Part shown: piece after piece, positions 1 to 39,949 of the stretch
How positions within the stretch are numbered: position 1 is the stretch's first letter
How the letters are laid out: each line of letters begins with the position of its first letter
Origin: Clostridia bacterium
GTDB taxonomy: Bacteria > Bacillota > Clostridia > Christensenellales > Aristaeellaceae
Length of the DNA stretch: 39,949 nt
Assembly: GCA_017395685.1 (NCBI GenBank)
Contig: JAFQOD010000011.1
Coordinates: 1-39,949 of the forward strand
Direction of reading: 5' to 3'
Program-made: the position numbers and the translations under genes
The notes under the pieces: model-generated
Databases searched by the model: none
The model's input: the letters and a program-made list of their open reading frames with translations, nothing else
What the model was told of the DNA's origin: nothing

Positions 1-141
1 GGAATGAAAAATTCTTCCCGAATCATAAATGATTCTCCAGAATTTTTCTCCTCGCGGCGTACATGCCGCCGCTGCGGATTGCATTTCTTCGCCTACTATG
101 CTGCAAGTATTTTTGCGTATGGTTGGTTTGTCAACGGTCTG

Positions 142-177
142 TCCCGGAGGATAATGATAAATCCTCCGGGATTTTTT
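142..177 (+). terminator. Rho-independent terminator hairpin
   Basis: An 11-bp inverted repeat (TCCCGGAGGAT at 142-152, ATCCTCCGGGA at 161-171) is followed by six T at 172-177. The orientation suits a plus-strand gene lying left of the window. The hairpin also sits directly beyond the stop codon of the minus-strand MATE gene. Nothing coding was recognised in 1-141. Confidence 0.75.
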
Positions 178-1588
178 ATGCTTTTTTGGGCTGTTTTCTT
201 TCCTCCAGGAAGGCGGGCAGGGCGGCCTGGCCCTCCGGGGTGACGGGGCGCACCCATTTTCCGGAATACATATGCCGCTGCATCAGGCCAAAGCGAATGG
301 GCTCATCAATATAGCAGCAGGCAAAGATCAGCAGATACGGGGCCTTGAATACCAGGCCGCTCAGGCATACGCAGGGCAGCACAACGGCATACATAAAGGA
401 AATTTCCAGCACCGTGCCGGTGGTGGCGTCCCCTGCCGCCCGGTAGGTATCATTCATGGTCCAGTTGCACATGCGGATCACCGCAGCCACGCAGTAGATC
501 GCCAGCAGCCCTGTGCCGATGCGCAGGCTTTCGCCGGAAAGGCTCATGGTGGTAAGCAGGGGCTTGTGCACTGCCAGCAGCGTCAGGCACACCATCAGGA
601 TGCATCCCCCGCACAGCAGCACCAGCCGCTTGGCCCGCTGGTATGCGCAATCCAGCTCCCCGGCCCCCACGCATTTGCCCACCAGCACCGATGAGGCATT
701 GGAAAAACCGGCGAAGAAGCCGATCACAATGCCCTCCAGGGTGCGGAAAACGGCGGTGGCGGCGATGGCCTCCTGGCTCTGGCGACCCAGCACCATATTG
801 GTGATCATCAGCGCAATGCCGATGAAGGCTTCATTGCAGATAATGGGGAGGCACCGCTGCAGATATAATTTCACTGCCGCCCGGCTCCAGCGGAAATGCC
901 GGCGGAAATGAAACAGATACGGGTATTTCTGCAGCTTGGCCAGCAGCAGGATGCACCCTGCATTCACTGCGGCGGCAATCACCGTGGCCAGGGCAGCTCC
1001 CTGCACGCCCATGGCGGGAAGGCCCAGCTTTCCATGGATCAGCACCCAATTGAGGAAAATATTGGTGAGCACGGAGGCGATGGCCGCATAGAAGGGAATG
1101 CGCACCTTTTCGGTGGAGCGCAGCAGTGCACTCATGCCGGTGGAAAGAATCTGCAGCGGATAGGCAAAGCCCGCCACCCGAAGATAATCCACTCCGATCT
1201 GCTGGATCACTTCCTTATCGGTATAGATGGCCATGATCCATTCCGGGACAAGGATGCCGGCCCCGGCAAAGAGGAACGCCACCAGCATCATGAAGCTGAT
1301 GGTGATGCCAAAGGAACGATCAATGCCTTCATCATCTTTGGCGCCCCAGTACTGGCTGAAAAACAGCATCCCGCCGCCCACAAAGCCCCAGTAGCAGCTG
1401 AACATCAGCGATGTGAACTGGGCGCACAGCCCCACGGCCCCCACCGTTGTTTCCCCCAGGGGGGCGATCATAATGGTATCCACCATGGAGGCGGTGGTGG
1501 TCAAAAGATTCTGCAGCGCCACCGGGATGGCGATCACCGCAATCTTCCGGATAAAATCCAGCCAGGGGAAGGGCTTCTTTGGCAGCAT
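176..1588 (-). CDS. MATE family multidrug/Na+ efflux transporter
   Basis: The 470-residue polytopic membrane protein has the length and spread of hydrophobic segments expected for a 12-helix MATE antiporter, a family that exports cationic compounds in exchange for Na+ or H+. The N-terminal part (IPVALQNLLTT, then MVDTIMIAPLGE) matches the usual start of MATE helices 1 and 2, and the second half repeats the same pattern. The start ATG at 1588 has AAAGGATT upstream and a TTTACA/TATAAT promoter facing it. It is transcribed away from the sigma factor gene. The substrate cannot be read from the sequence. It is not closely similar to the second MATE protein at 37603, so they look like separate family members rather than a recent duplication. 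Confidence 0.9.
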   Translation of the reverse strand: MLPKKPFPWLDFIRKIAVIAIPVALQNLLTTTASMVDTIMIAPLGETTVGAVGLCAQFTSLMFSCYWGFVGGGMLFFSQYWGAKDDEGIDRSFGITISFMMLVAFLFAGAGILVPEWIMAIYTDKEVIQQIGVDYLRVAGFAYPLQILSTGMSALLRSTEKVRIPFYAAIASVLTNIFLNWVLIHGKLGLPAMGVQGAALATVIAAAVNAGCILLLAKLQKYPYLFHFRRHFRWSRAAVKLYLQRCLPIICNEAFIGIALMITNMVLGRQSQEAIAATAVFRTLEGIVIGFFAGFSNASSVLVGKCVGAGELDCAYQRAKRLVLLCGGCILMVCLTLLAVHKPLLTTMSLSGESLRIGTGLLAIYCVAAVIRMCNWTMNDTYRAAGDATTGTVLEISFMYAVVLPCVCLSGLVFKAPYLLIFACCYIDEPIRFGLMQRHMYSGKWVRPVTPEGQAALPAFLEERKQPKKA

Positions 1589-1620
1589 GGAAGGTCAATC
1601 CTTTCGGGAATTTCAAAGAG

Positions 1621-1649
1621 ATTATAGCGAATGGTAAGGGAAATGTAAA
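1621..1649 (-). promoter_or_regulatory. Sigma-70-type promoter for the MATE gene
   Basis: Read on the minus strand, -35 TTTACA (1644-1649) and -10 TATAAT (1621-1626) are separated by 17 bases, about 33 bases upstream of the MATE start codon. Confidence 0.7.
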
Positions 1650-1767
1650 GCGGAGACGCATTCCGGCCGGAGGGGATTTTTCGGGAAATTTGGATTTTAA
1701 GGATCGATTTGCCTTCTTTTTCCGTCTTTCATGGTGTAATCGCGATTACCGGAAAGGATATATTGCC

Positions 1768-2247
1768 ATGACGGAACAGCAATTTGATCAGAAAATCCGC
1801 ATGCAGGAGGAAAAATTATACCGCCTGGCCCGATCGATGCTGCGCAGGGATATGGATTGCGCAGACGCGATCCAGAATGCTGTATTTCTGGCCTGGAGCA
1901 AACGGCACCATCTGAAAGATGAGCAAAAATTCGAGGCCTGGCTTTTCCGCATCCTGATCAACGAATGCCGCAATATCCAAAGGGATTATCTGAAACGGAA
2001 GCAGGTGCTGCCCCTGGATCAGGGCATGCAGCTTGCTGCCGACAGCCCATCGCGGGATCTGGATCTGGCGCAGGCGCTGGAAAAGCTGCCGGAAAAGCAT
2101 CGGCTGCCCATTGTGCTCCATTATATGAATGGATTGACTGTGCCTCAGATTGCCTCTGTTCTCCGTTTGCCCCTTACCACGATCAAGGGGCGCATACGGG
2201 AGGGAATGAAAAAACTGCGCTGCATGCTGGAGGAGGATGAAGCATGA
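1768..2247 (+). CDS. ECF-type RNA polymerase sigma factor
   Basis: The product is a 159-residue sigma-70 family protein of the ECF class, which directs RNA polymerase to a small regulon. Region 2 covers about residues 10-75 (LYRLARSMLRRDMDCADAIQNAVFLAW, with the region 2.4-like EAWLFRILINECRN). Region 4 covers about 100-155 (ALEKLPEKHRLPIVLHYMNG, then the helix-turn-helix TVPQIASVLRLPLTTIKGRI). The reading frame is open further upstream, but ATG 1768 is chosen because GGAAAGG lies at 1751-1757 and the protein then begins as ECF factors do. Its stop overlaps the start of the DUF4179 gene by four bases (ATGA), so the two are translationally coupled. Confidence 0.92.
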   Translation: MTEQQFDQKIRMQEEKLYRLARSMLRRDMDCADAIQNAVFLAWSKRHHLKDEQKFEAWLFRILINECRNIQRDYLKRKQVLPLDQGMQLAADSPSRDLDLAQALEKLPEKHRLPIVLHYMNGLTVPQIASVLRLPLTTIKGRIREGMKKLRCMLEEDEA

Positions 2248-3593
2248 AGGATTTGCATTGGGAAAAGGTATTCCCGGCGGTGCCCCCCTCCGTGCATTGG
2301 CGGCTGGAAAAAGCATTGGAGGAAAAAAATCAGATGGATAGGAAGAAAATGAAAAAGCCTGTCGCCGCCCTGGCGCTGGTGATTGCCCTGCTGCTGGCCC
2401 TGATGGGCATGGCCTATGCCGCCGTTCATACCGGCATCCTGGATTATCTGGTGGGCGGGGAGGAGCGGGCCCCGGATGCACTGAAAGGCAGCATCCAGCC
2501 TGTTTTCGCCACGGCCGAAGCGGATGGCATCCAGATTGATCTGACCGGCGCCATCTATGACGGCGATCGGCTGGCCCTTTCCTTTACCATGGAAAATACC
2601 CGGCCCCAGGAAATTGCCTGTATTACTCTGGATCAGGTTACCCTGAACGGGGAATGGATCCCTATCAGCTTCCAGAGCTTCCCGGGGCAGTGGCTGCCGG
2701 ATGTATTTACCATTGATTTTCCCGATTACAGCCGCAATCCCGGCAGCGGGGGCATGCTCAGCGATTGGCTGGGCAGGAAATATACCGGCGTCATTTCCGG
2801 GGAGGCCACCTTTGTGGTGCAGCGACCGGTAAACAGGGCCGTGATCATCGATCCCTGGATGTGGTATGATTACGATGCGGTGCTATCCGATCCGGAAACC
2901 CGATCCCATTATCAGGCGCGCAAGGAGGCCATCCTGCAATCGGGGCTGGAGATTGGGGATGTATACCGGGATGCATACAGCTATCTGGAAGAGGGGTGTA
3001 CCGTATTGGATGCCTGGGGCAATTTCCTGCTGGATCAATCGGAATATCAGTATCTGCGCCCCTTCTTTGTAAGCGAAGATTACGGCAGCCGCCCGGAATA
3101 TCATGAAACCATCAGCCGGGATGGGCAGATGGTGGATACGGCCCGGATCACCCTTCCCTTCACCCTGGATGCCGATAGCGCCCGGGAAAGCCGGATGGAG
3201 GTGGAATTGCCGGAGATTGCCCTGGAAAACTGCATGGCACATTATGAAAAGATCAGCATTACCCCCCTTTCCACCCTGGTGCAGCTGCGCCTTTATCCCC
3301 ATGAAAATACCCCCGAGGCGGTGGCAGCTCTTGGCCGTTGTTATGGCTGCCCCACCCTTTCCATACCGGAAGGCCAGGGCGCTGAATGGCTGCCCATGGA
3401 AGGGGAGGGCTTTGCCGGGGGCGGCAGTAAGGATGGCAGATTGTATTATGAGATTCAGGTATCCTGGGGCGGCATGACGGAATTGCCCGATACATTGTGC
3501 TTTTCCTATGATCATGCTGAAGCGGCCGGGGATCAGGAAAGGGAAAGGCTGCGCAGGACATTCATTGAAAAAACCATCATCCCATTGAAATAA
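2244..3593 (+). CDS. DUF4179 family membrane protein, probable anti-sigma partner
   Basis: The 449-residue protein has a short cytoplasmic N-terminus (about 1-36), one membrane helix at about 39-61 (PVAALALVIALLLALMGMAY) and a large extracytoplasmic domain. This is the layout of DUF4179 proteins, which in Clostridia are commonly encoded directly after ECF sigma factors. The outer domain near residues 80-130 (LTGAIYDGDRLALSFTMEN) resembles the DUF4179 sandwich fold. By context it is likely to hold the upstream sigma factor at the membrane and respond to a cell-envelope signal, but no signal or protease site can be named. The gene overlaps the sigma gene by four bases and ends at the terminator at 3603. 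Confidence 0.78.
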   Translation: MKDLHWEKVFPAVPPSVHWRLEKALEEKNQMDRKKMKKPVAALALVIALLLALMGMAYAAVHTGILDYLVGGEERAPDALKGSIQPVFATAEADGIQIDLTGAIYDGDRLALSFTMENTRPQEIACITLDQVTLNGEWIPISFQSFPGQWLPDVFTIDFPDYSRNPGSGGMLSDWLGRKYTGVISGEATFVVQRPVNRAVIIDPWMWYDYDAVLSDPETRSHYQARKEAILQSGLEIGDVYRDAYSYLEEGCTVLDAWGNFLLDQSEYQYLRPFFVSEDYGSRPEYHETISRDGQMVDTARITLPFTLDADSARESRMEVELPEIALENCMAHYEKISITPLSTLVQLRLYPHENTPEAVAALGRCYGCPTLSIPEGQGAEWLPMEGEGFAGGGSKDGRLYYEIQVSWGGMTELPDTLCFSYDHAEAAGDQERERLRRTFIEKTIIPLK

Positions 3594-3602
3594 GGCATCA
3601 AA

Positions 3603-3632
3603 AAGGGCCGCGGCTTTTTTGCAGCGGCCCTT
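3603..3632. terminator. Bidirectional terminator between convergent genes
   Basis: A nine-base perfect inverted repeat (AAGGGCCGC at 3603-3611, GCGGCCCTT at 3624-3632) encloses a T-rich loop. It lies between the stop of the DUF4179 gene (plus) and the stop of the first VanW gene (minus). Confidence 0.7.
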
Positions 3633-3652
3633 ATGATTTCGTTCGACCAGGT

Positions 3653-4750
3653 TTATTCGGCCCGGTACATCATGATGGTGATGGCCCCATCCTGCACCCA
3701 GGTATCAAACCGGATGGGGAAGGGATACAGATTGCGGAAACGGAAATTCTGGGTGGAATTGCCCACCGCCGCATCCACCCAGATGGGCAGATAGCTGGCG
3801 CCGTTATTGCCGTGGGCCCGGCGGTAGATCACATACAGCCCGGGCAGCTGCAGCACCACATTATACAGCGTGGAGGATACCTGGCAGGTGCCGCCGCCCA
3901 CGCCGTCCTTCAGCCCTTCTTCGGTGATGGTGCCGGCGGGCAGATAGCCTTCGCTGGTGCGGTAGGGGCCGATATCCCGGTTGAAATTCAGTTCATCCCC
4001 CGTATTCAGGGTGATGCGGCACATTTTTTCGCAGGCCACCTTCAGATTGTGGATGCGGTTCAGATTGGATTTATCGGTGGTGATTTTATAGAAGGAGGTA
4101 TAGGAGGCGATGGGATGATCGGTGCCCGCATCCTCTGCGCCGTAATAGACGGGCTGCAGATCCGTCAGCAGATTGGAATCGATATAGCCGTACTGACGGT
4201 GATAGATGATCTTGGCATAGCCGTTTTCAAAGCCGATGAAGGAAATTTTCGCCCCCTTGTACAGGGTGATCAGCGTATCCCCGCCCCCGGGAATGGTGGT
4301 AATCGGGGCGGAATCTGCGCCGATGGCAGCGATGAAATGATTGAAATCCACGCCGTAGGGGGGCGTATGCTGATTATCGATAATCCGGGGATTTTCGATG
4401 CAGATGCGGTTGACATAGCCGGTGACGCCGCCGCTTTCATAGGTGACCAGCACATAGGTGGGATACACCGCATGAATCTTTACCCACACCCCTTCAGGGA
4501 GGGTGGCAAAATGATTGACGCCGTCGATAATTTCCCAGGATTCATAGACCCGGGCGGAAAGCCGCATTCTGCCGGTATACAGATGGGGCAGGGGTTCTTC
4601 CTGGGGGGCGGCGGTTTCTGCCGGGGAAAGAGCATCGACGGCCGGAGATATGGCATCCGCTGCCGGGGGAGGCACATCCTCTGCCAGGCCATAGGCCCCG
4701 GTGAAGGGAAGCAAAAGCAGACAAAGGAGCAGGGCGACCAAACGCTTCAT
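3653..4750 (-). CDS. Secreted VanW family protein with SH3-like region
   Basis: The 365-residue protein starts with a signal peptide (KRLVALLLCLLLLPFTGAYG). Two SH3-like stretches follow at about residues 60-120 and 145-200. The C-terminal VanW domain (about 235-362) carries the family signature GGGTCQVSSTLYN and the downstream HGNNGASYLP segment. VanW proteins occur with some vancomycin-resistance clusters and widely in Clostridia; their biochemical role is unknown, and cell-wall association is inferred from the SH3 part. The start lies three bases after the stop of the second VanW gene, so the two form an operon. No other resistance genes are present, so glycopeptide resistance should not be assumed. 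Confidence 0.87.
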   Translation of the reverse strand: MKRLVALLLCLLLLPFTGAYGLAEDVPPPAADAISPAVDALSPAETAAPQEEPLPHLYTGRMRLSARVYESWEIIDGVNHFATLPEGVWVKIHAVYPTYVLVTYESGGVTGYVNRICIENPRIIDNQHTPPYGVDFNHFIAAIGADSAPITTIPGGGDTLITLYKGAKISFIGFENGYAKIIYHRQYGYIDSNLLTDLQPVYYGAEDAGTDHPIASYTSFYKITTDKSNLNRIHNLKVACEKMCRITLNTGDELNFNRDIGPYRTSEGYLPAGTITEEGLKDGVGGGTCQVSSTLYNVVLQLPGLYVIYRRAHGNNGASYLPIWVDAAVGNSTQNFRFRNLYPFPIRFDTWVQDGAITIMMYRAE

Positions 4751-4753
4751 TTG

Positions 4754-5761
4754 TTATTTCGTCTCCTTGTATACAGCTACGAACAGGCATAGATCGTGGG
4801 TGGAGGCATCAATGCGGATGGGGAAATCATAATCATTGCGGAAAATGAAATTCAGGTTATCCGTGCCGGAGGAGGCATCCATCCCATGGGGCAGATAGCT
4901 GGCGGCGTTATCGCCGTGGGGCTTGCGCAGCAGCACGGTGATGCCGGGCAGCTGCATCAGGGCATCCCACAGGGTGGAGGATACCTGGCAGGAGCCGCCG
5001 CCGTAATTCTTTTTCAGTTCCTCATCTACCAGTACGCCGGCCAGCTGATAGCCGTTGGCGGCGCTGAAGGGACTGACGGTATCATTGAAATTCATTACTT
5101 CCCCAGGCTGCATCACCTTGCTGATGAAGGCGCTGGCCACAGCCAGATTGTTGTTCCGGGGGGGATCATCCTTGAAGAAGGAATGGAAGACGGAGATGGG
5201 GGCGGTGGAATCGGCGGTCAGTTCATTGCTGGCCACGGGATAAATGGCGGAAAGATTGCGGGTATCAATATAGCCGTACTGCCGTTTGTAGATCAGCCGG
5301 GCCCAGCCATCCTCCACCCCTTCCAGGGCCACCCGGGCGCCGGGGGTGAGGATTTCCAGGGTTTCGCTGTCCGCATTTTTTTCGGCCTTCACTTCCAGGG
5401 TACGGTCGATGACGGCGTAATAGGATTGGGGCATGACCGGGTAGGGAGGCACATTGACGGGATCCACAGTTTCGGTTACGTCGATGCGGTTGCGCAGCAC
5501 ATAGCCCACGCCCTTGGTGCCGTAGCGGATGGATACCCAATCGGGATAGATGCCCAGAATTTCGATCTTGGCGCCGGGCGCCAGATATTTGAGCACCTTG
5601 CTTTCCTTATCCATTTCTTTATATACGCTGGTGGAGCTGTTTTCATAGCGCAGGGTGATGATGCCGTGATAGATCACATCTTTATCGGCAGCCAGCGCAG
5701 CAGAAACGCTGCCAAGCAGCAGGGAAACCAGCAGCAAAAGGGCGGTCAATTTCAGCTTCAC
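4754..5761 (-). CDS. Secreted VanW family protein, paralogue of the next gene
   Basis: The 335-residue protein has a signal peptide (KLKLTALLLLVSLLLGSVSAALA), two SH3-like stretches (about 30-95 and 110-175, the second with RQYGYIDTRNL) and a C-terminal VanW domain with GGGSCQVSSTLWD and HGDNAASYLPHG. The frame is open upstream of 5761, but the GTG there is preferred: AGGAGG lies at 5768-5773 and the signal peptide begins immediately. It shares domain order and motifs with the downstream VanW protein (for example RQYGYID in both), which indicates an old tandem duplication. The promoter at 5819-5846 would transcribe both genes. Confidence 0.87.
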   Translation of the reverse strand: MKLKLTALLLLVSLLLGSVSAALAADKDVIYHGIITLRYENSSTSVYKEMDKESKVLKYLAPGAKIEILGIYPDWVSIRYGTKGVGYVLRNRIDVTETVDPVNVPPYPVMPQSYYAVIDRTLEVKAEKNADSETLEILTPGARVALEGVEDGWARLIYKRQYGYIDTRNLSAIYPVASNELTADSTAPISVFHSFFKDDPPRNNNLAVASAFISKVMQPGEVMNFNDTVSPFSAANGYQLAGVLVDEELKKNYGGGSCQVSSTLWDALMQLPGITVLLRKPHGDNAASYLPHGMDASSGTDNLNFIFRNDYDFPIRIDASTHDLCLFVAVYKETK

Positions 5762-5818
5762 AAGAATCCTCCTGTCCGTGGGGCAATGGCCCGGGCGAAA
5801 ATTTACCCAATCCTTTAT

Positions 5819-5846
5819 ATTATAGCATGTTTTTTCCTGTTGGCAA
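5819..5846 (-). promoter_or_regulatory. Promoter of the VanW operon
   Basis: On the minus strand, -35 TTGCCA (5841-5846) and -10 TATAAT (5819-5824) are spaced by 16 bases. The predicted transcript begins about 50 bases before the GTG start at 5761. Confidence 0.6.
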
Positions 5847-5868
5847 ATCTTTGAGAAAAATTTTACAG

Positions 5869-5895
5869 AAAAAATGCGGGATGATTGCATCCCGC
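5869..5895 (-). terminator. Terminator downstream of truA
   Basis: On the minus strand, GCGGGATG and CATCCCGC (5876-5895) form an eight-base stem with a four-base loop, followed by a run of T (plus-strand A at 5869-5874). It lies just after the truA stop. Confidence 0.75.
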
Positions 5896-5918
5896 TGTTG
5901 TTGTAAGCCTGCAAGGGC

Positions 5919-6698
5919 TCAATCATGCCAGGGGGTGAAGGGCAGCCCCTGCTCAAAGGCATATTCCACCCTTGTCAGCTCCAATCCACAGGCCGGGGCG
6001 GTCACCCCCAGATCCAGTCGGTTTTTGGTTTCCAGCGCCGTTTTCAGGCATTCGGGAGGCAATTTTCCCTGGCCGATGCCCATCAGCGTGCCGGCGATGA
6101 TGCGCACCATATTATACAGGAAGGCATTGCCGTGCACCTGCAGCTCCACTTCCTGCCCCATCCGGGTGACGGAGAGGAAATCAATGGTGCGGATGGTGGT
6201 CTTGGCGCTGCCCCCGGCGGCGGCAAAGGCGGCAAAATCATGGGTGCCCAGGATCTGCTGCCCCGCTTCATGCATCAGCTTTTCATCCAGCTTCACCGGG
6301 AAATGGGCGGTGCAGTTGCGGTAAATGGCACTGGGATGGGGGGCGTTATGGATGCGGTAGGTATATAATTTCCCCGCTGCATCAAACCGGGCATGAAAAT
6401 CCCCGGCCACCTGCTTGCCCTCCTGCACCCGGATATCCCGGGGCAGATAGCGATTGAGCACGAAGGGATATTTATCCGGGGGGATGGAGGCATCCGTATC
6501 AAAATGACACCTTTGGCCCAGGGCATGCACCCCAGCGTCGGTGCGGCTGGCCCCGGTAATGCGGGTGAATTTCCCCAGGGCCTGCTCCAGGGCCTTTTCC
6601 ACTTCCTCCTGGATGCTGGGGCCGTTGCTCTGAAACTGCCAGCCGGCATAGGCGGTGCCGTCGTAGCTGACGGTGAGCAAAATACGCTTTGATTCCAT
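5919..6698 (-). CDS. truA: tRNA pseudouridine(38-40) synthase TruA
   Basis: The 259-residue enzyme converts uridines 38-40 in the anticodon arm of tRNAs to pseudouridine. The catalytic loop SRTDAGVHALG holds the essential aspartate at residue 54. The N-terminal YDGTAYAGWQ (about 12-21) and the later FLYNMVRIIAGTL are also characteristic of TruA. Start ATG 6698 is chosen because the protein then begins at the conserved N-terminus and GGGAGGG lies a few bases upstream; the longer open frame up to 6854 adds non-conserved residues. Length is normal for the family. It is a single gene with its own terminator. Confidence 0.95.
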   Translation of the reverse strand: MESKRILLTVSYDGTAYAGWQFQSNGPSIQEEVEKALEQALGKFTRITGASRTDAGVHALGQRCHFDTDASIPPDKYPFVLNRYLPRDIRVQEGKQVAGDFHARFDAAGKLYTYRIHNAPHPSAIYRNCTAHFPVKLDEKLMHEAGQQILGTHDFAAFAAAGGSAKTTIRTIDFLSVTRMGQEVELQVHGNAFLYNMVRIIAGTLMGIGQGKLPPECLKTALETKNRLDLGVTAPACGLELTRVEYAFEQGLPFTPWHD

Positions 6699-6870
6699 AT
6701 CCGTCCCTCCCTTCCACCATGATACCCTCTCAGGCAGATTTGCGCAAGAGGGAAAAATGCCATCCGGCGCTACGCTGCCCGACAGCCAGTGGAATATTAA
6801 GAAATTATTACAAAACGATATAGAAAATGGAAGAGAATGTGAAATAACTATCAATAAACGGACGTTTGAG

Positions 6871-6899
6871 TTGTAAGGAGAGGGGGAATGGTATAAAAT
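6871..6899 (+). promoter_or_regulatory. Probable promoter for the SipW-type secreted protein genes
   Basis: TTGTAA (6871-6876) and TAAAAT (6894-6899) are spaced by 17 bases, about 50 bases upstream of the start codon at 6950. An overlapping TATAAA at 6892 makes the exact -10 uncertain. Outside this site and the truA start region, nothing was recognised in 6699-6949. Confidence 0.5.
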
Positions 6900-6949
6900 G
6901 TAATAAAATGTGCAGAGTGTATCTGTATGTGAAAAAGGAGGAAATCATC

Positions 6950-8851
6950 ATGCGCCGTAAACTGCTTTTGATCGTCAGCCTGGTGCTGGCCCTGGCGATG
7001 AGCCTTGGCGGAACGATTGCTTACCTGTCCGATACGGACTCGGCCGTCAACGTCATGACGCTGGGTAGCGTAAAGATCGTACAGCTTGAAAATGGAATGG
7101 AAGAGGGCGGCTTCGAACAAGGCCAGCCCCTGTATCCTGCCTATATCGCTGAGGATGCGAACGGCGAAAAAACCGTTTATGGCCTCATCGAAAAGGAAGT
7201 GACCGTAAAGAACGTGGGCAGCAGCGACGCCTACGTCCGTACGATCATTGCCTTTGAGGCAGGCGATGTAACCGATCTTGCAAAATTCAGGGAACTGATT
7301 GTTGCCGATTTCGGAACGGCGGCCGAATGGCTGGATGCCCCCGTTGCCCTGGAAAACGGCAGCAAATATTTTGTGGCCTGGGTGACCTATCCCGAAGCGC
7401 TGGCGAAGGGTGAGGTTACCGCTGCCAGCCTGGTGAACGTCTATATGAATCCTGAGGCCGGCAATGAGGATGTGGCCCAGTTTGACGGCATGTATGAGAT
7501 CCTTGCATTGTCCCAGGCGATGCAGACCGTCAATTTTGAGGATATGACGCCCGGCGCAGCGCTGGATGTTGCCTTCGGCTCCGTTGCGGCCAAGGCGGCG
7601 GAATGGCTGGCCAAGATGGATGTGAACGGCGCCGTGAAGCCCTTCATCCCCAATGCCCAGGTGATGTATAACGGTATTGTCTATGATGATATCTACGCAG
7701 CCGTTAAAGTGGCCAATGCCAAAGGCGGCGGCACCCTCACCCTGATGGGCAGCGCCACCCTGGACAAGCCCGTTGAGATTACTGCCGATATCACCATCGA
7801 CGGCGACGGCTGCACCCTGACCCGTGATCCCGGGGATGACGTGGCCCACACTGCGGCCTTCACGGGCAATATGATTGTCGTTAAGAACGGCGCCACCCTG
7901 ACGCTGGAGGATACCATCCTGGACGGCGAGCAGAAAGAGGTTACCGGCAGCCTTGTCGTTACCGAAGCCAACAGCCATATCGTGCTGAATGAGGGCGCCG
8001 TGCTGAAGAATAACTATGGTGCCCATGCGGTCAGTCTGGGTACCCGCATCGGCGCCACCCTGACGCTGAACGGCGGCGAGATCGTTGGCAACTCCTCCGA
8101 CTCCGGCGCCATCTGGGGCGGCGGCCATATCACCGTCAATTCCGGTAAGATCAATAACAATTCCTCCACCGGCTCTGCCGGCGCTATCCGCATGGTCAGC
8201 AACTGCAACCTGACCATGAACGGCGGTGAAATCAGCAATAATACGGCTGCGGGCAGCGGCGGCGCCATCTATGGCTACGGCGCTTCCACCTACAATTTCA
8301 ATGGCGGCAAGATGAATGGCAATAAGGCTGCGGTAGGCGGCGCCATGTATACCGGCGACAGCTCCACGGTCAATATCAGCGGCGATTTTGAAATGTGCGG
8401 CAATACGGCCGATGACGCCGGCGCCCTGCGCCTTTCCAACCGCACCTCCTTCAATATGACCGGCGGTAAGCTTGAAGGAAACGAAAGCACCAACAGCCCT
8501 GCCTGGGATGGCTTCTACGGCTGGAATCCCGCCGTGGATCTTTCCGCAGGCGAACTGAATGACGATATCATGATCCAGGGCGGCCTGACGCCCACTGTCG
8601 GCGGCGGTGAGGGCGACGGCGTTATCCATTTCGCGCTGAGCACCAATCATAATACCGCCAATCTGAAGGCGGATTTCAAGCCCTTCAAATTCACGGTGGC
8701 CGAAGGCAGCAATTTCGCAGCCTTCAATCTGAAGCCCGCTGCCGGCTATACCTATACCGCAGGGGATGAGGAGAAGCTGACCTGCATGAATGAGGGCTAC
8801 GCCACCTATTGGGATGCGGAAAAGGCCGTATTCAAGATTAAGGCCGAATAA
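6950..8851 (+). CDS. Secreted TasA-like protein with SipW-type signal and beta-helix repeats
   Basis: The 633-residue protein begins with a basic, strongly hydrophobic signal (RRKLLLIVSLVLALAMSLGG) and then TIAYLSDTDSAVNVMTLGSV, the hallmark of SipW-dependent signal regions as in TasA and camelysin. Residues about 20-210 resemble the TasA-type beta-sandwich. From about 240 to 545 runs a series of glycine- and asparagine-rich rungs (LNGGEIVGNSS, MNGGEISNNTA, FNGGKMNGNKA), typical of right-handed beta-helix adhesins. No LPxTG anchor is visible. Start ATG 6950 has AAGGAGG at 6935-6941. A paralogue lies 31 bases downstream. A surface fibre or biofilm-matrix role is inferred from TasA homology. 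No SipW peptidase gene is in the window. Confidence 0.8.
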   Translation: MRRKLLLIVSLVLALAMSLGGTIAYLSDTDSAVNVMTLGSVKIVQLENGMEEGGFEQGQPLYPAYIAEDANGEKTVYGLIEKEVTVKNVGSSDAYVRTIIAFEAGDVTDLAKFRELIVADFGTAAEWLDAPVALENGSKYFVAWVTYPEALAKGEVTAASLVNVYMNPEAGNEDVAQFDGMYEILALSQAMQTVNFEDMTPGAALDVAFGSVAAKAAEWLAKMDVNGAVKPFIPNAQVMYNGIVYDDIYAAVKVANAKGGGTLTLMGSATLDKPVEITADITIDGDGCTLTRDPGDDVAHTAAFTGNMIVVKNGATLTLEDTILDGEQKEVTGSLVVTEANSHIVLNEGAVLKNNYGAHAVSLGTRIGATLTLNGGEIVGNSSDSGAIWGGGHITVNSGKINNNSSTGSAGAIRMVSNCNLTMNGGEISNNTAAGSGGAIYGYGASTYNFNGGKMNGNKAAVGGAMYTGDSSTVNISGDFEMCGNTADDAGALRLSNRTSFNMTGGKLEGNESTNSPAWDGFYGWNPAVDLSAGELNDDIMIQGGLTPTVGGGEGDGVIHFALSTNHNTANLKADFKPFKFTVAEGSNFAAFNLKPAAGYTYTAGDEEKLTCMNEGYATYWDAEKAVFKIKAE

Positions 8852-8882
8852 GCCTTAAGCATAAAAAGAAAGGAAATGGAAA

Positions 8883-11018
8883 ATGATGAACCGGAAAGTA
8901 ATTTTGATCCTCAGCCTGGTGCTGGCCCTGGCGATGAGCCTGAGCGGCACGATTGCCTACCTGTCCGATACGGATTCGGCCGTCAACGTCATGACGCTGG
9001 GCAACGTAAAGATTAAGCAGCATGAAAAGGACGCCCAGGGCAATGCCTTTGAGCAGGGCCAGCCCCTGTATCCTGCCTATGTTGACGCTGCCGGCACCGT
9101 TACTGGCGCCATTGACAAGGTTGTTACCGTGGAAAACGTAGGCGCTTCTGAGGCCTATGTCCGCACCTGGATCGCTTTTGAAGCCGGCACCATGGATGAC
9201 GCCCGCTTTGCTCAGGTGATTCATACCGATATCGCTGCCGATGGCCTGACCTTGAGCAATGGTAAATTTATCACCATCGCAGGCGTGAAATATTATGTTG
9301 TCTGCGCTACTTATGATCAGCCCCTGGCCCCCGGCGCTACCTCTGCGCCCAGCCTGAAGCAGGTTTACATGGATCGGCTTGCCGGCAATGACGATGTTGC
9401 TCATTTCGGCGAAACCTATGAAATCCTGGTATATACCCAGGCCGTGCAGACCGCCAACATGGAACAGCTGACTGCCACCCAGGCCCTGGATGCTGCCTTT
9501 GGCGACGAACATCCCTGGCAGGACGGCGTTGCAGGCCTGCCCACCACCGTTGTGCGCACCGCCGATGAACTGAAGGAAGCCCTGAAGGACGGCGGCATCA
9601 TTGTTGTGACGGATGACGTGACCGTAACCGAAACCCTGCAGATCAATAAGGGCGTTACCGCCGAACTGATCCTGTCCGATGCCGATCTGAGCTATGCCGT
9701 ATCCAATAGCGGCGCCTCCGCCATCATCGATAACCGCGGCAACCTGACCATTTCCGGTAACGGCACCATTTCCTTTGTGGCCGCCAATCCCGATATGAGC
9801 AGCATTCCCTCCTATGCTACCAACACCATTACCAACGAAGCCACGCTGACGATTGAAGAAGGCATTACCGTTACCAACGGCAGCGATGGCGGCGCCAGCT
9901 ATGCCGTTGATAATAAGGGCGTATTCTATCTGAACGGCGGTACCCTGAAGGGCGAGCGGTGTGCGCTGCGCATTGCGAAATTCAATCAGGATAACGTTGT
10001 ATTCGTCATGAACGGCGGCCTGGTTGAGGCTGCGACTCCCGCCTGGATTCATCTGCCCGGCAGCAGCGCTTCCGCCGCCCCCACCATCACCGTGACCATC
10101 AATGACGGTACTTTCCAGACCACCAAGGCCTCCAGCGCCGATAATGATGTGTTGTACACCTACTCCTTCGGCAACAGCTTTGCCAACACCTCCGTGACCA
10201 TCAACGGCGGTAATTTCCTGGGCGGCACCGTTTCCTTCGGTTCCGGCTACCATGGCGATACCGAAACCGTTGCGATCAACGGCGGCAATTTCGAATATCC
10301 TGTGAAGCGCTGGGTAAGCGATAGCGAATCCCAGGAGCTGCATGGCAGCAATGTGGCCATTGTCAGCAACGCCGACGAACTGGCAGCTGCCGTTGCGAAC
10401 GGTGCGACCAATATTATGCTGGCCGATGGCGAGTATAACGTGAAAAACTGCGGCGGCAAGACCCTGACCCTCTCCGGTTCCCGGAATGCGGTGATCAAGA
10501 TCATGAATGAAGGCGAAGACGGCTGCGATTACGGCTTTGACGGCTCTACCGTTACCTTCAACGGCGTTACCATTAATACTACCGCCAATACCGGCAACTA
10601 TAAGGGCTTTGCCCGCTTGAGCGCTACCTTCAATGATTGTGCCTTCTTTGGCGCTTATACCACCCACCGGGTGCAGACCTTCAATAACTGCGAACTGGAT
10701 TTCAATAATGGCTACCTCTGGATCTGGGGCGCCACTGAGGTAAACTTCAATAACTGCACCTTCGGCGGCAACAGCAAGGCCATCCTGGCCCATGGCAGCG
10801 CTTCCACTGAGATCAATATCAAGGATTGCGCCTTCACCGCCACCGAAAAGGGCTACACCGGCGCTGGTGACAATACCGCCGTCGTTGAAATCGATCCCAC
10901 CGGTACCAATACCTATACCATCAACTTCATCGGAAACAATACCAAGACGGACAGCTATTACGGCTGGACCCGTGTGAAGGATAGCTCTACCGGCCACATC
11001 GTCACCGGGCTGAACTGA
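8883..11018 (+). CDS. Second secreted TasA-like protein with beta-helix repeats
   Basis: The 711-residue paralogue of the preceding gene has the same SipW-type N-terminus (LILSLVLALAMSLSG, then TIAYLSDTDSAVNVMTLGNV). A TasA-like domain runs to about residue 205. A long repetitive region follows (about 215-700) with rungs such as FYLNGGTLKGERC, VTINGGNFLGGTV and FNNCTFGGNSK, consistent with a right-handed beta-helix. GAAAGGAAA lies just upstream; ATG 8883 or 8886 could both serve as start. No membrane anchor or sorting signal is seen at the C-terminus. It shares a transcript with the first copy and ends at the terminator at 11040. Its repeats differ from the first copy, so the pair share the export and assembly part but diverge in the exposed part. 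Confidence 0.8.
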   Translation: MMNRKVILILSLVLALAMSLSGTIAYLSDTDSAVNVMTLGNVKIKQHEKDAQGNAFEQGQPLYPAYVDAAGTVTGAIDKVVTVENVGASEAYVRTWIAFEAGTMDDARFAQVIHTDIAADGLTLSNGKFITIAGVKYYVVCATYDQPLAPGATSAPSLKQVYMDRLAGNDDVAHFGETYEILVYTQAVQTANMEQLTATQALDAAFGDEHPWQDGVAGLPTTVVRTADELKEALKDGGIIVVTDDVTVTETLQINKGVTAELILSDADLSYAVSNSGASAIIDNRGNLTISGNGTISFVAANPDMSSIPSYATNTITNEATLTIEEGITVTNGSDGGASYAVDNKGVFYLNGGTLKGERCALRIAKFNQDNVVFVMNGGLVEAATPAWIHLPGSSASAAPTITVTINDGTFQTTKASSADNDVLYTYSFGNSFANTSVTINGGNFLGGTVSFGSGYHGDTETVAINGGNFEYPVKRWVSDSESQELHGSNVAIVSNADELAAAVANGATNIMLADGEYNVKNCGGKTLTLSGSRNAVIKIMNEGEDGCDYGFDGSTVTFNGVTINTTANTGNYKGFARLSATFNDCAFFGAYTTHRVQTFNNCELDFNNGYLWIWGATEVNFNNCTFGGNSKAILAHGSASTEINIKDCAFTATEKGYTGAGDNTAVVEIDPTGTNTYTINFIGNNTKTDSYYGWTRVKDSSTGHIVTGLN

Positions 11019-11039
11019 TCCAATTCCTTATCTTTTCGC

Positions 11040-11070
11040 CGCTCACCCGAATCCGGGTGGGCGTTTTTTT
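11040..11070 (+). terminator. Strong rho-independent terminator
   Basis: A ten-base stem (11040-11049 with 11054-11063, one G-U pair) with an AATC loop is followed by seven T. It separates the secreted-protein operon from the phage-derived cassette. Confidence 0.9.
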
Positions 11071-11182
11071 GTGCGCCGTGATATGCTGTCCGGATTTTTT
11101 TCCTGCTGCCGGAATGGAAGGGGCAGGGAAATTGCAAAAAGATTAAACCGGGGCCAAGGAGGAGAATCTGTTGCAAAAATCG

Positions 11183-11215
11183 GGAAAAACCTGTCGTGTC
11201 ATGTCGGGTTTTTCC
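11183..11215. promoter_or_regulatory. Inverted repeat upstream of the phage cassette
   Basis: GGAAAAACC (11183-11191) and GGTTTTTCC (11207-11215) flank a 15-base spacer with three TGTC repeats. It lies 25 bases before the first phage gene, directly followed by AT-rich TGATAAAATGG that could hold a -10 element. It could be an operator or an attenuator; no convincing -35 box was found. The rest of 11071-11239 shows nothing recognisable. Confidence 0.4.
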
Positions 11216-11239
11216 TGATAAAATGGTATCATCCCAAAG

Positions 11240-11470
11240 ATGGAGGTGATGCACACGAAAAGCAAAAAGGATGGGGCGGCCATCCTGAGGGAAAGGTCAG
11301 AGCAGGCGGCCCTGCTGGCGGTGGAAAGGCTGATCAGCCTGCTTTCCGATCCCGATTCCTCCAACGGGGATGCCCTGAAGGCAGCTACCCTGATTTTTGA
11401 AAAAATCTATCCCCTCCAGTCAGGGGGCGGCGCTTCCGGGGATTTTGAAATCTGTGTAAAGGAGGATTGA
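11240..11470 (+). CDS. Small phage protein, probable terminase small subunit
   Basis: The 76-residue protein is predicted helical (RERSEQAALLAVERLISLLSD, then DALKAATLIFEKIYPLQ) and acidic at the end. It sits directly before the large terminase gene, with its stop one base before that start, the usual place of the small terminase subunit that recognises DNA for packaging. It lacks a clear helix-turn-helix and is shorter than typical small subunits, so the assignment rests mainly on position. The start is ambiguous: ATG 11240 or ATG 11249 are possible, but the good GGAGG (11242-11246) lies inside the first and too close to the second. Confidence 0.55.
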   Translation: MEVMHTKSKKDGAAILRERSEQAALLAVERLISLLSDPDSSNGDALKAATLIFEKIYPLQSGGGASGDFEICVKED

Positions 11471-11471
11471 T

Positions 11472-12716
11472 ATGCCCAGGATCACCCTCAGGGGGGATTT
11501 CATTAACCGGATCTACCGGCCCCATCTGGAAAACCGGCACCGGTATCAGATCTATTTCGGCGGCGCAGGCAGCGGTAAATCCGTATTCCTGGCCACCCGA
11601 TGCGTGCTGGATGCCCTGCAGGGCAGAAATATCCTGATCGTGCGTCAGGTGGCCAGAACGCTGAAGGGCAGCTGCTGGAATGAAACGGTCAAGGCCATAT
11701 CCCGCCTGGGACTTTCCCATCTTTTCCGCATCGGCAAGGCCGATTCCACCATTACTGCGCGCAATAACGGCGCGCAGATTTTATTTGCCGGCCTGGATGA
11801 CGTGGAAAAGATCAAATCCCTCACCCCGGCCCGGGGCGCCCTCACCGATATCTGGATGGAGGAGGCCACCGAATGCGCATGGCGGGATTTTAAGCAATTG
11901 GATAAGCGATTGCGGGGCACCAGCCGGCATGTGAAGCGGTTCACCCTCTCTTTCAATCCGGTGTACAAATCCCACTGGATTTTCAAGGAATTTTTCTCCA
12001 TCTGGCGGGAAGAGAAAAATTATGCGGAAAGCGAATGGGTATCCATCCTGAAGACCACCTACCGGGATAATCGTTTCCTCACCGCTGACGACCGGGCGGC
12101 GCTGGAAAATGAGCCCGATCCCTATTTCTATCAGGTGTATACCCTGGGCAACTGGGGATTAGCGGGGGATGTGATCTTCCGCAACTGGCAGATTTCAGAT
12201 ATCGGGGAGGATGCGCCCGGGGAGACCCGAATGGGGCTGGATTTCGGCTTTGCCGCCGATCCCTGCGGCTTTGTGCGGCTGAGGTATGATGGAAGGCAGC
12301 GAAAAATCTATGTGCTGGATGAATTGTATGAAAAGGGGCTGACCAATCTGGATCTGGCGGATCGCCTGAAGCCGTTTGGCAAATACGGCCCCATCACCTG
12401 CGACAGCGCCGAGCCCAAATCCATCGCCGAGCTGCGTGCCCTGGGGCTGTATGTGCTGCCCGCCCGGAAGGGCCCCGACAGCATTATGCACGGGGTGCAG
12501 TGGCTGCGCCAGCAGCAGATCATCCTCTCTCCCCAGTGCCAGCATCTCCGGGGCGAACTGATCCGCTATCAGTGGCAGCAGGATAAGGACGGTAATGCCC
12601 TGCCCCGGCCCCAGGATAAGGATAACCATCTGATCGACGCCATGCGCTATGCCCTGGAGGGGGACATGGCCTGCCGCCGGGCCTATACCGGCAGCAAATC
12701 AGCCCTTGGCTTATAG
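11472..12716 (+). CDS. Phage terminase large subunit, PBSX type
   Basis: The 414-residue protein is the ATP-driven packaging motor and nuclease of tailed phages. The Walker A motif GGAGSGKS is at residues 30-37. The Walker B-like segment DIWMEEATE is at about 126-134, with the acidic pair expected for ATP hydrolysis. The C-terminal RNase H-like nuclease begins at about 253 with MGLDFGFAADP and includes further acidic residues in YVLDELYEKG and HLIDAMRYA. Its length matches PBSX-family large terminases, and no catalytic residue is obviously missing. AAAGGAGG lies just before the start. It is followed 49 bases later by the portal gene. Confidence 0.93.
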   Translation: MPRITLRGDFINRIYRPHLENRHRYQIYFGGAGSGKSVFLATRCVLDALQGRNILIVRQVARTLKGSCWNETVKAISRLGLSHLFRIGKADSTITARNNGAQILFAGLDDVEKIKSLTPARGALTDIWMEEATECAWRDFKQLDKRLRGTSRHVKRFTLSFNPVYKSHWIFKEFFSIWREEKNYAESEWVSILKTTYRDNRFLTADDRAALENEPDPYFYQVYTLGNWGLAGDVIFRNWQISDIGEDAPGETRMGLDFGFAADPCGFVRLRYDGRQRKIYVLDELYEKGLTNLDLADRLKPFGKYGPITCDSAEPKSIAELRALGLYVLPARKGPDSIMHGVQWLRQQQIILSPQCQHLRGELIRYQWQQDKDGNALPRPQDKDNHLIDAMRYALEGDMACRRAYTGSKSALGL

Positions 12717-12765
12717 CCGGGGGCATTTTGATTGCCCGAAGAGAAGAAAGGAGAAACAATCACCC

Positions 12766-14049
12766 ATGATTACCCGTGACCGGGCAATCCTGAAAAGCGG
12801 CCTGAGCGGCAGGCTGCTGCAGGGCTGCCTGAATGAACACATGAGGGGGGTGGAACGGCTCAACCGCCTCAGAGACGCTTACCTGATGCAATCCTGCTCC
12901 CGCCGTCCCCGGGGCGAAGGGCTGCCCGATCATCAATTGCATCATGCCTATGCCCGCTATATCGTCACCATTGCCGCCTCCTATCTGGCAGGCACGGCGG
13001 TGGCCTATCAGGGGGAGGGCAAAGGCCCGGACGCCCTGCGCAAGGCCCTGCAGGAGGGCAATGCCGCTGGGGTGGATCTGGAGCTGGCCCGGCAATGCGC
13101 CCTTTATGGCAAGGGGGTGGAGCTGGTCTACGCCGATTCCAGGGCCCGTCCCCGGGCCGCCGCCCTGGATCCCCGGTGCGCCTTTACGGTTTATTCCGAT
13201 GATGCGGAGGCCACGCCCCTTTTCGGGGTGCATTTCCATCCTGTGCAGGATGAAGGGGGCATCCCCCGGGGCTATCAGGCCCAGGTATACACCGGGGAAG
13301 AAAAGCTCACCTTCCAGGGCCCGGATTTTGCCACCCTGCTGCTGCGCGCCCCCGTCAGCCGCAGCCCCCATTACTTTGGCCGGGTGCCCCTGATCGAATA
13401 CTGGAATAACGAAGAGGAGAAGGGGGATGTGGAAAGCGTGCTTTCCCTGATTGATGCCTATGACACCCTCCAATCCTGCCGGATCAACGATCAGGAGCAG
13501 CTATCCGACGCCCTGCTCATCGTTTACGGCGCCCGGCTGGAAGCGGATGAAAGGGGCCGCACCCCTGCCCAGCAGCTCAGGCAGGATAAGCTTCTGTATC
13601 TGCCCGACCGGGAGGCCGGGGCCCAGTATCTGGTGAAGCAGGGGGGCACCGGCGCAGAGGAGGTGCGCACCGCCCTGGAAAGGGATATCCACAAATTTTC
13701 CATGATCCCCGATCTTTCCGATGAGCAGTTTTCCGGCAATGTGAGCGGCGTTGCCATGAGATATAAGCTGCTGGGCCTGGAACAGCTGACCCGGGGGAAG
13801 GAACGCTGGTTCCGGGAGGGGCTGCAGGAGCGGCTGCGCTGCTTCGCCCATTTCCTTTCGGTGAAGGGCCTGAGGATGGGGGATACGGAGGGCATCCGCC
13901 TGATCTTTACCCGCACCCTGCCGGAAAATGCCCTGGAGGCTGCCCAGATGGTCAAAACCCTGGAGGGCATGGTACCCGATTCTGTATTGCTCTCCCAGCT
14001 GCCCTTTCTGGATGGGCAGAGCATCCCTGAAAATGAAAAGGAGGAATGA
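12766..14049 (+). CDS. Phage portal protein, SPP1 gp6 type
   Basis: The 427-residue protein resembles SPP1 gp6-like portals, the dodecameric ring through which DNA enters the head. Recognisable parts are the N-terminal YARYIVTIAASYLAGTAV (about 64-81), the central VPLIEYWNNEEEKGDVESVLSLIDAYD segment, and DLSDEQFSGNVSGVAMRYKLLGLE near residue 320, a typical portal motif. Start ATG 12766 follows AAAGGAG at 12748-12754 with a slightly long spacing. The frame is open upstream into the terminase end, but that part is not portal-like. The stop overlaps the cluster of ATG codons opening the scaffold gene. Confidence 0.9.
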   Translation: MITRDRAILKSGLSGRLLQGCLNEHMRGVERLNRLRDAYLMQSCSRRPRGEGLPDHQLHHAYARYIVTIAASYLAGTAVAYQGEGKGPDALRKALQEGNAAGVDLELARQCALYGKGVELVYADSRARPRAAALDPRCAFTVYSDDAEATPLFGVHFHPVQDEGGIPRGYQAQVYTGEEKLTFQGPDFATLLLRAPVSRSPHYFGRVPLIEYWNNEEEKGDVESVLSLIDAYDTLQSCRINDQEQLSDALLIVYGARLEADERGRTPAQQLRQDKLLYLPDREAGAQYLVKQGGTGAEEVRTALERDIHKFSMIPDLSDEQFSGNVSGVAMRYKLLGLEQLTRGKERWFREGLQERLRCFAHFLSVKGLRMGDTEGIRLIFTRTLPENALEAAQMVKTLEGMVPDSVLLSQLPFLDGQSIPENEKEE

Positions 14050-14051
14050 TG

Positions 14052-14492
14052 ATGGATCATCAGAGTGACGCACCTGTGGAAATCCCCGCCCCGGAAGCGG
14101 CAGCGGAGGAAAATATGACCGTGGAAGAAAGGCTGTCCGCCCTGGCGCAGCAGATTACCCGGCAGATGGAAAAATCCGCCCAGGAAGAAAAGAACCGCCG
14201 CACCGCCCTGGATGAAAGGGAAACGGCCATCGCCCGCCGGGAAATGCTTTCCCGTGCCCGGGAAGAGATGGAAAAGCGGGGCCTGCCTGCCGCCCTTTCG
14301 GAATGCATGGCATTTGCCGATGAGGATGCCATGAAGCTGGGCATTAATCTGCTGGAGGAATGCTTCCACGCTGCCGTACAGGCGGCGGTGGAGGCAAGGC
14401 TGCTGGATCATGCCCCCAAAACCACCCCTATCCGCCCCCTCAGCGATCTGCCCGATGATGAATACTACGCGGCTGTATGCCGTACCAACTGA
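14052..14492 (+). CDS. Phage capsid scaffolding protein (DUF4355 type)
   Basis: The 146-residue charged protein has a long predicted coiled coil (ERLSALAQQITRQMEKSAQEEKNRRTALDERETAIARRE, about 25-65) and a helical C-terminal part. DUF4355 proteins lie between portal and coat genes in many phages of Bacillota and act as internal scaffolds during head assembly. Three ATG codons occur in a row at 14046, 14049 and 14052. The last is preferred because GGAGG at 14040-14044 then has normal spacing. No capsid protease is encoded nearby, which fits a P22-like assembly route in which the scaffold leaves intact. Confidence 0.8.
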   Translation: MDHQSDAPVEIPAPEAAAEENMTVEERLSALAQQITRQMEKSAQEEKNRRTALDERETAIARREMLSRAREEMEKRGLPAALSECMAFADEDAMKLGINLLEECFHAAVQAAVEARLLDHAPKTTPIRPLSDLPDDEYYAAVCRTN

Positions 14493-14515
14493 CATAAGGA
14501 AAAGGAGAAAGAAAA

Positions 14516-15628
14516 ATGGCCAATACGTTCGTTTCTATCAAGGATTTTGCCCGTGCTGCCCTGCCCCGTCTGATCGAGCATCTGGTATTCCCCAATCTGA
14601 TCCACAAGGATTATTCCGATGATTTCGCTGCCTGCAAGGGCGATACCATCCAGGTGCGCAAGCCTGTGGTGCTCACCGCCCGGGATTTTGATCCCCAGCA
14701 GGGGGTTATCGCCCAGGATATCCAGGAATCCACCGTGGATGTGACCCTGGATAAGATCGCCACCGTGGATGTGGGCATCGAAGCTTTGCAGGGCGCCACC
14801 AGCATCGATGATCTCACCCGCGTCTTCATCGATCCCGCTGCCGCCGCCCTGGCCCAGAAGATCAACAGCGACGGCCTGAAGCTGTATCAGGATGTGTATG
14901 CCGCCGTGGGCGAAGCGGGCAAGACCCCCGATGCCCTTTCCGATTTTGCCGCCGCCCGCAAGCAGCTCAATCTGCTGAAGGCCCCCGTATCCGGCCGTGT
15001 GGCCGTATGGGATGCGGAAGCCGACGCTGCCTTTACCGCCCTGGATCCCATCGTGCATGCGGAAAAATCCGGCTCCACCCAGGCCCTGCGGGAAGGCAGC
15101 ATCGGCCGTGTAATGGGCATGGATCACTACATGAGCCAGGCGGTCAAGCAGCATCAGACCGGCATCACCGCCGCCCAGGCCGTCAAGGTAAATGGAAAGG
15201 TGGAGGAAGGGGCCGCTACCCTGTCCCTCACCGGCACCACCCTCACCGGCAAGCTGGTCAAGGGCGATCTGATCAAGATCGGCGAAAAGACCTATACCGT
15301 CCTGCAGGATTCCGCCGCTGCCACCAGCAATGCCATTGCCGATGTGCAGGTATCCCCCGCCCTGCCTGAGACCGCCGATAAAACGGAAGTGACCCTGCTG
15401 GGCAGCCATACCGCCAATCTGGCCTTCCATCCCATGGCCTTTGCCTTTGTCACCCGTCCCCTGCCCGCTCCCGGCGGCGTGGAAAGCTATGTGACCCATT
15501 ATAACGGCGTATCCCTGCGTGTGGTGCGCGGCTATGATATGCAGCACAAGCGTGAAATGCTGTCCATGGATGTGCTCTATGGCTTCAAGACCCTGTATCC
15601 CGAACTGGCCGTTCGTGTGATGGGCTGA
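14516..15628 (+). CDS. Phage major capsid protein, P22 coat-like
   Basis: The 370-residue protein begins MANTFVSIKDFARAALPRLIE and continues LIHKDYSDDFAACKGDTIQVRKP, the typical opening of P22 gp5-like coat proteins with an HK97 fold. An inserted beta-rich domain (about 222-300: LTGTTLTGKLVKGDLIKIG, TYTVLQDSAAAT) corresponds to the telokin-like insertion of this family. The end (LRVVRGYDMQHKREMLSMDVLYGFKTL) is also characteristic. A good AAAGGAG site precedes the start. High, strongly biased codon use, with few rare codons, fits an abundantly made protein. Confidence 0.92.
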   Translation: MANTFVSIKDFARAALPRLIEHLVFPNLIHKDYSDDFAACKGDTIQVRKPVVLTARDFDPQQGVIAQDIQESTVDVTLDKIATVDVGIEALQGATSIDDLTRVFIDPAAAALAQKINSDGLKLYQDVYAAVGEAGKTPDALSDFAAARKQLNLLKAPVSGRVAVWDAEADAAFTALDPIVHAEKSGSTQALREGSIGRVMGMDHYMSQAVKQHQTGITAAQAVKVNGKVEEGAATLSLTGTTLTGKLVKGDLIKIGEKTYTVLQDSAAATSNAIADVQVSPALPETADKTEVTLLGSHTANLAFHPMAFAFVTRPLPAPGGVESYVTHYNGVSLRVVRGYDMQHKREMLSMDVLYGFKTLYPELAVRVMG

Positions 15629-15645
15629 TAAAGGAGGATACCGCA

Positions 15646-15948
15646 ATGGAGCAGCAAGCATTGCTGGCCTCCCTGCGGCTGCATCTGCCCGATGCGGGGG
15701 AGGGGGAGCAATCCCTCCTCCTCTCCCTGCTGGAGGATGCGGCGGCCCTCATCTGCGCCCTGACCTGGCGGCAGCAGGTGCCGGAAGCATTGAAAAATGC
15801 CCAGGTGCGCCTGGCTGTCATTCTCTATAACCGGATGGGCATGGAAGGGGAAAGGGAGCACACCGAAGGGGATGTGAAAAGGGCGGCGGATGATCTGCCC
15901 GAAGGCCTGCGCCGGGAGATTTTTGCCTTCCGGAAGGCCGTCACATAA
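15646..15948 (+). CDS. Phage head-tail connector, gp6-like
   Basis: The 100-residue helical protein shows the pattern of gp6-like connectors: ESLLLSLLEDAAALICALTWRQ-type N-terminal helices, then LKNAQVRLAVILYNRMGMEGE. These proteins form a ring below the portal. AAAGGAGG lies upstream, and the gene is 17 bases after the coat gene, the normal place for this function. It has no other obvious assignment. Confidence 0.82.
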   Translation: MEQQALLASLRLHLPDAGEGEQSLLLSLLEDAAALICALTWRQQVPEALKNAQVRLAVILYNRMGMEGEREHTEGDVKRAADDLPEGLRREIFAFRKAVT

Positions 15949-15962
15949 GGAAAGGAGCTGCC

Positions 15963-16223
15963 ATGCGATTATTCAAGCGGGGCCGGGTTTCCGTTTTGTA
16001 TCAGGGGGAGAAGATCCCCTGCGCCGTCCGTCCCCTGAAGGGCCAGTGGCAGGCCATGCGCCATGGGGAATATGCCCAGGATACGCTTCGGCTGCTGCTG
16101 CCCTGGAAAATGAAAATCCGGCCGGGGGATCGGCTGGAAGTGGAGGAGAGGCCCTATCGCTGCCTTCAGGTGCGCTGTTATCCCGGGCATATCCAGGCAG
16201 ATGTGCAAAGGTGCAGCCGATGA
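15963..16223 (+). CDS. Small head-closure-like phage protein
   Basis: The 86-residue beta-rich protein (RGRVSVLYQGEKIPCAVRP, MKIRPGDRLEVEERPYRCLQ) lies in the second connector position. Length and secondary structure pattern resemble SPP1 gp16-like head-closure proteins that plug the connector and receive the tail. Sequence alone is not decisive. Its stop overlaps the start of the next gene by three bases. Confidence 0.65.
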   Translation: MRLFKRGRVSVLYQGEKIPCAVRPLKGQWQAMRHGEYAQDTLRLLLPWKMKIRPGDRLEVEERPYRCLQVRCYPGHIQADVQRCSR

Positions 16224-16546
16224 AGGGGCTGCAAAGCGCCATCGGCCGCATCCGCAGCATATCCCCCCGGTGCCGGCAGGCCATGGAAGGGATCATTGGA
16301 AAGACGGTGCAGCTGACCCGGGATGAAGCCCAGGGGATGGCCCCGGTGCGCACCGGCGCGCTGCGCGCATCCATCCGGAGCCGCGCATCCGGGCTGGAGG
16401 GAGCGGTGGAGACGGGCTGCCCCTATGGAGCGGCGGTGGAACTGGGCACCCTGCGCACTCCCGCCCGGCCCTTCCTTCTGCCTGCCGCCCGGCAATCCAA
16501 ATATCATGAAAATGCAAAAAATGCCCTGAAGGAGATGCTGTTATGA
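16220..16546 (+). CDS. HK97 gp10-like phage protein (tail completion)
   Basis: The 108-residue protein has the gp10-like pattern: a helical start, then MAPVRTGALRASIRSR (about 42-57), a central YGAAVELGT and the end PARPFLLPAARQS. Members of this family act at the head-tail junction. The frame continues upstream to 15890, but ATG 16220 overlaps the previous stop in a coupled ATGA arrangement and gives the normal family length. It also overlaps the next gene by four bases. Confidence 0.88.
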   Translation: MKGLQSAIGRIRSISPRCRQAMEGIIGKTVQLTRDEAQGMAPVRTGALRASIRSRASGLEGAVETGCPYGAAVELGTLRTPARPFLLPAARQSKYHENAKNALKEMLL

Positions 16547-16899
16547 CGGATCTGAAACCTGCTATGCTGTCCGCCCTGGCCCATCTGCCGGCCTGCTGCG
16601 CCCTTTCCTTTGCAAAGGAAGAAATGGCCCTGCCTATCATCGTTATCGGCGATGAGCTGCGCCGGGTGCATGCCCGGGCAGACGGGCAGGATTATCTGGA
16701 AGAATATGTGGCCAATGTGGATGTATATGCCGCAGCAACAGAAGAATTGGAAAGCCTGTGCCAGGATGCGGATGCCGCCCTTTCTGCTCTGGGGCTCATG
16801 CGCCAGGCAGCTTACGATCTCTATGATGATCAGGCCTGGGCCTATCGGAAGCATATGCGGTACCGCGCCCTGATCCAGGGCGATACCATCTATCAATAA
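16543..16899 (+). CDS. Probable phage tail terminator protein
   Basis: The 118-residue alpha/beta protein (IIVIGDELRRVHARADGQDYLEEYVANVDVYA in mid-sequence) has the size and position of tail terminator proteins, which cap the tail tube and join it to the head. It follows the gp10-like gene and precedes the tail tube gene. The family is poorly conserved, so the call depends on synteny. Confidence 0.65.
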   Translation: MTDLKPAMLSALAHLPACCALSFAKEEMALPIIVIGDELRRVHARADGQDYLEEYVANVDVYAAATEELESLCQDADAALSALGLMRQAAYDLYDDQAWAYRKHMRYRALIQGDTIYQ

Positions 16900-16912
16900 A
16901 GGAGGAATTTCA

Positions 16913-17317
16913 ATGCCCCAGAAAGCCATGGGCACGAGCATTTCGTGCCGTTACAACGATGCGGATACGGTGATCGGCCGCCTGAAGGCCATCAGCGAAA
17001 TCAAGGCGGACAGCGAAGCGGTGGATGTGACCTGCCTGGATGCCGAAAACGGCTATCGCCAGTATGTGCAGGGCCTGAAAGATATGGGGGAGGTCACCCT
17101 GGAGGGCTTCTATGATGCAGGCCAGGCAGGCCAGCAGATGCTGCGCACCCTGTATGAAGCAGGGGATGCGGTGCCCTTTACCGTTACTTTCCCCGATAAA
17201 AGCAAGGTGCAGTTTACCGCCTTTGTGAAATCCCATGCCCTGGGCGCCGCCCAGGTGGATGGTGCGGTGGGCTTTACGGCGGTGCTGCGGCTTACCGGCG
17301 GGGTGACGCTGCTGTGA
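16913..17317 (+). CDS. Phage major tail tube protein
   Basis: The 134-residue beta-rich protein (IKADSEAVDVTCLDAENGYRQ, then GEVTLEGFYDA) matches short tail tube proteins of siphophages, which stack as hexamers into the tube. Residues near 100-134 (TAFVKSHALGAAQVDGAVGFTAVLRLTGG) fit the usual C-terminal strands. AAAGGAGG is placed ideally before ATG 16913. A tube protein with no contractile sheath gene indicates a non-contractile tail. The stop overlaps the GTG start of the tail assembly chaperone. Confidence 0.85.
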   Translation: MPQKAMGTSISCRYNDADTVIGRLKAISEIKADSEAVDVTCLDAENGYRQYVQGLKDMGEVTLEGFYDAGQAGQQMLRTLYEAGDAVPFTVTFPDKSKVQFTAFVKSHALGAAQVDGAVGFTAVLRLTGGVTLL

Positions 17318-17634
17318 GCCGGATGATTCATCTCTCCGGACAGGCCTATCCCCTGCGCTATACCGTCAACAGCCTGTGTATCCTGGAGGAAAAAATGGCA
17401 TGCGGGCTGGATCAGCTGCTGAAAACCAGCTTTTCCGCCGTCCGCGGCCTTTTGTGGTGCGCACTTTCGGATGCCCGGCCCGGCCTTTCCCTTTCGGATG
17501 CCGGTGATCTGCTGGAAAAGCATCTGAAAGAGGGGGGCTCCCTGGGCCAGGTGGCCCGGATTCTTGCCCTGGCACTGGAGGACGCCGGTTTTTTTCATCC
17601 GGGGAGGGGGGAGGAAAATCCCCCTTCCCCCTGA
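17314..17634 (+). CDS. Tail assembly chaperone, short form (G)
   Basis: The 106-residue protein lies between the tail tube and tape measure genes, the position of the G chaperone in lambda-like tails. It begins MIHLSGQAYPLRYTVNSLCILEEK and is mostly helical. Start is GTG 17314, overlapping the previous stop, or ATG 17323. Near its end, seven T at 17589-17595 form a T_TTT_TTT slippery heptamer in phase, and the -1 frame is open onward to 17918. Confidence 0.78.
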   Translation: MSRMIHLSGQAYPLRYTVNSLCILEEKMACGLDQLLKTSFSAVRGLLWCALSDARPGLSLSDAGDLLEKHLKEGGSLGQVARILALALEDAGFFHPGRGEENPPSP

Positions 17635-17918
17635 GACAGCAGTATTTTCGGCTGCAGAAAAAACTGGCGAATGCCGGGATTGGTGAAGCGATGCAGCTTT
17701 TTTCCATGACACCCAGGGAAATATCCCTGGCAATTGCCCGGCACAGGGCCAGGGAAAAGCAGACCCTGCAGCAGATCTGGCTGCTTTCCCGGTATACGGC
17801 CCTTTCCATACATGCGCCGGAAAGGCTGCCGCCGCCCCCTGCGGATGAAATGCCTGAAATGACGGCTGAAGAAATGAAGCGGCGCCTGCTTGCCTGGCGC
17901 AGAAAGGAAGAATTATGA
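17314..17918 (+). CDS. Tail assembly chaperone, frameshifted long form (GT)
   Basis: A -1 slip at the seven-T run (17589-17595) would join the first 94 residues of the short form to 107 residues of the -1 frame, giving about 201 residues. That frame is open upstream of its first ATG (17691): it reads PLRQQYFRLQKKLANAGIGEAM across the short-form stop, and then MTPREISLAIARHRAREKQT and EEMKRRLLAWRRKEEL. Programmed frameshifts of this kind are conserved in tailed phages with long tails. The T part binds tail tube protein and the tape measure during assembly. The alternative is a separate 75-residue protein from ATG 17691, but no ribosome binding site precedes it. Confidence 0.72.
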
Positions 17919-18496
17919 CCCTGGAAGAATTATCGGTGGTTTTTTCCGCCGATCTTGCGCCTTTTTCCGCTGCGGCGGATCAATTGGGCGCCATTCTTGC
18001 CGGTATGGGCGCCCAGGCGGACGCCCTGGCAGCACAATTTGCATCCGCCGGCAGCCGGGCAGGGGAAGGCTTGATGACGGGCATCCTGTCCTATAAGGGC
18101 AGCATCGTTGCCGCCGCCCGGACCGTGGCCCAGGCGGCTGCTGCCGCCCTCCGGGCAGCGCTGCAGATTCATTCCCCTTCCCGTATTACCTTTGAAACGG
18201 GCAGATATTTTGATGAAGGCCTGATCACAGGCATCCGGGAAGGCACTGCCCGGGTGGAAAGGGAGGCGGGCGGTCTGGGCGTCCGGGCGGCCCAGGCCCT
18301 GCAGATGCCGGAGGTGGAATGGCCGGCCATGCCCCATTTTTCTGCCCCTTCCGGAAAAGAAGATGCCGATCCGCCCTTATCCGGTCTTTCCATCACCATC
18401 CCCTTGGAGGTGGATGGCTATCGCCTGGGTGTTGCCGCTCTTGAGGGCATCAACCGGGTCAGCCAGGGATCGGGCCGGGTGGAACTGGTATTGTAA
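17915..18496 (+). CDS. Miniature tape measure protein
   Basis: The 193-residue protein follows the GT chaperone with a four-base overlap, the fixed position of the tape measure gene. Residues 85-107 (IHSPSR, then GRYFDEGLITGI) match the C-terminal motif common in tape measures of phages of Bacillota. The rest is alanine-rich helix (AGEGLMTGIL, VAAARTVAQAAAAALRAAL). Tape measures are usually 600-2000 residues and set tail length, so this one implies a very short tail of perhaps 25-30 nm. There is no sign of a frameshift or deletion: the frame runs cleanly from a coupled start to a stop placed just before the next gene's ribosome binding site. Confidence 0.75.
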   Translation: MTLEELSVVFSADLAPFSAAADQLGAILAGMGAQADALAAQFASAGSRAGEGLMTGILSYKGSIVAAARTVAQAAAAALRAALQIHSPSRITFETGRYFDEGLITGIREGTARVEREAGGLGVRAAQALQMPEVEWPAMPHFSAPSGKEDADPPLSGLSITIPLEVDGYRLGVAALEGINRVSQGSGRVELVL

Positions 18497-18508
18497 GGAG
18501 GGATGTGC

Positions 18509-18856
18509 ATGATATCGATCAATGGGCTTTCCCTGCCCTCTCCCCATGCGCTGACGGTGCAGATCATTCCCAAAGGGGGCACCAGCCAATATAACGCCCT
18601 GGGCCAGTTGGTGCAGGAGGGAGTGCGGGAAAAACGAATGGTGGAAATCACCTGGCACCGCATGGCGGGGGATCAGCTGCAGGCCCTTTCCCAGGTGCTT
18701 TCAGCGGGGGGATTTTTCACCCTGGTTTATCCTGATCCCCTTTCCAGCCGGCGTGAAATGATCTGCTGCATCAAGCGGCAGACGGCCCGGGTGTGGCAAT
18801 ATCAGCAGGATGCGCCCAAATGGGCGGATGTGCAATTGACATTGGAGGAACAGTGA
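18509..18856 (+). CDS. Small phage tail protein (DUF6711-like)
   Basis: The 115-residue protein (SINGLSLPSPHALTVQIIPK, VEITWHRMAGDQLQALSQVL, GGFFTLVYPDP) resembles short tail proteins found after the tape measure gene in phages of Bacillota. ATG 18509 is chosen over ATG 18503 because AAGGAGGG at 18495-18502 abuts the latter but is well spaced from the former. The stop overlaps the next start (TGATG). A distal-tail or tail-tip role is likely by position; the molecular role is unknown. Confidence 0.6.
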   Translation: MISINGLSLPSPHALTVQIIPKGGTSQYNALGQLVQEGVREKRMVEITWHRMAGDQLQALSQVLSAGGFFTLVYPDPLSSRREMICCIKRQTARVWQYQQDAPKWADVQLTLEEQ

Positions 18857-20955
18857 TGATCAGTCAAGCATTTGCGGATCATCTTTCCGCCCCCGGCCGC
18901 CGCCTTTCCCTGGCCGGTGAAATTTCTTTATCCACCGGGGCCTGCCTTTCCTTTGACGGCAGCCAGGCCCTTTCCTTTTCCCTCAGCGAGGGCAGCAATA
19001 CGGGCAATCTGCTGGGCGGTGCCTTTTCCGCTGTCTGCGCCCTGACGCTGTATGACCGGGAGGATATCTTCAGGCCCTACAGCCTGATCGGTGCCCAGGT
19101 GCAGCTCTATTTATGCGCCGGGGATGAAAGGGCGCCCCTTGCCTGCTTTTTTGTCACCCGGGTATCCCGGCAGGAGGGCAGCAAGCAGCTGCATCTGTCC
19201 GGCAGCGACGCCCTGGGGGTGGCCTTTGAAACGGCCTTTGAGGATGATTTCCTCTATCCTGTTACCCTGGGAGAAATGGCGGCGCAGATGGCGGCAAGGG
19301 TGGGATATGCCCTGGATACGGATTTTCCCAATGCCGGTGTGGTGATCCAATCCGCCCCTGACTGGGGAAAAATTTCCCTGCGCCAGGCGCTGGGGCATGC
19401 CGCCGGGGCGGCGGGCTGCTTTGCCGCCGCAGACCGGAGCGGCGGGGTGCATTTCAGGCGGGTCTGGCAGGATGAGGTTCTTCTGCCTGTGCAGCCGGAT
19501 CAGATTCTGGGCCAGCAGTGCGGCGAACTGTGCTTTGGCCCCCTTTCCGCCCTGAGCATTCAGCTGGACGGGGCCCCCAGAACGGAAGGGCCGCTGGTAA
19601 TCCGCGCGGCGGATGATCCGGTCAGTCCCATGAATTGCCTTTCCCTGGCTGGCAATCCCCTCTTTTCCTGGCAGGCGGATCATACCGCTGCCCTGGCGAT
19701 GGGATTGATGGATGCCCTGCAGGGCATGCGTTTGATTCCTGCCCGGCTTACCTGGCGGGGCAATCCGGAAAGATGCCTGGGGGATCGGCTGCCCATGCTG
19801 CTGCCCTCCGGCGAACGGCAGGAAATGATGATCACCCGGCAGACCCTTTCCTTTTCCCAGGGCTTCTGGATGCAGAGCGATTGCACAGCCGCCGCTGATC
19901 AGCAGACCACAGGCCGTATTTTTACCGCCTCCGGCATGCTCAATGCCGCCCGGCTTTCCGGCAGCATCAACGGCGCCCTGATCCAGGATGGCTCCATTGC
20001 CGCTTCCTCCCTGATGGCTGGCAGTATTACGGCCTATCAGCTGGCTGCCGCTGCCGTTACGGCGGAAAAGCTGGCGGCAGGCGCAGTGGAGACAAGCCAT
20101 CTTTCCGCCGGGGCGGTGGATGCGGAAAAGCTATCCGCCCATGCGGTGGAGGCCCGGCATCTTTCGGCAGACGCCCTGGACGCCGCCTCCGCCCACATCC
20201 TGAAGGCGGATATCGATTGGGCAGAAATTGAATCCCTGCAGGCGGCCATTGCCCACATCACAAGCGCAGAGATTCAGAACGTGGATATCGACTTTGCCCG
20301 GATCAAGGATCTGAATGCAGATACCGCCATCATTACCAAGGGCAATGCCGGGGAGCTGTATATCAGCCGGCTTTCAGTAACGGAAGCAAACCTTGTTTCT
20401 CTTTCTGTGGGCCAGCTGATGGTGAAGGGTGCTGACGGCGCATTCTATGCCCTTTCCGTGGATGAAACAGGAGCTGTCAAAGCAGAAAAGAAGCTGATTG
20501 AAAACGGCGATATCCGGGATCTTTCCATTGATGCAGGGCAAAAGATCATCGAAGGCAGCGTGACGGCGGCCACCTTGAACGCAAGAGAAATCTTTGGTGA
20601 ATCCGCCCTGATTCGGGAGCTGATCGCATCCACCCTGGATGTGGATACCCTGTTCGCCAGGGAAGCCATGATTGCAAAGCTCAACGCCCTGGATATCACA
20701 GGCAATGAATCTATCCGGCTGTATGTAAAGAGCCAGGAGGAAATGAGCGCATTCCTTCGGGTGACAGAAAACGGGCTGGAGATTGGCCGGGTGGGGGATA
20801 CGGCCACCTTCCGGGCAGATAACCGCACCCTGGAAGTGACCAATGTAAAGACCGAGCGCCTGGGCCTTGCCCAGCGCATGAGCCAGAAGGAAGAATGGGC
20901 CGTATCCGCTTATAACAGCGGATTGAGCATCAAATGGATTGGAGGGGATGCATAA
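18856..20955 (+). CDS. Phage tail-tip protein with decapeptide-repeat stalk
   Basis: The 699-residue protein has a globular N-terminal half (1 to about 365) resembling baseplate and tail-associated proteins (FYLCAGDERAPLACFFV-like strands, GVAFETAFEDDFLYPVTLGEMAAQMAAR). A repetitive stalk follows at about 365-530. The clearest repeats are ten residues long: AVTAEKLAAG, AVETSHLSAG, AVDAEKLSAH, AVEARHLSAD. Similar stalks join tail tip and fibre in many phages. The C-terminal third is helical and may bind the fibre. Start ATG 18856 overlaps the previous stop; the longer open frame is shadow sequence of the previous gene. Confidence 0.75.
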   Translation: MISQAFADHLSAPGRRLSLAGEISLSTGACLSFDGSQALSFSLSEGSNTGNLLGGAFSAVCALTLYDREDIFRPYSLIGAQVQLYLCAGDERAPLACFFVTRVSRQEGSKQLHLSGSDALGVAFETAFEDDFLYPVTLGEMAAQMAARVGYALDTDFPNAGVVIQSAPDWGKISLRQALGHAAGAAGCFAAADRSGGVHFRRVWQDEVLLPVQPDQILGQQCGELCFGPLSALSIQLDGAPRTEGPLVIRAADDPVSPMNCLSLAGNPLFSWQADHTAALAMGLMDALQGMRLIPARLTWRGNPERCLGDRLPMLLPSGERQEMMITRQTLSFSQGFWMQSDCTAAADQQTTGRIFTASGMLNAARLSGSINGALIQDGSIAASSLMAGSITAYQLAAAAVTAEKLAAGAVETSHLSAGAVDAEKLSAHAVEARHLSADALDAASAHILKADIDWAEIESLQAAIAHITSAEIQNVDIDFARIKDLNADTAIITKGNAGELYISRLSVTEANLVSLSVGQLMVKGADGAFYALSVDETGAVKAEKKLIENGDIRDLSIDAGQKIIEGSVTAATLNAREIFGESALIRELIASTLDVDTLFAREAMIAKLNALDITGNESIRLYVKSQEEMSAFLRVTENGLEIGRVGDTATFRADNRTLEVTNVKTERLGLAQRMSQKEEWAVSAYNSGLSIKWIGGDA

Positions 20956-23738
20956 TGGCTGTACTTTCCCTGAACGGCGGCAGTGTATCCATTTCCAGCA
21001 GCTGGTATTACCGCTATGACCCGGATGAACGGGATTATCTGTACGGAACGCCGTCCACCGGCTACGATGCCGTTTATTTCGATTTATCAGGCATCCCGGA
21101 AGGGGCAGAGATTCAGAGCGCCGTTCTGACCGCCAGCCGATGGGGCAGCGGCAGGCTGCTGATGGCCGGGGTGAATGCCGGAACGGTGGAGCTTGACCCT
21201 GCCGATATCAACCCGGAAGAGGAGCTTAGAATCGCATTTTCTTTCCAGGCAAACGGCGGCTATAAAACCGGCAGCGCCACCAGCGGCACTGTGACGGCCA
21301 GCGGCGGCTTTCAGAATATCACCCTGACCATCACCTATGAAATGCCCTATACCGCCCCCACAGCGCCCACGGTGGTGACTATTTCAAAAGCAACGGCCAC
21401 CCCCGGCGAAAGCGTCACCCTTTCCTGGAGCGGCGCAAAGGCGGGAAATAACGTAAACATTTCCGGCTATCAGGTGTATCGGGCATCCTCTGCGGATGGG
21501 GAATATGCCTATCTTGCGGAAACGGATGCGGATACGCTGAATCTTTCCGTTACCGCCCCCGGCAGTGCAGGGAGCTATTTCTATAAGTTGAAGGCGCTGG
21601 GCGATATTTCCGGCTATGACAGCGGATTATCCGATGCATACGCCCAGGTATCCGTATCGGTTACGGCCCCTGCTGCACCTGACACACTTACTATCATTCC
21701 CTCTGCGCAATATCCGGGCGGGGAAGCCATTCTTTCCTTCTCCGGTGCAGCAGCGGGAGAAAATAACCCCATCCGGGGCTATGCCCTGTGGATGGCAGAC
21801 CGGCAGGATGGGCCATTCGAACAGATTGACACCCTCGTCAGCACGGCAGAAAGCGGTGCATTTACCGTATACGCCCCGGACAGCGGCAGCCGATATTACA
21901 AGGTGCAGACCCTGGGCCAGTACATGGACGGCCCCCTTTCCAATGCGGCGGTGATCACGGCCGATCTATCCGGCACCAGCGATTTTTCCCTTTCTGAGGA
22001 TAAGGTGGATGCAGGAGAGGCCCTTACCATCACTCTGCTATCCAATACGGACAAGGCCCATACCCTGATTGCTTCCATTGGAGAATATTCGGAAACCATC
22101 CAATCGGCGGCAGGGGCTGGATCCATTTCCTTTACCCCGCCCCTTTCCTGGCTTTCTGCCATGCCGGAGAGCGAAACAGCGCCCATGCTGCTTTCCCTTG
22201 AAACGGCAGGAGCAGGAACCATTGAAAAAACGGCCCTTCTTCGCTGCCCGGATGATGTGGGGCCCATTGTTTCCGGGGCCTATGCCCTGCGGATTGATAA
22301 CGATGTGCCAAGCGGCTGGGGCGTATATGTGCAGGGCAAATCCCAGGCAGAAATCCATCTGGATCAGGAAGCGGAAAGTGCCTACGGATCCCCCATCCTC
22401 CTATATCGGATGGCGGGGGCAGGGGCCGCGGCGGAAAGCGCCGGTCTGCCCTTCACCATGATGACGGGGCTGCTCCCGGCAGGGGAGGTAACCATCACCC
22501 TTTCGGCAACGGATGCAAGAGGCAGAACGGGCACCCAGAAGCTGACAATTCCTGTGGAACCCTATCAGGCCCCGGCCCTCAAAAACATCGTCACCCTGCG
22601 CTGTGATACAGAAGGCAATGAAATGGATGAAGGCACCTATGCCAGCATGGAAGCCGATCTGATCTATTCCTCCTGCGGCGGGCATAACAGCGTATCCGTC
22701 ACAGCCGCCTACAGGATTGCAGGAACCGAGGAATGGATAAATGCCGGAAGCATGGCAGAGGGCATGCTGATCTTCGGGGACGGAGAAATGAACATCGGCC
22801 AGAATTATGATATCCGGTATCTGCTGGGTGACGGCCTGGGCGCAGAAGTGATTTACTACGATGTGATCACCAGGGCGAAGCCGGAGCTGCATATCAAGCG
22901 GGGCGGCGGCGCCTGGGCCTTCGGGGGCCTGGCGGATGTGGATGGTGCCTTAAAGATTTACGGCAATCTGCAGATGACAGGGGGCTTCCTGATGGGCATT
23001 GAAAATGCAGGGCAGCTTTTATATGTGGCCCCCAACGGCAGGGCACAGCCCCTGGCCCTTGGCAAGGGCATGTATATCGATAACGGCGTATTGCAGCTGG
23101 GCACGCCCCCGTGGGAAGGCACACCCCTTTCCAATCTGGTTGCCGGTACGCTGGTATATCTGATGGAAGATCAGCTGACCCCCTATATCGTGCTGGCCCA
23201 CAATCATCATGGAAGCGGGCTTACCACCCTGATCCGCTACAGGGCATGCAGCACAGAATCAATGTATTTGGCTTCGATCCCGCCCTATGCAAGCAGCGTC
23301 AAGTACAATACTTCGGCGCTGAATACGGCCTATACAAACTACTATGATGCCCTGCCTGCGGATACCCAGGGAAAGATTGAAGCGGTGGATATCCCCATTG
23401 TTGCAAACGCCAATGTATCCACCCTTACTACCGTAAACACCCATATGTTCGCCCTGTCTGCCATGGAATATACAGGGCAGCAACAGGCCGAAGGCACCCA
23501 TATCCCGTACTTTGCGGATGATGCATCCAGAATCGCCTATGAGGAGGATGGGGCCACAGCAACGTATGTTTGGACGAGAACCCCATCAGGGGGCATGAAC
23601 AATTATGCAAGGGCCGTAAATGTCGATGGCGTACTGGCCAGCAGTGGCGTGAAAAGCTCACTTCCCCTGCGCCCTGCCTGCTGCGTGAAATCGGATATTG
23701 TGCTTTTCAAAGATGATGAGGACAGATACATTCTGTAA
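20955..23738 (+). CDS. Phage tail fibre with fibronectin III and DUF6273-like end
   Basis: The 927-residue protein starts with a beta-rich domain (about 1-125, LYGTPSTGYDAVYFDLSGI). Two fibronectin type III-like domains follow (about 130-235 and 236-337, with GYQVYRAS and GYALWMAD). Further beta domains lead to a C-terminal segment (about 713-915) resembling DUF6273: WTRTPSGGMNNYARAVNVDG and SSLPLRPACCVKSDIVLF. DUF6273 is related to C-type-lectin-like folds used in cell-surface binding. It is therefore the probable receptor-binding fibre. GGAGGGG precedes ATG 20955. No reverse transcriptase or template repeat that would suggest diversity generation is in the window. Confidence 0.75.
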   Translation: MAVLSLNGGSVSISSSWYYRYDPDERDYLYGTPSTGYDAVYFDLSGIPEGAEIQSAVLTASRWGSGRLLMAGVNAGTVELDPADINPEEELRIAFSFQANGGYKTGSATSGTVTASGGFQNITLTITYEMPYTAPTAPTVVTISKATATPGESVTLSWSGAKAGNNVNISGYQVYRASSADGEYAYLAETDADTLNLSVTAPGSAGSYFYKLKALGDISGYDSGLSDAYAQVSVSVTAPAAPDTLTIIPSAQYPGGEAILSFSGAAAGENNPIRGYALWMADRQDGPFEQIDTLVSTAESGAFTVYAPDSGSRYYKVQTLGQYMDGPLSNAAVITADLSGTSDFSLSEDKVDAGEALTITLLSNTDKAHTLIASIGEYSETIQSAAGAGSISFTPPLSWLSAMPESETAPMLLSLETAGAGTIEKTALLRCPDDVGPIVSGAYALRIDNDVPSGWGVYVQGKSQAEIHLDQEAESAYGSPILLYRMAGAGAAAESAGLPFTMMTGLLPAGEVTITLSATDARGRTGTQKLTIPVEPYQAPALKNIVTLRCDTEGNEMDEGTYASMEADLIYSSCGGHNSVSVTAAYRIAGTEEWINAGSMAEGMLIFGDGEMNIGQNYDIRYLLGDGLGAEVIYYDVITRAKPELHIKRGGGAWAFGGLADVDGALKIYGNLQMTGGFLMGIENAGQLLYVAPNGRAQPLALGKGMYIDNGVLQLGTPPWEGTPLSNLVAGTLVYLMEDQLTPYIVLAHNHHGSGLTTLIRYRACSTESMYLASIPPYASSVKYNTSALNTAYTNYYDALPADTQGKIEAVDIPIVANANVSTLTTVNTHMFALSAMEYTGQQQAEGTHIPYFADDASRIAYEEDGATATYVWTRTPSGGMNNYARAVNVDGVLASSGVKSSLPLRPACCVKSDIVLFKDDEDRYIL

Positions 23739-23749
23739 AGGAGGGAAAC

Positions 23750-24391
23750 ATGGATAAGATCGAAACGGTAAAAAACTGGCTGCTTTCCCGGGTGGGGAAT
23801 CCGTATCTGATGGGGGGCACGGGCCAGCCCTGCACGGTATCCTACCGCAAGGCCAGGGCGGCCCAGTATCCCGGATCGGCGGCGAAAATCAAGGCCAATT
23901 GCCCCCGGATGATGGGCAGGGCCGATAGCTGCAAGGGCTGCAAGTATTTCGATGATTCCACCGGGCAGGGGAAGCGGGCCTATGATTGCGCCCAGCTCAC
24001 CCGCTGGGCCATGGACGCCATTGACATCAGGATGGTATCCGGCGCCACATCCCAATGGAATAAAACGAAATGGGCTGAAAAAGGCGAAATGGATACTCTG
24101 CCACCGGATACTTTATGCCTGGTATTCCGGCAGGATAATCCCAATACCATGGGCCATACCGGCATCTGTCTGGGGGATGGCACCTGCATCCACGCCAAGG
24201 GGCATAAGGAGGGCGTTGTGCGGGAAGGAATGGCGGAATATGGCCGCTGGACCCACTGGGCCATCCCGGAGGGGCTGTATCCCACGGAAGCGGATGCGCC
24301 TGACGGGGTGGTGCAGGCGCTGGAGGCATTGCGCCGGGCGGTGGAGCGGCTTTCCTGCTGCCTTGACAGGGAGCGGCAGAATGCAGGATGA
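23750..24391 (+). CDS. NlpC/P60-type phage endolysin
   Basis: The 213-residue cysteine peptidase-like protein would cut peptide bonds in peptidoglycan at cell lysis. The nucleophile is probably Cys80 in AYDCAQLTRWAM, and the catalytic histidine His136 in MGHTGICLGDG. Between the N-terminus and Cys80 lie four further cysteines (28, 51, 61, 64; the last three as CX9CX2C) that could bind zinc or form disulfides. No separate wall-binding domain is present; the last 40 residues are helical. AAGGAGG precedes the start, and the end overlaps the next gene by 11 bases. Confidence 0.85.
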   Translation: MDKIETVKNWLLSRVGNPYLMGGTGQPCTVSYRKARAAQYPGSAAKIKANCPRMMGRADSCKGCKYFDDSTGQGKRAYDCAQLTRWAMDAIDIRMVSGATSQWNKTKWAEKGEMDTLPPDTLCLVFRQDNPNTMGHTGICLGDGTCIHAKGHKEGVVREGMAEYGRWTHWAIPEGLYPTEADAPDGVVQALEALRRAVERLSCCLDRERQNAG

Positions 24392-24692
24392 TCTGGAACG
24401 CCGGGTCGCTGCCCTGCAGGCCCAGTATGCCGCCATGCGCCGGGATATCAAGGCGGCCTTCCGCCGGATTGATGAGCAGACCCGGCTTACCGATACGGTG
24501 CATCAATTGGCCCTTTCCATCCGGGATCTGGCCAACAAGCAGGAAAATACCCAGCAGGCGGTGGCCAGCATCCGCCGGGATGTGGATGAGCTGAAAAGCC
24601 GCCCTGCCCGGCGGTGGGAGGCGGTGATGATGGAGATTATCAAATATCTGGCTCTGGCCGCCGCCGGCTATCTTACCGCCCATCTGATCTGA
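24381..24692 (+). CDS. XhlA-like coiled-coil membrane protein of the lysis module
   Basis: The 103-residue protein is a predicted coiled coil (about 1-75, with LERRVAALQAQYAAMRRDIK and LANKQENTQQAVASIRRDVDEL) followed by one C-terminal membrane helix (EIIKYLALAAAGYLTAHLI). This is the architecture of XhlA/hemolysin-like proteins that work with holins in phages of Bacillota. It starts inside the end of the endolysin gene and is followed 13 bases later by the holin gene. A tail-less spanin-type role cannot be excluded. Confidence 0.75.
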   Translation: MQDDLERRVAALQAQYAAMRRDIKAAFRRIDEQTRLTDTVHQLALSIRDLANKQENTQQAVASIRRDVDELKSRPARRWEAVMMEIIKYLALAAAGYLTAHLI

Positions 24693-24705
24693 AAAAGGAG
24701 GAAGC

Positions 24706-24891
24706 ATGGAACAGAATCGGTTGAAATCCTGGGCGCTGTGGACCTCCATCGCCGCCCTGATCACCTTCTGCCTGAAGGAATTTTTTGATCTGGATCTGCA
24801 GGCAACCATTGATGGTTTTCTCAATGTGCTGCTGCCGGTGCTGGTGGGCTTTGGCATCGTCAATAACCCCACAGATAAGGAAAAACTATAA
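24706..24891 (+). CDS. Phage holin, phi-LC3-like
   Basis: The 61-residue protein has two hydrophobic segments (WALWTSIAALITFCLKEFF and DGFLNVLLPVLVGFGIVNNP), the compact layout of small holins that permeabilise the membrane for endolysin. The GIVNNPTDKEKL end matches many holins of phages of Bacillota. AAAGGAGG lies before the start. Its stop codon falls inside the terminator stem that ends the cassette. Confidence 0.85.
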   Translation: MEQNRLKSWALWTSIAALITFCLKEFFDLDLQATIDGFLNVLLPVLVGFGIVNNPTDKEKL

Positions 24892-24930
24892 AAATACGGC
24901 CTCTGCTTTCATGGCAGAGGCCGTATTTTT
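24890..24930. terminator. Bidirectional terminator at the right edge of the phage cassette
   Basis: A perfect 17-base inverted repeat (24890-24906 and 24914-24930) has a seven-base loop and is flanked by A and T runs, so it can stop transcription from both sides. It separates the holin gene (plus) from the SdpI-like gene (minus) and overlaps both stop codons. Confidence 0.92.
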
Positions 24931-25312
24931 ATTGTGGATTGACGGGATTTCCGTCTTTATCAAAATGCTTTTTCAGCGCCCGTTCGGTCAGCACAATGGG
25001 GATCATCATGGGGATCAATTGGATCAGAAGCAGAACGGTGCCGGCAATGCCGATGGCGTCCTCTCCCTTCTGAATGAAAAACAGCATGGGGATGGCGCTC
25101 AGCAGCAGCCATAGGCCCCAGCGGTACCACAGCCTTCCAAAGTGCTGATGGGCGAAGCACCAGGTATCCTGATTGCGCATGGAGCGATAGGTACGGTAAC
25201 CGTACAGAAAGCCAATATCCTCCGGGGGCTTATCCATGAAGCGGCGGCCGAAAAAAATCATCAGCCCGGGGATCAAAAGCACCATGGCCAGCATGAAAAA
25301 CCAAAATCCCAT
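24929..25312 (-). CDS. SdpI family membrane protein
   Basis: The 127-residue protein has three hydrophobic segments and the SdpI-type loop GFLYGYRTYRSMRNQDTWCFAHQHFG. The family is named for the Bacillus subtilis immunity and signal protein against the SDP toxin, but most members are of unknown role. No toxin gene is seen nearby. AAGGAGG precedes ATG 25312. The gene is the last of a three-gene minus-strand group and lies 16 bases after the epimerase gene. Confidence 0.8.
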   Translation of the reverse strand: MGFWFFMLAMVLLIPGLMIFFGRRFMDKPPEDIGFLYGYRTYRSMRNQDTWCFAHQHFGRLWYRWGLWLLLSAIPMLFFIQKGEDAIGIAGTVLLLIQLIPMMIPIVLTERALKKHFDKDGNPVNPQ

Positions 25313-25328
25313 TGCGATTCCTCCTTGA

Positions 25329-26228
25329 TTATTCCTGGGCGTCCAGCCAGGCGATCTGCGCTGAAAGCCCCTCTTTCAGGGTGGTCATCGGCAGGGGCAG
25401 GCCTGCCTGCATGAGCTTATCCATTTTATAGCAGCGCTGGCACAGATGGCCGCTGTATTCCGGCCGATCCGCATAATCGGAAAGGGGACGGGCCTGGAAA
25501 TGCACAGGATGACCGATCAATTCCCCGATGGCGGCAAAATAGGCCCGGTTGGTCATATAATCCCCGCCGCCGATGCAGAAAATCTGGTTCATGGCATTTT
25601 CATTGCCCAGGGCGGCCAGGATGCATCGTGCCAGATCATCCACGAAAATGGGATGGATGATAAATTCTCCGCCCCCGGCCAGCACGATGGGCTGTTCCGA
25701 GCGCATATGGGAAAGCAGATCCTTCTGCCGGGTGTGATCGGGATAGCAGCCCAATTGGAAGCCGGGGCCGTAGATATGGCCGGGCCGGAAGATGGTGTAG
25801 GGAAGGGCGTCGCCACCGGCGATAAAAATTTCCTCTGCCCGGCGCTTGTTTGCACCGTATCCGTCATCGGTCAGGTAATGCTCATTGCTTTCATCCTGGG
25901 GCACCTGTTTGAAATCGGGATGATAGACGGAATCGGTGGATACCATCACCAGCTGCTTCGCCTTTCCGCTGAAGAGCCGCTGATCCAGCCGGGCCTGATC
26001 GGCGCTGAAGCAGATGCTGTCGATCACCCCGTCCCAGCATGCCGGGGCATTTTTCAGGGCGGCGCGCATTTCCTCTTCGCTGTTCCGATCGGCCTGCAGG
26101 GGATGCACTCCCGCGGGCAGGGGCCGGATGCCCCGGGTGACGGCCCATACCTGATGCCCCATTTCCACTGCCAGATGGGCGATGCGGCCGCTGAGGGTGC
26201 CGCTGCCCCCGAGAATGAGAATATTCAT
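25329..26228 (-). CDS. NAD-dependent epimerase/dehydratase family protein
   Basis: The 299-residue extended short-chain dehydrogenase has the nucleotide-binding loop GGSGTLSGRIAHLA (about 7-20) and the catalytic YGANK pair (Tyr and Lys, about 124-128), together with FRPGHIYGPG typical of sugar-nucleotide epimerases. The substrate is unknown. The sequence ends with a helix after CQRCYKMDKLMQAGLPLPMTTLKEGL. It lies 15 bases downstream of the TIM-barrel isomerase gene, so the two may act on the same carbohydrate. Confidence 0.88.
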   Translation of the reverse strand: MNILILGGSGTLSGRIAHLAVEMGHQVWAVTRGIRPLPAGVHPLQADRNSEEEMRAALKNAPACWDGVIDSICFSADQARLDQRLFSGKAKQLVMVSTDSVYHPDFKQVPQDESNEHYLTDDGYGANKRRAEEIFIAGGDALPYTIFRPGHIYGPGFQLGCYPDHTRQKDLLSHMRSEQPIVLAGGGEFIIHPIFVDDLARCILAALGNENAMNQIFCIGGGDYMTNRAYFAAIGELIGHPVHFQARPLSDYADRPEYSGHLCQRCYKMDKLMQAGLPLPMTTLKEGLSAQIAWLDAQE

Positions 26229-26243
26229 AACCAGTTACGCTCC

Positions 26244-27083
26244 TTATTTGATGGGGACGTTCGCTTCATTTGCGATTTTATGAATGAAACGGGATGCATT
26301 CAGATAGCTTTCGTGATCAGGCAGATGCTCCACAAAGACGGGGGTGTCCGGGCCCAGGCGGTGGCTCAGCTGCAATACCAGATCAAAGGGAATGCAGCCC
26401 TTCCCCGGGGCCACTTCCTCAATGCACAGGGGCAGGATATGCTGATCCACCAGAATATCCTTGGCATGGATGGAGCGGATGTGGGGGGCCAGCAGGGAAA
26501 AGCAGGTTTCAATGAACCTGTGCACATCTGCATACCGCTCCATGGAGGAGACCATATTGCAATAATCCAGATGGGCCCGGAAGGCAGGGCGATCCACATC
26601 CCGGATCAGCTGCAGATTTTCCTCCGGGGAACGGGGGCACATCCAGGGCATGGGCTCCAGGGTGTAGGCGGTTTTTTCCGGCTGCACGGCATCGATGATC
26701 TTCTGGCTGGTTTCCACCACCCGGTCATAAATTTCTTTGGAATAATTGAGGGGGTGATAGCCATCCCATACGTGGGAAGGGGTGCCGCTGATATTGACGC
26801 AGCAATTGGCCCCCACCTCCTCCGCCAGCTCCAGGCAGCGGATGGATTCGGAAAAGGCGGCGGCGCGCTGATTTTCATCCGGGGAGAACAGATTTTTCCA
26901 TACTCCCACTTCGCCGATCAAAAGATCATGATCCCGGATGCAGGAAAGATATTCCTGGCGGAGGGCTTTGGGGGCGCTCCAGTGAAGGGGAAAAATGACG
27001 GCGCTGTATTGTAATTCCTTCACATGGGCAAGCCATTCCTTGGGGGAGCGATAGGGGAGCATAACGGAACCGCCAAAGCGCAT
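26244..27083 (-). CDS. Sugar phosphate isomerase/epimerase (TIM barrel)
   Basis: The 279-residue protein resembles xylose isomerase-like TIM barrels. Likely metal ligands are in TLEPMPWMCP, FRAHLDYCNM, IHAKDI and the late glutamate in ALRQ/CIEEVAPGKG. The conserved GCIPFDL segment also fits this family, in which a divalent metal supports sugar isomerisation or epimerisation. Start ATG 27083 is preferred to the longer frame because AAAGGTGTG lies just upstream and the remaining upstream residues fall in the repeat region. It heads the three-gene minus-strand group. The substrate cannot be named. Confidence 0.83.
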   Translation of the reverse strand: MRFGGSVMLPYRSPKEWLAHVKELQYSAVIFPLHWSAPKALRQEYLSCIRDHDLLIGEVGVWKNLFSPDENQRAAAFSESIRCLELAEEVGANCCVNISGTPSHVWDGYHPLNYSKEIYDRVVETSQKIIDAVQPEKTAYTLEPMPWMCPRSPEENLQLIRDVDRPAFRAHLDYCNMVSSMERYADVHRFIETCFSLLAPHIRSIHAKDILVDQHILPLCIEEVAPGKGCIPFDLVLQLSHRLGPDTPVFVEHLPDHESYLNASRFIHKIANEANVPIK

Positions 27084-27096
27084 GGAAACACACCTT

Positions 27097-27417
27097 TCTG
27101 AAATTCGGAATGGAAAGTGGCAGACTTGTTGGCATGAACTGAACAATATTTTGCGTTTCACTGGGAAACCTGCTGATAGAGCATTGATCAGTCATATCCG
27201 GAATCAGTTTTCTTTGGGAGGGCGCGGGAGAGGATTTCTTTTTCAAAAGAAATCTGAATGCGGAACGGAAGTGACAGGCTTGACGGTATGAACTGAACGG
27301 TTTTTTACGTTTCACTGGGAAACCTGGTGATAGAGTATTGATCAGTCATATCCAGAATCAGTTTTCTTTGGGAGGGCGCGGGAGGGGATTTCTTTTTCAA
27401 AAGAAATCCCCTCCCGC
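27097..27417. repeat. Tandem intergenic repeat ending in a long hairpin
   Basis: The 346-base gap 27084-27429 holds two copies of a unit of about 155 bases (27097-27252 and 27253-27408), alike over most of their length and differing by substitutions and small indels. Each carries TTTCACTGGGAAACCT, TGATCAGTCATATCC and TTTTCTTTGGGAGGGCGCGG, and each ends in a hairpin around TTCTTTTTCAAAAGAA. The second has a perfect 19-base stem (27378-27396 with 27399-27417). That hairpin probably terminates the FMN dehydrogenase gene or transcripts across the gap. Related copies in the opposite orientation lie at 29299, 33708 and 35394. No gene is seen here. Confidence 0.8.
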
Positions 27418-27429
27418 AAAACCCCTTCC

Positions 27430-28323
27430 TCAAAAATCCTTCTTATGCAGCAAATCAGGCTGGATCCGGGAAAGATCATGGCAGCAGGTCATGGCCATGG
27501 CGTAGGAAAGATCCGCCTGGATCCGGCGCAGATGGGCGGCCACTTCCTCAGCGCCGCCATTTTTCAGGCTGCCCATCAGCGGCCGGCCGACGGAGCAGGC
27601 ATCCGCCCCCAGGGCCAGGGCTTTGAGCACATCCAGGCCTGATTCGATGGCGCAGTCCACAAAAATTACCATATCATTGCCCACCGCTTCCCGGATCCGG
27701 GGCAGCGCCATCAGCGGCGGCAGGGAATAATCCAGCCGTCCGTTGTGATGGGAAATGACGATGCCCTTCACCCCGGCTTCCTTGCATTTCAGGGCGTCCT
27801 GCACGCTGAGCACGCCCTTGATGACGAAGGGCAGCGTGGTGGAGGCCACAAAATCCTTTAATTCCGGGGTGGTCAGGGGGCGCATTTCCATGCCCTCAAT
27901 GCAATCATAGCCCTTGCCCCTGCTGAAGGCATGATCGATATCCATGCCCACGGCAAAAGCGCCGCAGCTTTCGGCATGGCGGATTTTCTGATGGATGGCA
28001 TCCCGGTCCTGATAGGTTTTGATAATCTTGATCACGGATGCGCCGGTATTCACCATGCCCTCCAGCTCTGCCGCAGGGCCCATGCCGGAAAAGGCGATCA
28101 TATCCGCCTGGTATGCACCCCGGGCCATTTCGGCCATGCCGTTTTCCCGGGTATTATGCAGATGGGAAAGGGCGCCGGTGGTGATGGGGGCGGCAAAGGA
28201 TTTGCCAAAGCAGGTAAAATGGGTATCGGGAAGGCAGGCATCCAGATGCCTGACCTCCACCAGCAGGCTGTCCAGATACTGCCGGGTGATGAGATCGGAT
28301 GAAGGGGTGGGTCGCCAATCCAT
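27430..28323 (-). CDS. FMN-dependent alpha-hydroxy-acid dehydrogenase/oxidase family protein
   Basis: The 297-residue TIM-barrel flavoprotein resembles lactate oxidase and its relatives, but is shorter at the N-terminus than the usual 350-380 residues. The flavin-binding parts are visible: PFVIKGVLS (Lys), IVISHHNGR with the catalytic His at about 193, and VFVDCAIESGLDVLKALALGADACSVGRPL. The usual active-site SNHGGR is here SHHNGR. ATG 28323 is chosen over 28329 because AGGAG at about 28331-28335 is then well spaced. It has its own consensus promoter. The true substrate is unknown. Confidence 0.82.
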   Translation of the reverse strand: MDWRPTPSSDLITRQYLDSLLVEVRHLDACLPDTHFTCFGKSFAAPITTGALSHLHNTRENGMAEMARGAYQADMIAFSGMGPAAELEGMVNTGASVIKIIKTYQDRDAIHQKIRHAESCGAFAVGMDIDHAFSRGKGYDCIEGMEMRPLTTPELKDFVASTTLPFVIKGVLSVQDALKCKEAGVKGIVISHHNGRLDYSLPPLMALPRIREAVGNDMVIFVDCAIESGLDVLKALALGADACSVGRPLMGSLKNGGAEEVAAHLRRIQADLSYAMAMTCCHDLSRIQPDLLHKKDF

Positions 28324-28355
28324 GGGCATTCTCCTTTTTTTGTTTTCTTTTTTCC

Positions 28356-28385
28356 ATTATAAGGGAGGGAACGGGGCCCTGTCAA
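28356..28385 (-). promoter_or_regulatory. Consensus promoter for the FMN dehydrogenase gene
   Basis: Read on the minus strand, a perfect -35 TTGACA (28380-28385) and a perfect -10 TATAAT (28356-28361) are spaced by 18 bases, about 33 bases upstream of the start codon. Confidence 0.8.
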
Positions 28386-28482
28386 TCAAGGATTGGGCCG
28401 GGGAATTGGGGAAGCAGGCAGGAAAAATGCCTTTTCCTGCGAATTAGAAAGGGAAAAGACTGCCGTAAAGGAGGCCCCTTTC

Positions 28483-29007
28483 ATGTTTGAATTTCCTGCC
28501 TATGCCCATGAAATGGTGGAAAAGGCGCTGGCCATGGGCGCGGTGAGCTGCGTGCCCTTCCATATTTCCGATATCTGCTTTGACAGCCGCACCCTGCTCA
28601 AATGCATGTATGGCTGCACTGACTGGGGAAAGGGCCTCACCTGCCCTTCCCGGCCCAATAATCCGCCCCTTTCCGAATATAAAGAAATGCTCTCCCGGTA
28701 TACCTGGGGGGTGATCATCGGCGGCCATGACAAGCATATCACCCAAAAAGTATCCTTCGCCCTGGAGGGGGAGGCCTTCGGCAAGGGCTATTATTTTGCT
28801 TTTTCCATGAGCGATTGCGGCCTGTGCAAGGAATGCGCCGGCCATACCGGCGGGGAATGCCGCAATGTGCGCAAGGCCCGGCCCGCTTTCCACAGCGTGG
28901 GCATTGATGTATTCAAAACCGTGCGCCAGTTCGGCCTGCCCATCAATACCCTGATCGATCCCGATACGGAAGAGCAGAATTGGTATGCCGCCGTTTTTGT
29001 AGAATAA
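28483..29007 (+). CDS. DUF2284 family cysteine-rich metal-binding protein
   Basis: The 174-residue protein has the DUF2284 pattern: an early CMYGCTDWGKGLTCPSRP cluster and a later CGLCKECAGHTGGECRN cluster, which together offer seven cysteines for an iron-sulfur or other metal site. The family is described as predicted metal-binding, with no established reaction. AAAGGAGG (28467-28474) marks ATG 28483 as the start; the upstream frame is spurious. It is a single gene between the FMN dehydrogenase promoter and the ileS leader. Confidence 0.85.
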   Translation: MFEFPAYAHEMVEKALAMGAVSCVPFHISDICFDSRTLLKCMYGCTDWGKGLTCPSRPNNPPLSEYKEMLSRYTWGVIIGGHDKHITQKVSFALEGEAFGKGYYFAFSMSDCGLCKECAGHTGGECRNVRKARPAFHSVGIDVFKTVRQFGLPINTLIDPDTEEQNWYAAVFVE

Positions 29008-29026
29008 AATTGTACAATTTTTGTTC

Positions 29027-29055
29027 TTTACAAAAACTGCACTTTCCTATATAAT
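29027..29055 (+). promoter_or_regulatory. Promoter of ileS
   Basis: TTTACA (29027-29032) and TATAAT (29050-29055) are 17 bases apart. Transcription would begin about 29062, just before the T-box leader. Confidence 0.8.
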
Positions 29056-29061
29056 ATTTCG

Positions 29062-29288
29062 AGTACGGGCGTTGAAAAAGACGGGCCCGCATCACCGCTT
29101 TCAAGAGAGCCGGGGCAAGGTGGAAGCCCGGCAGGCGGCGCGGCGCCGGATCACTTTGGAGCCTCCTGCCGAAGGGCAGGCGATTCATCCCCGATAAAAG
29201 GATGCATAAGCGGGCGATTTCTGATCGCCAACTTGGGTGGTACCGCGGATTCATCTCCGTCCCATATCATGGGGCGGAGTTTTGTTTT
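29062..29288 (+). promoter_or_regulatory. T-box riboswitch specific for tRNA-Ile
   Basis: The leader has the AGAGAG motif and a stem I tip (GCCGGG pairing with CCCGGC around GGTGGAAG). ATC at 29150-29152, followed by A, is the probable specifier codon (isoleucine). The T-box motif TGGGTGGTACCGCGG is at 29234-29248; its UGGU pairs with an uncharged ACCA tRNA end. A terminator follows (CTCCGTCCC at 29255-29263, GGGGCGGAG at 29271-29279, then T-rich sequence). Binding of uncharged tRNA-Ile would prevent termination and allow ileS expression. Confidence 0.93.
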
Positions 29289-29298
29289 GGGAGGATTT

Positions 29299-29420
29299 GC
29301 GGGGGAGGTATTTGTGTCAAAAATACCTCCCCCGCACCCCCACCAAAAACCAGCTCGGATAATTCATTAGCTGCAGGCAATCAACGGGTTTCTCCGAGAA
29401 AGGTAAAAGAATCCAAGCCA
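29299..29420 (+). repeat. Hairpin-plus-tail repeat copy upstream of ileS
   Basis: A 15-base stem (29299-29313 with 29321-29335) is followed by GCACCCCCACC and a tail with GGCAATCAAC and GTTTCTCCGAGAAAGG. It is related to the copy at 33708 in both stem sequence and tail order, and lies between the T-box terminator and ileS. Confidence 0.6.
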
Positions 29421-29464
29421 TTTTGTTTCCAATCATCTGCTGACAAATTGTTAGGAGGATCATC

Positions 29465-32400
29465 ATGTACAAAAAGGTCACTACGGATATGAATTTCGTA
29501 GCCCGGGAAAAGGAAGTGCTTTCCTTCTGGAAAGAGCACGATATCGTGAAAAAGAGCTTCCATGCCAGGGACAATGCCCCCGAAACCTTTACCTTCTTTG
29601 ACGGCCCCCCCACCGCCAACGGCAAGCCCCACATCGGCCACGTGGAAACCCGTGCCATCAAGGATCTGATCCCCCGGTTCCAGACCATGAAGGGCTATTC
29701 CGTGCTGCGTAAGGCCGGCTGGGATACCCATGGCCTGCCTGTGGAACTGGAAGTGGAAAAGAAGCTGGGCCTGGATGGCAAGCCCCAGATTGAACAGTAC
29801 GGCATCGAACCCTTCATTCAGCAGTGCAAGGAATCCGTTTGGAAATACCTGCATGAATGGGAAGAAATGAGCGATCGGGTAGGCTACTGGGTGGATATGG
29901 AGCATCCTTATGTCACCTATCATGATGATTATATCGAATCCGTGTGGTGGTCCTTGAAGACCATTGCCGATAAGGGCCTGATCTACAAGGGCCATAAAAT
30001 CGTGCCCTATTGCCCCCGCTGCGGCACCGCCCTTTCCTCCCACGAAGTGGCCCAGGGCTACAAGGCTGTGAAGGAATATTCCGCCTTTGCCAAATTCAAG
30101 GTAAAGAATGCGGAAACCCTCACCTACATCCTGGCCTGGACCACCACCCCCTGGACGCTGCCCTCCAACGTGGCCCTGTGCGTCAATGCCAAGGAAGAAT
30201 ATTGTGAATTCGAGCTGGGCGGCGCCCGGAATATCATGGCCAAGGCCCTGATTCCCTCCGTATTCAGCGAAGAGGATCAGAAGGAAATCCATATCCTGCG
30301 CACTTTCCAGGGAAGCGAACTGGAGCATATGGAATACGAGCCCCTCTTCCCCATGGAAAATCCCCCCAGGGAAAAGGCCTGGTATGTGGTCTGCGATGAT
30401 TATGTCACCCTGACCGATGGTACCGGCGTTGTGCATATTGCCCCCGCCTTTGGTGAGGATGACGCCCGGGTGGGCCGCAATTACGGCTTGCCCTTTGTGC
30501 AGCTGGTGGATACCCAGGGGAAATTTGTGGAAGGCACTCCCTGGGCCGGCACCTTTGTAAAGGATGCGGATGAGCCCATCATGCAGGATCTGAAGGCCCG
30601 GGGCCAGCTGCTGAAGAAGGCGCTGTATGAGCATGAATATCCCTTCTGCTGGCGCTGCGATACCCCCCTGCTCTATTACGCCCGCCCCACCTGGTTCATC
30701 AAGATGACCGCCGTTAGGGATGAACTGGTGGCCAATAACCGCTCCGTCAACTGGTATCCCGACAACATCAAGGAAGGCCGCATGGGCAATTTCCTTGAAA
30801 ACGTTGTGGACTGGGGTCTTTCCCGTGAGCGTTACTGGGGCACCCCCCTGCCCATCTGGCTGTGCGAAGACGGGCATATGCACGTCATCGGCAGCAAGCA
30901 GGAACTGAAGGAAATGGCCATCGGCGAAGTGAACCTGCCTGAGCTGCATCGTCCCTACATCGATGAAGTGGTGATCAAGTGCCCCCACTGCGGCAAGCCC
31001 ATGCACCGCACCAAGGAAGTAATCGATTGCTGGTACGATTCCGGCTCCATGCCCTTCGCCCAGTGGCATTATCCCTTCGAACACAAGGAAGAATTTGAAT
31101 CCCGCTTCCCCGCCAACTTTATTTCCGAGGCCGTTGACCAGACCAGAGGCTGGTTCTATACTTTGCTTGCCATCTCCACCCTGATTTTCGGCAAGGCCCC
31201 CTTCCAGAACTGCGTGGTGCTGGGCCATGTGCAGGATAAGGATGGCCGGAAGATGAGCAAGCATCTGGGCAACGTGGTGGATCCCAAAGTGGTACTGGAA
31301 AAGCAGGGCGCGGACGCCATCCGCTGGTTCTTCTATTCCTCCAGCGCCCCCTGGCTGCCCTGCCGATTCCATGAGGATGCCCTCAATGAAGGCCCCCGCA
31401 AGTTCATGACCACCCTGTGGAATACCTATTATTTCTACATCCTCTATGCGGATATCGATGGCTTTGATCCCACGAAATACAGCCTGAAGGATGCCAAGCT
31501 GACCCTGATGGATCGCTGGGTGCTCAGCCGGCTGAACACCGTCATCAAGGGCGTGGATGAGGATCTCAATGCCTACCGCATTCCCGAATCCTGCCGCAAG
31601 CTCAGCGATTTTGTGGATGAGCTTTCCAACTGGTATGTGCGTCTGAATCGTGACCGGTTCTGGGGTAAGGGCATGGCGGAGGATAAGGAAGCCGCTTTCA
31701 TCACCCTCTATACCGTGCTTTCCTCCCTGGTAAAGGTTATCGCCCCCTACCTGCCCTTCATCTCCGAATCCATCTATCAGAATGTGGTGTGCACGGTGGA
31801 TAAAGATGCCCCCGAATCTGTGCATCTGTGCGATTTCCCCGCCTGCGATGAAGCCATGATCGATCTGGATGTGGAACGGCAGATGGCCGCTGTGGAAACG
31901 GTGGTGCAGCTGGGCCGCTCCTGCCGCAATCTGAGCAATATGAAGGTGCGTCAGCCCCTGAATACCCTCTACGTTTCCGGTGCAGACTTTGGCGAAGCCT
32001 ATAAATCCCTGGTGGAAGATGAACTCAATGTAAAGAACGTGGAATTCATCGAAAATGCCAGCGAATTCGTAAACTACGATCTCAAGCCCAACTTCATGAC
32101 CCTGAAATCCCGCTACGGCCGGTTCCTTGGCAAGATGCGGGGCGAATTGCAGAAGCTGAACGGCAATGAATTGGTGGCTGCCTTTGACCGGGGCGAAACC
32201 TATACCCTCGTAATCGACGGCACCGACATCATCCTCAATAAGGAAGATATCCTGGTGGAGGCCGTCAAGAAGGAAGGCTATACCTCTCAGGTGGACGGCA
32301 AGCTGACGGTGGTGCTGGATACCAATCTGGATGCCGCCCTGATCCGGGAAGGCTATGCCCGTGAAGTGATCTCCAAGCTGCAGACCATGCGCAAGGATGC

Positions 32401-32602
32401 CGGTTTTGACGTCACCGACCGTATCCTGGTTACCTGCCAGGGCGATCAGGACGTGGTGGAAGCGGTGCAGGCCTTCCAGGCCATGATTGAAAATGGCGTG
32501 CTGGCCCTGAACGTATCCTATGAGGCTGCCCCCGAAGCCGCTGCGGCCCAGGAATGGGATATCAACGGCAAGAAGGCCACCCTCAGCGTGCAGAAAGCAT
32601 AA
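29465..32602 (+). CDS. ileS: Isoleucyl-tRNA synthetase, type 2
   Basis: The 1045-residue class I synthetase charges tRNA-Ile. The HIGH motif appears as PHIGH (residues 55-59) within DGPPTANGKPHIGHV, and KMSKS as KMSKH (about 596-600) in GRKMSKHLGNVVDP. The editing domain lies roughly at 190-380. The GPPTANG form of the first motif, the KMSKH variant and the length point to the eukaryote-like type 2 form rather than the type 1 form with about 930 residues; type 2 enzymes are known for low sensitivity to mupirocin. AGGAGG is at 29453-29458. The gene is controlled by the tRNA-Ile T-box and ends at the terminator at 32615. Confidence 0.95.
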   Translation: MYKKVTTDMNFVAREKEVLSFWKEHDIVKKSFHARDNAPETFTFFDGPPTANGKPHIGHVETRAIKDLIPRFQTMKGYSVLRKAGWDTHGLPVELEVEKKLGLDGKPQIEQYGIEPFIQQCKESVWKYLHEWEEMSDRVGYWVDMEHPYVTYHDDYIESVWWSLKTIADKGLIYKGHKIVPYCPRCGTALSSHEVAQGYKAVKEYSAFAKFKVKNAETLTYILAWTTTPWTLPSNVALCVNAKEEYCEFELGGARNIMAKALIPSVFSEEDQKEIHILRTFQGSELEHMEYEPLFPMENPPREKAWYVVCDDYVTLTDGTGVVHIAPAFGEDDARVGRNYGLPFVQLVDTQGKFVEGTPWAGTFVKDADEPIMQDLKARGQLLKKALYEHEYPFCWRCDTPLLYYARPTWFIKMTAVRDELVANNRSVNWYPDNIKEGRMGNFLENVVDWGLSRERYWGTPLPIWLCEDGHMHVIGSKQELKEMAIGEVNLPELHRPYIDEVVIKCPHCGKPMHRTKEVIDCWYDSGSMPFAQWHYPFEHKEEFESRFPANFISEAVDQTRGWFYTLLAISTLIFGKAPFQNCVVLGHVQDKDGRKMSKHLGNVVDPKVVLEKQGADAIRWFFYSSSAPWLPCRFHEDALNEGPRKFMTTLWNTYYFYILYADIDGFDPTKYSLKDAKLTLMDRWVLSRLNTVIKGVDEDLNAYRIPESCRKLSDFVDELSNWYVRLNRDRFWGKGMAEDKEAAFITLYTVLSSLVKVIAPYLPFISESIYQNVVCTVDKDAPESVHLCDFPACDEAMIDLDVERQMAAVETVVQLGRSCRNLSNMKVRQPLNTLYVSGADFGEAYKSLVEDELNVKNVEFIENASEFVNYDLKPNFMTLKSRYGRFLGKMRGELQKLNGNELVAAFDRGETYTLVIDGTDIILNKEDILVEAVKKEGYTSQVDGKLTVVLDTNLDAALIREGYAREVISKLQTMRKDAGFDVTDRILVTCQGDQDVVEAVQAFQAMIENGVLALNVSYEAAPEAAAAQEWDINGKKATLSVQKA

Positions 32603-32614
32603 AAAACAAAAATC

Positions 32615-32654
32615 AGCCGCTCCGTCCTTTTTGTGGGGATGGAGCGGCTTTTTT
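32615..32654 (+). terminator. Terminator of ileS
   Basis: AGCCGCTCC (32615-32623) pairs with GGAGCGGCT (32641-32649), with further pairing inside, followed by a T run to 32654. Confidence 0.9.
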
Positions 32655-32663
32655 CTGCCCTGC

Positions 32664-32692
32664 TTGACTTTTTGGGCGGAGGGGCATATAAT
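32664..32692 (+). promoter_or_regulatory. Promoter of the cysE-cysS transcription unit
   Basis: TTGACT (32664-32669) and a perfect TATAAT (32687-32692) are spaced by exactly 17 bases. Transcription would start near 32699. Confidence 0.85.
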
Positions 32693-32698
32693 GATAGC

Positions 32699-32915
32699 GG
32701 TGAAGAACGGGAAAAAAACCTGATCAGCAGGCCCAAGAGAGAGCGCGTCACCGGCTGCAAGCGTGCTCGGCCCGCCCAGGCAGTGCCCCCGGGAGCTGCG
32801 CGGCAGAAAAGGAAGTATGCCCCGCCGTATGCGCTGCGTTAAAGTGTTTTCCATGGGAAGTAAGAGTGGATTTTAGCGGCGTGCCGTTCTCTGAAGGAGA
32901 AGCGGGGCCGTTTTT
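32699..32915 (+). promoter_or_regulatory. T-box riboswitch, probably specific for tRNA-Cys
   Basis: The leader has AGAGAG, a stem I tip (GAGCGCG pairing with CGTGCTC around CACCGGCTGCAAG) and GCGTTAAAGTG. A divergent T-box reads AGAGTGGATTTTAGCGG (32863-32879). Its UGGA (32867-32870) fits a tRNA ending in UCCA, as tRNA-Cys does with U73. TGC triplets at 32784 and 32796 are candidate specifiers; I could not decide between them. A terminator follows (32877-32910, then TTTTT). The downstream genes make cysteine and charge tRNA-Cys, which supports the call. The gap 32655-33012 holds nothing else recognisable. Confidence 0.78.
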
Positions 32916-33012
32916 CTTTTTTCCCGGCGCATGTGTTTCAGATGGATTGCAGGATATTATAATGTAATCGAAGGCTGTGTAATAAGGCACATGCGGATGA
33001 AGGGGGAAGATA

Positions 33013-33699
<687 letters not shown>

Positions 33700-33707
33700 G
33701 GGATATG

Positions 33708-33830
33708 GCGGGAGGGTATTTCTTTTGAAAAAGAAATACCCTCCCGCACCCACCCAAAGAAAACTGCTTCTGGATTATATTTGGTGGAGGAAATCAACTA
33801 TTTTCCCAGTGATGCATGGAAAGACGAAAA
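33708..33830 (+). repeat. Hairpin-plus-tail repeat copy between cysE and cysS
   Basis: A perfect 19-base stem (33708-33726 with 33729-33747) is followed by CACCCACCCAAAGAAAACTG, TTCTGGAT, AATCAACTATTTTCCCAGTGA. The stem and tail match the reverse complement of the tandem units at 27097-27417. It lies nine bases after the cysE stop and may act as an attenuating terminator between cysE and cysS. Confidence 0.75.
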
Positions 33831-33843
33831 AACCCAACTTCTC

Positions 33844-33934
33844 GTTGCGGCCGGTCAGGCCGCGTAAGAGGCGAAGACGAAATGGAAGTGGCGAAGCATG
33901 CGCAAGCCGTCAGGCGCAGGGCATGCGGTGCAAC
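33844..33934 (+). other. Possible structured RNA element upstream of cysS
   Basis: GTTGC (33844-33848) can pair with GCAAC (about 33930-33934), closing two inner hairpins: GCGGCC/GGCCGC (33847-33863) and GCATGC/GCATGC (33896-33901 with 33921-33926). It matches no riboswitch class I recognise and could be chance pairing in GC-rich DNA. Confidence 0.3.
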
Positions 33935-33980
33935 TCCAAAGAATCTCCCTCTCGCAAAATAATTTTGTTTGGAGGTACTT

Positions 33981-35378
33981 ATGCAGATTTACAACAGCCA
34001 GACCCGGAAAAAGGAAGAATTTGTGCCCCTCACCCCCGGCAAGGTGGGTATTTACGCCTGCGGCCCCACGGTATATGATTATTTCCATATCGGCAATGCC
34101 CGGCCCTTCATCGTATTTGACGTGCTGCGCCGGTATCTCACCCACCGGGGCTATGAAGTGACCTTTGTGCAGAATTTCACCGATATCGATGATAAAATGA
34201 TCCGCCGTGCCAATGAAGAGGGCATCACGGTAAAGGAACTGGGCGATCGCTTCATCGCCGAATATTACAAGGACGCCGCTTCCCTGGGTGTGCGCCCTGC
34301 CACCGTGCATCCCCGGGCCACCGAGCATATGCAGGATATCATCAATCTGGTCAAGACCCTGCAGGATAAGGGCTATGCCTACGAAGTGGATGGGGACGTA
34401 TATTTCGATACCCAGAAGGATCAGGGCTACGGCAAGCTTTCCGGCCAGAATCTGGATGATCTGGAGGCCGGCGCCCGGATCGACGTGGATGATGTGAAGA
34501 AGCATCCCGCCGATTTCGCCCTGTGGAAGGCGCAGAAGCCCGGGGAGCCCGCCTGGGAATCCCCCTGGGGCATGGGCCGGCCCGGCTGGCATATTGAATG
34601 CTCCGCCATGAGCATGAAATACCTGGGCAAAACCTTTGATATCCATGCCGGCGGCAAGGATCTGCTCTTCCCCCATCATGAAAATGAAGTGGCCCAGTCC
34701 GAATGCGCCACCGGCCAGCCCTTTGCCCGGTATTGGATGCATAACGGCTTTATCAACATCGATAATGAAAAAATGAGCAAATCCCTGGGCAATTTCTTCA
34801 CCGTCCGTGACATCGTGAAGGAATATAATCCCGAGGATGTGCGCATGTTCATGCTTTCCGCCCACTACCGCAGCCCCGTGAATTTCAGCCGGGATATGGT
34901 GGCCCAGGCCCATGCTTCCCTGCAGCGGCTGTATACCGCAAGGGATCATATGCTGTTCCTCAGCAAGAGCGCCAAGGATCAGCCCCTCTCCCAGGAAGAA
35001 AATGCCCTGCTGGAAAAGATCGCCGCCCATGCCCAGCGCTTTGATGACGCCATGGATGACGATCTGAACACCGCCGATGCCATGGGCGCCATTTTCGAAC
35101 TGGTGAAGGACGCCAATGTATCCCTGAATGATCAGAGCAGCAAGGCGGTCATCGAAAAGATCCTGGCCGTGCTCACGGAACTGACGGATGTGCTGGGCCT
35201 GCTTGCCAAGAAGGCGGATGACGGCCTGCCCGCCGAAATCCAGGAGATGGTGGATGCCCGTGCCCAGGCCCGCAAGGAAAGGAACTGGAAACGCAGCGAT
35301 GAGCTTCGCGACGCCCTGGCCGCTGCCGGCTATCTGGTCAAGGATACCCCCCAGGGGCAGAATGTGACCAAGGCGTAA
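33981..35378 (+). CDS. cysS: Cysteinyl-tRNA synthetase
   Basis: The 465-residue class I synthetase charges tRNA-Cys. HIGN (residues 36-39) and KMSKS (264-268) are the signature motifs. Zinc ligands are expected at Cys27 (ACGPTVYD), the cysteine in WHIECSAMS, and the His/Glu of FPHHENEVAQSE, all present. ATG 33981 is chosen because GGAGG lies at 33971-33975 and the protein then begins MQIYNSQTRK as usual. It follows cysE in the same orientation and can share control with the Cys T-box, although a hairpin lies between. It ends 15 bases before a repeat hairpin. Confidence 0.96.
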   Translation: MQIYNSQTRKKEEFVPLTPGKVGIYACGPTVYDYFHIGNARPFIVFDVLRRYLTHRGYEVTFVQNFTDIDDKMIRRANEEGITVKELGDRFIAEYYKDAASLGVRPATVHPRATEHMQDIINLVKTLQDKGYAYEVDGDVYFDTQKDQGYGKLSGQNLDDLEAGARIDVDDVKKHPADFALWKAQKPGEPAWESPWGMGRPGWHIECSAMSMKYLGKTFDIHAGGKDLLFPHHENEVAQSECATGQPFARYWMHNGFINIDNEKMSKSLGNFFTVRDIVKEYNPEDVRMFMLSAHYRSPVNFSRDMVAQAHASLQRLYTARDHMLFLSKSAKDQPLSQEENALLEKIAAHAQRFDDAMDDDLNTADAMGAIFELVKDANVSLNDQSSKAVIEKILAVLTELTDVLGLLAKKADDGLPAEIQEMVDARAQARKERNWKRSDELRDALAAAGYLVKDTPQGQNVTKA

Positions 35379-35393
35379 GAATGAATAGAAAGA

Positions 35394-35480
35394 GGGGATT
35401 CTTTTTCAAAAAGAATCCCCTTCCCGTACCTGCCTTCCAAAGAATTTACGTTCCCCGGCATTACCATAAGAAACGAATGA
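35394..35480 (+). repeat. Hairpin repeat copy, probable cysS terminator
   Basis: GGGGATTCTTTT pairs with AAAAGAATCCCC (35394-35420), followed by TTCCCGTACC and TTCCAAAGAA, a shorter version of the family tail. It probably ends the cysS transcript and lies upstream of the acetyltransferase gene. Confidence 0.6.
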
Positions 35481-35492
35481 ACGAGGGAGTCC

Positions 35493-36623
35493 ATGACCGA
35501 ATATCGTTTTGCCCGCCTCGGTGAGGAAGAGGCCATTCTGGATCACATCAATCTGGTATTCAGCCAGGCCCACGAGCCCCATCATTTTGACCGGCTGATT
35601 CCCAAGGTATACGGCCATGCCGGCCATGCGCCCCTGCATGCGATTGCCCTGGAGGATGGGCATATCCGGGCCGCCATCGGGCTGCTTCCCATGGAACTGA
35701 TGATGGATGGAAAGCATATCCTGAAGCTGGGCTTTGTGGGATCCGTTTCCGTGCATGAAAGGTATCGGGGCCGGGGCTATATGAAAAAGCTGATGGAAAT
35801 GATTGTGGCCCGGGGGAAGGAGCTGGGCTGTGATTTTCTGGCCCTGGGCGGCCAGCGGCAGCGATATGGATACTGGGGATTTGAATGCGGCGGCTGCTCC
35901 CTGCGCTTTGAAATCACCCGCGCCAATATCCGCCATGCCCTCAAGGAGGTGGACGGCACCGCCATCCGCATCCGCAGGATCGAGGATGAAAAGGATGCTG
36001 CTCTGGATGCTGCCTATGCCCTCTATGAACGGCAGCCGATGCTCTGCCGCCGCAGCCGGGAAGATTTTCTGACAATTATGCGCACCTGGAATCATGATCT
36101 GTTTGCCCTGGAAAAGGAGGGGCGGCTGATCGGCTATTATTGCGGTGAGGAAGGGTGGATCGGGGAACTGGCCCTGTTGGATGAGGGGGATCTGCTTCCC
36201 TTGATCAAGGCCTGGATGGGGGAAAGGAAATCGGGCGCCGTCAGCGTGCCCGCCCATATGCAGGGCCGTGCCCGGGCACTCAAGGCCTTTGCCGAGGAAT
36301 ATTCCATCCAGGACAGGGATATGTTCCGCATCTACAATTGGCCCCGGGTGTTATCCGCTGCCCTGGAGGTAAAGCATGGCTTTGCCCCTCTGATGGACGG
36401 CCGGATGACCTTTGAAATTGAAGGGGAGGGAAAATTCACCCTTTCCCTGGAAAATGGAAAGGCCGGTGTTACCCAAACGGAGGATGCGCCGGAAATGCGC
36501 ATGACCCCTAATCAGGCGGTGGAATTTTTCTTTTCTCCCTTTTCTGCCTTCTATGCCCCCGACGGGCTGATGAAATGCTGGCTGCCCCTGCCCCTTGGCA
36601 TTCCCTCTGCTGATGCATTTTAA
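35493..36623 (+). CDS. Eis-like GNAT family N-acetyltransferase
   Basis: The 376-residue protein has an N-terminal GNAT domain with the acetyl-CoA loop VHERYRGRGYMKKLM (about 88-102), a second GNAT-like region (about 160-270) and a C-terminal part (about 280-370) with MTPNQAVEFFFSPFSA, resembling the sterol-carrier-like domain of Eis proteins. Eis enzymes acetylate amines such as aminoglycosides, but many members have other substrates, so drug modification is not implied. GAGGGAG precedes ATG 35493. The next gene lies 15 bases downstream, so they may be co-transcribed. Confidence 0.82.
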   Translation: MTEYRFARLGEEEAILDHINLVFSQAHEPHHFDRLIPKVYGHAGHAPLHAIALEDGHIRAAIGLLPMELMMDGKHILKLGFVGSVSVHERYRGRGYMKKLMEMIVARGKELGCDFLALGGQRQRYGYWGFECGGCSLRFEITRANIRHALKEVDGTAIRIRRIEDEKDAALDAAYALYERQPMLCRRSREDFLTIMRTWNHDLFALEKEGRLIGYYCGEEGWIGELALLDEGDLLPLIKAWMGERKSGAVSVPAHMQGRARALKAFAEEYSIQDRDMFRIYNWPRVLSAALEVKHGFAPLMDGRMTFEIEGEGKFTLSLENGKAGVTQTEDAPEMRMTPNQAVEFFFSPFSAFYAPDGLMKCWLPLPLGIPSADAF

Positions 36624-36638
36624 GAAAGGAGCCTGCCC

Positions 36639-37580
36639 ATGTCTTCCAAGCTTTTGCCCCAGGCCACACTGAATCAGAGCCACCTTTTTTCCGTTTATTT
36701 CGCCCCCCGGGGCTATGTGCGCATGGCCCAGATGGGCATGCAGATGGCCCATCGGCATATGACCCCCTTTGACCGGCTGATCGGCATCATCGGTGAAGCA
36801 GGCAGCGGCAAAAGCCTGTTCATCAAGGGCATGTTCCCCGGGCTGGAATTGACCAATGATGACGACGGGGTGAATGTGCGTCCCCTGCCCATCCTTTCTT
36901 TGGATGAGGAAGAGGGCTTCTACAGCCCCCATACCTATCATCTGGATATCCGCTTTGAGGCGGCCTTCACCCAGATGCATGTGCTGGCCGATGCCATCAA
37001 GCGAGCGGTGGAAATGGGCCGGCGCGTGGTGGTGGAGCATTTCGATCTGATTTACCCCTTCCTGGATATGAATGCGGAATTGCTGATCGGTATCGGGGAG
37101 GAAATCGTGGTCACTCGGCCTTCCTTCTTCGGCCCGGAGCCCAAGGATATTGCCGATATCGTATTCCCCTCTGTGCGCTATCGCCGCATGGCCCATACCG
37201 CAGAGGATCTGGCGGAGCGCTTCATGTGGAAGAATGGCCAGGATGAGTATCTGCACAGCGATGTGCATCATGGCTTCATTCTGGAATTTGCGGAAAAGCC
37301 GGATATCGATCTGGAGGAATTGGAGCAGTATGTGAAACGCAAGATTGAAAGGGATCTGCCTGTCAGCTATGTGGATGATCATCACATCCGCCTGGGGGAT
37401 AAGCTGCACCAGTGCACCGGCCCCCGGATGCATGTCACCTCCACCGGGCAGATTGAAAATTTCCGGGTGATCAAGGAAATCAAGCAGGATCCTATCAGCG
37501 GCCGCTATCTGGTGGTGGGCCTGGTGGGTATGGAAGGATATGTAAACCTGAAGGATTTGAACAGCATTCATATGATGTGA
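36639..37580 (+). CDS. P-loop protein with alanyl-tRNA-synthetase-like C-terminal segment
   Basis: The 313-residue protein has a Walker A motif GEAGSGKS at residues 52-59 and a kinase-like middle (RRVVVEHFDLIYPFLDMN, about 130-147; RPSFFGPEPKDIADIVFPS). Near the end, HHIRLGDKLHQC and CTGPRMHVTSTGQIENFRVI (about 248-278) resemble the tRNA_SAD domain of alanyl- and threonyl-tRNA synthetases (CxGTHVxxTGEIxxFKI). The family occurs in many Clostridia but I know of no established function. A nucleotide-dependent step acting on RNA or a nucleoside is possible. AAAGGAG precedes the start. Confidence 0.6.
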   Translation: MSSKLLPQATLNQSHLFSVYFAPRGYVRMAQMGMQMAHRHMTPFDRLIGIIGEAGSGKSLFIKGMFPGLELTNDDDGVNVRPLPILSLDEEEGFYSPHTYHLDIRFEAAFTQMHVLADAIKRAVEMGRRVVVEHFDLIYPFLDMNAELLIGIGEEIVVTRPSFFGPEPKDIADIVFPSVRYRRMAHTAEDLAERFMWKNGQDEYLHSDVHHGFILEFAEKPDIDLEELEQYVKRKIERDLPVSYVDDHHIRLGDKLHQCTGPRMHVTSTGQIENFRVIKEIKQDPISGRYLVVGLVGMEGYVNLKDLNSIHMM

Positions 37581-37602
37581 GCATGGAAAGAAGGCCATCT
37601 TT

Positions 37603-38982
37603 TTGACTCTGGCGAAGAAAAACGGATTATCCAAGGATTTTACCCAGGGGCCGCTGCCCCGGCAATTGCTGATGCTTTCGCTGCCTTTTATGGCATCCAA
37701 TGCCCTGCAGGTGCTCTACAGCACCATTGATATGATCATCGTGGGCCGCTATGTGGGCACAAACGGCCTTTCCGCCGTATCCCAGAGCAGCCAGATTCTC
37801 AATTTCGCCACCATGATGTGCCTGGGCTTTTCCAGCGCAGGCCAGGTGCTGGTATCCCAGGCCCTGGGCGGCGGCAAGAAAAAAGAATTGAATTCCATTA
37901 TCGGCACCCTGTTTTCCCTGCTGATGATGCTGGGCCTGGCCCTTTCCTGCGTATTTCTTGTTTTCCGGGAATGGATCATGGATGTGATGAATATTCCTGA
38001 GGTATCCCGGGAAATGGCCCTGGATTATCTGATGATCTGCGGGGCCGGGCTGGTATTCACCGCCGGCTATAATATGGTATCCGCTGTGCTGCGGGGGATG
38101 GGGGACAGCAAGCGCCCCTTCCTGTTTATCGCCATTGCATCGGCGGTCAATCTGGTGCTGGATCTGCTCTTTACCGGCCTGATGGGCATGGAGGTGGCGG
38201 GCGCTGCCTGGGCCACCATCATCGGCCAAGCGGTATCCTTCCTGTTCTCGCTGTATTATCTGTACCGGCGCAGGCAGGAATTCGGCTTTGATTTCAGAAA
38301 GGAAAGCTTCCGCATCGAAAAGAAATATGCGGGCATGATGCTGCGGCTGGGCACGCCCATGGCCATCCAGTCCGGCTGCATCAATCTTTCCATGCTCTTT
38401 GTCAATTCCATGATCAACAACGTGGGCGTGGTGGCCAGCGCCACCTTCGGGGTAGGGGTGCGCATTGATGATATCATCAATAAAATTTCCCAGGGTATCC
38501 AGCATGCCGCCCTGCCCATTATCAGCCAGAATATCGCTGCCCGGAAGCAGGATCGGGCCAAGGGCACGGTGTACTGGGCCTGGATTTATGCCGGGGCGCT
38601 GACGGTGGTCTCTTTGCTTTTGTATGTATTGCTGGGCAAGCAATTATTCATGCTCTTTGATGATAATCCCCTGGTGCATGAAATGAGCGGCCAATTTATC
38701 GGCGCCATTCTGTGGATGTTCCCTGCCCTGGCCATCATGCGGGGCAGCTCTTCCTTCATTCAGGGCATCGGCCATGCCAGGCTGAGCATGGCGCTGGCGC
38801 TGCTGGATGGGGTGGTGCTGCGCATCGGGCTCAGCTGGCTGTTCGGCATTGTATTCCAGTGGGGCTTTTCCGGTTTCGTGCTGGGCTACGGCCTGGCGGC
38901 TTACGGCTGTGCCATCCCGGGGGCCATCTATTTCCTCAGCGGGAAATGGAAAAAGAGAAGAACGCTATCGGATGAAATGTAA
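37603..38982 (+). CDS. MATE family efflux transporter
   Basis: The 459-residue membrane protein has about 12 hydrophobic segments and MATE signatures: LLMLSLPFMASNALQVLYSTIDMIIVGRYVG at the start, and LGTPMAIQSGCINLSMLFVNSMIN opening the second half. MATE proteins export drugs or metabolites by Na+ or H+ antiport. The start is TTG 37603 preceded by AGAAGG; there is no ATG until further inside the first helix region, so TTG is the best choice. It follows the P-loop gene by 22 bases. The substrate is unknown. Confidence 0.9.
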   Translation: MTLAKKNGLSKDFTQGPLPRQLLMLSLPFMASNALQVLYSTIDMIIVGRYVGTNGLSAVSQSSQILNFATMMCLGFSSAGQVLVSQALGGGKKKELNSIIGTLFSLLMMLGLALSCVFLVFREWIMDVMNIPEVSREMALDYLMICGAGLVFTAGYNMVSAVLRGMGDSKRPFLFIAIASAVNLVLDLLFTGLMGMEVAGAAWATIIGQAVSFLFSLYYLYRRRQEFGFDFRKESFRIEKKYAGMMLRLGTPMAIQSGCINLSMLFVNSMINNVGVVASATFGVGVRIDDIINKISQGIQHAALPIISQNIAARKQDRAKGTVYWAWIYAGALTVVSLLLYVLLGKQLFMLFDDNPLVHEMSGQFIGAILWMFPALAIMRGSSSFIQGIGHARLSMALALLDGVVLRIGLSWLFGIVFQWGFSGFVLGYGLAAYGCAIPGAIYFLSGKWKKRRTLSDEM

Positions 38983-39047
38983 TCCTGTCCGCTGCTCTTC
39001 CTGTGTGGAGATCGGCGGATTTTTAAGGATCCGCTTCCCGGCTGCCA

Positions 39048-39077
39048 TTGCCCGGAGAGGGCGGGTTATGCTATAAT
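39048..39077 (+). promoter_or_regulatory. Promoter for the thioesterase gene
   Basis: TTGCCC (39048-39053) and TATAAT (39072-39077) are spaced by 18 bases, about 30 bases upstream of the start codon. Confidence 0.65.
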
Positions 39078-39108
39078 AGCCGGGAGGAAAGACGGAAGGA
39101 GCGTATCT

Positions 39109-39570
39109 ATGGAGCAGCGGCAAATGAAGCGGGTGCAGGATTCCTACACCACCCAGGTGCAGATTCTAACCCAGGCCAATCTGAATGGCTATCACCGGCT
39201 TTTCGGCGGGCAGCTGATGAGCTGGATGGATATCGTGGCGGCGGTGGCAGCCCGGCGGCATGCGGGCAGAAATGTGACCACTGTACGGGTGGAGGATCTG
39301 GAATTCAAGGCCCCGGCCCGTGCCAATGATACCCTGATGCTCACCGCCTATGTGAGCTATGTGGGCAATACCTCCATGGAGGTATGCGTAAACGTCTATC
39401 TGGAGCAATTGACCGGGGAGAGGGAACTGATCAACCGGGCCCGGTTCATCATGGTGGCCCTGGATGAGAAGGAAAATCCCGCCCCTGTGCCCGGGCTGAT
39501 CCTGGAAACGGAGCAGCAGAAACGGGAATGGGCAGAGGCAGAGGCACGCCGCATCGCCCGGAAGAAATAA
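39109..39570 (+). CDS. Acyl-CoA thioesterase, hotdog fold
   Basis: The 153-residue protein resembles YciA/ACOT-type thioesterases that hydrolyse acyl-CoA to free acid and CoA. The core motif NGYHRLFGGQLMSWMD (about 26-41) includes the conserved catalytic aspartate at 41. The strand pattern VRVEDLEFKAPARANDTLMLTAYVSYVGNTSMEV is typical. GGAAGGAG lies upstream of ATG 39109. Chain-length preference cannot be told from sequence. It has its own promoter and ends before the hairpin-rich region. Confidence 0.9.
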   Translation: MEQRQMKRVQDSYTTQVQILTQANLNGYHRLFGGQLMSWMDIVAAVAARRHAGRNVTTVRVEDLEFKAPARANDTLMLTAYVSYVGNTSMEVCVNVYLEQLTGERELINRARFIMVALDEKENPAPVPGLILETEQQKREWAEAEARRIARKK

Positions 39571-39949
39571 ATGGAATAATCCAATGGTCTCTTGCCCGTG
39601 TTTGCCGGGTGGCAGGAGACGAGGCAGGGGCCTCTGCGGCCCCCGCACCCCTGCACCAGGGGCATGGCCCCTGGACTCATATTCCGGATGCTGCGAGGTT
39701 TTTCTGCAAACAACTTTCCGGTGAGGCGGTGGGTTGCCGTCGCCTTCCACGGGCAGGGCGGCATGAATGCCGCCTGCCGGATGCAAAGCATCCGGGAAAA
39801 CACAGAAAATGGCGGAGAGAAAGTAAACTTTCTCCTCCGCCATTTCTTGTGTTTTCGTTCAGCCCGTGGAAAAATAAGTTGCGTTCCTCATGTTTCGTGC
39901 GGAAAAGAGCAACGATTGAATAAAGACGCTTCTTCCCAGGATGGAGTCC
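39571..39949. repeat. Hairpin-rich intergenic region
   Basis: This 379-base stretch holds no gene I can support. It has five inverted repeats in a row: GGGGCC/GGCCCC (39627-39643), CCAGGGGC/GCCCCTGG (39656-39674), GGCGGCAT/ATGCCGCC (39757-39774), CCGGATGC/GCATCCGG (39777-39795), and a long one from 39797 to 39855 opened by AAAACACA and closed by TGTGTTTT. The last probably terminates transcription of the thioesterase gene or of a gene beyond the window. Confidence 0.7.

Follow-up and report, generated by a model that had tools for sequence, protein, structure and literature searches.

A putative gene transfer agent, inherited with its host and paired with an unlinked regulator, in a genus of gut and rumen Clostridia

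The analyzed DNA (the window) comprises 39,949 nucleotides of contig JAFQOD010000011.1 from a Clostridia bacterium of the family Aristaeellaceae. At positions 11240-24891 it contains a cassette of 19 adjacent plus-strand genes for packaging, head, tail and lysis functions, identified by PHROGs and Pfam profile searches, which forms one operon of 13.7 kb with all frames open. A previous sequence-only reading had described the same uninterrupted set on one strand; the profile searches confirm the genes and their order, but the recount gives 19 genes rather than 18. The packaging and head part consists of genes for a TerS-like protein (11249..11470; ORF from 11240 = 76 aa), TerL (11472..12716; PF04466, PF17288), an SPP1 gp6-like portal (12766..14049; PF05133, 3.8e-82, start from a codon-scored gene call), a scaffold (14046..14492; PF14265, phrog_172), and a major capsid protein of the P22 coat type (14516..15628; PF11651, 4.9e-43, and phrog_283). 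It is followed by a gp6-like head-tail connector (15646..15948; PF05135), a probable head-tail stopper (15963..16223; weak phrog_615, order conserved in relatives), an HK97 gp10-like neck protein (16220..16546; PF04883, phrog_5), and a tail terminator (16543..16899; phrog_78).

The tail genes encode a major tail tube protein (16913..17317; phrog_158, PF16461), a chaperone-like protein (17314..17634; phrog_2115, with a weak match to PF11836, GTA-gp10, that lies below the cut-off), a small conserved tail-region protein (17691..17918; only weak matches, order conserved in relatives), a tape measure (17915..18496), a distal-tail-like (Dit-like) protein (18503..18856; phrog_1194, for which no function is named, and position), a tail-tip or Tal-like protein (18856..20955; phrog_6616), and a tail fibre with DUF6273 at its C-terminus (20934..23738; phrog_372, PF19789). 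Genes for an NlpC/P60 lysin or tail hydrolase (23750..24391; PF00877), an XhlA/hemolysin-like lysis protein (24381..24692; phrog_937), and a holin (24706..24891; phrog_297) complete the operon. No contractile-tail gene was found among the 19. The capsid protease is indeed absent, as was pointed out previously, but this is uninformative, because P22-type coats, to our knowledge, use none.

Two proteins of the cassette are short. The first gene, adjoining terL, is called TerS-like from its position, size and helices. Its product of ~73 aa lacks a DNA-binding domain and has no Pfam match; the predicted fold is a two-helix hairpin, and a Foldseek comparison of the model with solved structures gave no match at E<=0.001. 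Thirteen TerS proteins of the genus align with the 73 aa form of the window, and the open frame spans 73-82 codons in all of the genomes G000, G001, G008 and G012. G130, a genome of another genus, shares the coat and likewise has a short tape measure, but its TerS is full-length, with 145 aa by open frame (69 aa by codon-scored gene calling). The tape measure of the window is 193 aa long, and it matches best to the C-terminal portion of profiles for tape measures ~1,000-1,700 aa long; in 12 genomes of the genus 184-214 aa are aligned.

The cassette is flanked by terminator-like stems, one upstream (11040..11063, plus strand; a 10-pair stem and a T run) and one downstream (24888..24932, no strand assigned; a 19-pair stem). 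The region contains 20 terminator-like sites against 13.4 expected, and the downstream stem has the most pairs. Outside both stems, every neighboring gene that matches a Pfam family belongs to the host, as the sequence-only reading had it: MatE, VanW, and truA (5919..6680, minus strand; PF01416), the conserved host neighbor of the cassette in the genus, on the left, and SdpI, epimerase, TIM-barrel, and FMN dehydrogenase genes on the right. No integrase, replication, repressor, or early gene was found among the flanking proteins scanned (window, G007, G011, G024, G067), no direct repeat of at least 18 nt brackets the cassette in the window, and four junction pairs contain no direct repeat beyond chance. 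Within these proteins and junctions, the integrase, repressor, replication genes, and attachment repeats of a functional temperate prophage are all missing, in agreement with the previously noted lack of life-cycle genes and attachment repeats. The base composition had been considered similar to that of the neighbors; at 59.0% GC vs. 55.7 and 55.5% in the flanks, it is near but not equal.

The cassette is present as a single copy in 14 of 29 genomes of the same genus and absent from the other 15. In nine genomes it is located next to truA, which directly adjoins terS in eight of them and is separated from it by two genes in the window. Among the 12 truA regions read in cassette-less genomes, two (G016 and G028, with truA at or near pyrH) have an empty truA-pyrH site, and the rest have other neighbors or a contig end; the empty-site junctions and pyrH, tsf, and rpsB were identified by eye. 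Inheritance at the same site is observed for the truA site of clade 1, but not for clade 2 and for G067, from another genus, where the site differs. Related host-flanked cassettes are also present in other members of the family and in a second family, with a GC content of 38%. In G069, from another genus, a CI-like repressor is kept beside its version of the cassette, and in other families homologous coats sit in prophages with early genes (G448, G263); gene names in G321, G259, G448, and G263 and rarA in G069 were assigned by eye.

The different sites in clade 1, clade 2, and G067, the coats of these prophages, and the full-length TerS of G130 could indicate a still-mobile phage lineage that borrows the integrase and replication of another element and only seems vertical through its host specificity. 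We consider this highly improbable, since no direct repeats bracket the cassette in the window or in the four junction pairs, and since the cassette is single-copy in every carrier of the genus, keeps to the truA site throughout a congruent clade, and encodes, in this genus, a TerS without a recognition domain. Neither of the observations previously named as counting against domestication was made: the genus flanks sampled (window, G007, G011, G024) contain no cassette joined to integrase or early genes, and the four junction pairs show no direct repeats beyond chance.

The history of the cassette is congruent with the host rpoB tree. The two trees have seven of nine splits in common, and none of 20,000 permutations is equally good; the Mantel correlation is 0.93 overall and 0.76 within the eight truA-site genomes (52 of 40,320 permutations). 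In G004, G008, and G022, rpoB was absent or of insufficient length. IleRS was rejected as a host marker because the genus has two very different types of this protein (80-94% vs. ~36% identity).

Purifying selection is evident in the cassette genes. The omega values are 0.127-0.375 in all 18 genes tested (the fibre, with three genomes, was left out, and rows aligned over <60% of a gene were dropped), well below 1 as expected under domestication, compared with 0.138 for truA, 0.103 for ileS, and 0.049 for rpoB, although with tree lengths of 3.6-20 per codon omega is possibly saturated. Six further rows with stops in the HSP were dropped, two of truA and four of the cassette, and the stops of the latter are all located in overhangs at the ends. 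The fibre is the least conserved large gene (median 42%, n=4, vs. 81%, n=9, for the coat), and in G021 it forms two overlapping frames and may be split.

These data bear on the main alternative of the sequence-only reading, a prophage in decay whose early region is gone. In its favor, all the genes are of phage origin, over half of the genus genomes have no cassette, two of them with clean empty sites, and the G021 fibre may be split. However, neither disrupted genes nor relaxed selection is seen outside the fibre, with no broken gene among non-fibre rows aligned over at least 60%; the cassette co-diverges with the host across the genus, and an unlinked regulator is retained or lost along with it. 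This explanation is already contradicted and is hardly tenable.

The regulator in question is a two-gene phage-type operon found on a contig other than that of the cassette in 14 of 14 carriers and in none of 15 non-carriers, the search profile being built from four of the 14 regulators and the losses representing few independent events. The regulator matches phage-type profiles (phrog_36, 4.3e-21; phrog_248), and a Cro-like protein of the operon is shown in 13 of the 14 carriers. In all 14, the operon is preceded by a consensus promoter with a LexA-type box, GAAC-N4-GTTC, a motif suggested by four of these promoters (-35 and -10 elements assigned by eye) and found eight times in 299,949 bases of background. 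The promoters of lexA, found in six of eight genomes, carry CAAAC-N4-GTTTG in six of six cases, and not GAAC-N4-GTTC (boxes by eye); both boxes have the AAC-N4-GTT core in common. The recA promoter has a box in only one of 12 genomes and is uninformative as an SOS control in the other 11. The element would probably be SOS-induced. The cassette promoter (11192..11224, plus strand) contains a probable activator site, G[TC]C-N7-GTC[AG], with GTC repeated at 10 bp, followed by the -10 element TAAAAT; the pattern is present in 13 of 13 upstream regions, the same ones to which it was fitted, and its strict form occurs once in the window genome. A second relative of the regulator (E 6e-18) is encoded in G011, in surroundings that, judged by eye, resemble a phage or plasmid.

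The regulator operon might control something else and co-occur with the cassette through shared ancestry only. Because most cassette-less genomes cluster in one region of the tree, the joint absence may amount to two or three losses, and the G011 relative implies that the family is not exclusive to the cassette. On the other hand, the protein fits profiles of phage late activators, a homolog immediately precedes TerL in G069 and another lies ahead of the terminase genes in G130, and neither cassette nor regulator is present in G017, which stands apart from the remaining genomes without the cassette. We find such an independent role rather doubtful.

Gene transfer agents (GTAs) are defined by Caudoviricete-derived particle proteins that encapsidate mostly random host DNA, by full endogenization, often over multiple loci, with a head too small for their own genome, and by mostly vertical inheritance and co-diversification with the host, the packaged DNA reaching other cells (Kogay et al., 2022, PMC9662315). 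The cassette encodes particle proteins of Caudoviricete origin, is host-flanked, with mobility genes absent from the flanks scanned, and follows the host tree; the regulator is encoded on a separate contig in all 14 carriers. Based on its site, congruence, and omega values, it is probably a domesticated, vertically inherited GTA-like element, as had been proposed from the sequence; that the particles package host DNA and deliver it to other cells is a further step that we infer. The operon would produce a small-tailed particle, whose small terminase without a DNA-recognition domain should allow the motor to load any DNA, given this domain loss and the Rhodobacter precedent; the split loci would make packaging of the whole own genome in one piece unlikely. 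The NlpC/P60, XhlA-like, and holin proteins would lyse the cell and free the particles. Production would be switched in trans by the operon on the other contig, repressed at its LexA-type box and yielding the Cro-like protein and an ArpU/sigma-r4-like activator, which may bind the cassette promoter at the 10-bp-spaced repeat, where this overlaps the -35 region.

The main rival is a domesticated killing particle similar to Bacillus subtilis PBSX, which would package host DNA without delivery and use its fibre and lysin to aim and kill. The PBSX-type TerL, the annotation of some phage neighbors as the PBSX family, and the XhlA-like and holin lysis set together with the variable fibre fit warfare. 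Yet selection on the head, portal, and terminase genes is as strong as that on the tail genes, and variation like that of the fibre would be expected for receptor-binding proteins in general; we regard this scenario as unlikely. PBSX is described as packaging DNA without injecting it, and the same doubt has been raised for the Faecalibacterium FpGTA (both PMC12946183).

The GTA-like reading can be compared with known systems. PBSX has the same TerL type as the cassette and, like it, carries XhlA-like and holin lysis genes. The cassette differs, by description, in having no contractile-tail gene, a separate regulator operon, and a P22-type coat. RcGTA of Rhodobacter capsulatus (Rhodogtaviriformidae) is encoded by a single head-tail cluster similar in size to the cassette, with an HK97 coat and its protease. 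In contrast, the cassette has a P22-type coat with a scaffold, an unrelated host phylum, and a sigma-r4/ArpU-like activator with a LexA-type box in place of GafA. Common to both, as far as the cited accounts describe RcGTA, are a separate activator gene (gafA in RcGTA), a TerS without a DNA-binding domain (PMC6854486), and vertical inheritance (PMC9662315). FpGTA, also from gut Bacillota, is described with a TerS without an obvious DNA-binding domain, a TerL, portal, scaffold, and coat operon, and lysis genes, but it is split into operons of 10.5 and 5.5 kb and called podovirus-like (PMC12946183), whereas the cassette is one operon that includes genes for a tail tube, a chaperone-like protein, and a tape measure, and a candidate regulator is identified for it. 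Brachyspira VSH-1/BhGTA, by description, is likewise a GTA of a gut anaerobe, from a host of another phylum (PMC9662315).

Very few GTA gene sets are described as known outside Alphaproteobacteria (PMC12946183), and our searches of the open-licence PMC literature yielded no GTA operon from Christensenellales. For the proposal as a whole, namely that gut and rumen Clostridia carry an independent lineage of GTAs, ancestral to its genus, with a split SOS-wired genome consisting of the P22-coat, very-short-tailed particle operon and the unlinked LexA-boxed Cro/sigma-like operon, we see the case as evenly balanced. The related host-flanked cassettes within and beyond the family suggest that particles of this kind are widespread among these bacteria. 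They may account for GTA-like packaged DNA of Christensenellaceae that was previously observed in faeces; the passages concerned name no operon for it.

In summary, the cassette provides a complete candidate GTA in uncultured gut and rumen bacteria together with its inheritance record, and adds a candidate switch that would act in trans and a packaging-recognition protein that has no DNA-binding domain. A host-flanked cassette, a TerS without HTH, a short tape measure, and an unlinked ArpU-type activator may serve as search criteria for further GTAs, and the control and spread of GTAs in gut Bacillota become directly testable.

In the window, which is contig C3 of a 2.83-Mb genome draft (96% complete), the phage particle cassette (11240-24891) comprises 19 genes. 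The sequence-only reading was right that all of them lie on the plus strand in open frames; its count of 18 was one too low. Both ends are closed by terminator-like stems, and the flank genes with a Pfam match are host genes, as had been claimed (IleRS and some others on the right were identified by eye). The claim that attachment repeats are absent also stands: no direct repeat of at least 18 nt brackets the cassette in the window, and in four relatives the longest word common to both junctions is 7-8 nt, a chance-level length reached by 50 to 146 of 300 shuffles. No tRNA gene is found within the 39,949 bp. The right flank contains a tandem pair (27115-27408; 140-nt copies, 91% identical). 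The IleRS frame (29465-32602) is present in all 29 genomes of the genus and is of two very different types, 80-100% identical to that of the window in 17 genomes and about 34-39% in 12.

The distribution of the cassette was assessed with the coat protein as query. Matches occur in 16 of 60 relatives, 14 of them in the genus (14/29 genomes, counting the window's own), with one copy per genus carrier and 69-88% identity outside the own genome. In the family panel 35 of 200 genomes have matches: 22 at 55% identity or more, spread over 10 genera, 12 weak (at most 26%), and one 47% fragment. The class panel yields 9 of 391 genomes, own included; the identities are 65-66% in three (all from one other family), 49% in G263, 47% in G448, 34% in G275, and 23-25% in two. 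The 17 named records are Clostridiales, Clostridia, Firmicutes, or Oscillospiraceae MAGs, plus one Christensenellaceae and one Pullichristensenella, and many are from rumen or gut by title.

Within the genus, gene order is conserved to contig limits, with the fibre and lysin unmatched in some carriers. Among the large genes, that of the tail fibre (20934-23738 in the window) shows the lowest conservation. The DUF6273 end of the fibre resembles C-type-lectin variable domains, and in G021 (L041, about 7867-9839) the fibre is represented by two overlapping frames, either two genes or one split gene. In eight genomes (G001, G008, G012, G014, G018, G021, G026, and G027) truA is divergent from and adjacent to terS. 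In the window truA is likewise divergent from terS, and two adjacent plus-strand surface-protein-like genes (6866-8851 and 8883-11018) are inserted between them. No such insertion lies at this position in the eight other truA-site carriers; the two gene products have a common TasA/camelysin-like N-terminus (by eye), the second without a Pfam match. The carrier contig of G022 begins inside the portal gene and does not cover the left side. Downstream, pyrH, tsf, and rpsB follow in G012, G014, G018, and G021 to contig limits, in some after an extra gene. Of the cassette-less genomes, G028 has truA directly facing pyrH, and G016 has between them one small gene, which in G018 and G021 lies just after the cassette; in ten others the truA region has other neighbours or contig ends. 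A second site is occupied in G007, G011, G015, and G024, where flank proteins (three genomes scanned) are host genes or without match.

Vertical inheritance and dN/dS well below 1, the two checks suggested by the sequence-only reading, were both borne out. The rpoB tree covers 26 of the 29 genomes, with good support for 7 of its 23 inner branches; the cassette tree is based on nine proteins from 14 genomes. For the 12 genomes present in both, the trees have 7 of 9 splits in common, which none of 20,000 label permutations equalled, and the truA site is occupied in nine genomes. The correlation between the two sets of distances is r 0.93 overall (1 of 20,000) and 0.76 (52 of 40,320) within eight truA-site genomes; cassette distances are about four times those of RpoB (median ratio 4.2). 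Codon-model omega ranges from 0.127 (TerL) to 0.375 (scaffold) across 18 genes in the truA-site genomes and G022 (5-10 genomes per gene). Because 13 of 14 cassette-less genomes fall in one region of the midpoint-rooted rpoB tree together with the carrier G012, and the remaining one, G017, lies beside the second-site clade, loss of the cassette from non-carriers is the simpler reading.

A regulator operon is associated with the cassette and unlinked to it. The G069 regulator, searched against 16 genomes, has weak unlinked relatives in G000 (the window's genome), G001, G011, G012, and G021. A profile built from four of these gives E≤2.6e-22 in 14/14 carriers and 0/15 non-carriers, each time on a contig different from that of the cassette; without the four model rows the ratio is 10/10 vs 0/15 (Fisher 3e-7, kinship ignored). 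In G017, G013, and G003 the E-values lie only between 4.4e-7 and 7.5e-5. Besides the strong match, weaker ones occur in three carriers (best 6.2e-18, in G011). Each of the 14 operons contains TTGAC[AT], a 17-18 nt spacer, TATA[AC]T, then GAAC-N4-GTTC, a Cro-like gene (73-77 aa; read in frame in 13), and an activator gene. The box is absent from the four weaker matches checked. LexA control of the operon is probable, although the box of lexA itself differs in the outer base. Three scanned activators match phrog_36, phrog_248, and sigma-70 region 4/DUF1492; the small operon gene (three scanned) weakly matches HTH_3-like and phage repressor families. In the own genome, a DnaN-type sliding clamp gene (L207:1896-3020) is the convergent neighbour of the operon. 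Upstream of terS, G[TC]C-N7-GTC[AG] occurs in 13/13 regions, followed 13-15 nt on by a -10-like hexamer (background 0.015 per 80 nt, with the pattern fitted to the same 13 regions); the strict own promoter pattern occurs once in the window's genome.

The small terminase is short. The 13 aligned genus proteins (62-77 aa with starts picked by hand) have 11 invariant columns. Whole stop-to-stop frames span 73-82 codons in G000, G001, G008, and G012 and 89-94 in G024 and G021; the other seven open further upstream (98-465 codons), across the promoter region. This leaves no room for a concealed N-terminal domain in four genomes and makes one unlikely in the rest. In the AlphaFold model of the window protein, residues 9-33 and 39-53 are the two helices of a hairpin (pLDDT 76), and the tail is loose. 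Of ten TerS or TerS-position proteins searched against Pfam, four (from G448, L038, THSA-485A, and Marinitoga camini virus 1) exceed the cut-off for Terminase_2 or HTH families, those of the window, G067, and G321 have no match, and G259 and G089 have weak ones (unrelated and DUF5681, respectively); G130 was represented in this panel by a shortened frame. A Rhodobacter study proposes that loss of the TerS DNA-binding domain allows random packaging (PMC6854486).

Relatives outside the genus provide further arrangements. The same cassette is found in G067, a member of another genus, where the tape measure has 193 codons and the neighbours are CNNM/Pyr_redox genes on one side and an AI-2E transporter on the other. 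In G069, also from another genus, the genes directly upstream of terL (L177:6579-7848) encode a CI-like S24 repressor and a sigma-r4-like regulator, and no integrase was found among the proteins scanned; this arrangement may be a stage that preceded the unlinking of the regulator. The family relative G130 has the same coat as the window, a short tape measure and, at L205:1084-1908, a full TerS frame of 145 aa, not truncated, with a regulator homologue next to it; thus, TerS loss is not family-wide. The tape measure of G241 has 1,163-1,210 aa, and G448 has early genes (by eye) and a TerS of 139 aa. Host-flanked cassettes of about 10 kb in G321 (L198, 9405-19957) and G259 (L197), with flanks identified by eye, TerS-position proteins of 78-81 aa, and a family GC of 38%, are possibly another GTA-like lineage. 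An Oscillospiraceae MAG (SIG711) contains a 12-kb particle cassette (L038:6431-18638) with a 262-aa tape measure, a TerS with an HTH match, and no life-cycle gene recognised nearby by eye.

A 2026 faecal study reports GTA-like packaging in Christensenellaceae (3/25 events) and, in its available part, describes operons for Faecalibacterium only (PMC12946183). The cassette has three of six features of a published GTA definition (PMC9662315). Since the other three are matters for experiment, the cassette is termed GTA-like here and is not classed as a GTA.
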